Positions 1 to 64,000 of a stretch of DNA of 64,000 nucleotides are shown piece by piece (position 1 is the first letter of the stretch; the number at the start of each line of letters is the position of its first letter). Under the pieces are notes generated by a model. It was not told the origin of the DNA. It worked only from the letters and a program-made list of their open reading frames with translations, and did not search any database. The translations under genes and the position numbers were made by a program. Source of the DNA: Bolinopsis microptera (Eukaryota; Ctenophora; Tentaculata; Lobata; Bolinopsidae); assembly GCF_026151205.1 (NCBI RefSeq), contig NC_087077.1:7989983-8053982 (forward strand). The letters are read 5' to 3'.

Positions 1-856
1 TTGTAATATAAATAGTAGGTCTGCAGATAGGAGATCATATCTTGAAGATGCAAATGTCAACAAACAGGAAATTACCGCTGAGATAATTACAGTTTAAACA
101 TGGTCATGGGTTCAACATCATTGTTTTGCTACACTGAAAGTGATATCTGATCAATTTGGACCCACCTCTTTTTCTAGTCTAAATAAACTGCAAGTGTTGA
201 ACGAAACCGTGCAACAAATTTATATGGATTGCATTATTGCACAAGGGTTTTCCCTATTCCTTTTTAAAGCCATAATAACATTTAGACTATTCAGTCCCAG
301 TTCACCAGTCACATATTCAACCTCGCTAATTTCGTTATCGAGTGTCACACGTGGCTCTAGACCTCCAGCAATGTCCCAAAGTTAGGGAAGTTAATAAAAA
401 CAATTGCACACACATCTGGTCCCAACATTGGGCCGGGGGAGAGTATAATACTAATTAGTGAGCGCAAGACTTGTTCAATGAGGGACGCTCCATTGGTGGT
501 AGACATGTTGAGAACTGAATAAAAACAGGATTAACGCTGGAGCTACGGGACGAATGCTCAGTGTAGAACAATAGAAACCTAATCACGATCAAGATGAATA
601 CCGGACATAATAAAATAGAACAGACTGAAATAAGAAAACTGGTGTCTCAGTGTGAGACGCTTTCCAGTTGAGAAGAGACACTGACTTAAAACGGATTTAT
701 TGAGATTTCCAGGTGAAATGAATCGCAACTATCGGAGACATTACTTTACGTGACCTGACTGGATGAGTGATAAAGATATTGGTAGTTTAGCACAATTAAA
801 AGATATATACGTAAAAGTTAAAGCAAGATAAGTTTTCTCACCTGTGTTGCATACAG
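1..856. other. Non-coding stretch, nothing recognised
   Basis: No coding exon, RNA gene or named repeat was recognised. Reading frames are short and lack family motifs. It may be intron of whatever gene owns the candidate exon at 857-1008. Confidence 0.4.
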
Positions 857-1008
857 GGTATGCTGTTATTGGAGCTATAGTGTCGGTTAGTTTCGTCGCA
901 GCAGCTTTCTTCTTCGTCCGTCAAAGAGGAGCGTTTGCTGTGATTCAAGTGCTGAACTGTCCTGTGGGGAAGATGAAGATTAATTACTACAAACTATTTA
1001 AAGCTTAA
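857..1008 (+). CDS. Candidate terminal exon encoding a transmembrane segment and short tail
   Basis: After a possible acceptor (ttgcatacag, ending at 856) a frame runs from TAT at 859 to TAA at 1006-1008. The predicted peptide is about 49 residues. It opens with a strongly hydrophobic run (AVIGAIVSVSFVAAAFFFV) that reads as one membrane helix, then a basic stop-transfer stretch (RQRG) and a short tail with several Lys and Tyr. That is the layout of the last exon of a type I single-pass membrane protein. The frame is open only back to a stop at 829-831, so upstream exons would be needed and none was found in the window. The family is not recognised. A chance open frame of this size is possible; the hydrophobic-then-basic order is the main argument. 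Confidence 0.3.
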
Positions 1009-1277
1009 ACCAGGGTTAAAACAAGGATATATTTAAGGATATATTCGTAATTACTAAATATAGTAATATGTGGATAATAATTACTATACGAACCGTGGGA
1101 ATGAGAATAAACCGAGTCCTGCACATTTCCCCAAGTAAGACTAAGATAACTGTACTTTAAGAATTGGGTAACTTATGACATTTGAGCTTTACAAAGTTTA
1201 CGCGTTCCATAAGTTGAGTACAAACTAGACCCTAGCTAGACAGTGGACAGTATGTGATGTGGCAGTACAAACATTCA

Positions 1278-1610
1278 TTTGATATCATCATTCTGTACGT
1301 GTGTTCTACTGTAAAAGGACGAGAAATGGAGCACAGATGTTAATACATAGACACAGAGTTTTTGATACCTGCGACCTAAATAAATTTGTCACCATGACAA
1401 CAAATTAAGTTTGGTAGAAGCGCCATGTTCATTGTTCAGGGTCGAGCTCAGGCTTATGTTCTACTGAGATTTGATATCATCTTCCAGCTTTACTGAGCTG
1501 TAATATGTTACTGTGTAACGAGAAATGGAGCACACATGTCAATATAGACACAGAGTTTTTGATACGTGCGGCACAAAGTTTGTCACCATGGCGACAAATT
1601 GTTTGGTAGA
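1278..1610. repeat. Diverged tandem duplication, unit about 190 bp
   Basis: Two copies begin at about 1278 and 1469 (both tttgatatcatc). They share the blocks gagaaatggagcaca, agacacagagtttttgatac and tttgtcaccatg. The copies have diverged by substitutions and small indels. No coding potential is shared between them. Confidence 0.6.
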
Positions 1611-4176
1611 GGCCTCTTAAGGGATGTCCTATGATACCATGTGATTTAAATAGTACGGTGAAAGGCACGAGATATGATTCTGTGACGTCAATTTGGACAG
1701 GAAGTTGGAAAGAAGAGAATTAGTGAGGTGTCGAACAAAGAGACAAAGAGTCAAGGGAGAGGGTTTCAGTTTCTTAAGTGAAATTATGGGACGGATATTT
1801 TGTGGCCGGTAGAATTTTGGCAGGTAGAAGAGGGGATCTATTTTAGTCGACTTTACCGTTTGGAGCATACGGACATAAGAGAACAGCGATACATGATATA
1901 TTTCAGCCGCTACATATTCAAAAAGGCTTCAGTTTACAAAACGGACTAACTCTTCCGTCTGTATCCATAACTGTAGAACTTCTGTCTCACAAGTTATCAC
2001 ATACAGATACAGCAACTAAATAGATAAGGATTCAATTTGGTTCCTCTAAAAAGTTACTTTGGTCTTTCGCTTTTCAACAATTCTATCTTCAAACGTATTC
2101 TCCTTTGTGTGACAGCTCTAATTACCGCAACTGACAAATTACTCCTGACCAACGATGACAAGCTGATCAGTAACTTCCGTTTTGTTAAACAGAATGTGTC
2201 AAAAACGTGCCCATCCGTAAAACAAGATCCCACATTTAGTTAATACTACACACATATATATCAGCTCAGTGTTGAACAGTGATTTTAATCAAAGAGAGCT
2301 ATTTATAATTGGCGGAAGAATATAGATAACTTGCCCGATGAAAGATGGCGGGGTTGTTGAAAGATGGAAACAAAGCCACAAATTTAGTTTTAAACATCAT
2401 GGTAATTATCAGCAACAGTTAAATTGAATGCTATCTTTAATCTTTAATCCTTCCGACACATTTCCCGGAGTATATCGGTTAAATGTAGGGGTTGTGCCGC
2501 GCTGGCCTCTGTCGCCCAGTGCCGGGGGTAAGTACAGATAGCTCATAGTTTGAGAACGCTTACAATGTGTTCGGCCTCCACATGTTATAGAATGGTATGT
2601 GCATTGTGGGCTTCTATCAACGGATAGTAGTTTTACCAAATTATAAATTTTATTTAAGACAAAAGAAAATCAATTAGCTGAGACACCGGCTAGTATGGTC
2701 AGTAAATGACGTACAAAAGGAGTAATGTTTGATGCTAAGGCAAGGCGTAGTAATTAGATTGTACACCTTGCTTTGTAAAAATGTATTGCAGTTGCATTTC
2801 GTGTCGAGCAACTAGCAGACGCTCGTATGTGCATTAAAAACCACATACTCGCTCGGATAAAGAGAGAGCATGGCAGTAAAATCACATATATATAATTGTC
2901 GCAATTTTTATTTTGCTAGCAATTCTAAGAATCCAAATATCTTACAATTCCAGGAAAGCCAACCACTTACTTGTTTCTAGTTGAGTATCGTCGGAGGTGA
3001 GTAATCCAATCATTAGTGTCTTTAGCATTATCCGCCTTCAGAATTATCTGAACCCTTAAGTTGCAATTCTGAAAGATTAACGCGTGTCAGGTTTATTATA
3101 ATATAGGACACTTACGCAAATGTTTAACCTCCGTCTCTCTCTCTCTCTCTCTGAGCAAATCTCTCTCTGAGCAACTCTCTGAAATTGCTGAAATCTCGCT
3201 CATACTACTGGTGGATAGGCTGCTTGATCGTGGGCGACTATCGTCACTGACCATTCATTGACGTTGTTCGAGCCTTTATTCATGGTTTGAAGTTCTAGCA
3301 TATAAAGCAGGTGAATGATAGTGAGATGCCGACAATGATTATATACTACTTTTTGTATAGACCCCGTAACAATTATGTTGTGATGAAAAACTTTATATCA
3401 CAATGGAGTATTATTATTTTCAGTTGAAACTTATCAAGAACACTAACTTATCACGAACACTAAATTTCTCATTTCTCACGGAACCACTGCGAGAGTCCAG
3501 TGTGCGTCATCATTATAACTCATAACAATAGACAATTTGAGTAACATAATCGTCTGGAACAGACTCCCGCACCTAGGTGACCGTCACATGTGGTCAAAAT
3601 CAGTGGTCCGTGAAATCAATAGCAAGTTCAAATGGCTCCCAGATAAACATCTGGTCAACTCGACTTGATATCTAATTTTTAGATGAGGCATATAAGCCAG
3701 CTCAGTAGAACTTACAGGTTTGAAGTGGTAATGGTACTTCCTATTCGAGGAATCTCTTAATTACCGTTAACATATTTAAGTCGTGACTCATGGATCTATG
3801 GTTAAGACTTAAGATATATAAGACACACATATGTACAGTGCGGCAGGGGCCGGGGGCACGCTTGGGCTTGCCCCACTTCAGACCTTATGTCAGTAAAGTG
3901 TAACAGTGATAGGGAGATACCATAATGGGTTCATTCTGAAATTAGTTCCATAATCATGGGTGAAATGGGACGCCCGACCGTTTGACCAACCACACAGCTG
4001 TAAATAATACACGTGACCATTTTAGAGGAGCAGTGACCAGTCGAGCGTGACCGCTTATAGCTAATAGCTATATATGATAATCAGTTGTAATAGCGGCGGC
4101 GAATGTACGCTAATCGTCCACATTTACAGGTCGTTTTAAAATTCAACAACGAGTACCGAATGTTGAGAATAATGAG
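1611..4176. other. Non-coding stretch with a short CT microsatellite
   Basis: No gene is recognised. A (CT)n microsatellite with an adjoining imperfect ctctctctgagcaa repeat lies at about 3133-3180. Other short open frames have no motifs. Confidence 0.4.
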
Positions 4177-4236
4177 CGGGGGGGGGGGGGGCGGGGGTGG
4201 GGTACACTACACCCCCCCCCCCCCCCCCCCCCCCCT
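4177..4236. repeat. Facing G and C homopolymer runs
   Basis: A G-rich run (4178-4202, broken only by one C and one T) is followed after about 10 bases by an uninterrupted C run to about 4235. The two can pair as a hairpin, and either strand could form a G-quadruplex. It resembles the G/C-tipped ends of the element at 29391-33693, but no element can be delimited here. Run length is likely to be unstable in assembly. Confidence 0.6.
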
Positions 4237-4239
4237 TCG

Positions 4240-7200
4240 CGAGCAGTCGTCTTTTAAACATTCATCCCCATTTCGACTGTCATCCGGACTCGTTTTTTAA
4301 AAGAGCTGACACCGTGTTAAGGGCACACACAGACATGTATAATTAGAATTAGGTTGAAGAAGAGGAGAGCTAGGAGTCAGAACGGTGTCTGAAGACCGGA
4401 TAGAGAAGTGTGAATGGCGGCGTGTACCACTGTACCGTGCCTCATCAACTGATGTGACATGTAACAGTACCGTAACTTGGACTAATTAGAGAGACTCATG
4501 TTGGACGCCACAGGACTTGGATTATAACAGGGGGTATAACAATCGCTATTACTTCTTGGGGACCTTTGAATAGTATAAAACTTCTTCATGAGGAAAATAA
4601 AGGACGCTTAAATAAAGAAATTCTTTCTCCTACACACTTACCATTCACGTTTATATCAATGGTGCAAAGTTCTTATCACCACAATAACATAATAGAGTCC
4701 ACATAAGCTCTATAATTTATAAATATAATATATAATATACGATATAAAACCAGTAAGAGGTAACTTGTCAACAACAAGCTCTATTATAATTTACTAAGTT
4801 GTCACGTGTTTCTGTCTCTCTGTAACAAGGACAATATATTGACAGTGTATTGAGTTTCTTGTGATGAAATATGGGATAACAGCTGTTCCCAGAGTTAGAC
4901 ACACAGTAGGACCTAGGAGAGAAGCTCTGAGTTGAGCGCTGTTAGGTGAATGATCTGCCAACAACCGATGATAATATATAACTTATATTGTTATCTTTAA
5001 CGGGAGAGAGAGTTGCAACGTGATGATAGGTTAACCTATGGTAAGTTGAACTGGCAAGTTTGAGCTATCTATAAAACGGTGAATTTACATTGTTTTATGA
5101 ATAGCTATTCTGAACTATGTGCACCTTTCTACTATACCGGTAATAAGTTGAGAAAAGACAATGACTGCCACTTGCACGGTATTGTTTACCTGGTCTTACT
5201 CTAGAGTCTCTCTTGTGCTCTAGGTGAGAATTTCACAAACAATGATCTCACAATAATCACATAAAGTCTAGAAAGTTGAATTAACACCTTCATCTCTCTC
5301 CGGGCAGAGAGTTTAACAAGTTTATTATAACTTATTTTGTAGTTGGTCTGTGAGTGTGTGGGATATAATTTAAGTTACATACCACATTACGGCGGTCTAC
5401 AGACCCTGTCCAGACACACTTCACAACGACCTCACATGTCAGTCCGAATAGTTCTGGACTTTAATTCGTTTTACTAAGGAACGGGGACGTTTTAACGTCA
5501 TGTTGTTCTATGTTTTCTTCTTCGCAGCAGGCCAGGAGAGCTCTTCAATGTGAGGTGTATGCTGTGTTCTGAAGTTATCTCTCTCGGACAAGGGTTTAAA
5601 TTTTACGAAACAAGAAGCACCACGATGCTGGTCTAACTCGGGAGACGCCTTACGCCCTTAAATTATCCGGCTGAGTTCCGGTCTTTTAATAATCTAAACC
5701 AGGTACAGCATTAGGCAGTAAGTTTCCAGTTTATAATTAGAACTCAAGATCTCATCCGGACAATGAACTATAGTCTGCGAACATTGGTTTAGTAACTAAA
5801 ATACGACCCAGAGTCATATACAAGAGAATGTGTAATTACTAATTACATAACATGGGACTGTGATTCACTGCCATGATCAAATTGAAAAGTGGTGGTATGT
5901 ATTTTCTTTACCAAGTCAGGCAGTCTTTACTTTTTAACTGCCAAAGTGAGGTGAGATGACTTAGACTGATCTTCACGCAGCTTTTTCTCAGTTTATATTC
6001 TTAACATTATATTCGATTATTTCCAAGCAAAAGCTAATTGACTGTATTACTTTCGGCACACAACCCTCACGAAAATCACCCTTATAATTATTCTATGTGT
6101 ACACGCTCAACTTATGCCCTGGTAATAATTAGCATGATCGTTCGCCATAGAAGAGGTTTCGCATTTATTTTTGAGAACAATACACAAAACCATATAATTA
6201 TAATCATGAGATGGTAGGACAAATTACAATTATGAGCATAAAGAGGAAGGCATAACGTTTACTAGAAACAAGATCACGTGACTGCTCACGTGATAGGTCA
6301 CGAGCCGCACAATGGCTTTGTGGTAGGATCCAGGTTAAATGCGGATATTGTTTGAGGCTGCTCGGCCAATCGTACGGGCTATTTTGGGTCACGAGCTGTG
6401 GAATGAACCTATGAGGATGCAGCACACAGTGGCTGAGTAGCCTGGCAAATTAAAAACAAGTGATAATTAAGATGATAATGTATATTGCAGAGACCAGGTC
6501 GCGCTATTTACCGTTGCATATAATGTAAATCTGGGGTAATTACCGCCGATAGACCACATGAAAACTCGTAAAGTTACAAGCCTCAACTTGCCCAGCGTTC
6601 TCCCCAGCACGATCATTAGGCTTTCTCCGGGGGGATATAAATCTAATTTTTAGAAATCACGCGACCTGGAGGTCGCTGAAAGGTGCTAAGTTGAACTGTG
6701 TGGCTGAGGACGTGGTCACGTTTCAAAGCTACTATTATCCTGAACACAAAACACAGCAGAGTATTGAATTGGAAATTTTAAATGGGTGCTGACCACAAAA
6801 GACGAAACAATTACATATTCAGCGAAAGCTCTAGAAAATATGCTAATATAGAAATTAGAATATTGCTAAATATTGTACCGATGCAAAAGCTTATATCTTG
6901 CGGCCTTCAATTCTGCCTATAAGAGCCAAGCCTCAATACTCATAAGATCGTTACATTAGTGTAACAGGTCTAGGTCCCATTGGGCCCATTGGCGGTCACA
7001 ACTTAAGTCACTTAGCAAGCCATTGTTCAGTAATATAACTATCGAAACCGTGAATTGACAGAGCCGCCCTTGCTTGTCCCGGAGTTCGGAGAATAACGAA
7101 ACCGAACAATGATTGCAAACTGCAAGGGTACACAATTCCTCATATAATGTAACTGCATTACGTAATTCAATAATAGCGGAGAGGAGAAAATGTCCTCCAA

Positions 7201-7255
7201 AAGAAACATAATGGGAACGAATGTAACGAAATTAATGAGGGGGAGTAGTACTCAC
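4240..7255. other. Non-coding stretch, nothing recognised
   Basis: No recognisable coding exon or repeat was seen on either strand. It would be downstream intron if the minus-strand PH-like exon at 7256-7446 is real. Confidence 0.35.
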
Positions 7256-7446
7256 AGGTTTGATACAGATGCTGTTTGCCAAGTAGTGAACAACGTCGTA
7301 GTCGTTGAGCAGCAGGAATCCTCTGATCTGGTTTTCGTGTTTGTTGGCCCACCAAACGAGATAGGTCAGGGCCGGGGAACTGTACAGACAGGTAAAAACT
7401 CTCTTCCATTTCTGTTTCTTGTGCGGTCTGTTCAACCACAAATAAC
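7256..7446 (-). CDS. Candidate exon of a PH-domain protein
   Basis: On the minus strand a good acceptor (acattttgcag) precedes the exon and a strong donor (CCT|gtgagt) follows it. The exon is 191 nt: two bases of a split codon plus 63 codons, ending in phase 0. The peptide starts YLWLNRPHKKQKWKR and reads like the first half of a pleckstrin-homology domain: G-Y-L strand, a basic loop, the W-K-R strand, an A-L-T-Y-L strand, then G-F-L-L-L-N-D. In PH domains this part binds phosphoinositides or proteins at membranes. The rest of the domain was not located with confidence. The plus-strand frame over the same bases has no motif and is judged a shadow. Family assignment is by eye. Confidence 0.4.
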
Positions 7447-8047
7447 CTGCAAAATGTTGCGTGTGAACGATACTTCCGAAAATTTTGATTATTTGAACTT
7501 TGCTTATGGACATGTTACGGGGGAGTGACATGTGAGCGGCAGTTTTCAAGATGAAATACTTGCTCCACGACTCCTGTCAAGCAGCAGACAAGCATGTTTA
7601 AATTCTGACCGACTCGTTTAATAACGTCTCACATTACCGGGAATAGAAGCTCTAAGTTTTAATTAAATATTAAAAACTACTAGCTATCCACTGGTTACTG
7701 CGACTGGTTAATATTTAACAGAGCCTGTGCCCTATTCTCAGTATAATAGCTTGTTTCCGAGAATCACACCACAATCTGAGTACAGGCTTAAGAACTCATT
7801 GTCCATTCGACAAGGAAGCCACATAGCATTACATTGAAAGTGAGGTGAGTAGTATTGGTATAGGTAATAAAACCAAGTACAGCACATGAGTCTGTTCGTA
7901 TAATTCTGGTGAGGGAAGAACACAGGCATCACAGGATGATTCCCATGTTCCGGAATAAGTTTATGACGTCCAGGGACCGGAAACTTTAACTGCACCAATT
8001 AAAGAACACTTAATATCTTAATTTTCAAATATACATAGTTCAAGTGC
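7447..8047. other. Non-coding stretch upstream of a LINE insertion
   Basis: No motif-bearing frame was seen. An isolated gtgagt at about 7844 follows a frame closed by stops, so it is not supported as an exon. Confidence 0.4.
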
Positions 8048-9070
8048 TTAGGTCCTTTATTGTTTGTCATTTTTATCAATGACTTGCCTGATTGTATTAA
8101 TGGTATATCAAAACTGTTTGCAGATGATCTTAAAGTTATTATGGATGCCAATGACACTGAAAGCACTTTCAATATGTTAGAAAGCTTGCAAAACTGGCAA
8201 AATGTGTGGCTGTTAAAGTTTAATCCTAGCAAATGCAAAATAATGCATGTTCCATTTAATGAAAATCCCCTTCAAGAATATGTATTTAGTGGTGTTACAC
8301 TTGAATGTATTGAAGCAGAGAAAGATCTTGGAGTTTTAACTTCTTCAGATTTGAAATGGTCGAAACATATTAAAAGTTGTATTAGTAAAGCAAACAGTAT
8401 GATTGCATGGGTTACAAGGAATCTCATTATAAGAGAAATTAATGTTATGAGAAATGTTTATAAAACTATAATTAGACCCCACTTGGAGTATTGTGCTCAG
8501 TTGTGGTCTCCACCTGCCTGCCATGGGAATTGGGCTACTATCATTGAACTGGAAAATGTCCAGAGAAGGTTCACACGCCTTATTGATGATATTGGAACAC
8601 TTCCTTACAGTGAAAGGTTGGATGCCTTACAGATTACAACACTCGCAGAGAGACGGGTTAGAGGAGATTTGATTGAAGCCTACAAAATTGTAAATGGATT
8701 GGTTGAGTATGGAAAAGATATTTTCAATTTAAGTAGATCGGGAGATAAAATTGTTAGCACTAAATCTAACAATATTGATAGAAATATTAAAACCTTGTCT
8801 AATAATTTTCTATCAGAGCGTGTTATCAGCTTTTGGAATAAATTGCCATCTTTTGTTAGAAATTCAGTGTCTGTTATTGATTTTAAAATTAATCTAGAAG
8901 AATTTAAAAAGACTAATAATTTAGTAGACACAGGCAACTTTTGGGAAGTGTCAAATATAGTTTTAGCAAAAATAGAGGGTGTAAATTATATCGAAAAGAA
9001 GAAGCAACAAGTCCAATATTTATATAAAAATCCTCGTGTTGCCAAGAGAAAGGGAATTAATATCTCATGA
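8048..9070 (+). pseudogene. 5'-truncated CR1-like LINE, C-terminal half of reverse transcriptase
   Basis: The open frame begins inside the reverse-transcriptase palm (LGPLLFVIFINDLP just before the catalytic F-A-D-D, which replaces the usual Y-A-D-D). It continues through the thumb and the conserved LINE C-terminal region (DLGV, HLEYC, NVQRRFTRL, RRVRGDLIEAYKI) to a stop at 9068-9070. The endonuclease, ORF1 and the first half of the RT are missing, so this is a dead 5'-truncated copy. It belongs to the same family as the copy at 40845-42212, with which it shares the GNW...ELE.VQR.FTR and E.RVRGDLIE blocks and the C-terminal PxVAKRK.NI motif. The frame itself has no internal stop, so the copy is fairly young. 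Confidence 0.85.
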
Positions 9071-9300
9071 ATTTGTTTTTATTTATTTATTTTTAAATTA
9101 ACGGTTTTTAACTTTTTAAACTTTTTTATATGTAAATAAATTATGACAATTATGTTAGTTATAGAATTTGTTTGTTTTTTTAATGACGAAGGCTGTGAAA
9201 TGTTCACAGTTCTGATAATGAGGAAATCAGAAAGAATGTTTAAAACTAGTGATGATGTTTATGTCATTATTCTTAATCTAATCTAATCTAATCTAAGTGC
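9071..9300 (+). repeat. LINE 3' end with pentameric tail
   Basis: AT-rich 3' untranslated region of the LINE just upstream. It ends in about four TCTAA/AATCT pentamers at 9270-9296. Short terminal microsatellites of this kind are known at the 3' ends of CR1/L2/Jockey-group retrotransposons instead of poly-A. Confidence 0.7.
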
Positions 9301-10280
9301 GATAGCATGGAAATGGGAGTTGGGACTGTGCATAGATTATAGAAAAGTAATGAGGGTCACAATATCATGAGGGTCACAAAATCATGTCATGAGGTCATAT
9401 CATTGAACGTTATAAGTTGGGGGGATGAAACAACAGTATTTCAAGGTAACAGGGTTGCTGAGGAGTAAACTGCGGAGAGCATATGGTTTGATGGGTGATA
9501 ACAGGAGTTAATGCCAGTACTGGTTTTAGAACTGCAGATTGAGGAACAGCCTTTTCTAAATTCTCCAGTTTAAGTTCATGGCACACATCGACAATTAGCG
9601 ATAAAAATATAAAATATGGAACCCGTGAAGAGCTGATTCAGATTTCAAAAACATTTTTGTTTAAGTAAGATAAGCAAAGTTTATGGTACGTCGTGAAGAT
9701 ACATGTTTCGAGACATCATCAGGTCAAACTGAACATTGAACGTCATTGGGTTTTTTTTTAAATCCCTTTAGCAACGATCAACCAGTCAGTCGTCAAGACC
9801 CACATTCAACAGGACGGTGCGGATTGATATTAATAAGATAAATGTTGGTTTGTAAGCTGGAAATGTATTTACCAGCAAAAAGTTTGGAGCTACTTTCCCC
9901 ATAAGACTGGACCTCATTGCTATAGGTCCGGACTTCGTATCTTCTTTTACTATTTCGATTAAACATAACTAAGGTTGGCAATGAGAACTATCATGAGCAA
10001 AGGTTACAAGACGTCGTGAACGGAGAATGGACTTGTGGACAAATTTACCGAAAATAGCATCAAAGGCGAATCGCTTGCGGAGTAAATTTGCAGTATCGAG
10101 TAAGAAAGAAGCTGTCGCCAACATAATGCGCGGCGCGATCGGCTTTGATATACCAAATAAAAAACTAAAATACCACCGATGAGACACGACTTTTTATGTA
10201 TTTTTTTGATTATTACAACTATCTAATATAATTCTAATACGTAATACCCGTACAATATTTGTTTGAAATATTAACAGATC
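9301..10280. other. Non-coding stretch, nothing recognised
   Basis: No gene or named element is supported. Minus-strand frames at 9793-10187 are short and without motifs. Confidence 0.35.
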
Positions 10281-11160
10281 GATTTTCGGTTAAATTTTAA
10301 CGGGTGATACTCGTAAAAGATATGTTTCAAATATTGGGATATTTGTTAACGGGTGATACTCGCAAAATATCTGTTCCATATACAGGACCGTCGACGAGTC
10401 CAACAAATATCTTGTAGGTTTACAATCTACCAGGACTCCTGGTAGGTTGTAAACCTACAAGATATTTGTTAAGGCGCACGTTATATCTCCGCCAAAAGCA
10501 TCTCCAATTTGATACGTACGAAATATGTTTATAGCTTCCTTGATTGTGCACTAAGTTGGCATTCTCTAACCAAAATTGAACGGGGAATCGTTTAAACATT
10601 AAAATCATTTTCGAGGAACCTCGACAAAATCTTCTCACGCTATTATTGATTATGCTTTTTATGTAGAAATACGTCAGTAGCGTTTTTGAGCTTGTACGTC
10701 TCTTTCAAAAGTATTCCAAGTGATTTGTATAAATGCATATATTAACTCTGAATACATTGCAAAATAATTTATCTCGATTCATGAAGTTTGAAAGAAGTTA
10801 CAGCAATGCGCGCAATTTGGGGAGTGTGCTTTTGGCGGAAATATAAACTGCGCCTATTTGTTAATTCAAATATCAGGACCGTCGCGACGAGTCCAATTCC
10901 AAACTCGGCGCGCATCCTGGTAGATTATAAACCTACAAGTAAAATTTTAAACCCAGAAACCCATACTGGATGGGGCTTAACTTTGAAAGTAAAAGAGTTG
11001 GAGACTTTCGGTTTTTTGTAACATGTTCCTTTTTTAAAAGTAACGTTACCACCCCAAGAGGAAAATTTAAAACAACGTATTTGTTGAGTTATCTCAAAAT
11101 CTCCCGAAAAGTCCCATTTCGGGCCGATCAAAAGTTTGCAACTTTAACTTTGCGGATTCG
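10281..11160. repeat. Dispersed hairpin-rich repeat family, two related copies
   Basis: The block taacgggtgatactcg occurs twice (about 10299 and 10345). The block ggaccgtc(gc)gacgagtcc occurs at about 10384 and 10876. The first copy contains a near-perfect hairpin at 10402-10470. Part of this sequence (ttcatgaagt...cagcaatg) recurs at about 20560-20660. No coding potential. It looks like a non-autonomous mobile or satellite-like family. Confidence 0.5.
10402..10470. repeat. Long hairpin of about 69 bp
   Basis: The left arm aacaaatatcttgtaggttt and its continuation to about 10435 is followed almost without a loop by its reverse complement, with one or two mismatches in arms of about 33 bp. 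A transcript would fold into a stable hairpin. Confidence 0.8.
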
Positions 11161-11282
11161 ACTTTGACCATTGTTAATGATTTGGCCCGGTGCGCGCTAC
11201 TTCGTAGCTCGTGCCATTGTCATACGTCGTATGACCCGCCGCGCACGAAGTGCGCGGCTCCCCCTGTAGCGTCGGCTCCCCC

Positions 11283-11766
11283 GGTTCCAATTAGATTAAG
11301 ACCTCTTCATGGAAACACAGTATTCCAGTATATTTATTTCTAGTTCCTGGCATCCAATAATTTAATTTGATTCCCCTTGATGGTTCCAATTAGATTAAGA
11401 CCTCTTCAGGGAAACACAGTATTCCAGTATATTTATTTCTAGTTCCTGGCATCCAATAATTTAATTTTATTCCCCTTGATGGTTCCAATTAGATTAAGAC
11501 CTCTTCATGGAAACACAGTATTCCAGTATATTTATTTCTAGTTCCTGGCATCCAATAATTTAATTTTATTCCTCTTGATGGTTCCAATTAGATTAAGACC
11601 TCTTCAGGGAAACACAGTATTCCAGTATATTTATTTCTAGTTCCTGGCATCCAATAATTTAATTTTATTCCCCTTGATGGTTCCAATTAGATTAAGACCT
11701 CTTCAGGGAAACACAGTATTCCAGTATATTTATTTCTAGTTCCTGGCATTCAATAATTTTATTTTA
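11283..11766. repeat. 99-bp minisatellite, about 4.9 copies
   Basis: Units start with ggttccaattagattaagac at 11283, 11382, 11481, 11580 and 11679. The spacing is exactly 99 bp and only a few substitutions separate the units (for example catgg/caggg). The regular period and low divergence indicate recent amplification. Confidence 0.95.
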
Positions 11767-11774
11767 TGATTGGG

Positions 11775-12176
11775 CGACATCTGTCCGACAGCGACATCTG
11801 TCCGACTCAGAAAATAGGTTATTTGGACAATAGTTTATGTCGGATCCTACCGTACGATTTTCTTAAAACTTTCCACAAAGTATGTTGGTTATAGGACGAA
11901 TAATCTGTGTAAGTTTGAGCGAGTTTCTATGTGCCAAGTTTAAGATATTACCTTAAACACAAAAAATATATCCAATTCGGTTGTTTCAGTGGTTCCAAAG
12001 CATATATCTGGAGATCCAACGATACGATTTTCTTGAAACTTTCTAGATAGTAAGATAGCTTTAAGACAAATAACTTGTGCAAGTTTGGATAAATTTCTAT
12101 GTGCCAAATTTGAGATATCACTTCAAATACACGAAAATAGTGCTGTCGGACAGATGTCGCTGTCGGACAGATGTCG
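11775..12176. mobile_element. MITE-like element with doubled inverted termini
   Basis: The left end carries two head-to-tail copies of cgacatctgtccga and the right end carries the inverse (tcggacagatgtcg twice). The 402-bp interior holds two diverged direct copies of a block containing tttctatgtgccaa. Related termini occur at about 12836-12892 and 16888-16992, and an inverted relative of the interior lies at about 19250-19400. No transposase is encoded, so it would be non-autonomous. Confidence 0.65.
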
Positions 12177-12179
12177 TGT

Positions 12180-12830
12180 TACCAAACTTGGATTTATTGT
12201 TATTTAATTTTGGATCTATTAAAATTATTATATTAACTGAATTACATTGTATAGACTGCATAGCAAAAGTTTGGAGCTTTGTCTGCTGAAAGTCAGTTTT
12301 TAAACGATTGAATGAATGAGTTACTGACTGATATCATAAGCTACAGTAGGGAACGTAGTGGTGAGTCTTTGTCAAGTTATGCAATTAAAATATTGTAACA
12401 AGTTAAGTTAGGAAGATTGTTTGTGATTGATATCATCGATTTTGATTTTAAAGGGTCTAAATTTCAGGAACTTGGACTCGACAGAATGATGACGTGGTGA
12501 CCATTATATCTGATATAACAAACGTGAAAAGTTACATGTTTTTTTACGTAAAGGTATGAACCAAAAGTGTTGCTTTTATTGGTGTTTCTTAAAACAAGAT
12601 TTTAGTGGGGCCAAACTATTTCCTAATACTTTAACTATCACGATAGATTTTGATTGAAGCTAATGGGACAAATCTAACCACAGAGTAAACCTTTAGCCGA
12701 TGTAGTAGAGACGAAATCCATACCTCAGAGGTTGCCAGCTAAACCAGTTAATCATTAAAATTGTTATTGTTAAAAGTGCAACAACCTGAGCCTTTGCACC
12801 GTGACATGGTCGGTAAGTCGGTAACACGAC
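12180..12830. other. Non-coding stretch, nothing recognised
   Basis: AT-rich sequence between two copies of the cgacatctgtccga repeat. No gene was seen. Confidence 0.4.
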
Positions 12831-12835
12831 TCGTG

Positions 12836-12892
12836 TCCGACAGCGAGATCTGTCCGACTCAAGGTACCAGAAAAAAAACCGACATCTGTCCG
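12836..12892. repeat. Solitary terminus of the cgacatctgtccga family
   Basis: It contains tgtccgacagcgagatctgt and then cgacatctgtccga. It is a partial relative of the ends of the element at 11775-12176. Confidence 0.6.
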
Positions 12893-13064
12893 AAATTATC
12901 ATCTGATTTCAACACATTTCCACACATTTCCATTTAGAGACATGATCTGAACTCATGAACTGTTACTCACTAATTTGTATACGTAACATTTCCAATTTGA
13001 GATATGATCTACCCAATGCTCCGCGTCCGCCATATAATATATGATCTGCGTTCTTAGCAGTCCC

Positions 13065-13798
13065 TTAAGGGGGCCGGGGGGGGTCTTCATCAAAATTCTC
13101 TCGAAATTGATTTTATAGTTGTTTCTGATAGAGGGGAGTGATATCTATCTGCTGCTTTTAGTCCCATGGAAAAATATTGTTCCTAGCCGAAATTATCGCT
13201 GGTCAAAGGTCAGCGCTCATGAGTAATTGTATTGCGCAAGCGATTTTCAATCGCGCGTCCTGAAAATCGAGTCTAAAAATCTATCTTCTCCTACATTTTT
13301 TGAGCAATCACCCTGAAACTTTCAGGATATGTTCTAGGGATCATTTAAAAGAGAAGTATCGAGCCGATTTTTGAGATAGGCCTCAGAAAATTTTTAATTC
13401 GATTTTGAAAATCTTGGACCTCATTTTTTGACGATTTTTCATCCAAGATTTTCAAAATCGATTGAAAAATTTTCTGAGGCCTATCTCAAAATTCGGCTCG
13501 ATACTTCTCTTCTAAATGATCCCTAGAACATATCCTGAAAGTTTCAGGGTGATTGCTCAAAAAATGTAGGAGAAGATAGATTTTTAGACTCGATTTTCAG
13601 GACGCGCGATTGAAAATCGCTCGCGCAATACAATTACACATGAGCGCTGACCTTTGACCAGCGATAATTTTGGCTAGGAACAATATTTTTCCATGGGACC
13701 AAAAGCAGCTGATAGATATCACTCCCCTCTATCAGAAACAACTATAAAATCAATTTCGAGAGAATTTTGATGAAGACCCCCCCCCCCGGCCCCCTTAA
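13065..13798. mobile_element. 734-bp palindrome (foldback-type element)
   Basis: Left arm 13065-13417 and right arm 13443-13798 are near-perfect inverted repeats around a 25-nt loop. The outer ends read ttaagggggccgggg and its complement, followed by a run of G or C. Such long terminal inverted repeats with almost no interior are typical of foldback or MULE-derived non-autonomous elements. The right arm directly abuts an antisense MULE transposase fragment at 13799, so the element probably inserted into, or derives from, that MULE. Confidence 0.8.
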
Positions 13799-13945
13799 AG
13801 GAAAGATCGTCGAGTATTTTCGTCCCATCCAGAGTCCCAGAGCATCACTGGTTCATTGTCGGTAGAGAGCATATAGTTTGCAGGAATGGAGAGTGTTTCC
13901 AGATTAGAAGGGTTAGAAGGGTGTCTGTTTGCTGCTTTTCTGCAG
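13799..13945 (-). pseudogene. Duplicated MULE transposase fragment, antisense copy 1
   Basis: This segment duplicates 16011-16158 base for base as far as can be seen (aaggaaagatcgtcgagtat onwards). The minus strand encodes the N-terminal part of a Mutator-like transposase (the ...MLWDSGWDENTRRSFL stretch). It stops abruptly at a shorter palindrome (13945-14035), so it is only a remnant created by a local tandem duplication. Confidence 0.65.
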
Positions 13946-14189
13946 AAAATTTTTAAATCGATTTTGAAAATCTTGGATGAAAAATCGTCAAAAAATGAGG
14001 TCCAAGATTTTCAAAATCGATTTAAAAATTTTCTGAGGCCTATCTCAAAATTCGGCTCGATACTTCTCTTCTAAATGATCCCTAGAACATATCCTGAAAG
14101 TTTCAGGGTGATTGCTCAAAAAATGTAGGAGAAGATAGATTTTTAGACTCGATTTTCAGGACGCGCGATTGAAAATCGCTCGCGCAATA
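13946..14189. repeat. Second, partial copy of the palindrome's right arm
   Basis: It begins with a short palindrome around cgtcaaaaaatgagg and then repeats the right arm of the 13065-13798 palindrome (tctgaggcctatctcaaaat onwards). The copy is interrupted by the MULE at 14199-15846 and resumes at 15847, reaching the same ggccccctta border at about 16008. Confidence 0.75.
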
Positions 14190-14198
14190 CAATTACAC

Positions 14199-15846
14199 GA
14201 TTGTAGGACTGAATCCCTACCGGACGGAATCACTACCACCCAAATATCACTACTGGTAGTGATTCAGTTCGGTAGTGATTCAGTCCTAAAATATACCTCA
14301 ATCCCTACCAGTTGATCTTAGTTCACTAGTCTAATATCATAACGTGATCTGAGCCGGTGCTCTCATGGAGTGCTTGCTATGGGGCCTGTCAGACATGTGA
14401 TCCACAGACTTACGTACGCAACGAGGAGCCCTAACGAGAACTGGTTCGGATCAAGTCATCCATAATGACCTGCTATACGACAATACAGTGATGTGAACCT
14501 TCACATGCTCGGTATCTCAATCAGCTAGCGGGAATAATATATAAACCCGCAACGCCTGTGTTTATCTTATACCACTATGTCTTCTTCATCCATCTAGTTT
14601 ATTCCTGGCAGAAAGAAAGGCAGCCGCAACGTCCTCTACGATGGTCACCTCTAATCCAAGCAGATTGTTGCAGACTCTGTCGCTGGACTATCCTTCGAAG
14701 CCTCGTCCCGGCTCAACTGTGATCCCAAGTCCTTGACACGACTAGTCAGACGAGCCAGAATGGCAGCCTACTCCCATCCTGTCAACCCCATCTCCTTAGA
14801 AGACCTGGTGATTCCTCCTAACTACCTGACCTCTCCCGGTGGTGACACTATGTTGCTCTGGGACTCCTCCTACGACACCAACACCAGAAGATCTATCCTC
14901 CTTGGTACTGCAGACAACATCAACATCATCTATCAGTCAGATCACCTCGTCGTGGATGGAACCTTTAAGACCTCTCCAGACCTGTTTACTCAACTCTTCA
15001 CAGTCCACGCCTTACACCCTACTGGATGGAGAATCCCTGCAGCCTTTGGACTCCTACCCGGGAAGCGCACCATCATGTACGAGAACATCCTCAACGAACT
15101 GGACTCCTACGGACCCTTCTACCCTCAGTCGGTGCTGGTGGACTATGAAATCGCTATCAGGAACGCAGTCTCCAACGTCTGGCCTGGTACTACCTTGAGA
15201 GGATGCTGGTTCCACTTCAAACAGTCCTTGTGGAGACACCTGCAGAGCGAGGGACTTGCTGCTGACTACTCTATCGACAACTCTCCTATAAGAAAGTCCT
15301 TCATGCAGATTGGAGTTCTTAGAGTGCATCAAGAGGGAGCAGGCTTTGACAGACATGAAGATCACCAACATCCTCACCAGAAGACCCTTCAAGAGAGCAG
15401 CAAAGTGGGAGAAGTTTGACCTGGAGATGCAACGTATTGTTGATGATTATGATAACTTTGGGGATGTTACCGAGTTTCTGAAAGCTGTTGGATCTAAGAT
15501 TTTGGGTTAATGCTTTAATGTTTACTTATTATTGTGTGATTTAAATTACTGTATCAGTATATTATCTATTATTCTTTGACCAAATTTCTGCTTAGTCAAT
15601 TATCACGAAAAATCTAATAATAATTAACAAAAAATAAAATAATTAACTAATGAAATACGAATAATTATGCCTTTATTGCAAAGTTCAGTAGGGATCACAT
15701 CAAAGTGGTTAGGTTTAGATATTAGCGGTAGTGATTCAGTCCGGTAGTGATTCAGTCCTAAAATATACCTCAATCCCTACCAATAGTGATTGGTAGTGAT
15801 TCAGTCCGTTAGGGATTCAGTCATGTAGTGATTCGGTCCGTTCACC
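14199..15846 (+). mobile_element. MULE (Mutator-like) transposon with 9-bp target duplication
   Basis: The 1.65-kb insertion is flanked by caattacac at 14190-14198 and 15847-15855. The uninterrupted site caattacacatgagcg is present at about 13629, which proves the insertion. A 9-bp duplication is characteristic of Mutator. The ends carry inverted arrays of actgaatccctacc / ggtagtgattcagt. The subterminal regions also share a direct block (gtcctaaaatatacctcaat). It carries a degraded transposase gene on the plus strand. Confidence 0.85.
14600..15510 (+). pseudogene. MULE-family transposase with FLYWCH-like N-terminus, broken
   Basis: The frame reads GRKKGSRNVLYDGHL (about 14605-14651), resembling the first half of a FLYWCH zinc finger, and then meets an in-frame TAA at about 14652. 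It continues as SVAGLSFEASSRLN and, from 14733, the MULE core: MLLWDSSYDTNTRRS, then VVDGTFKTSPDLF (first catalytic Asp), then VLVDYEIAIRNAV (second Asp), then the C-W-F-H motif. Near 15310 the frame shifts by one; the C-terminal region continues to a stop at 15508-15510 (FKRAAKWEKFDLEMQRIV...). MULE transposases cut and paste DNA through an RNase-H-like DDE core. With one stop and one frameshift this copy should be inactive, although the catalytic residues seen are intact. Confidence 0.8.
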
Positions 15847-16010
15847 CAATTACACATGAGCGCTGACCTTTGACCAGCGATAATTTCGGCTAGGAACAAT
15901 ATTTTTCCATGGGACCAAAAGCAGCTGATAGATATCACTCCCCTCTATCAGAAACAACTATAAAATCAATTTCGAGAGAATTTTGATGAAGACCCCCCCC
16001 GGCCCCCTTA
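15847..16010. repeat. Continuation of palindrome arm after the MULE
   Basis: It resumes exactly at the duplicated 9-bp target and matches 13628-13798 (atgagcgctgacctttgacc, then ggaccaaaagcagctgatag), ending at ggcccccttaa. Confidence 0.8.
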
Positions 16011-16391
16011 AAGGAAAGATCGTCGAGTATTTTCGTCCCATCCAGAGTCCCAGAGCATCACTGGTTCATTGTCGGTAGAGAGCATATAGTTTGCAGGAAT
16101 GGAGAGTGTTTCCAGATTAGAAGGGTTAGAAGGGTGTCTGTTTGCTGCTTTTCTGCAGCTCTGTACCATTCTGTTGAGGGGTGATAGCTGGAAACCAAGC
16201 TTTGCTCTAGATTCATAACCCAATCCACCAACTGATTCAGATACGAGGTATTTCGTCGGTTGATCTCCACCAGAAGCTTTTCTTTTCAAGTTCTGTTTGC
16301 TGACGTGGACGGTCATTTCAGCATGGTGGGCAGTAGTACTGTAGTAGGAGTGATCAGTTGTTTGTCCACGGTAGAGATGCGGGCTCTGCAA
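16011..16391 (-). pseudogene. MULE transposase N-terminal fragment, antisense copy 2
   Basis: A minus-strand open frame of 127 codons ends ...LETLSIPANYML...MLWDSGWDENTRRSFL, aligning with the start of the MULE core at 14760-14900 (LEDLVIPPNYL...MLLWDSSYDTNTRRSIL). The reading is cut off where the palindrome element begins. It is a different MULE lineage from the plus-strand one, and the catalytic domain is missing. Confidence 0.75.
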
Positions 16392-16436
16392 CCCTTTCGG
16401 AAATCCGAATATTTCTAGTGGGTGGATTACACAGTT

Positions 16437-16487
16437 ACACAGGATTACACAGGATTACACAGGATTACACAGGATTACACAGGATTA
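16437..16487. repeat. 10-bp tandem repeat, about five copies
   Basis: The unit acacaggatt is repeated head to tail about five times with no or almost no variation. Confidence 0.95.
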
Positions 16488-16884
16488 AAATTAAATTATA
16501 GATCCATTATCATGGACCGTCATAATTGTGGGTGGTGTCGTCTCTTCGTTTGTCGAAGACGTATCGGAAGCCATTCAGGACAGGGTTCTCCGAGCCTTGT
16601 TTGGGTCCAGGGATAAACTGAAGATTAGTTGCAATTGTGGATTACGATAACTAATCTCCATACCGCTGTCTTATATGTACTGTGATGTGATCGCCAGCTT
16701 GTTAGTTTACGGCTAGCACGATCTGACGTTCCTGTTCTCAACTAGTCAATCATGTATCGAATCATCGATGGATCATATCTCAATGGATCACATCAGCATT
16801 AGAACAATGGGAGCAAAGTCACAAGATTTGAAGATTACCTGTGAGCTTCTGAAATACGAATGTGAACCGAAATTACAATATGAT

Positions 16885-16995
16885 CCGAAATTCGGACAGA
16901 TGTCGCCAAAAACGACTCCTGTCCGACAGCGATATCTGTCCGAAATCCCTAATTCGGCTGTCGGACAGATGTCGTTGTCGGACAGATGTCGCCCA
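16885..16995. repeat. Solitary termini of the gtcggacagatgtcg family
   Basis: It contains ttcggacagatgtcg, an inverted cctgtccgacagcgat, then two tandem gtcggacagatgtcg copies ending gcccaatcg. These match the termini and flank of the element at 11775-12176. Confidence 0.65.
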
Positions 16996-17342
16996 ATCGA
17001 CATGGACACGGTTGGACACCACCTATGCCATTATTTGGTTGATCAACTTAATAGATTTACATGGTTTTGACTTACATTCCAAAACTTATTTAATTTAACT
17101 GTTACCTGCCCAGGAACAATATTTCATCACAAATGAACAAATTGCTCCAAGAAACATACAGTTCGAGCTAGGATGATTTTCTCCCTGTAAGTATATCGTG
17201 TCAAATGTCAAAGAATCGATGTAACATAGCTATAGTATGAATGTTGTAACGTACGCTTCATAACTTATCGCAGCAATGTGTACTATCCTACATTCGTTTT
17301 CATTTGGTATAAACATTCATTGAAATAACTATTGTTTTTCAG

Positions 17343-17528
17343 CCAAAGAGTAGTCCGAAGATTGAGAGCATTCCTGCTATCAAGAAACCTGTTATCAAGA
17401 AACCTGATATCAAAAAACCTGCTATCAAGACATGCAGCACTGTCAAATCGGTTAGTACAAGTGGAAAAACTGTTCGTGAACACGTGTCGGCCATCGGGCT
17501 ACTTGGATATTGCCGGGCTTATGTGTGA
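17343..17528 (+). CDS. Candidate terminal exon with repeated IKKP motifs
   Basis: A good acceptor (attgtttttcag, ending 17342) opens a frame of 61 codons ending in TGA at 17526-17528. It reads PKSSPKIESIPAIKKP and continues with VIKKP, DIKKP, AIKTC: a Lys-Pro pentapeptide repeat encoded by a 15-bp DNA repeat. It has no known fold and could be a disordered tail of a host protein. No upstream exon was found. Another frame is open over much of the same stretch, so coding status is uncertain. Confidence 0.25.
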   Translation, partial: PKSSPKIESIPAIKKPVIKKPDIKKPAIKTCSTVKSVSTSGKTVREHVSAIGLLGYCRAYV

Positions 17529-17888
17529 TCTCGAGTTACATATGTCGTCACTCGTCATGCTCAAATCCATCTAAATAACTTGTTTCCAGGCTTGATAATC
17601 AGCTGTTACCCGGGTGAAACTTCAGTTTATCTTCTATGCAACGTTTATAATTGATCTCACAAATGCTTGATGTTTGAATTACATTTTATCGTACATTTTG
17701 ATCTTAACGTTCAAAATGTACGATACAAATTAAAAACTTTACCAAGCCGAGTTTTACCGAGGTTTTGCAAACATGTCGACAGTAAGAATCCATTTGTAAT
17801 TTAGTACTTCTTTTTCACTTGTTTACAAAAGAAATATGACTCAAAATTTTTCAGCTCCAGTACCTTGGTCGAGTGAAATCGTTTTTGC

Positions 17889-17949
17889 TCAGATGTCCGC
17901 TGGAGTACTTCCTCCGCTGGAGTACTTCGTCCGCTGGAGTACTTCGTAA
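17889..17949. repeat. 17-18 bp tandem repeat, three copies
   Basis: The unit tccgctggagtacttc is repeated three times. It is a short minisatellite with no coding role seen. Confidence 0.85.
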
Positions 17950-18126
17950 TGTTGTTCTAAGGATGAACAAAGGTAGGACAAAATTTAAGATTGTAAATCT
18001 TTAGAATCATACTGTCTAGCGCCTAATCGTTCAAAATCTGGCGAGTAACTGAGATAATTAAAACCTGATTGAGATTTGAAAAGTTACTTACCATTGTACA
18101 GTCAAAAATTATATTTTTAATTTCAG

Positions 18127-18819
18127 CATAGTGATGTACACGTCTACATAGCTGGGAAAGATGAGGTCATAGATGATGGTAAACCCCTTAGAATGAATGA
18201 AGAATGGTGCAGTAGCAAGTTGTTGGGTTCTCTGCTAGAAAGTAGGAAAGATGTCACCAGAAGAATCATGTTAGCCAATGTAGCATTCCAGAACTTCAAG
18301 AAGGTCTGGTGCCAGAGTAAGATCCCCCTACAGAAGAAGCTGAAGGTCTATGAGGCCCAAGTAGTATCTATCCTCATGTATAACTCTAGTTGCTGGGGAA
18401 TGCCTAAATCGTACTGGGACAAACTAGATGCATGTCACCGTAACCACCTCAGAAAGATCATGAATGTCAGCTGGCCACGCAGTATGATGTCCAAAGATAC
18501 CCTCTACAAACAGAGTAACTCTACCCCTATGTCTGAGCGTGCTGAGTTATCTAGGTAGAAGATGCTAGGACACATACTGAGGAGCGATGAAAGATCACCA
18601 GCTCAAGCTGCGCTGTGTTTTGCTGTCGAGATGTGTATTGAAGTCGGTAGACTCGGGGCTCACAGACGTAACCTCCTGCACCACCTGAAGGTTGACCTCT
18701 GGAAGCGCTTCATCTTGCTGGAGTCGTATGGTGATATTCTCCATTTGAGAGAACTTGCTAGTGACCGTGGTTATTGGAGTAAATTGTTTAACTTTATACT
18801 TGAGTACAAGTCAATTTGA
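18127..18819 (+). pseudogene. RTE-like LINE, C-terminal reverse-transcriptase remnant
   Basis: The frame opens after tttcag at about 18126 and reads through a typical LINE post-RT region: RRIMLANVAFQNFKKVW, then ILMYNSSCWGM (the ...YGSETW-like motif) and LDACHRNHLRKIM. An in-frame TAG lies at 18556-18558, after which the same frame continues with KMLGHILRSDERSPAQAAL and ends at 18817-18819. The RT catalytic core and endonuclease are missing, so this is a 5'-truncated, broken copy. Its 3' end is found again, nearly identical, at 42243-42392. Confidence 0.75.
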
Positions 18820-18930
18820 TTATTGGGACATATAATTTTACAGAGGATCACGTTTCGGTTCTAAATTATTTTAGGATTGTTGACATTTGTAAGATTGACA
18901 TGTTTGATAATAAGCATAGTGATGAGAGAG
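18820..18930 (+). repeat. 3' end of the RTE-like LINE
   Basis: This segment (acatataattttacagagga through gacatgtttgataat) recurs at 42300-42392 with few differences, which defines it as the family's 3' untranslated end. Confidence 0.75.
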
Positions 18931-19249
18931 GGCTATTAATGTGTGGGATTTCTGCTGCTTTGTTACAGTCATCTGACTTTTTCATTTTTACTCGGTGACT
19001 TTCTGAGGAAAGAGTTCTGCTAAAAAAGATAAAAAAGATATGCACGCGAGAGATGTTTCCTCTGAGATTATGCTGATGCCGGATGCATCACAAGCACATA
19101 TAATTCGAACTGCAAATCGGAGAATTTTTTTATAATCCTGAACTTAATTTAAAATCCTTACTTAAAATCAGTTCTCATCCAATACTTTACAGATATTGCA
19201 TCTAAGAGAGTAACAGGACGCTCGCAATATCTTGTATATATATATTTTC

Positions 19250-19400
19250 TTGTGTTTGAAGTCATTATATCTCAAGTTTGGCACATATAAATTCTCCCAA
19301 ACTCTCACACATTATCCGTCATATAGCCTTGTAACTATCTGAAAAGTTTAAAGAAAATCTATCAGTCAGACCTTGAGAAAATCAAAAATATATTCTAAGT
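19250..19400. repeat. Inverted relative of the 11.8-12.1 kb MITE interior
   Basis: The reverse complement contains tgtgccaaacttgagatata and gattttctttaaacttttc, matching the internal blocks of the element at 11775-12176. The termini are absent. Confidence 0.5.
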
Positions 19401-20089
19401 TATTCACTAAAACACTCTATTTTCGAACTTTTTAACTTTTTATTTTAAACAGATTTATCGTTCTGGTACCGAAATGCTTTACCATAATAAACGTACGGCG
19501 CGAGAACATTTCCTCGTCCAAAGTCTGACAGTTAACAACATGCGTAGGATTCCCTCAAGAGGTGAAAACGTAATCGCCACCGGCTCCCCCTTCACTATAG
19601 TGAAGCGACCGTGGGGGTCACCACGTGATACAATCTTGCCATATATCGGCGCGCGCTACTTCGAAGAAATTTAGACGAGTAACATCCGTCAAATTCGACT
19701 GTACTCTGATTGGCTGAATTGTGTCACGTGGTAACTGCTTGAACATTGGAATGCGCCACGCGTGCAAATCATCGCGCGCGAGGTCATGCCGTCTGTTTAA
19801 ATTAAACCAACTCTAGTACCACCACCAGCCAATAACTTTTTCTGGGAAATTTTCAATGAGTTCAGAGTTCGAAGGTGAAATATAAAAATTTAAAATGACG
19901 AAGTAATTCGGAACGCGCGTTCAATTTACGTTAATAAGGTATACAGTATAAATCTAAAATAATTTTAATTTACTTTATCAGTATCAAATTATAACATATA
20001 AAATAAATTTTCTCGGAGGACTTCGCCGCTTCGACACCAGACACGCCGCGCAAACTATTATTATCCATGTTAATTCGCAAATGGCAAAG

Positions 20090-20470
20090 TTGTAGCGCGA
20101 TGCACTACTGGGTCGCACGCGCATCAAATAATGCTTCTCGCAACCACTTCGGTAGATCGGCGAGATGCACCACTGTGCCTCACCGAGCTGCGAAGGATTG
20201 ACATCGTGAATCAAATGGCAAAGCAACGATCTGGGTGTAGCGCGATCATGCGTTACTGTGCATGTGCCGCGCCGCGCCTCGGCCTCTGTTATGCTTCTCG
20301 CAACCACTAGATCGGCAAAATTTGTAACACGTTGTGATACCTACGGTCGTTTCACACTTCACAGGGTCATACAACGTATGACAACCAAGATAAGACGCAC
20401 GCCGAGTTGGATTGTCATACGCGTTGTTGGTTGTATGGCCCGCCGCGCACGAGTGCGTGGCTCCTAAAAA
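20090..20470. repeat. GC-rich dispersed repeat cluster with inverted partner
   Basis: The block 20141-20213 (cttcggtagatcggcgagat ... gaaggattgacatcgtgaat) is present in inverse orientation at 20783-20855. The adjacent block gtagcgcgatgcactactgg is present inverted at about 39863-39921. A further block (catacgtcgtatgacccgcc-like) recurs at about 11220 and 20390-20460. This suggests overlapping non-autonomous elements of one family. Confidence 0.6.
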
Positions 20471-20782
20471 CGATAAAGTTTCCCCTTAGTGAAGCGACAA
20501 TGGGGGTCAGGACGTGATGCAACATTAATTCTAAACTAATAAAAGAATCTATCTGGATTCATGAAGTATTTAAAAGAAATTACTGCAATGTACGTGCACA
20601 ATTCGGAAAGTGTGCTTTGTGATTTTGTGGAAAATACTACATACTAATAACTTACTGCGCTTTAAAATTTCATAAATTAATTGCACAATAAATTTTAATA
20701 CAAAGTTGATTGTTAATGTTAAAACAAATGAATCCACTTTAATTTTTTAGTTATATTTTAAAATATCGAATAAGGGTTAAAT

Positions 20783-20855
20783 CTTGATTCACGATGTCAA
20801 TCCTTCGCAGCTCGGTGAGGCACAGTGGTGCATCTCGCCGATCTACCGAAGGATT
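20783..20855. repeat. Inverted copy of the 20141-20213 block
   Basis: It is the reverse complement of 20141-20213 over about 70 bp with hardly any mismatch (cgatgtcaatccttcgcagc). The two lie 570 bp apart and could be the inverted termini of one element. Confidence 0.75.
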
Positions 20856-20989
20856 GATGCATAACAACAAGACACGCGCTAAAGACGCGCATTTTCTGAG
20901 TGATGTTAACGATAGCTTTAAATTCACTGATGTCATTATTATTCAGCGTGACCGGTAATAGTTTAAAAATCAGAAGGAGAAAACACATG

Positions 20990-22638
20990 TATAAATTACT
21001 AAAAAAGGAGTATTACTTTACAGGATTGAATTTAAATATAGTCATAATAGATAAGAGAGGAATTTGTTTCCCTTTGAATCAATCGAACTAGATGAATTGT
21101 TGTAAATACTGAGATCAAACTATCAATCTACAGGCTATCGTCAAACATGTTGAAAGGCGTCATCTTCAGTGACATAATAGATAAGAGTTTATTAACTATC
21201 ATGCCAACTTTAGAGACGGTAACCACATTAAACTAAAGTTTTCCCAATCAAAATAAAGGGTTTATGCAAAATAAAAGGTTTATGCACTAGACTGAGAGAC
21301 AATTAACCTTATGCAATGCAGGTTAGTATAACTATAATATCGGACTGAGTTGAAATTTCTGAGAGCATGATACCCCAAAATAAATATATGCCTGTGTCTG
21401 GCAATACCGTTCAGATGGCTTCCGAACTTGTGCGGATAAGATAATATAACAAATACAAATAAACTATATAATAACAATCTGAAAATTAATGTATCAGTAC
21501 AGATCTTATACTCGAAATCAGGCACTTTCAAAACATTTCTCTTAAATTATCTTTCTTAACACCGTTCAATTGTAACTTTAAATTAAAATATTATGATGAT
21601 CCGGACGATGATAAATATTAAATGGTAATCGATCATCGGCAGATGGATAATCGTTAATTATAGGTGTGCATAATTATTATTACAACTGATTATATTTATG
21701 GATTTCGGCCTGTCGATGCTGGAAGCTGATCAGCTAATCGTTAATCGTTACCATGTGACAAGAATAGTATGATGAACCTCCCAATCAGTATCTATGTATC
21801 AAAAGAAAATATTGATATAATTCAAATCGTCGGGAGCCCTTTTGAAACATCTCGAAGTTAGAGTGCAGAGTGCATGATTACTGATTATCAGCACGATTGG
21901 GTGAAACAAAGACGAAACCGTGTGTTGATTAGAATTAAAAGAGGAAGATATGTAGTGATAAATTGTGCACTCTTGCATTTAAGTTTTAATTGTTAGACTT
22001 GTTCGATGTAGGGCCTTTAATTTAACCTAATACTAATGCAGTTACTTAATACTTGGTAAGTCTAGGGAAAACAGGTGCTAGTTGTCGGAAATGAAATGGA
22101 GTCTGTTCCTGATCGAAGTTACATGATGCTGATAGATTTGATGCAGCTCAGCACTCAGCAGCCACTGTCTTCAAATAGAGTGTTCCAGTTCTGCAGTCTC
22201 AAATTTTTTCGCCCAGCTTTTCTTTTCATCGTGGTTATAGAAGACAGACCTGAAGAAATACTAGTATAATGATAATATAGGTAACATGTCCAGAATGAGT
22301 AAAATTGTATTATCGGCAAATTTACTTATGTGAAAACTCCCAACAGGGTGGCGCTGGCCCAGAAGTAACTGCACACAAGCAACCCTTTAATGATCACGCA
22401 CGTAATTTGTGTGAAAATATGTAACTCATTTAACGAAGTCAGTGAAAAGAACCTACTTTATTTACCAATGGCGATTTTTTGCTTGTGATGAAGTAGTCCT
22501 CGCAAATGTGAGATATGTATGTAGTTTGTTTTTAAAAGTAGGATTGTAGTCATAGTCGATGTATAGCGACGGTAGTTTACCAGCAGCTCCCTGTACAAAT
22601 AGAAATGTGGTTTTTATATAATATTACTAGTTAAATTA
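20990..22638. other. Non-coding stretch, nothing recognised
   Basis: AT-rich sequence. A plus-strand frame at 22075-22269 follows a weak acceptor (gaaaacag) but has no recognisable motif, so it is not called as an exon. Confidence 0.35.
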
Positions 22639-22817
22639 TTGAGTACAATGCAGGAATAAAAAAATGTGTCTTAAATGTTTTATATTAAATGTGTTATAAT
22701 TATATTAACCACCTTATATTCGTATAATATGTACTCATAAACAATGATAGTCCCAATTGTTTTTAATTGCCTATAATTTAAACCTTCTTATTAAATAATT
22801 TAGATGACTGTGTCTGA
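22639..22817. repeat. Left copy (first part) of a direct repeat of about 229 bp
   Basis: It runs from ttgagtacaatgcaggaata to gatgactgtgtctga and matches 28604-28784. The copy is split by the Penelope-like insertion and resumes at 25105-25152. Confidence 0.9.
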
Positions 22818-25095
22818 GTGGAGTTGGGTTAAAAACATATAAGAGATACGATGATTTAACTTGTAGAAGCTTTCAATAAACATGTGTTAATCGTCGTCAG
22901 CTGAATGTGATGTGGTGGACAATGCTTATATGTGATTGAGTGGTGTCAGGGATGGAGGGTGGGGGAGGTGTGGGTGGGAAAGTGAAAATTACAGTACAAT
23001 GTCAATAAAAATTTAGTCTTCTGTTGAGGTTGAGAAGGAAATGCCAGATGGTCTGGACTTTAAGGATTTGGCAATTTTAGGAAGAATGGGGTCCCAGAGG
23101 GAACTACATTTGGGTGCGCGGTCTGTTCTGTTCATAGCTGGTTGTCGTATTTGTATAGCTGCGTGTTCTGTGAGGTCAAGTTGGGAGCGTGAGGTGAGGG
23201 ATTTGAGGACTTCGATGTTGTTCCAGGAGATGGTGTGGCCGGTGGTCAGGGCATGATGTGCAGGGGCTGATTTGATTCTGTCTGTGGATTCGTCGATGGC
23301 GTTGTTGAGTCTGTAACATCGTTCGTGTTCTTTCATGCGGTGGACCAAGGGTCTGTAGGTCTGTCCGGCGTATTTGGAGGGGCACTGTGAGCAGGAAATT
23401 TCGTAGATGGTGTTGGGAGTGAGGTGAGTAGGGGGTGTGGTCTTCGTTTTGGTGAGGAGGTTGCGGAGGGAGGTAGCAGAGGAGTGGGTGACTTTGATGT
23501 CGTGTTGTCCGAGTATCTTGGAGATGGGTTTGGATAGGGAGGGATGGAAAGGAAGAGAAACACTAAGGGCATGTTCACGGGTCTGTCGGTTGAATGAGGC
23601 TAGGGATTGGTGGCGAGAGGGGTTGGTGAATTTCCGTTGTACTTCGTCCATGATGGTGGTGATGCGGTGAGGAGGGAAGCCGTTCTGGAGGCAAACGTGT
23701 CGTACTGTCTGGAGTTCGTCGTCAAGGTGTTGGGGTGAGCAGATGTTGTGGGCTCTTCTGGTCAGTGATCGGATGACTGCGTTCTTAGATGAGTTGGTGG
23801 TGCAGGAGGAGTACTTGGTGTAGAGGTTGGTGTGGGTGGGTTTTCTGTAGACTGATGTGGATTTGTCAGGGTGGATGAGAACGTCAAGGAAGGGTATAGT
23901 TCCGTCTGTAGAGGGATGTTCTTGGGTAAAGTTGAGGTCTTCAGTAAGGGAGTTAAGGAATGTAAGGAAGGATTCTGCGTGGTTTCTGTCTCTGAAAGAT
24001 CCAAGGCCGTCGTCAACGAAATGGGAGTAAGTGTTCGGAGGGTCAGGACATGAGGATAAAGCTAAGGTCTCGATTTCAGCAAGGCGGATTTCAGCTAGTT
24101 CAACAATGAGGGGGGATCCCATTGTACCACCTTCGTCTTGGGAGTAGAAGGAGCCGTTGAATTCAAGGTATGAGTTGTCAAGGCAAAAGTTGATAAGGGA
24201 GCCTATGGTGGTGGTGGTGACATTGGAGGGAAGACGAGAGGGGTTCTGTTCAAAGGAGGAGATGACAGTTTTGAGGGATAGGCGCATGTCACAGGAGGTG
24301 TACAAGGATTGGACGTCTAAGGAGGCGTGGTAGTGGAAGGAGGGATTGAGAGAGGAGTCGAAGCGATGTTTGAAGTCGGAAGAGTCTTTGAGGCGTAAGG
24401 GGTTCTGGGCTAGGGGTTTGAGGAAAGATGCGAGGACTTTGTGGAGGGCTTGGAGGGGGGTGTTGTAGAAGCTGACTACGGGACGGATAGGTGCGCCGGG
24501 TTTGTGTATCTTAGGTTGTCCGTAAAGTTGAGGCCATCTAGGATGTAGGTTGCGCATCTTGTGGTATAGGTCGGTCGTGATCTTCTTGTCGGTGTGTAGT
24601 TTCTTGAGGACTTTCTGTAGTTTAGTGGTAACGGATTGAGTGGGGTCTTTCGTTAAGAGGGTGTAACTACCTGAGGATAAGTGGTCGGTAACTTTGGTTA
24701 TGTATTGATCGTGAGTCAGTACAACAGTGGCGTTGCCCTTATCAGCAGGTAGAAATTTCAATTCAGATTTCTTAGACTTTAAAGATTTAAGAGCGGTACG
24801 TTGTTGTGGAGTCAAATTGTCGGTGGTCATGTCACGTTTATTGTCAAATTTAGATAATACAGAGGTGACCTGATATGTGGCTGAGGCTTCCATGCCTTCT
24901 CCTAGTTGTTTAGTGATATTCTGTATGAGGGGAGCCAGGTCGGGGGTAGGATCTGAGGTGGGTGTCGGGACGAACTTCAGTCCAAGGGAGAGGACGTCAG
25001 TTTCAGCTGTGGAGAGGGTCTGTCCAGAGAGGTTGATCACTGTTTTGGCTGTGGTGTCTTTCTTGGGGGTAGGTGAGGTCTTGAGGAGGGGACCA
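22818..25095 (-). mobile_element. Penelope-like retroelement with 9-bp target duplication
   Basis: The insertion interrupts the left direct-repeat copy. The bases tgtgtctga stand at both borders (22809-22817 and 25096-25104), while the intact site gatgactgtgtctgatctaa is kept at 28770-28789. The 2.28-kb insert contains one long minus-strand gene and short flanks. No long terminal repeat is visible within it. Confidence 0.85.
23013..25040 (-). CDS. Penelope-like reverse transcriptase with GIY-YIG endonuclease
   Basis: A complete 675-codon frame. Visible motifs: DKGNATVVL (residues 100-108), YGQPKIHKPGAPIRPVVS (173-190), catalytic D242 in SLDVQSLYT, GTMGSP (305-310), the second catalytic pair in FVDD (341-344), IPFLDVLI and the KPTHTNLYTKYSS thumb motif. 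The C-terminal GIY-YIG nuclease starts IYEISCSQCPSKYAGQTYR at 545, with the CxxC pair at C550 and C553 that marks endonuclease-positive Penelope elements and a likely catalytic Glu at 625. These enzymes nick the target and reverse-transcribe their RNA in place. The start used is the ATG at 25038-25040; stop 23013-23015. No break is visible, so it may be functional or recently so. The strong purine bias on the plus strand reflects Ser/Thr/Pro-rich codons on the minus strand. Confidence 0.93.
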   Translation of the reverse strand: MINLSGQTLSTAETDVLSLGLKFVPTPTSDPTPDLAPLIQNITKQLGEGMEASATYQVTSVLSKFDNKRDMTTDNLTPQQRTALKSLKSKKSELKFLPADKGNATVVLTHDQYITKVTDHLSSGSYTLLTKDPTQSVTTKLQKVLKKLHTDKKITTDLYHKMRNLHPRWPQLYGQPKIHKPGAPIRPVVSFYNTPLQALHKVLASFLKPLAQNPLRLKDSSDFKHRFDSSLNPSFHYHASLDVQSLYTSCDMRLSLKTVISSFEQNPSRLPSNVTTTTIGSLINFCLDNSYLEFNGSFYSQDEGGTMGSPLIVELAEIRLAEIETLALSSCPDPPNTYSHFVDDGLGSFRDRNHAESFLTFLNSLTEDLNFTQEHPSTDGTIPFLDVLIHPDKSTSVYRKPTHTNLYTKYSSCTTNSSKNAVIRSLTRRAHNICSPQHLDDELQTVRHVCLQNGFPPHRITTIMDEVQRKFTNPSRHQSLASFNRQTREHALSVSLPFHPSLSKPISKILGQHDIKVTHSSATSLRNLLTKTKTTPPTHLTPNTIYEISCSQCPSKYAGQTYRPLVHRMKEHERCYRLNNAIDESTDRIKSAPAHHALTTGHTISWNNIEVLKSLTSRSQLDLTEHAAIQIRQPAMNRTDRAPKCSSLWDPILPKIAKSLKSRPSGISFSTSTED

Positions 25096-25104
25096 TGTGT
25101 CTGA

Positions 25105-25152
25105 TCTAAAATTGCACGAGAAATAGATAAAATTAGGTCTCAGACAGAACTC
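25105..25152. repeat. Left copy (second part) of the direct repeat of about 229 bp
   Basis: It runs from tctaaaattgcacgagaaat to cagacagaactc and matches 28785-28832. Confidence 0.9.
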
Positions 25153-25186
25153 TGTTGGCAAACCTATGTCTCAGGTTTGCCAACAG
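25152..25186. repeat. Foldback hairpin at the 5' junction of the R2-like LINE
   Basis: ctgttggcaaacct (25152-25165) pairs perfectly with aggtttgccaacag (25173-25186) across a 7-nt loop. The right arm belongs to the LINE frame and the left arm looks like an inverted duplication of it, as produced when second-strand synthesis snaps back at a truncated 5' end. Confidence 0.85.
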
Positions 25187-28061
25187 GAGACAGGAGGAGA
25201 TTGATAAGTTGGTCATTGAGAGGAGAGTGCTGAGGAGGAAAGCCAGGAAAGCTTGTTCCCAGTCTGTAAAGGATGGTTTCAATGCTTTGCTTAGAGGCCT
25301 GGCAGAGAAGCTGTGTAAGTTGAGAAGAGCAGAGGCAAGGAGGAAGAAGCAGAGAGAAGTGAGGAGACAGAGAGGTGGGTTTACTCGAGATCCTTTCAAG
25401 GCTATTAAAGGTATTCTTGAACCAAGCCCTGTGGGAGAGTTAAAGTGTAGTAAGGAGGAGTTAGACAACCACCTGTCTAATACGTATAGTGATGCCAGTC
25501 GGGCAGTTCCTCTTGGCGTTCTGAATGGGTTACCTGAGGCAGCTCCTAGCCCAACTGTGGGGTTTGACAGCAGGAATATAACCAAGAAGGAGTTCGAAGA
25601 GGTTGTTAAGAAAGCCAGAGGTAAGAGTTCACCTGGTAACAACGGCATCCCGTATACGGTGTACAAGAGGTGTCCAGGAATATCTCAGAACTTGTGGCAT
25701 GTGCTGAGAGGAGGCTACAAGGCTGAGGAGTACCCAGACAACTGTAGGTACTTTGAAGGGATCTACATTCCTAAGGCGGATGGAGATTTTGGACCCAGCA
25801 CAGGACGTCCTATATCGCTAGGAAACATTCAGGGGAAGATATACCTCGCTGTGTTGGCGAAAAGATTAACCAACTTTGTTGTCGCTAACGGGTATGTGGA
25901 TCTCTCTGTGCAGAAGGGTGGAGTTCCTGGTGTACACGGATGTACAGAGCACTTTGGAGCTATGTGGGAGGTGCTCAAAGATGCTAGAGTTAAGAGAAAG
26001 GATCTGAGTGTTGTCTGGTTAGACTTGGCGAATGCTTACGGGGCTGTTCCACATTTACTTATTGTGAAAGCACTCCGCTTCTATCATATCCCCGAGAAAG
26101 TTATCAACATCGTTATCAAATACTTCTCGGAAGTTTACGGAAGATTCTCCTCTAAAACAGTGACATCAGAGTGGCAGCAGTTCGAGATAGGAATATTTAT
26201 GGGCTGTGTCATCTCGGTGATCTTGTTTGTGCTATGCATGAACCTTTCTGACGAGTACTTGAAGATGAAGGTACCCAGGAGTGTCGAGTACATTAAGGAT
26301 GGAACAGCTATACCACCCCTTAAGCTGTTTATGGATGATAGCTGCCTTACCACGGCTAAAATGGTAGATATGCAAACCCTGCTTGATGTTTATCAGGAGT
26401 TCGTTGTGTGGTCAAGGTTCAAGCTTAAGTCGTCTAAGTCTAGGGCACTAGTCTACCAGAAGGGAGTGACAGTGGAGTGGGTTGTAGAGAGTTCAGAAGG
26501 TAGTCAGGCGAGGTTGCAGCTTAGCGGGGAGGTGATCCCGAATGTATCTGAGAAACCAATCAAGTTTCTAGGGAGGTGGATTCGGGCAGAAGGAAAGGAC
26601 AAAGCTATAATCGAGAAAACACACGAGGATCTTGTTACATACCTCAGTAGACTCGATCTTAGCTCCCTCACCGGCCTGCAGAAATGTTGGGGGTATCAGT
26701 ATATGGTCCTTCCAAAGATGAAGTGGCCACTTGCCATTTATGATATCCCGATCAGCACTGTTTCTCGCTGGGAGCAAACAACTAACAGTCATCTCAGAAA
26801 ATGGCTAGGAGTGGGACACACGCTTAGTAGCTCTTGCCTGTTTAGTCATTCATCCAGTGTTGCTCTCCCCATCGACAACCTAACCGACACTTGGAAAGTA
26901 GAAAAGTGCCGTCTCTTGCAGTCATATCAAACATCTCAGGATGCTTTGATCAGAGCGGTGCAACCCCAGGTGCGGTCTGGGAGAGTTTGGAAGGCAGATG
27001 CTCAGCTTCACGAAGCTGAAAGAGACTTGGTGTGTGAGTCAGTGCGAGGTATGGTGCAACCTCTTAGTAGAGCGGGAATTGGTTTCGGTGATTGGAAGAA
27101 GCCCTGGGAGAAGATGTCAGAAAAGGAGCAGCAGAGGGAGGTGTTGGATAGGGTTAAGGAGAACATCAGGAAGGAAAGAGAGGTGCAGTTGGGTACGTTG
27201 GAGATGCAGTCCAGGTGGGGTAATTGGAGAGAGCTGGTGACAAGGACTGACATGAGCTGGCACACGCTCTTCAAGTATGGGGACTCATTAATCGGTTTTC
27301 TGCTTAGTGCTGTGTATGGCACGCTTATTACACCAGCTTTAGCATCCAAGTGGAGCGAGGATGAGGATGGGATGTGCAAGCTGTGTGGTGACAAGTTGGG
27401 AACTGTGCCGCATATTCTGGCTGGTTGTCCTGTGGCACTAAGTCAAGGGAGATACCGATGGCGCCACGATAAGGTGCTTAAACAAATAGCAGACCAAGTG
27501 AAATTCCATTGTGAGCGGAGAGTCAACAAGAGGAAGAGCTCTTGTGTCACTCGGAAAGCCATTGAGTTTGTTCCAGCAGGAGGGAGGTTTAAGGAGGTGA
27601 AGAGGTCGAAAGTCAGTGAGTTTGGGATTCTGAGTGGGGCCACTGATTGGATAGTATTAGCAGACCTGGATGAGCAGCTGAAATTCCCGTCGGATATAGC
27701 AACGACCAGATTAAGACCAGATTTGGTTCTTTTCTCGAAAGCTTCCAAGAGAGTAATCTGGTGGGAGCTTACAGTACCGTCGGAAGAGAGAATAGCTGCA
27801 TCCCATGAGCTGAAGCTTGATCGGTATAACAGTCTACAAGCGGAAATACAAGCTAATGGGTGGTCATGTTTCAGCTTTGCTGTTGAGGTTGGTGCTAGAG
27901 GTGTGGTCGCAGCAAGTTTGGAGTGTGCATCAAGGAAGATTGGTCTGACTGGGAGAGCCCTCAAGAAGTTGGTCAGAGATTGTGGGAAGGATGCAGCCCA
28001 TTGTTCAAGATGGATTTATCTGCTGTCTAGGAAAAGAGAGTGGGAGATGAGAGCTGTTTGA
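25155..28061 (+). CDS. R2-type LINE polyprotein: reverse transcriptase plus restriction-like endonuclease, 5'-truncated
   Basis: An open frame of about 968 codons without a convincing ATG; it begins at the foldback junction, so the natural N-terminus (usually zinc-finger/Myb DNA-binding) is missing. Residues 18-75 are a very basic, probably helical stretch. The RT spans about 140-480: GRPISLGNIQGK (217-228), catalytic D290 in VVWLDLANAYG, MGCVIS in place of the usual QGCPLS, and LFMDD (391-395). A C-x2-C...H-x4-C knuckle (CKLCGDKLGTVPHILAGC) starts at 741. It is followed by a PD-(D/E)xK nuclease: RPDLVLF (854-860) and the WWELTVP segment near 868-875. This order (RT, zinc knuckle, restriction-like endonuclease) defines the R2/NeSL/CRE superclade, which often inserts at specific sites. 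The frame is otherwise intact. Confidence 0.88.
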   Translation: MANLCLRFANRRQEEIDKLVIERRVLRRKARKACSQSVKDGFNALLRGLAEKLCKLRRAEARRKKQREVRRQRGGFTRDPFKAIKGILEPSPVGELKCSKEELDNHLSNTYSDASRAVPLGVLNGLPEAAPSPTVGFDSRNITKKEFEEVVKKARGKSSPGNNGIPYTVYKRCPGISQNLWHVLRGGYKAEEYPDNCRYFEGIYIPKADGDFGPSTGRPISLGNIQGKIYLAVLAKRLTNFVVANGYVDLSVQKGGVPGVHGCTEHFGAMWEVLKDARVKRKDLSVVWLDLANAYGAVPHLLIVKALRFYHIPEKVINIVIKYFSEVYGRFSSKTVTSEWQQFEIGIFMGCVISVILFVLCMNLSDEYLKMKVPRSVEYIKDGTAIPPLKLFMDDSCLTTAKMVDMQTLLDVYQEFVVWSRFKLKSSKSRALVYQKGVTVEWVVESSEGSQARLQLSGEVIPNVSEKPIKFLGRWIRAEGKDKAIIEKTHEDLVTYLSRLDLSSLTGLQKCWGYQYMVLPKMKWPLAIYDIPISTVSRWEQTTNSHLRKWLGVGHTLSSSCLFSHSSSVALPIDNLTDTWKVEKCRLLQSYQTSQDALIRAVQPQVRSGRVWKADAQLHEAERDLVCESVRGMVQPLSRAGIGFGDWKKPWEKMSEKEQQREVLDRVKENIRKEREVQLGTLEMQSRWGNWRELVTRTDMSWHTLFKYGDSLIGFLLSAVYGTLITPALASKWSEDEDGMCKLCGDKLGTVPHILAGCPVALSQGRYRWRHDKVLKQIADQVKFHCERRVNKRKSSCVTRKAIEFVPAGGRFKEVKRSKVSEFGILSGATDWIVLADLDEQLKFPSDIATTRLRPDLVLFSKASKRVIWWELTVPSEERIAASHELKLDRYNSLQAEIQANGWSCFSFAVEVGARGVVAASLECASRKIGLTGRALKKLVRDCGKDAAHCSRWIYLLSRKREWEMRAV

Positions 28062-28603
28062 GCTTTATGACTTCACCTAACAGCCAGAGGTGCCATAAGC
28101 TAACTCGTCGTAAATCGCGAGCTCTAGCAGGTATCCTCGGGTGATTGTCAGATCAGATGGTGGTCCAAGAGAGACTGCTGGGGCACCTGACAGAAAACCG
28201 TATCGCAATGAAAGCCCCGAAACGGTGTCAGGTTTGTGACTGAAGATTCTGATCAAGCTCAGGGTTGAGTCTACACAGTGTCGCCACTTGCCGATGCCAG
28301 TTGATGCGAGAAGACACTGATGTAAGTGGGAAGTTATGTCTAAGAAACAGCGTGTGGTTCGGGTGCCGGTTGAACGCATGTAAAAGGGAGGGTATATCCG
28401 TATTTCGCTGCTAGTGATGCAGTCCTTAGCCCGGTAGCTAAGGCTTCCCCGTTTCTCGCTCATTTGTGCTCCGATGGGCTTGTGACCTCTGCGGGGGTCA
28501 AGTGCAGGATGAGGGACATGGCTGACCAGGAGAAGGTTGTTTTTGGGAGATAGAGTAAGGTTGGTTTGGTGTTGTGCCTTCGCAGTTTAACTGTATCTTT
28601 ACT
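28062..28603 (+). repeat. 3' region of the R2-like LINE
   Basis: Non-coding sequence between the polyprotein stop and the right direct repeat. The block cagccagaggtgccataagc followed by aactcgtcgtaaatcgcgag recurs in decayed form at about 38520-38570 after another R2-like remnant, so it belongs to the element. It probably carries the structured RNA the enzyme recognises. Confidence 0.7.
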
Positions 28604-28832
28604 CCTTGAGTACAATGCAGGAATAAAAAAATGTGTCTTAAATGTTTTATATTAAATGTGTTATAATTATATTAACCACCTTATATTCGTATAATATGTA
28701 CTCATAAACAATGATAGTCCCAATTGTTTTTAATTGCCTATAATTTAAACCTTCTTATTAAATAATTTAGATGACTGTGTCTGATCTAAAATTGCACGAG
28801 AAATAGATAAAATTAGGTCTCAGACAGAACTC
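28604..28832. repeat. Right, uninterrupted copy of the direct repeat of about 229 bp
   Basis: It matches 22639-22817 plus 25105-25152. It flanks the R2-like LINE and is best read as a very long target-site duplication, or less likely a pseudo-terminal repeat. Confidence 0.88.
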
Positions 28833-28935
28833 GACCGGGATACCGGCGCAGCCGGAATACCGGCTGGTATTTGGCGATTTTGTACCGGTATACTGGTACC
28901 GGCCGGGATTTTGGTTTTAGCCGGGATTTTTCCAA
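28833..28935. repeat. Accgggat-rich short repeat
   Basis: It contains gaccgggataccggcgcagc, then taccggtatactggtaccgg and ccgggattttgg. It resembles the ccgggac-rich interior of the element at 35203-37242. Boundaries are uncertain. Confidence 0.45.
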
Positions 28936-29387
28936 AATAAATTCAGTTTTTCTCAACGTTAATTTGAGTCCAAAATTAACAAATCTGTGAACATTTTCCT
29001 AAAACATTTTGATGAAATCATTGAACAATGGAGACTGGAGTCAATCTATATTTAACATAATCATGGGTGTACGAATTATGGACTTCTTTCTGACTTATGA
29101 CTTAATTATTGTGACTAAGTGTCACGGCTCACGGTCTTGTGTTACCGAGGGACAAGTAAAACAGAGTTCTCCGGGTAAAGACAGCATTAATAAATGCTAT
29201 TCAGTATTCATCCTATTCAATTATTCAGGTAAGGTGATGTAAACTGTAAAGTGATAAGCTCCAACGTCAAACACCATGTTCAATTAAATAAGTTTAAGTA
29301 ACCAATACCAGGTCACAGGATTTTTATAGTTACGGAGACTGTTGGAAACGATGCAAACCAGGATCGGACTCCTATCAGAAATAGTCG

Positions 29388-29423
<36 letters not shown>

Positions 29424-29814
29424 AATGACTACCAATGGAGACTTTTGGGGACTAATGGGGACTAAAAATCGTGGGGACTAGAGGTCAACTCGTTGACGTA
29501 ATTCACCATTTGTCCCCACAAGTCCCCAGAATTTTTGACAGTTATTTATGGTTTTCAAGTTAGTTTAATAACGATACGATCGAGATGTTTTGTCCAAGAT
29601 AAGAGTAGGATAAATCTGACTTAAAAGTAAAATGATAAGCCCGGTTGTAATGTGTTCTACCACTGTACAAGTCAGTTCAGATTGAGGTAAATTGAAGTTT
29701 AGCTCTCGTGAAGGTAGAAGAAGCCGACTCGCTGAACTCTTGAATCTTTTGACCCATCAGCATGGACATTATCGGGGAAAATGATGATCGATTAGAATCT
29801 TACAGTTACTCCTC

Positions 29815-32131
29815 CTTAGAATCTTACAGTTACTCCTCCCAGAAGGAGGAAGACTGAGGAGAAAGAGGAGGACTGAGGAGGACTGAGGAGGAGGAGAAGG
29901 ACCGAGGAGGACTGAGGAGGAGGAGGACTGAAGATGAGAGGGAGGACTGAGGAAGAGGAGCAGGATTGGTGAGAAGGAGGAGGAAAACGAGAAGGAGGAG
30001 GACTGAGGACGGGGAGGAGGAGGAGAAGGACTAAGGATGAGGAGGACTGAGGAGGAGGATGAGGACTGAGGAGGAGGAGGATAAGGAGGAGAATGAGGAG
30101 GAGGAGGAGGAGGAAGACTCAGGAGGAGGACTCAGGAGGTGGAGGAGGATGAGGAGGACTGAAGAGGAGGAGGAGGAATGATGAGGAGGAGGAGGACTCA
30201 GGAGGAGGAGGAGGACTGAGGACGGGGAGGAGGAGGAGGACTAAGGACGAGGAGGACTGAGGAGGAGGACGAGAGCGAAGATGAGGAGGAGGAGGACTGA
30301 AGAGGAGGACTGATAAGAAGGAGGAGGAGGAGGAGGTGGAATGAGGAAGAAGACTGAGGATGAGGAAAAGGAGAAGGAGGACTGGGGAAGAGGAGGACTT
30401 GGGGAGGACTGAGGAGGAGGACTGGGGTAGGACTGAGGAGGATGATGAGGAGGAGGATGATGAGGAGGAGGACCGAGGATGAGGAGAAGGAGAAGGAGGA
30501 CTGGGGGAGGACTGATGAGGAGGAGGACTGGGGGAGGACTGATGCAGATGAGGAGGAGGACTGGGGGAGGACTGAGGAGGAGGAGGACTTCGGAGTAGAA
30601 GGAGGAAAAGGAGGAGAAGGAGGAGAAGGAGGAGGAGGAGGAGGAGGAGGAGGACTGACGAGGAGGAGAAGGACTGAGGAGGAGGAGGAGGATGAGGAGG
30701 AGGAGGACTGACGAGTAGGAGGAGGACTGGGGACTGAGGAGGAGGACTGAGGAGGAAGAGGATGAGGACTGAGGAAGAGGACTAGGGAGGATGAGGAGGA
30801 GGAGGACTGAGGATGAGGACTAAGGAGGAGGAGGAGGAGGCTGAGGAGGAGGGGGACTGAGGAGGAGGAGGACTGATGAGGAGGAGAAGGAGGAGGAGGA
30901 CTGAGGAGGAAGAATGAAGAGGATGAGGACGAGGATTAAGGACGAGGATTAGGAGGATGATAACGAGGACTAAGGAAGAGGACTGATCAGGAGGAGAAAG
31001 AAGAGGAGAAGGAGGAGGAGAAGGAAGAGGAGGATAAGGAGGAGATTGAGGAGGAAGAAGAGGAGGATGACTCAGGAGGAGGACTAAGGAAGTGGAGGAG
31101 GATGAGGAGGAGAACTCAGGAGGATGACTGAAGAGGAGGAGGAGGACTGACGAGGAGGAGGAGGAGGACTCAGGTGGAGGAAGAGGAAGAGGACTAAGGA
31201 CGAGGACGAGCATGACTAGTGGAGGACTGAGGATGATGACTGATGAGGAGGAGAAGGAGGAGGACTTAGGAGTAGGAGAAGGAGGAGGAGGATGAGGAGG
31301 AGGAGACTGAGGAGGAGGAGACTGAGGAGGAGGAGACTGAGGAGGAGGAGGACTGTTGAGGAGGAGGAGGATGATGAGGATCAGGACTGAGGAGGACTGA
31401 GTAGGAAGACTGAGGAGGACGAGGAAGAGGACTAAGGACGAGGAGGAGGACGACTGAGGAGGAGGAATGATTAGGAGGAGAAGAAAGAGGAGAAGGAGGA
31501 AGAGGATGAGGAGGAGGAGGAGAACAAGGAGAATGAGGAGGAGGACTGGGGGAGGACTAAGGAGGAGGATAAGGAGGAGGAGGACTAAGGACGAGGATGA
31601 GGACGATTATGAGGAGGACAGAGGATGAGGACTGATGAGGAGGAGGAGAAGGAGGAGGACTGGGGAGGATGACTCAGGAGGAGGATGAGGAGGACTCAGG
31701 AGGAGGACGACTATGAGGAGGACTGAGGAGAACTGATGGGGAGGAGAAGGAGGTGGAGGATGAGAAATGAGGATGAGGAGGAGAAGGACTGGGAGTAGGA
31801 CTGAGGAGGAGGGGACTGAGGAGGAGGGTAAGGAGGACTGAGGAGAAGGACGAGGAGGAGGACGAGGAGCCAGGAGAAGGAGGAGGAGGATGAGAAATGA
31901 GGATGAGGAGGAGGAGGAGAAGGAGAAGGACTGGGAGTAGGACTGAGGAGGAGGGGACTGAGGAGGAGGGTGAGGAGGACTGAGGAGAAGGACGAGGAGG
32001 AGGACGAAGAGCCAGGAACAGGACTGAAGAGGACTCAGGAGGAGAAGGACTCAGGCCCAGGAGGAGGAAAACTTAGGAGGAGATGGAAGAGGACTGATGA
32101 GAAGGAGGAGGAAGACTAGGGAGGAGGAGGA
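29815..32131. repeat. 2.3-kb polypurine GAGGA-type satellite
   Basis: The plus strand is nearly all purine, built from irregular gaggag, gactgagga and gaggagaagga units. Occasional direct sub-duplications are visible (for example gatgagaaatgaggatgagg at about 31760 and 31890). Any open frame here is low-complexity Asp/Glu (plus) or Ser/Pro/Leu (minus) and is not a gene. A mirror-symmetric polypurine tract of this size can form triplex DNA. Confidence 0.95.
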
Positions 32132-32284
32132 CATCTAAATGTTTTGTCTGTTTTTGTCCGTTTTTGTCCGCCCTACTTTTTGTCCGTTTTGAAAATAAAG
32201 GGTACCGAACGGACACAAAACATGATCCCCCAGCCAAGCATGTGTTACAATACAAATGTAATTGACTATACATTTAAGGTGCAG

Positions 32285-32694
32285 TGTACTAGGGGGGGAG
32301 CCAGTGGATATTTGTAGATATTTGTAGATTAATGTAGAATGGATAATCCACGAAAAAAGTGGATGACATTCTACAAATTTAGACATTTATCGCCAACAAT
32401 TCAGTAGAATTTCTGGGCACATATTTGATATTACATTTTTTGTAGATAAAATAATGTAGATATTTGTAGATTATTGTCAATGGATGATTCACGAAAATTC
32501 TACAAATTCTACAAATTTATACATTTATTTCCAAAAATTCAGTAGAATTTCTGGGCACATATTTGAGATATACATTTTTTGTAGATAAATGTAGATATTT
32601 GTAGATTATTGTAATGGATAATTCACGAAAAAAGTGGATGACATTATCCAAATATCTACAAATATCCGCTTGGCTCCCCCCTCCCCTGTACTAG
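32285..32694. mobile_element. 394-bp MITE with 8-bp target duplication
   Basis: tgtactag flanks the element at 32285-32292 and 32687-32694. The termini are inverted (gggggagcca...ggatatttgtag versus ctacaaatatcc...ggctccccc). Two diverged direct copies of an internal block (aattcagtagaatttctggg) are present. The size, 8-bp duplication and G-rich tip fit a hAT-type MITE. It is nested inside the larger element at 29391-33693 and is therefore younger. Confidence 0.82.
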
Positions 32695-33701
32695 TGATAT
32701 TATGGTATGTTTAAAGACCGGACCACAAAATATAACCCGGTACCTAGTGTTGTACTAATACATAATAACAAGTAACAGGGATAAAATTAATGAGCAGAAA
32801 CAATCGATCTCACGTCAAGAGGCCGAAGCACTCGGGTCTGGGAGTACATGACAACTCCGACTAGTAGTGAGCATACTAGCCTCTGCAGTGGAAAAACACA
32901 TAAAAGTGATAAAACATACTATAGGTATGTCCAATTGGTTCGTTTTCTCATAACAATATAGCACATGTAGGGGTTCTGGTTGAATTATAACACTTCTGAG
33001 AGGTTTTAGGCTCATGGTAGTCGGGAGATCGATTCTGTAAATTTCTCAATTTTCCGATTTTTCCGATTCCGATTTTGGCCTCATCAACCCTCATATCGGA
33101 AATCGGGTTGGACCCCCCCCCCCCGCCCTCCTTGCACGATGCACAGGTCTCTAGAGTAACGGTACTGCACCACCTGACAGGGCTTTCCAATATCCTTTTT
33201 GTGAACATTTCCATAAATGATCGTCAAAAACAAAAGAAACCAACGCCAATTTCAAATTACTGAGCATATCATTTCAGACAAACCAATACAAAAGTAATAA
33301 GAAAAATTGATAATGCGTTTATTTTCCTTGCGTTACAACTCGTGTTACTAGATCAATCTGATAAAATAAGCGTATATATGCAATATGTCTCCTCAATGTT
33401 GTCATTGGTAGTCGCCCCCGCCCCCTCCCTTAATTTACCTGAGGTACTCTAACAGCCCTCAAGTAGCTCCCAAGAAGTCAGGAATGTCCAGTGACCATTT
33501 ATAAATATTTTAGACTTCAGTCTTGAGAAGTTTACGATCTGGTCTGGAAAAGCCAGATTTTTTGAAATCTAAATGGGGACTAATGGAGACTTTTGGGGAC
33601 TAATGGGGACTAAAAATCATGGGGACTCGGGGTAAAATCGTTGACGTAATTCCCCAAGTCCCCAAAAGTAGTCATTACACCCCCCCCCCCCCCAGTCGAC
33701 C

Positions 33702-34062
33702 ACGGTCCAGCCTCCCTCAAACTCAAATGCCCTACCACTACCCCAGACCACATCCACCTCTTCAGCCAGGAACAGCGCTCCCACTATACCACTACCAGCA
33801 GTTCCTACCGCCTCAGAGGATACACTGCACGTGCCCGTTATTCCTCATGCCTCGTCTTAAATGTCCAGTCCATGAATCCTAGTGCATCAAGTGCGAGTAG
33901 ATGGGAAGTGCCAAAAATCTCAGCTCTTATTCAGGAGAAATCCAAAAACCACTCGTTACCGTTTATTGCACTTACGGAAACGTGGCTCAAGTCCTACATG
34001 TCAGACAAATACAAAATGTGCATCACCTCTTTCTCCTGCTGAGCAGAACCTCCCCCTTAAAA
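33702..34062 (+). pseudogene. CR1-like LINE fragment, ORF1 tail and endonuclease start
   Basis: From about 33850 the frame reads LVLNVQSMNPSAS, then SRWEVPKISALIQEKSKNH and FIALTETWLKSYM before a stop at about 34041. N-V-Q-S and L-T-E-T-W-L are the first two signature motifs of the LINE apurinic-type endonuclease, carrying its conserved Asn and Glu. Upstream, Pro/His/Tyr-rich sequence may be the end of ORF1. The rest of ORF2 is not present in frame downstream. The element at 29391-33693 lies immediately upstream and probably split the older LINE. Confidence 0.6.
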
Positions 34063-34229
34063 GTAAACAAATCTGCATCGCCTCCCAACGACAATCCAGA
34101 TATATTAAGCAGCAGAGACAATCATTTAAGGAGACTTCGATATCTATCAGGATCATGATTATACTGCCGTGAGAACTCAGCACTTCAGGATGAATCATAT
34201 AATATTTGGTTTTCTCGATTTCATTCATA

Positions 34230-34631
34230 TTTAGACAGAAGTCCGTGTAGATAATTGGTTATAGAATAATTGGATATAATTTTATGCGAAGTTGTGTCTG
34301 CGAAAATATACGTGTGAACTGGTCATCCCGCAAATGCTGAAAAAGTAGATGTTACCTATCATAAAATAACCGCTCGCACCGTACACGACAAATTCCTTAT
34401 CATAATGATTTGTTGCCATGGCAACCGAAACTCCATCGGAAGATCGGCCTGTAAGGTATAATCATGATAATACACAGTATCAAAACATTGCCATATCATA
34501 GCAATTAGCAACATTCCAGAGATTAGATTATGTGTGTGTAAGAAAATGTATGTTATAGTATTATACAGTCTGCTAGAACATTCCGTTTACACATGGTAAA
34601 ATAATAATCATGGTGCCTGGTGTAGTGGCCG
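34230..34631. other. Non-coding stretch, nothing recognised
   Basis: AT-rich sequence between the LINE fragment and the 1.2-kb tandem duplication. No motif was seen. Confidence 0.4.
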
Positions 34632-37066
34632 ATAACAACTTGTTTAATTTATCTCCGAATTACACACAAATTTCTGAAAGTTTCGTAGACTTAAATCAAT
34701 TACAGAGGGTGTGGCTATTGGCCAGCCCCTCTATTTCACTATTATGGTTGAAACTATAAGAATACAGATTATATTATTACAGTGATTTTACAAAAGTCGA
34801 AACAGTAAACACCAATTTGTAGGATAGTTTAAATCACACCAAAATTGGTCCCAGAATGCAATGAAATCTGATGGCGTCTTTTCAGTGAAAAAGAGGCCAC
34901 ACCCTCTGTAATTGATTAAAGTTTACGAAACCTTTAGAAAATGAGTTATATAACTTGCAACTTAAAACTAGGATAAATTGAGTATTTATACTCAATTTAT
35001 CTTAGTTGCATGAGTAATATATATATACTCTCATTTTTTCAGAGCAAACGTAATTTAAATGGCCAAACACAATTCAATAAAATTTGGCTCGATCCGATTA
35101 TCCAAACTATCAAATAAATGCGAAAATGAACCTTCTTTTGAAAAAAATGAACACAAATATGTTTCGATTTGACAAATTTCTCGAACCAGTGGTGGTAGTA
35201 AGCAGGAGGTGACCGGGACATGATTTCAGGCCTGACCGGGACCGGGACCGGGACCGGGATACAAAATGTGACTTGACCGGGACCGGGACCGGGACCGGGA
35301 CTGAGATTATCAATTTACCGGGACCGGGACCGGGACCAATAATTTCTGGGATTTCTATCTTACCGGGACCGGGACCGGGACCGGGACCAACAATCCAATT
35401 TTACCGGGATGACCGGGATGACCGGGACCAAAACTGGTATTCTCATATTGAAAGCTGCAACTTTCATTTACATTATAATTGAACAATTTGAATAAGTAAT
35501 AACTAGAATATTAAATTAGAAAAAACTAGTAAAAACCCGTCAATATGGGGCATGGGCCTAATGTACTACACCAATAATGTTCATGTACTGATTACTCAAG
35601 TTCACCCTCATTCCTCATTCCTCAATCAATGATCCCTCAAATTATTCAACAGTTTCATTCTCCAATTCCAATTGACAATTGGGCGTAGCCCGAGTTGAAA
35701 ACTTGATGTTACTTTGCACTTATGAGTTATGTAACGATATTAGTTACCTAAACTTGTTTAGCAATTTTAAACATTGTTTTATTTGGCTCAGAGGTTGTTT
35801 AAAGATGAAATTCACAATGAATGAAAGTAAAAACTTAAAATCACAGTGAATAACAACTTGTTTAATTTATCTCCGAATTACACACAAATTTCTGAAAGTT
35901 TCGTAGACTTAAATCAATTACAGAGGGTGTGGCTATTGGCCAGCCCCTCTATTTCACTATTATGGTTGAAACTATAAGAATACAGATTATATTATTACAG
36001 TGATTTTACAAAAGTCGAAACAGTAAACACCAATTTGTAGGATAGTTTAAATCACACCAAAATTGGTCCCAGAATGCAATGAAATCTGATGGCGTCTTTT
36101 CAGTGAAAAAGAGGCCACACCCTCTGTAATTGATTAAAGTTTACGAAACCTTTAGAAAATGAGTTATATAACTTGCAACTTAAACTAGGATAAATTGAGT
36201 ATTTATACTCAATTTATCTTAGTTGCATGAGTAATATATATACTCTCATTTTTTCAGAGCAAACGTAATTTAAATGGCCAAACACAATTCAATAAAATTT
36301 GGCTCGATCCGATTATCCAAACTATCAAATAAATGCGAAAATGAACCTTCTTTTGAAAAAAATGAACACAAATATGTTTCGATTTGACAAATTTCTCGAA
36401 CCAGTGGTGGTAGTAAGCAGGAGGTGACCGGGACATGATTTCAGGCCTGACCGGGACCGGGACCGGGACCGGGATACAAAATGTGACTTGACCGGGACCG
36501 GGACCGGGACCGGGACTGAGATTATCAATTTACCGGGACCGGGACCGGGACCAATAATTTCTGGGATTTCTATCTTACCGGGACCGGGACCGGGACCGGG
36601 ACCAACAATCCAATTTTACCGGGATGACCGGGATGACCGGGACCAAAACTGGTATTCTCATATTGAAAGCTGCAACTTTCATTTACATTATAATTGAACA
36701 ATTTGAATAAGTAATAACTAGAATATTAAATTAGAAAAAACTAGTAAAAACCCGTCAATATGGGGCATGGGCCTAATGTACTACACCAATAATGTTCATG
36801 TACTGATTACTCAAGTTCACCCTCATTCCTCATTCCTCAATCAATGATCCCTCAAATTATTCAACAGTTTCATTCTCCAATTCCAATTGACAATTGGGCG
36901 TAGCCCGAGTTGAAAACTTGATGTTACTTTGCACTTATGAGTTATGTAACGATATTAGTTACCTAAACTTGTTTAGCAATTTTAAACATTGTTTTATTTG
37001 GCTCAGAGGTTGTTTAAAGATGAAATTCACAATGAATGAAAGTAAAAACTTAAAATCACAGTGAAT
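34632..37066. repeat. Tandem duplication, two near-identical 1.2-kb copies
   Basis: Copy 1 is 34632-35849 and copy 2 is 35850-37066. They differ by tiny indels in A and TA runs (aaaactagg/aaactagg and one atat step). Short reading frames inside are identical in both. The unit starts upstream of the mariner-like segment and ends inside the ccgggac-rich element, so duplication happened after that insertion. An assembly artefact cannot be excluded from sequence alone. Confidence 0.93.
35040..35202. repeat. Mariner-like element, right part (piece 1)
   Basis: It matches 50599-50754 (aaacgtaatttaaatggcca, then gaacacaaatatgtttcgat-like sequence), is duplicated again at 36255-36417, and is continued after the nested insertion at 37244-37340. 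Confidence 0.8.
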
Positions 37067-37243
37067 GAAATTATGTAAAAGATCCCGGTCAAAATCCCCG
37101 CTAATTTGAGTGATTGACCGGGACCGGGACCAAGAATCCTGAATTAACCGGGACCGGGATCATAAATCAGCATTTGACCGGGACCGGGACCGCGATGAAA
37201 AATGTGACTTGACCCGGTTCCGGGAATCCCGGTCACCTCCTGA
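35203..37243. mobile_element. hAT-like repeat-rich element nested in a mariner-like element
   Basis: It starts caggaggtgaccggg and ends cccggtcacctcctg, a 15-bp terminal inverted repeat. gtagtaag flanks it at 35195-35202 and 37244-37251, with one extra A at the right border. The empty site gtggtagtaagtcataccag is preserved at about 50749. The interior contains tandem ccgggac hexamers in several clusters. No transposase is encoded. Its left part was duplicated in tandem together with its flank. Confidence 0.75.
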
Positions 37244-37340
37244 GTAGTAAGTCATACCAGAACAAATTATTTCAATTGGGCACTCAGTGACTGAGCTATT
37301 AAGGCCAACGTTTGCACACTGACTTTTGGCCCACCCTGTA
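37244..37340. repeat. Mariner-like element, right end (piece 2)
   Basis: It continues the sequence interrupted at 35202 and ends gacttttggcccaccctgta, the same terminus as at 50826-50846. No matching left end was found. Confidence 0.8.
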
Positions 37341-37802
37341 TATTTATAATATACGGCTGGAAAAAATGTAACTGGATATCTGCCACAATGCTGCTATTAT
37401 TAAGGTTAAAGTAACATTTAGCACATAAAGAAGTCTGGTTTGCTAGGTTTTAATTGGTCGTATAATAACAAATAAAAATGAGTTAAGACTACAAAAACGG
37501 TCAATAGAACCTAATTATAATACCTGTATCGAGAACTCGACTTGAATGCACTGATAGCATTGGTACTAACATTCTATCAAATTATGTCATATCTTGAGAC
37601 TTGATAGCTGCCTGAAACAGTTTTGAGTCAACATTATCGTGATATTCTAGAAATTGAAACCAATTCTCAACTTTAAAAAAGCAGATTTCAATAAATGCCA
37701 TAGAATTAAATTCTACCTTTTTAAATTCTAAGAATTTGTTGATTTATTAAAATTCTGTCTCAATTAATATATAAGGGTACATGCAATGTAGTTCGACACG
37801 CA

Positions 37803-38610
37803 CTGTAGACTCACTTATTGGGTTCGTGCTAGATGCTGTGTACGCCACCCTCTTAACCCCCTCTATGGTGAAGATGAGGATGGTAAGTGCAAGTATAGTA
37901 GTGTGAGGAGAGGATGGGTATCATTTAGCACATTTTTGCTGTAGGTGTAAAGTAGCTCTTAGTCAAGGAGTATATAAATGACTGCACGACAAGGTTCTGC
38001 AACAGATCTCTGAACATGTTATCTTGTGAGCGCCGAGTGAACACTTATAAGAACAAGGCCAGCGATGAAAGACAGTATCATTGCTGGGAGGAAAAAAGCA
38101 GGTACAGACGACCGAAAGGAGTCGTGGTTTGGGATCCTGAGTGGGTCTCGATATTGGATAGTGCTCTTATATATCGGACCTTATGATATTCTCAAGGTCA
38201 CCAAGACGGCACAGTCTTATGGCGGGAGGTAACGGTACCATCTAAAGAACAGATTGCTGAATCATACAAGTAAAAACTCTACCGGTACAGCAGTCTTACA
38301 GCAGACTGAGATTCAAGCGAAAGAATTGTGCTGTTATAATTATGCGGTTAAAGTTCTAGCACCGGGAGTGGTTGTTCACGGTTTAGAGAGAGCTGAGTAG
38401 GCTAGTACGGGATAGAAGGGAAGAAGCAGCTCACTGTTCCAGATGGATCTACTTCTTATCAAGGAAGAAGGAGTGGTAGGTATAGTAAGGAAGATTGGAG
38501 CCTGAGAGTTAACTTAACATCTAGAGGTACCACAAACTTTATCTCGTCGCCAATTGCGAGCTTTAACGGGTTTCCTCAAGTGACTCGATGGTTTAATTGT
38601 GACAAATCAT
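37803..38610 (+). pseudogene. Decayed R2-like LINE 3' fragment
   Basis: The DNA encodes, with many frameshifts, DSLIGFVLDAVYATLLTP, corresponding to DSLIGFLLSAVYGTLITP in the intact protein at 25155-28061. It then shows degraded zinc-knuckle and endonuclease segments (tggcgggaggtaacggtacc parallels the codons for WWELTVP). It ends with the family's 3' block (ctagaggtaccacaaacttt). It is strongly diverged and so an old copy of the same or a sister family. Confidence 0.7.
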
Positions 38611-39680
38611 GATACGAACTTTGATGAACCCATAATAGTATAGTGCAATAATACTATGATAGTATTCTCATAAGTTCTACCCTTGCAACCGAGTACAATG
38701 TACATACTAAGTGATATCAAGCTGCAATCTAAAATTTATTAATTGAATCTCAAAATAACTTCAAATCTTACGTACCTAACAATTGCGACATCGTTTGTCG
38801 TTGGAAGTGAGAAATAAAATACATTAAATTTTAATCCAATTCTGCGAGAGAAGATTTGCCCAGACAGCTGACAAGAATGTATTACCATACTTCCTGTAAA
38901 TGTGGTAGTTATTAGGTCATATCAAACTTGGAAATTATGTCAAAGTTTTTCTCAGTCTCTGGTGTCAATCACCAGTAGAGTGCCCAGCCGCACCAAAACA
39001 ACCTGCGATTTTTACGTGGGAAACATCGTATAATACACATGCTATACACTCTAGTTTCACAGCAGCTACTGATATCATGCGGCAGTATTAATAAGCATAC
39101 AAATTCAGCGCAAAAAATTGTGAAGACGACACAAATTCATGCGGGATGTTAATAAATGTGTCCATGTTGAACTCAAACTCCGACAGAATAATATATCAAA
39201 TCGGATATATTATTATTAATCAAATGGTATCTGCTCATGTTCCGTCTATATAAACTACAAAACTTAATAAATTAGTGAAGTTCTGAAACAAAGATCACGA
39301 CTAGGTTTTATCAAAATTGAAAAGAAAACCGATCGAAGTGCACTAGAGAGACAGTTTAAGTTTAAAGGGTCATCATTACTAAAATATCTTCCTAGCTCCT
39401 AGCAATCAAGTTGTTAATCCCAGTTTTACACCTAAACAAGTACAAAATTACAGCCTTACAATTTGAAATTTTTCGATATCCAGCTCAACATAAGACTTCG
39501 ATACCAATAATGGGTACATACCGATGATCGGTGTTCGTAAATATTTGATTATTTATAGTATTGAACTTGAAGTTTAAAATCTTCCTAATTATGTAAGAAT
39601 AACAAAAGGAAACACGTACTAGTGTGCTGTTACGAAAAACAACTATTTAATAAAATAAATGAACGGCATTCGAATACAAA
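38611..39680. other. Non-coding stretch, nothing recognised
   Basis: AT-rich sequence with no gene or named repeat seen. Confidence 0.4.
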
Positions 39681-39862
39681 ATTAAAAATGCAAATACCAA
39701 CGTAATCGACAGACAAACTCAATAAATGAGGATTTCGTCGTGAAACGAGCTATATATACAGCTATAACGTAGCGCTCGACTCCAGTCTGAACCAAAATTA
39801 AGTCGCGTTCGTAGGAAATTGACCACCAGCTGCTGGTGGTTCGAATGTTGGTTTGCACACTA

Positions 39863-39921
39863 CTGTGGTTGCGAGAAGCATTATTTGATGCGCGCGCGAC
39901 CCAGTAGTGCATCGCGCTACA
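39863..39921. repeat. Inverted relative of the 20.1-kb repeat
   Basis: The segment gtggttgcgagaagcattat to gtagtgcatcgcgctac is the reverse complement of about 20092-20150 with few mismatches. Confidence 0.75.
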
Positions 39922-40785
39922 AGGTTAAATCTAGTAAATAATTTGAATAATCTAACTTTAAGGCAAAGTTATGAACAAAAGTAATATTACGATAAATTGT
40001 AAAAATGCACAAACAAATTTTGTATTATATATTACGCGACGCACACTACATAATACATACCAAATAAAATTCTTTAAATAATGGAGCCGCGCGACTCGTT
40101 CGCTTTAATTGTTCATCATTCATGCGCCATCGGGTATAAAAGAATCGAGCGCTATCTCAAATACTACTATAAAATAAAACTGCTCATATGTTTGTAGGAC
40201 TTTTATTCGTTTAATGTGTTTTTATTCACAATAGTTTGAGTTGATGTTTGTTTATATTAATTTGTCTTGACAAAAATTTCATAGTCAGTGTTGCATCTTA
40301 TTGTTTATTGATTAGTTGTGTAGTATCATAACTGTCTGAGTGTTCTTGAAACAAGTTACCAGTCTAATTCATTTGTATAATCGCTCCTTGCAAGGAATAC
40401 GGATGACTGTTTTGAAAAAATGGTGATGATGTTTATGTCATTAAATTTGATTTAATTTGGTTTACATCATGATGACCGATAAGATATTTTGTCAAACCAT
40501 TCTATACCGGTCTTCTATAGCTATGCTGGGTACCTCGATTCAAGGCCCTAGTGATGTATATTTTAGAGGCTACAGATATTGGTGATTAGAATCATGTGAA
40601 CCTCTATATACCAGTTTTTTGTTTAACCTAAGACGCCCGGTATAGAGAGGTTTGACTACGACTGTATAACTTTTCTCTTCAATATTTGATAATAATAGAA
40701 TCCCATGGCAGAACATTACGTTATTGTGGGAGAACTTATTGACCAGACAAAATAATTTCGAGGAGATCTCTCCATTTTACGATGT

Positions 40786-40841
40786 AGTATTTCTTTACAA
40801 ATAGAATTTCTTTACAAATAGAATTTCTTTACAAATAGAAT
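40786..40841. repeat. 16-17 bp tandem repeat, three copies
   Basis: ctttacaaatagaattt is repeated three times. One copy of the same sequence (gtagtatttctttacaaata) occurs at about 42575 beyond the LINE. The LINE may have inserted in, or duplicated, this sequence. Confidence 0.8.
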
Positions 40842-40844
40842 TCG

Positions 40845-42212
40845 ATGCAAAGCCTATGAGAAGCTTCTTAGGGAGTATATTCTCGATGGTGTTGAACAGG
40901 TGCTTAGTAGCACGCAGCACGGCTTCATGAAGGGTCGGTCATGCTTATCTAACCTACTGGAGTCTATTGACGCTGTCAATGACTTGCTGGCTGAAGGTGG
41001 CTGTGCTGATATATTATACTTTGATTTCTCTAAGGCCTTTGATAGCGTACCACACCACCGTTTATTAGTTAAATTAAGAAATGTTGGTGTTCCTGAGGAG
41101 ATAATTGGTATTTTAGAAAACTTTTTAGTAGGGAGGTCTATGAAAGTTAAAGTAGGAGATGAATTTTCTGAGATTAAGTATATACTTTCAGGAGTGCCCC
41201 AAGGCAGTGTTTTGGGACCATTGCTCTTTCTTTTATTTGTAAATGATCTTCCAGAAGGAATCAAAGCTATCATCAAACTTTTTGCTGATGATGTTAAAAT
41301 GATTTTTAATCCTTTTATTAATCGAACAGCTGATTTAAGTTGCTAGAACTTTGGGAGTCTCGTTGGTGTTTAAATTTTAATGTAGATAAGTGTATGGTCA
41401 TGCAAATTGGTTCTTGTAATCCTAAGAATCAGTACTTGTTTGGTGGTGTGCCTTTGAGATGTGTTGAAAGCGAGAAGGACCTTGGAGTTGTCTTTAACAC
41501 CAGCTTCAACTTTGAGGGTCATGTGAGAAAGTGCATTGCTAAAGCTAATAGTACCATTGCCTGGCTTACAAGAAATATTATATCGAGGGAGAAAAGCGTT
41601 ATGCTGGGCTTGTATAAGTCTTTAGTAAAGCCTCATATAGAGTATTGTTCACAGGCATGGGCTCCAATGGCTAGGCATGGAAACTGGTCACTGATTCTTG
41701 AATTGGAAGGTGTTCAAAGATCGTTCACCCGTATGATTGATGGATTGGGACTCATGACGTACAGAGAGAGACTGGATAAGCTGAACCTCACAACCCTGCT
41801 TGAACGCAGGGTTCGTGGAGATCTCATTGAGATGTTCAAGATCCAGGAAGGCTTTGTGGGTTATGGTTCCGATTTATTTGGTCGTTCTGGTAGGACCGTT
41901 GCTGCTAGATCAAAGACTCATAGATTCACCACAAATGAGACTGATTTCTTTGCCCAAAGGGTCTTGCGCTACTGGAACAGTCTACCACCACTTGTGAAAG
42001 CTAGTGAGTCAGTTACTGGTTTCAAGAGGGGATTAGATGCCTTTCGGCTTCATGGATATCGAGCTAATAAGCTTGGTCATCACTGGGAACTTTCATATGA
42101 CATCTTTGATAGGATAGATGTGTCTGTGTCTAATAGGAATAGTTATGTAAGTTATATGAAAGATAATCCATTGGTAGCTAAGAGGAAGAAGGTTAATATC
42201 AAAGGTATTTAG
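40845..42212 (+). pseudogene. 5'-truncated CR1-like LINE reverse transcriptase with one frameshift
   Basis: It begins in the RT fingers (KAYEKLLREYILDG) and continues through QHGFMKGRSC, the catalytic Asp in YFDFSKAFDSVPHH, GVPQGSVLGPLLF and FADD. A frameshift with a stop follows at about 41340-41346. The other frame carries on at once with LELWESRWCLNFNVDKC through EKDLGV, HIEYC, GVQRSFTRMIDG and RRVRGDLIE to a stop at 42210-42212. Endonuclease and ORF1 are missing. It is the same family as the copy at 8048-9070, but diverged. Dead by truncation and frameshift; the catalytic residues themselves are kept. Confidence 0.85.
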
Positions 42213-42242
42213 TTAAATTTTTTTAAAAGTTTGTAATTATAT

Positions 42243-42392
42243 TCACCGTGGTTATTGGAGTAAATTGTTCGACTTTATACTTGAGTACAAGTCAATTTGA
42301 CTTTTGGGACATATAATCTTACAAAGGATCACGTTTAGGTTCTAAATTATTTTAGGATTGTTGACATTTGTAAGATTGACATGTTTGATAAT
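42243..42392 (+). mobile_element. 150-bp LINE 3' fragment with 10-bp target duplication
   Basis: This insert equals the 3' end of the RTE-like LINE at 18.1-18.9 kb (ccgtggttattggagtaaat to gacatgtttgataat). gtaattatat flanks it at 42233-42242 and 42393-42402. It lies in the 3' untranslated region of the CR1-like LINE, so it is a younger, extremely 5'-truncated insertion. Confidence 0.85.
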
Positions 42393-42402
42393 GTAATTAT
42401 AT

Positions 42403-42492
42403 GGTTTCAAACGTAAAGTGTTCATTTTCTATGAATTTCTTTTTGAGATGCCCAGAGAGGCATTATTTATAATGTTATGTTATGTTATGTTG
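42403..42492 (+). repeat. 3' end of the CR1-like LINE with pentameric tail
   Basis: It ends in about three to four ttatg pentamers at 42472-42491. The tail motif differs from the TCTAA tail of the related copy at 9270. Confidence 0.7.
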
Positions 42493-42715
42493 TTAAGATT
42501 GTCTTCCATTTTGGACATAAAAATCGAGCCTTTCTAAGTCACCAAGCAGTCAACCGGCCTTGTATCGGCACATTCTGTAATGTAGTATTTCTTTACAAAT
42601 AGAATTCGTCATTCGATAAGATTGTCTTCCAAAATGGACATCAAAATTCAAAATCGAGCTTTTCTAAGTCACCAAGCAATCAATCGGCCTTGTATCGGCA
42701 CACTCTGTAACTTAC
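42493..42715. repeat. Diverged tandem duplication, about 95-bp units
   Basis: Two copies of aagattgtcttcca...tctaagtcaccaagca(g/a)tcaa...ccttgtatcggcaca are separated by gtagtatttctttacaaata. Confidence 0.75.
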
Positions 42716-43244
42716 AAGTATCACTTCATTGTAGTCCGGCTTCCCCCTATCAATCTGTCCTCATCATATTCAAAAATTGTTGTAAATTTTAACTGTCGAT
42801 ATAGTTTATAACATTACATAAGATGGGTATGATTTATTTGTTACTTGGACAACAGGCTCATATCCTAATATAACTCACATTATTTTGTCACTGTTCGAAT
42901 TATTCTAGAAGGTTCAATTGCCTCCAGTTGAAGGCACAAGAAACTGCTCACAAGATTTGAAGATTTGATTTTTCAGAATGAGGTGGACAAGTTGTCTTTT
43001 TCCTTGCAGATCAGGCCTTCTAAAAATTTCCTCTTTCACCATAAATATCCTCTCAAATCCAAAATGTCCTCCCAGTCAGAATTTCAGACTAAATTAATGG
43101 ATTTATCACATTACCTTAACTAATTTAATCTTCATTTCATATATCTACATTTTATCCTGATTCCTGAATTTGGTCAAATGATAATCTACATAAGTTGCCT
43201 CATATTCATTGATTGAAATACAGGGTTTAAGTTAAATTCATAAT
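42716..43244. other. Non-coding stretch, nothing recognised
   Basis: No motif seen between the repeats and the mariner-like left terminus. Confidence 0.4.
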
Positions 43245-43277
43245 ACAGGGTGGGCCAAAAGTCAGTACCCATACGTT
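43245..43277 (+). repeat. Left 33-bp terminal inverted repeat of a mariner-like element
   Basis: Reads tacagggtgggccaaaagtc from 43244 and is the exact reverse complement of 50813-50845. Both ends abut TA, the target duplicated by Tc1/mariner transposases. Confidence 0.88.
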
Positions 43278-43509
43278 CACTTCTCAAACATTTTATTACA
43301 TTATGTTGTTATCTAGTCTTGCTGCTAAATAGATAAGCCGACAGTGCAGCAGCTCATCGTGACGTGGCTTAAACGCTAATACTACGCACACTGACTACAA
43401 CACTACAGATAACAGAGACCCCTAGGCTCGGTGGCCCCAATTTAATTGGGCCCCTCCTTCCACATAAGTCCACCGTAGCCCTCCTTGAAGCGTAAGTTTA
43501 CCTTTCTAC

Positions 43510-45102
43510 ATGACTGAATCGACGGAACGCCCGTTTTGTTTCTCAACTGCAACCTGCTTGGAATTGGTCGATAAACTCATTGTACCTCAACTCGACCGTG
43601 AATTGCTGCTCTTTGGAGCGACTGAAGATGACCTTCAGTTATGCAAGCAATCCAAGCAGAAAATGCTACGTGCACACATTCTTGACAGTCATAAGTGTAC
43701 CTCTACATTAACCGAAACTACTGACAAACTTATCTCTCTAACTCAAATTTTTTCGAGATCATCCACTGATGCGATGACCGGCCTCCAGAACACCGTTAGT
43801 GAAGCACAGTCCCTTGTCCAGTCTCTACGTGACCATTCTGCTCACCCTCCTACTCAACCTACAACCACCCTCCCCGAAATACCTGCACCACCAACACCGG
43901 TCCAGACTGTGGAACAGCCCTTCTCCAAGCTCGAAACTGGTGACCAGCTGAAGAGGTTTGACTTTAAGAGATTGGACTCTGAATTAACCTATGATAAAGT
44001 TTTCTCGAATAGAAAGGTTGCATATTTTGGTGATGCTCCTTACAAGTATTTAGGAGGGTACCACAGGGCAAAGCAATTAGACCCTGAGACGTACCTTGCT
44101 GAAATACTTGTAGCAGTTGATGATGTGTGCAAGACCAACAACATCAACTATAAGGATTTCAATAGCTGCATGATCACCAAATATGAATCACACGTCTCGT
44201 GTATACCTCCTCATTCCGATGATGAATCGTGTATAGTACCCGACAGCACTATACTTACCATTTCCCTGGGGGGTAAAAGGGATTTAGTTTTTCGTAGACG
44301 TCCTCCAGGCGAGTATCGCGATGAAACTGTGACAGTTCAACACGGCGACTGTTACACTATGACGCGAAAATCGCAGGACCTTTTTGACCATGCTGTTCCT
44401 CCGCAAACTCAGGCGGATTTTGAAGGTCCTCGAATCAGCTTAACCTTTAGACAGTTGGCCTCGGCACATTCCAGAAAATCTAGCAGCCATCAGCTGCGAC
44501 CTCTACCCCATCATAAAGTGAACCAGACCAAACGAGTGCTGATACTGTCTGACAGCAAAAACTGTAATTTTGACTGTTCTCAATTTCGTTCACCTGTCAT
44601 AGCGTTCCGGGAAAACTTATTTTTCCTCCGCGACTTAAAGGAACACCGGGAATCGATTCAGCAAGCCGACATTGTACTCATAAGTGCTGGCATAAACGAT
44701 ATCCAGAAAAACAGAGCGAGTGCCGTCCTGCTGCATAATCACATCAGAAGTTTCATAGAACAGTTCCCGCGCACTATGTTCTTATTCGATGCAGTCAGTC
44801 CACTATCGATACATGCTGACCGATTCAACACCCACAACGACATTATCCAGTACCTTAATGAACTCATGTTTAAGTGCTCCCTTCACCATGACAACTTCAG
44901 ACTCTTCGACAACTCAAGTTTTAGTCTCGCTCACCTCGCTCGTGACGGTCTACATCTTAACTATATTGGACAGAGTGTATTATCAGATTGCTGGGTAAAC
45001 TGTGTGCTCATTGGACTGGGGTTCAGGCGTGGACCCCTACCTCTACGTGAGCACTTTAAACGTATGATATCTTATCCAATCCCTGGCCACTTTGGCACCT
45101 GA
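43510..45102 (+). CDS. LINE ORF1: AlkB-type dioxygenase fused to SGNH hydrolase
   Basis: An intact 530-codon frame from ATG 43510. Residues 1-150: helical N-terminal region, then a Pro/Thr-rich linker (112-135). Residues about 160-316: an AlkB (ALKBH2/3-like) Fe(II)/2-oxoglutarate dioxygenase. It shows NRKVAYFGDAPY substrate-lid sequence, the iron-binding H-x-D at H235/D237 and distal H294 (FDHAVP), ISLGGKRDLVFRR, and the 2-oxoglutarate-binding PRISLTFR with R308 and R314. All signature residues are present. AlkB enzymes remove alkyl groups from nucleic-acid bases. Residues about 340-500: an SGNH/GDSL-type hydrolase with S349 (LILSDSK), G394-I-N-D397 and the D479-x-x-H482 pair (DGLHLN). Esterase domains are known in CR1-group ORF1 proteins. 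An AlkB domain ahead of one is not something I know as characterised. ORF1 products normally bind and chaperone the element RNA, so repair of alkylated template RNA is a reasonable inference. Confidence 0.88.
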   Translation: MTESTERPFCFSTATCLELVDKLIVPQLDRELLLFGATEDDLQLCKQSKQKMLRAHILDSHKCTSTLTETTDKLISLTQIFSRSSTDAMTGLQNTVSEAQSLVQSLRDHSAHPPTQPTTTLPEIPAPPTPVQTVEQPFSKLETGDQLKRFDFKRLDSELTYDKVFSNRKVAYFGDAPYKYLGGYHRAKQLDPETYLAEILVAVDDVCKTNNINYKDFNSCMITKYESHVSCIPPHSDDESCIVPDSTILTISLGGKRDLVFRRRPPGEYRDETVTVQHGDCYTMTRKSQDLFDHAVPPQTQADFEGPRISLTFRQLASAHSRKSSSHQLRPLPHHKVNQTKRVLILSDSKNCNFDCSQFRSPVIAFRENLFFLRDLKEHRESIQQADIVLISAGINDIQKNRASAVLLHNHIRSFIEQFPRTMFLFDAVSPLSIHADRFNTHNDIIQYLNELMFKCSLHHDNFRLFDNSSFSLAHLARDGLHLNYIGQSVLSDCWVNCVLIGLGFRRGPLPLREHFKRMISYPIPGHFGT

Positions 45103-45932
45103 GCACGACGTATTTTATATCTTAATGTCAAATTATCATGACAAAAATATCGAATCCTGAACAACTTTCCAGACTCGCGCTGAGTTGCAAACAATTTCAC
45201 TAATCAAACAAACGTAACTTATTTGAACAAACTATTACTATATTACTAAATTTTTTCGTCATTTCAAATAAAAATTAGAAACTTAAATCAAATTCAAACT
45301 CAAGCACAAAGCACATAATACAACCAACTACTTAAATGAACTTTTCCCTTATCCAGATTCCCTACCTTCTCACCTTATCTATCACACCTTATCAGCAAAA
45401 CGCGAAATAAACCCTGCTTGATAATAGTCCACGTCCCTACATCATAACAATCATTTCATATTATCTAATTCCTAACCTCATGCCGTACTCAGACAACGAC
45501 GACGCAATATTTACACGATATCTACACAGATAATACACAGTACTCATTATACATACATCACACATTACTGTACATCTGACTCTGTACATTTGACTGATCT
45601 GTACATTTGACTCTGTACATTTGACTCTGAACATTCGACACATACATTACTGTACATATGGAAATTAGGCTCATGCACGGTGAGCTGCTGCCATCAAGTA
45701 ATAGAAGAGAAGTTAAAGGTCAATCATAAAGGTAAAGGTGAAGTTTACTTAATTACTGTAGATAAGTCACGGTACTTTCTACACACAGGACTGAAAGTCT
45801 TCGTTAGAAGTATCTGACTAGGTCACGTTATTATTATCATATTTTGTATTAATAGTAAGTCTATATACTCTCTTAAATATATCATAATATAACTATAATA
45901 CTAACGAATATAATACATTATCTCATAGTTCT
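45103..45932 (+). other. Inter-ORF spacer of the LINE
   Basis: An 830-bp non-coding spacer, long for a LINE. It contains an imperfect tandem repeat around ctgtacatttgactctgtac at about 45575-45640, and AT-rich sequence just before ORF2. It could hold an internal promoter or a reinitiation signal, but none is recognisable. Confidence 0.6.
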
Positions 45933-48900
45933 ATGAACGAATCTCAGCATTGCAACAAATGTAATACACGTATTCCTAAAGCACGTTCGTTCCTAATTTG
46001 CAGTCACTGCGACAAAATAAAACATATGAAATGCATGAAGTTATCTAAGTCTGAGGCAAAAATAATTGTAGATTCTGGCTCTGCCTGGATATGTTATGAC
46101 TGTATTTCCAGCGCCTTACCAGTAAATGCATGCCCCTCGGCAAAGCCACCGAGACAAGGGCCCGTCATAGGTCCTAAATTTAAAGTTCAATGCACATGCT
46201 GTAATGGCTGGATTTACTCCCCCGCCAACCTGAAAACCTGCCACTGGTGCGAATCTAAAGTACATACCAAATGTCACTCCGACTTATTAGGATGCAGAAA
46301 CTGCTGTGAAAATATGATCCCGGGATACTATGTACATTGCTATCAGCTATACTCATTACATACACATACTCACACCGGCATAATCCACAATCCCTACGAT
46401 CGCTATCAGTTGATTAACGAAATAGGAAATACAATTGACCAAGATCAGGAACTCGAATATTGGAATGAGATTTCTGATATTTTAGTTAGCTGCAATTACA
46501 TGGAGCCGACAAATGTAAGTTCGTCAGGAGCATGTGATCTTAAGATATTTACCTTAAACATACGGGGACTTCTTAAAAACGTAGACAAATTAAGAGAAGA
46601 TATATTCACGTACTCGAAGTATGATGTCCTTTGTTTTAACGAGACTAATCTCTTGCAGGATAAGCTTCCTAATGGTATTAATGACCTAGTGCTTGAGGGA
46701 TTTTATGAACCACTGTTACGAGATCCAATATGTAGTTCTGGTCGTGGTGGGGGTTTAGCAATTTATATCAATACGCGCGTATGCGAGTCTGAAAATATTG
46801 AAAAATTCTTTCCCCAAAACTTTGATGTGACAGACAAGAGTGGTGAATTCATGTTGGTAAAACTCCATAACTGCAAAGGCTTTAACAAAACAAAGATAAT
46901 CGTCAATATATATCGGTCACCAGCATCAAAAAATCCTGATAATTTTAACAAACTCATTGACTCCCTATTACACGGCATGGAAAGGCACTCGAGAAAACAT
47001 ACTATATTAGTCGGTGATTTCAATGTAGATCTTACACATTATGATACTGACAAACACTGTCAAAATTTGATTGAAACTATGACTAAATACGGTTTCTTTC
47101 AGCTAGTCTCACGTCCCACACGTATCACTGATCACAGTGCCACTCTTATAGATCATGTTTACAGCAATAATGTACAACACACACACAGCTGCAATGTTCT
47201 TACTGTTGACCTGTCTGATCATCTAGCCACTCTTGTTACTATCTCACTTGGGCAATACAGCCACATTGCAGGGAGTAGAAACAAACGACACAGAGTCGAC
47301 CATGGAATGAATGTTGAAAAACGTATGTTTAACGAGTCGAACAACCTTAAATTTATAGAATTAATTGGATCCGAAATGTGGGAGGAAGTCACACGTGAAA
47401 ATTGTGCTGATGAACAATATAACAAATTTATTGAAATATACGGTCAGCATTATGATGAGGCATACCCAGTGAAAACCAATCATGTGCGCCGCAAATTTGA
47501 AAGGCAGGACCCCAAACCTTTTATGCTACCCTGGCTTGAAATTGCATGTGCTCGTAAAAACAAATTATTCCATGCCAAAATAGTGGACCCAACGGAGGAA
47601 AACTACAAGGCTTACAAAAAGCATAAGGCATTCTGCGACAAGCACGTCAATAAGGCAAAAGACAAATACTACAAAACACAATTTGATAAGTATAAAGATT
47701 GTTCAAAGAAACAATGGCAGCTGATCAACACTCTACTTGGCAGAAAATCTAAATCTCATAACAAAATTAAACTCCAAAACGCCGACGGAAATATCATAAA
47801 TAGTGACAGTGATGTAGCTGAGCACTTTAACTCTTACTTCTCCAACATTGCCACAAAAATCAAAGATGCGATCAGCGCGCGTACTGTATTCGATCCAGGG
47901 GGTTTTAAACATTACCTTAGCAGCCCAGCTTCGCAGTCTATGTTCGTAAGACCAACTACCGAAAGTGAAGTTGAACAAATTATTAGCAAGCTTAAGAATA
48001 AATCCACTCAAGACACTAAAATTGAACCCCTAAAAATGGTAAAAGACTGCCCCTCCTTCTGTAAAGTCTTGTCCATAATCATTAACACATCATTTAGTCA
48101 AGGTATCTTCCCATCATCTCTCAAAATAGCTAAAGTTATACCAATTCACAAAGGAGGCAGCAAATCCGACGCCACTAACTATCGACCCATATCTTTGCTG
48201 TGCACCTTTTCCAAATTGTATGAAAAACTTATGCATAATAGAGTAATGGACTTCCTTGACAAGAAAGGCTCGCTCTTTGAAGGACAATATGGCTTCCGGC
48301 CAGGCCGATCCTGTGAGCATGCTCTTTTGGATGCTCAACACACGATTCTGAATTCCCTTGCCAAAAAGGAAGTTGCTCTATTACTCCTAGTCGACTTTAG
48401 TAAAGCTTTTGACGTTTTGTCTCATGATGTATTGATTGACAAACTCCAGCACTATGGAATCCGTGGGCAAGCTTTGCAATGGTTTAAATCCTACCTGAGC
48501 ACACGTCAGCAATATGTATGTTTGAATGGTATTAAATCAGCTCTTAAACCTATTACATACGGAGTTCCACAGGGCAGTATTATGGGACCTTTGTTATTCC
48601 TAATCTACATCAATGATATGCCAAATATCAACAGTATGATAAAGTTTATACTCTACGCTGATGATGCAAATATCATAATAAAAGGCAAAAATGCAAACGA
48701 TGTTATACAAAAATTCAACCAATTCTCCCACGAGTTTGTACGCTGGGTTGACTGTAATGGACTTGCACTTAATCTAAAAAAGACCTGCTATATGCTTTTC
48801 GGTGTTAGAAATACTGATAATACTCCAAATATTCATATTGCAGACACACAATTAGAACGTAAGAGGGAAGCACGGTTCCTTGGCGTTATAATGGATGATA

Positions 48901-49592
48901 AACTAACATGGTCTAAGCATATAGCAGCTGTTAGATCAAAAATGATGCGATATGTAGGAATTATGTATAAAATAAAACGTCACCTATCGATTCAAATAAG
49001 GCTACAGATATATCAAAGTTTTGTTCAATCGCATTTAAACTTCTGTTCAATTGTATGGGGGTTTGCAGCAAAAAATCACATTGAATCACTCTTCTCACGA
49101 CAAAAACAGGGTATCAGGGCAGTAATGCCAGGTCACATTAATTACTTTTACAAAGACGGTCGACTGCCAGAACACACAAAACAATTTTTCAATAACAATG
49201 GTATACTCACGGTGCACAGTGTTATTGTAAAAAACACACTAATTCTCATGCACCGAATCAAACATTTCCGCAGCTCAGTCCCTCAACAAATCTGTATGAC
49301 TATCCCAGAAAATGCACCCACTGCAAACTCAGATCACGTGACTGCAGCATCCTGGTTAGCCGAGTACAACACCACACATTTCAGATCTTCGATGTTCTTC
49401 AAAGGACCTTTACTCTCAATTTATGCTGTAAATGCAAATGTAAGCACCCTACCCACACTTTTTTCCATAAACCTTTTTAAATCGGCTACAAAACGCATGC
49501 TCTTGAACCTGCAGAGTGAAAATGACGATGACACGTGGCCCAGTTTCTTATTACATAATATTCCAGGTCTAAGAAGGTCACAACGTGTCTGA
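45933..49592 (+). CDS. LINE ORF2: zinc fingers, apurinic-type endonuclease and reverse transcriptase
   Basis: An intact 1219-codon frame. Residues 7-57 form a PHD-like zinc finger (C7-x2-C10, C23-x2-C26, H31, C34, C54, C57). A second Cys/His cluster follows at about 87-125. The endonuclease (about 202-440) shows N209 (TLNIRG), E237 (FNETNL), GDFNVD (361-366) and SDH (428-430). The RT (about 690-960) shows NYRPISLL, FEGQYGFRPGRSC, catalytic D821 (LLVDFSKAFD), GVPQGSIMGP and YADD (908-911). The LINE thumb and C-terminal region (FLGVIMDDKLTW, HLNFC) follows. Every catalytic residue is present, so the enzyme could be active. It would nick target DNA and prime reverse transcription there. The N-terminal PHD fingers, which in other proteins read histone tails, may steer target choice. 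Domain order fits the CR1/Jockey group. Confidence 0.93.
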   Translation: MNESQHCNKCNTRIPKARSFLICSHCDKIKHMKCMKLSKSEAKIIVDSGSAWICYDCISSALPVNACPSAKPPRQGPVIGPKFKVQCTCCNGWIYSPANLKTCHWCESKVHTKCHSDLLGCRNCCENMIPGYYVHCYQLYSLHTHTHTGIIHNPYDRYQLINEIGNTIDQDQELEYWNEISDILVSCNYMEPTNVSSSGACDLKIFTLNIRGLLKNVDKLREDIFTYSKYDVLCFNETNLLQDKLPNGINDLVLEGFYEPLLRDPICSSGRGGGLAIYINTRVCESENIEKFFPQNFDVTDKSGEFMLVKLHNCKGFNKTKIIVNIYRSPASKNPDNFNKLIDSLLHGMERHSRKHTILVGDFNVDLTHYDTDKHCQNLIETMTKYGFFQLVSRPTRITDHSATLIDHVYSNNVQHTHSCNVLTVDLSDHLATLVTISLGQYSHIAGSRNKRHRVDHGMNVEKRMFNESNNLKFIELIGSEMWEEVTRENCADEQYNKFIEIYGQHYDEAYPVKTNHVRRKFERQDPKPFMLPWLEIACARKNKLFHAKIVDPTEENYKAYKKHKAFCDKHVNKAKDKYYKTQFDKYKDCSKKQWQLINTLLGRKSKSHNKIKLQNADGNIINSDSDVAEHFNSYFSNIATKIKDAISARTVFDPGGFKHYLSSPASQSMFVRPTTESEVEQIISKLKNKSTQDTKIEPLKMVKDCPSFCKVLSIIINTSFSQGIFPSSLKIAKVIPIHKGGSKSDATNYRPISLLCTFSKLYEKLMHNRVMDFLDKKGSLFEGQYGFRPGRSCEHALLDAQHTILNSLAKKEVALLLLVDFSKAFDVLSHDVLIDKLQHYGIRGQALQWFKSYLSTRQQYVCLNGIKSALKPITYGVPQGSIMGPLLFLIYINDMPNINSMIKFILYADDANIIIKGKNANDVIQKFNQFSHEFVRWVDCNGLALNLKKTCYMLFGVRNTDNTPNIHIADTQLERKREARFLGVIMDDKLTWSKHIAAVRSKMMRYVGIMYKIKRHLSIQIRLQIYQSFVQSHLNFCSIVWGFAAKNHIESLFSRQKQGIRAVMPGHINYFYKDGRLPEHTKQFFNNNGILTVHSVIVKNTLILMHRIKHFRSSVPQQICMTIPENAPTANSDHVTAASWLAEYNTTHFRSSMFFKGPLLSIYAVNANVSTLPTLFSINLFKSATKRMLLNLQSENDDDTWPSFLLHNIPGLRRSQRV

Positions 49593-50215
49593 AAGTTACT
49601 GGACACAACGGTCATTATATCAGTTTAGTGAATTAGTTAATTAGTTAATTAGTAAATCAGTTATTAGTCATATGGTTATTATTAAGTACTATATATTATA
49701 TTATATGATATTACAAAAATAAACTATGAATATATATTTGCACACAAAAAAACCAGAACAAACTGATCACAGACTAGCGGCAACTAATATTAATGGATAA
49801 GCCACACATCCTAAATTCCAGGTCCATATTTACACTGCCACATTCCCCACTATCACTATTTTCTCTATCAGCACAAACCGTAATTAATTTATTTCAACAA
49901 TCACAAACACTACATATCCAAACTAATGGCATGGCATAGCAATATCTACGATATCCTAAATCAGTCCCTAACAAACTTAGCGCGAGTCTGAAAGGCTGTT
50001 GGAAGCACAGAGTGCTCCATATTTTGTTTTTATCAATAAAATTTTCTTTTTTTTCATTTTCTTTTTTTTTAAATAAATTTATTAACTGCGTGCAAATTTG
50101 TGTTTCAGATTTGATCTATTTATGATATATATTTATGATTATGTAATAAAGTTATTAATATTATATTCGTAAACATTGGCTGGCTTACAAACCAGTCCCC
50201 AAACAAACAAACGGG
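49593..50215 (+). other. 3' untranslated region of the LINE
   Basis: AT-rich sequence with tandem gttaattag steps (about 49632-49655), several AATAAA-like signals (about 49718 and 50144) and a (caaa)n run near 50203. The true 3' end was not proved. Confidence 0.5.
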
Positions 50216-50549
50216 TCTTACACCACCGCCGTGTTTTAAAATTTGATTTTTGGGGGCCACACCCAATCAACATTGAATTGCTTTTACTGGTGTTTGTGAA
50301 CATGTTAGAGACTCCGTTGTAACATATTACAATAGGTCATTTAATTCGGAATATAATCTGAAAAGATGGTGCGAAACGGATTTAAAATGACGAAGTTATC
50401 AAGCAATTTGTTTATCTCGTTAGCAAAATTGATTGAGTACTCAATGATTACCCAATTACGACACCATAATTGGGCTCCCTGCACCGCTCCCATAATGCGG
50501 ATCTAGCCTAAACCCAATCATCTGATCACACGTAGTGAACAAACTCGTT

Positions 50550-50846
50550 ATGCGTCATATATCGGTCATCTGAGACGCTAGAACTCTAATTTTTTCAGGA
50601 CAAACGTAATTTAAATGGCCAAACACCATTCAATAAAATTTTGCTCGATCCGACTATTCAAACTATCAACTAAATGCGAAAATGAACCTTCACTTGAAAA
50701 AAATGAACACTCGAATATGTTTCGATTTGACAAATTCCTCGAACCAGTGGTGGTAGTAAGTCATACCAGAAAGAATTATTTCAATTGGGCACTCAGTGAC
50801 TGAGCTAAGGCCAACGTATGGGTACTGACTTTTGGCCCACCCTGTA
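50550..50846. repeat. Mariner-like element, right part and terminal inverted repeat
   Basis: It matches the pieces at 35040-35202 and 37244-37340, but without their nested insertion. The right terminus 50813-50845 is the exact inverse of 43245-43277. A 62-codon frame (50615-50803) has no recognised motif, so no transposase is supported. Confidence 0.82.
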
Positions 50847-51069
50847 TGTTTATGTTTGCCAATAACATTGCAGTGAAATTACCATTCATATCCTTCAATC
50901 ATCAAAATATAAAGTAAACTGTTCCTTTAATACTTTTATTTTGATATCTAAGTACCCTAATTGTGATGCTTGTTCCGTAAACAACCCTTATTTCATGATA
51001 GTTAACTTATGTCACATATTTGATAAGTTTGAATTTAAATTTTTTCACAAATTTTAGCTGTTCTCAGTG

Positions 51070-52233
51070 ATGAGTAAAGAATTAGAAGTCCATGTCCTAA
51101 AATCTCATACTGCTGCTGTAAACACTGTTTCATTTTTTGATAATGATCAGAAATTTGTTGCTGCTGGAGATGATTGTTGTTTGAGTGGATGGGATGTAGA
51201 TGAAAGAAAATGCATCTTCAAGTTGAAGGGCCATGAAGGCCCAGTGAAAGCTTGTGCAACTTCACCAACAGGTTCCAAAATTGTGAGTGGTTCTTGGGAC
51301 AGAACTGTGCGGATATGGGATGGCTCTTCCACAAACTGCCTGTGGACTCTTCAACATGAGGCTTTAGTCTTAGGAGTAAGCTTTTCTGAAGAATCTTCGC
51401 TAATCACTGTCTGTTGTGATGATAAACAGACCAAAGTATGGGACATGAGATCTTATGAAAATGTGATGACCTTAACTGGTCACACTAATTCTGTAACCTG
51501 CTGCGCCCAGAACAACTTCACATTAGCAACAGGAAGTTTTGACAAGACAATCCGCCTTTCTGATATGCGAACTGGGAGTACCCTTTTGCTTTTAACTGGA
51601 CATACTTCTGCTGTTTCAGCTGTTGACATCTCTTCAGAGGGATTCAAACTTTGTTCAGGGAGTTGGGACAAGACAGTGCGAGTATGGGATGTCCACGCAG
51701 GAACTTACCGAACACAAGGACCGCGTGTCATGTATGAACATGAAGGTTGTGTGAGTTCTTGTAAATTTGCGGTGGACAATAAGAAGATTGTTAGTGCAGG
51801 GTATGATAAAACCGTTATTATCTGGGATGCGTTGGCAACCCAAAAACGACATCAGATTCGGGCACACGGGTCCTGGATCAACGACATTGCTATGACAGCA
51901 GATGGAAAGTGTCTTCTTTCTTGCAGCAAAGACAGAACAATCCGAATGTGGAATGTTGAAAATGCTGATAAGATGCCTGTAGTCTTACACAATAAACTGT
52001 CGATGGGTTACAAATTCCAAGAATGTGTGGACTGTCAGAGAACATTTAAGGTTGAGAAGCGGGATCTTATAGAGGTGGGAGAAGAATACACAAAATGTGT
52101 TTACTGTCGGATGCCAACCAGATCCTATCACAGACTCTCTGAACAGGATCTGATTGTCACTGAAACAGACGATGAAGTGGGCAACATTGCAAAAAGTGAT
52201 GCACCAGCTCTTGAAACTATGGTCTCTGCGTGA
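51070..52233 (+). CDS. WD40-repeat protein with C-terminal CxxC...CxxC module (WDR88-like, tentative)
   Basis: A single 387-codon frame from ATG 51070. Seven WD40 units are visible by their GH...WD spacing, for example LKGHEGPVKACATSP...SGSWDRTVRIWD, LTGHTNSVTC...TGSFDKTIRLSD, LTGHTSAVSAVD...SGSWDKTVRVWD and AGYDKTVIIWD, enough for a seven-bladed propeller. The tail has C319-x2-C322 and C343-x2-C346, a likely zinc ribbon, and an acidic end. WD40 propellers are protein-interaction scaffolds; the partner is unknown. A possible acceptor (gctgttctcag) lies just before the ATG, so a 5' non-coding exon is likely. The stop TGA (52231-52233) overlaps a near-consensus donor (gtgagt from 52230), so a longer spliced form is possible. 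A coding region without introns could also mark a retrogene. Confidence 0.88.
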   Translation: MSKELEVHVLKSHTAAVNTVSFFDNDQKFVAAGDDCCLSGWDVDERKCIFKLKGHEGPVKACATSPTGSKIVSGSWDRTVRIWDGSSTNCLWTLQHEALVLGVSFSEESSLITVCCDDKQTKVWDMRSYENVMTLTGHTNSVTCCAQNNFTLATGSFDKTIRLSDMRTGSTLLLLTGHTSAVSAVDISSEGFKLCSGSWDKTVRVWDVHAGTYRTQGPRVMYEHEGCVSSCKFAVDNKKIVSAGYDKTVIIWDALATQKRHQIRAHGSWINDIAMTADGKCLLSCSKDRTIRMWNVENADKMPVVLHNKLSMGYKFQECVDCQRTFKVEKRDLIEVGEEYTKCVYCRMPTRSYHRLSEQDLIVTETDDEVGNIAKSDAPALETMVSA

Positions 52234-52782
52234 GTTTATAAAACAATCAGAATATTTAAAAGGAATGTTATGTTTTTATAGAATTGTATCAGAATAATTT
52301 ATTTGTAAATAGTGTAAATGATATGTACTAAAGAAGTTGAGTATGCCCATACCTTTCAGCCACAGTAATCATTGTAAATAATTTAAATTTTTATACACAG
52401 TGCATTAGTCACTTCCTACATTTGCGCCTAATTTATCTTGTAATTTTATCAGATAAAGATTATGATTTAAACATAGATTATAATTGAATAATTCAACTTG
52501 TACATTACTTTAAGTGGTATTCTCTGTCGTACTAAAAGAATGTTCAGATCTTGAGCATGTAACCACCAATCCACTAAACACATCATGTTGGAGCCCCGCC
52601 AGAACTATTTGTTTTGCCGTTTGTTTAAAATACACATAATAGGTGACCTATGTTTCTAACTTATCGATTCTTAGAATCGTGCTGATAACAATAAAAACAG
52701 TATCGGAGAAACTATAATTATTATTGTCTAATAAATCTCTTTTTTAGCATGTTGTGGTGTGTTCTTCCATGAGTCGGGGTTT

Positions 52783-61214
<8,432 letters not shown>

Positions 61215-64000
61215 GTAAGAACCTCAACAACAAATGATTGGGTATTTTTATGTTCTTGTTTGTCTTGTCTTTGTGGTTTTTCTATTGATTTTAGTCTACT
61301 TTACCTTTTTTCAACAAAAAAAAACCACCTTACCCAGCATGCTGATATAGATAGTCATAATTCACCTTTTCTACCAACAATTTGCATCACCAACTGCCTT
61401 TTAAGCTAAAATTTGTGTCCCGATGAAAAGTTTGTATTCTTGTGTCTCTGTTAGTGAGTACAGTATTTCAACCTGCAGGAAGTTGGACGAACCCCTACCA
61501 AATTCTCTAATCATATCGGTCATGGTCATGTTAAATCGAGCGCCGAGGTATATTCTGTGTTCACACTTACATTCCCTATTCGTTCCACAGATTTTACCGT
61601 TGTCATGACTACCACTGATTTTGATCTACTCCTACATTTAGTAAAGGAATCTTTTTGTCATCTTGGCGTCCTGATTTAACGATTTAAAGCATAAACCACA
61701 ATAAGCTGATGTCACGGTGTGAATTATAAACTGTTTGATACCGTGACAGCCTGCTGTTGTGAATCTCTTTTAATCACACATTCAGTTGGAATAATCAAAA
61801 TATCTTCGTCACGATCAACCTACAAAAGAGTATTTTCCAAGAAATTTAACATTCCTGAAATACAACAATATATAGAACGTCTTTTCAATATAATGTGTTC
61901 AGCTTGGCACGTTGGCGGTGGCCTGACTTAGCGTACTTTGTCACGCCACCGCTAATACACCGTATTTTGAAAGACATTGAACCGTTAAAGCCTGGCAAGT
62001 CTGTCTGTGCCAAGCCGTGCTCGCTGTGTCGTGACAGGATGACAAGCAACTCGTCAAAAATACGACACCTTTAAAGGACAATTAACACTTTTTATTTCAA
62101 ATCCTCAACACCCTGCCGTTTCAATCACACTTATCCAGAAACCCACTCCTCCTTAAAAACGCCTTTAAAACGTTCAGTTGAATTTCCTGAAAAGCCGTAA
62201 GATCGGCACGACTTTATGAGCATTAACGTGGTGTGTATACTGTGTTCGTGGTTACTGGTTGATTAATCCAGCTTCTGTAAGTATCGTTGACAGATCACAT
62301 ACGAAGCATGACAGTAGGATTTACATGACAGACAAATCCCTTATCAGCCGATATTTTGAGGATTTACATAAAACTTACGTATTCTCCCGGCGGGTGGGCT
62401 CCACTATCCAACATTTGTACACTCAGCTCAGTGTTACTATATTAGTCATAATTCCGTGCAGTAATAAATATATAATAAAAATGTTAGATAACTCTCTTGG
62501 TTTCCATGGGACATTGAATCTATAGAAAACTAGTTCTCATAGCAACTGACGTGGATGTTTAAAGCTGAACCTTACCTCAGGGAGTGTAGTAGCTATTGGT
62601 GATTACGTCTGTCTTGCAGATAATAATAGTAGCAGATAATGTATATTAGTATATGTGCAGATGTTGGTTTTATCGGGCTTCGATCTTACTCTAATTAAAT
62701 GTAATAGTGTAATGCAACCCGGAATTTATTTAATTATTTCTGGTTCATAGCATAAACAGTCATCTAAACTAATACTACTGTTATGTTTACTATATGAAAT
62801 TATGACGGAAGTCTCATTTATATAACAATTGATAATAATACTATGATGATCGAAGGAAGTCGTGATTGATCCGTGCTATACTAATATAGGGCGCTGTTAC
62901 GTACTGTTATATGTTTTGATCTTTACTGGTTGTCAATAGTGCTAATATCGCTTGTAAATATTGTTACAAGGTATAATACAATACAAATACATGTCACGAA
63001 AATCATGCTAATTGTGATTTTAATGAATAATGACCGTGCCAGCAATTACAATCCTAACAATGCCAGTTGGTTGGTAATGCTGTTTGTTCACGAATGGTAC
63101 GTGATTCTAAATTGACTACATAATTATCATTGTGAAGTGGTGGAAAAGGATACCTTGTTTCATTGAAACCATTGGTCGAGTCTAATATAACGTATGCCAA
63201 AATTTAAGGATTTGATTTGTCCCCACCTAGCATATTATTCATTATTCAACGTGTGAAATATATGGTAGGGCCCGGTAGGGCTAACTATAAATTGGCAATC
63301 ACTCATCCCATTCGGCGAGAATTTCTCTGAAATGAAGACGTTCCTTATCGAGATCGATAAAAGGTATAGCTCAGCCAGTAGTTTAACTTCTTGACGACGC
63401 TGTCAAATCCTCTAAGTCTGATAATGAAACATTCCATCATACTTAATACTGTCACCTTACGTGTTACGTGTGAAAAATGAGAACAGCATCTCGTAGATTG
63501 GTGGGCGGGGGGATTGATTGGTTATGGTTGCCAGTGTTGTAAAAAGGACAAAACGCACATAAACTAGGAGAAACTGGACGTTAGAAAAAACAAAATGGGC
63601 ACAAAACGGAAATTCAATGAACAAACCAGACAGATGATAATCATGCAAAACGGAAGTAATGACACTCTATTTTTCGAAGAACACAAAGTCTGATAGTTAA
63701 AGACGGTTCATATTGTCTTTTAAATACTGCCGTGTCTGATGATAATTGTTATAAGTATTTATACTTATAATCTTCCGTTTAACGCTAGCACAAAACGTCT
63801 TTAAGTCACGACAAAACATAAACCGGGTATTCAAAAAACAGACAGATTCAAACAAAACAAAAAAAAACACATATAAGAACTACAGTTTCAACCCCGCCCA
63901 GACATTGTATGTGTCTCCCCTTGAAGAGACTATGAATTGCGCAACAATCCTACTCAAGCCTACGCCGTTGCTTAAATCCATAATATAAATACACCCCACC
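61215..64000. other. Downstream stretch, nothing firmly recognised
   Basis: It may contain further intron and exons of the pseudokinase. A candidate at about 61478-61548 (acceptor aacctgcag, donor gtatat) gives no WNK-like peptide in the required phase. No RNA gene or repeat was identified. Confidence 0.35.

Follow-up and report, generated by a model that had tools for sequence, protein, structure and literature searches.

An AlkB dioxygenase domain ahead of the SGNH esterase domain in LINE ORF1 proteins of Bolinopsis microptera

Described elements with esterase or AlkB domains

The described proteins closest to the one analyzed here are the Type IV (esterase-type) ORF1 proteins of CR1/L2/RTEX LINEs, in which a coiled coil is followed by an SGNH esterase; ORF1p of one such element, ZfL2-1, joins a coiled coil to an active esterase that binds anionic lipids, and this ORF1 class is said to be without defined RNA-binding domains (available part of PMC3905857). 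ORF2 of these LINEs carries EN and RT (available parts of PMC3905857 and PMC4120745), and in L2 subgroup 5 a PHD probably stands at its start (same part of PMC4120745). Metcalfe and Casane, in that part of their paper, describe esterase ORF1s from L2/CR1 groups of vertebrates alone (PMC4120745), and cnidarian and sponge esterase ORF1s are mentioned in the available part of PMC3905857. The term "AlkB" does not occur in PMC4120745.

Phalaenopsis orchid Ty3/Gypsy elements are retrotransposons bearing an AlkB domain, as is the element described below; they differ in being LTR elements whose AlkB domain lies in an additional ORF and is described as near to m6A demethylases, and the word "esterase" does not occur in the paper (PMC9289625). 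Plant RNA viruses (Alpha-/Betaflexiviridae, Closteroviridae) are selfish RNAs with AlkB domains for which repair was proposed (cited in the same part of PMC9289625), but they are not retroelements and are likened to LINE AlkB by description only. SGNH domains are found on unrelated element classes, as they are here, in the fish Helitron-associated Texim SGNH genes (PMC4021074) and in rotifer retroelements, which share GDSL ORF3s (PMC5408684); "AlkB" does not occur in the main texts of these two papers, and no AlkB appears in the main text of the giant transposons paper (PMC6431247). Among the open-licence papers listed by literature searches, no title or abstract start describes an AlkB domain in a LINE or Helitron; the earlier note knew of no characterized retrotransposon with the pairing of AlkB and an esterase.

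The LINE in the window and its copies

In the window (the whole 64-kb stretch of DNA that was analyzed), a full-length LINE unit of ~6935 bp (6.9 kb) lies at 43278..50212, with its ends set by other copies. It consists of a 5' UTR (43278..43509) with a ~20-nt monomer at its start (junctions read by eye), ORF1 (43510..45102, 530 aa), a spacer of 830 nt (45103..45932), ORF2 (45933..49592, 1219 aa) and a 3' UTR (49593..50212) with a terminal (AAAC)n tail at 50201-50212, all on the + strand. ORF1 comprises a long helix in the model's secondary structure that is presumed to be a coiled coil (residues 67-109, 43708..43836), an AlkB fold (residues 133-318, 43906..44463, with H235, D237, E239, H294, R308 and R314) and an SGNH hydrolase fold (residues 337-504, 44518..45021, with S349, G394, N396, D479 and H482). 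The anatomy is that proposed in the earlier note, a LINE ORF1 with AlkB ahead of SGNH in one intact frame, and it proved to be conserved and recurrent. In contrast to Type IV ORF1, an AlkB domain here follows the presumed coiled coil and precedes the esterase (it stands in front in L061, another LINE type of this genome). ORF2 contains a PHD-like finger (residues 7-57; 22.3 bits, below the cut-off of 24), an AP-type endonuclease (207-430) and an RT (744-986), the finger being comparable with the PHD of L2 subgroup 5. The PHD and the esterase suggest a possible CR1/L2 affinity, at which they only hint. A 27-nt imperfect inverted repeat (85%) was also observed between the inter-ORF spacer (45160-45186) and the 3' UTR (49974-50000).

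Both LINE ORFs lie between two 35-bp inverted repeats that are 100% complementary (43243-43277 and 50813-50847). A DNA transposon or composite bounded by these TIRs was rejected, because both ends of other copies fall within the TIR-bounded interval and their flanks are unrelated, which indicates that the LINE integrated into an older element, immediately next to its left TIR (left TIR at 43243..43277, outside the LINE; remainder at 50213..50847, ending in the right TIR; both + strand). Beside the other LINE copies whose flanks were inspected, the left TIR is missing. The right ~260 bp of the older element recurs at 36242-37347 (interrupted) and partly at 35027-35202; the sibling at 36242-37347 is broken by a GACCGGG-rich repeat element (~36418-37243), and TA was seen by eye beside the ends of the older element.

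Comparison with 13 other copies revealed the common 3' end and variable 5' truncation of LINEs, along with the RT plus AP-type endonuclease in ORF2. Eight of the 13 start aligning at window position 43276-43281, one starts at 43297 and four are 5'-truncated; an extra ~20-nt monomer, full or partial, precedes L002, L004, L005, L007 and L010, five of the nine other copies that are full length. At the 3' side, seven copies align through to 50210-50219 and continue with (AAAC)n or poly(A) and then unrelated sequence, one stops at 50150 ahead of poly(A) and one at 49692 (for the last four, two are cut by the region compared and two have no match inside it). No long direct repeat of the LTR kind surrounds the unit among the 20 repeat families listed, of 32 in total. 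By eye, one plausible 6-bp target-site duplication was found (L002), and none was evident at the window copy.

Several other features were observed in the window. A 968-aa frame with an RT (25155-28061, + strand, RVT_1 E 2e-16) lies head to head with a 675-aa frame without a Pfam match (23013-25040, - strand), the pair lying in a strongly GC-skewed stretch, and a purine-rich AGG array of 2.3 kb occupies 29844-32131 (GC skew 0.79 and AT skew 0.61 in 30001-32000). There are also a fragment of a different LINE (40900-42212; RVT_1 E 7e-21 in 40900-41343), a MULE transposase domain (14733-15419, E 3e-14), a frame with weak RT and Arc_MA matches below the cut-off (8060-9070), and a WD40-repeat protein frame (51067-52233) just past the interrupted TIR element.

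The genome searched comprises 264,652,675 bases (264.65 Mb) in 232 contigs, 13 of them large. Since only part of the candidates was scored (the best 81 of 788 for ORF1, 38 of 6983 for ORF2, 150 of 587 for PF13532 and 40 of 6787 for the C-type ORF2 search), the genome counts are lower bounds. At least 81 matches to ORF1 were obtained, the top 10 of which run the whole length of ORF1 without a stop at 99% identity or more; 56 of the best 81 span residues 176-470, a stretch that takes in the AlkB core and the greater part of SGNH. ORF2 gave at least 38 matches, 10 of them full length with 99-100% identity and no stops. Among 30 related ORF2s that extend to the N-terminus, 23 have an AlkB-type ORF1 within 4 kb upstream on the same strand, and the remaining 7 have none upstream among the matches listed. 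The search for the fusion beside LINE ORF2, which the earlier note had called for, was thus answered within this genome, and the fusion is not the single-copy occurrence that would have counted against it: 10 intact, near-identical ORF1 copies exist next to many diverged families. The window element is a recently active LINE, one of many AlkB+SGNH families in the genome. A chance AlkB motif or one-copy accident was rejected on account of the profile match, the many copies and the ligands conserved across families, and capture of a host ALKBH exon by a single copy was rejected on account of the conservation of AlkB across families.

Conservation and relatives of the AlkB and SGNH domains

Eight ORF1 families (A to H, one representative each), with 25-55% identity to the window ORF1, were aligned; an additional family at 46-47% identity (e.g. 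C3:17480050) was seen outside this alignment. The iron triad H235, D237 and H294, the Arg pair R308 and R314 (RxxxxxR motif), and T223, Y225 and E239 are invariant in all eight, and HxD, like HxD-x-E, is present in 22/22 AlkB rows from elements and host. The Asn of the N-x-Y motif is part of the 2OG-binding motif. It is replaced by Thr223 in all eight aligned families and kept in three host genes and in some, not all, of the other element rows, so membership of the AlkB family rests on the fold, the iron triad and the Arg pair. The predicted fold (structure model) is nearest ALKBH2/3, enzymes whose PDB titles name DNA substrates, and in the family F model the fold matches fall on the AlkB part. 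With single-sequence Pfam at E 0.1, 2OG-FeII_Oxy_2 was matched in 6/8 family representatives, and the PHROGs match for ORF1 was an alkylated-DNA-repair family (2e-16). An NCBIfam search with ORF1 returned nothing, and no relatives were found in a viral contig collection (possibly lacking records close to this genome) searched with ORF1 and with the eight-family alignment.

In the SGNH domain, the catalytic Ser (S349), the block-III Asn (N396) and the His (H482) are invariant in 8/8 families, as are G394 and D397. The catalytic Asp479 (DxxH) is present in the window family and in five of eight families overall, with Asn in the other three, and Lipase_GDSL_2 was matched in 6/8 representatives (single-sequence Pfam, E 0.1). 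As a separate observation, a long frame at another locus (L048, G000:C1:18537500-18541500) resembles helicase/P-loop proteins, with matches to ResIII, UvrD and other profiles that all fall short of the Pfam cut-offs, and runs on into a stretch related to the LINE ORF1 SGNH whose catalytic His is apparently Tyr; a match resembling it lies at C8:8269542. It is possible that a LINE esterase was captured there by a host-like gene.

Among 10 copies of the window family, pN/pS is 0.0016/0.0179 in AlkB and 0.0010/0.0112 in SGNH, against 0.0056/0.0069 for the N-terminal part. For ORF1 as a whole, the ratios of families A, B, C, D and E are 0.22, 0.28, 0.62, 0.12 and 0.29, with 37, 6, 17, 6 and 11 variable codons behind them, respectively; family C, at 0.62 with 17 variable codons, shows weaker constraint. 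In comparisons between families pN alone carries information, dS being largely saturated. The catalytic residues of AlkB are conserved and ORF1 is under purifying selection. On the points that the earlier note had proposed to check, the profile search recovered the AlkB domain, the metal ligands turned out to be conserved among related elements, the model fell nearest the ALKBH2/3 fold, and selection across copies was seen as low pN/pS in both domains.

A search of the genome with PF13532 gave at least 151 matches; all those listed exceed the Pfam cut-off, and most lie in open frames of more than 500 aa (by eye), one listed row having internal stops. In seven more LINE types, Pfam at E 0.01 found AlkB in 7/7 and the SGNH profile, below cut-off, in 6/7; the exception, L062, has no SGNH profile match and shows GDS, GIN and DxxH motifs by eye. 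The order is AlkB then SGNH in L060, L063, L065 and L066, a weak PHD-like finger precedes AlkB and SGNH in L062 and L064, and in L061 AlkB comes first, followed by a long middle part and SGNH last (E 0.007). Endonuclease regions of ORF2 are matched, with E 1e-4 to 1e-9, by the frames 3' of L060, L063, L064 and L066; the frame 3' of L062 is endonuclease-like by eye with no match, and L065 has only a 30-residue match at the end of the region compared. The AlkB-bearing ORF1, which is widespread within one genome, can be classed as a variant of the Type IV ORF1 of LINEs.

The ORF1 and RT trees are in conflict. In the ORF1 tree, families F, G and H group together (100/100), separate from A, B, C, D and E, whereas in the RT tree H groups with A, B, D and E (91/88, not starred), separate from F and G, and C falls far outside on a long branch. 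In family H, ORF1 resembles that of G (43% identity, against 28% to A) and ORF2 resembles that of A (55%, against 40% to G); another copy of H matches the first at 99.4% identity over 4.5 kb. Family C combines a D-like ORF1 (56%) with an ORF2 from another lineage (~25%) that has no PHD match; copies of it on two contigs share 99.3% identity over 4.57 kb, which makes C one mobile unit. A tandem array with a period of ~46 bp (from alignment offsets) was observed beside a family C copy (L019 1-1237, L051 4593-5096). Furthermore, L060 and L063 share 55% aa identity in ORF1 (aligned blocks 66-73% nt), and from ~275 nt past the L060 ORF1 stop their identity rises to 97.7% for the 666 nt that remain of the region compared. 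The tree conflict and the abrupt change from diverged to near-identical sequence just after ORF1 indicate that ORF1 has been swapped among LINEs.

Another AlkB+SGNH ORF1 was found upstream of relatives of the C-type ORF2 (47-48%) in 2/3 loci checked (L077, L078). L078 has a clear AlkB match (Pfam E 5e-15) and L077 only a weak 2OG-FeII_Oxy match (E 0.005), the SGNH matches of L077 and L078 being 1e-10 and 2e-12, above cut-off; in the region compared, the third relative (L079) has no AlkB+SGNH ORF1, and sulfatase-like frames were seen there by eye. Acquisition of the AlkB ORF1 in a second ORF2 lineage by family C alone was rejected, because L077 and L078 have it too. The second ORF2 lineage thus also carries AlkB+SGNH.

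Six PF13532 matches lie in frames of 2225-3388 aa, and Helitron domains were checked in one of these, L059. Alongside DUF6570 and Helitron_like_N (E 3e-22), a single frame there contains AlkB (475-607, E 5e-21) and an SGNH match that stays below cut-off (28-164, E 7e-5). The frame extends into L080, where Pif1-type helicase motifs were recognized by eye (3388 aa stop to stop), so that a Rep domain and a Pif1-type helicase stand in a single protein, as in Helitrons. The GDS motif of L059 is in frame just 5' of the first ATG, the start being perhaps in an upstream exon, and L070 is a second occurrence of the SGNH+AlkB part. To judge from these domains, at least one Helitron carries AlkB+SGNH.

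An AlkB tree of 22 rows was built without L071, L072, L073 and L076 (near-duplicates or partial) and without L077 and L078. Three host genes (L067, L068, L069), which were named by eye and which we take to be ALKBH2/ALKBH3-like, branch with L061 and L074 (99/96); of the 19 element rows, the remaining 17 (15 from LINEs, 2 from Helitrons) fall outside the host branch. These host genes share domain and motifs with the elements, and differ in having RxNLTFR where the 19 element rows have RxSxTxR. As the Helitron branch is long and only 7/19 inner branches are starred, the tree fits one capture or several.

Possible roles of the AlkB domain

For the AlkB-LINEs, anatomy, fold, residue conservation, purifying selection, multi-family spread, ORF2 linkage and ORF1 exchange were computed; RNA binding, oligomerization, catalysis, substrate and timing of action of ORF1p we infer. 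ALKBH2/3 remove m1A and m3C, pairing-face lesions that stall polymerases. In the proposed mechanism, the coiled coil would oligomerize ORF1p on element RNA, the SGNH esterase would tether or release the RNP at membranes, as proposed for ZfL2-1, and AlkB would clear the single-stranded nucleic acid of the element, by oxidation, of methyl lesions on the Watson-Crick face (m1A, m3C); such lesions, if left, would block the polymerase during target-primed reverse transcription. We give roughly even credence to the idea that, within the RNP, ORF1p AlkB reverses m1A/m3C-type lesions on the single-stranded nucleic acid of the element. That the element mends its own nucleic acid before reverse transcription, the role suggested in the earlier note, remains the reading that the ALKBH2/3 class and the constrained catalytic residues would best support, and the note's emphasis on reverse transcription alone is weakened by the Helitron: with AlkB+SGNH in a DNA transposon, the role may be independent of reverse transcription. 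The Helitron case points to a broader role on single-stranded nucleic acid, or to mark erasing, and the ORF1 AlkB may act on other 2OG substrates, e.g. m6A or DNA 6mA.

Mark erasing would suit LINE RNA or DNA and Helitron DNA alike, AlkB stripping regulatory methyl marks (m6A on RNA, 6mA on element DNA) so that host surveillance fails. Such an anti-silencing role was already proposed for the orchid Gypsy AlkB, and the Phalaenopsis domain binds RNA and demethylates m6A in vitro (available part of PMC9289625); for the present elements we consider it somewhat unlikely. Repair could also act at the DNA stage and not on RNA, on single-stranded cDNA or displaced target DNA in the LINE and on single-stranded rolling-circle DNA in the Helitron, which has no RNA intermediate in its mechanism. 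The presence of AlkB in a Helitron and the ALKBH2/3-like fold, with its DNA substrates in PDB titles, argue for this, but in the LINEs AlkB sits in ORF1, by analogy the RNA-packaging protein, and not in the DNA-handling ORF2, and we regard repair confined to DNA as unlikely. AlkB might finally serve as a nucleic-acid-binding or assembly domain whose catalysis is irrelevant; SGNH proteins can persist without hydrolysis, e.g. Oskar (available part of PMC3905857), and the SGNH Asp is Asn in three of the eight families here. However, none of the eight families, at 25-55% identity to the window ORF1, has lost an iron ligand or either Arg, and HxD-x-E persists in every one of the 22 rows, which makes a purely structural use highly improbable.

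More broadly, we tentatively suggest, with confidence somewhat short of even, that AlkB+SGNH is an exchangeable cassette across LINEs and Helitrons, transposons of unrelated mechanism, with ORF1 recombination between LINEs, and that mobile elements of one animal lineage are generally selected for direct-reversal repair, or for demethylation, of their single-stranded nucleic acid. The occurrence of the pair in many families, two ORF2 lineages and a Helitron, with reassortment, offers a natural experiment on the accessory functions that mobile elements need. ORF1p enzymology is a poorly understood side of LINE biology. If the proposed repair is true, LINE parasites may repair their own nucleic acid ahead of copying, and a repair enzyme in the RNP would imply that template damage or methylation limits retrotransposition.
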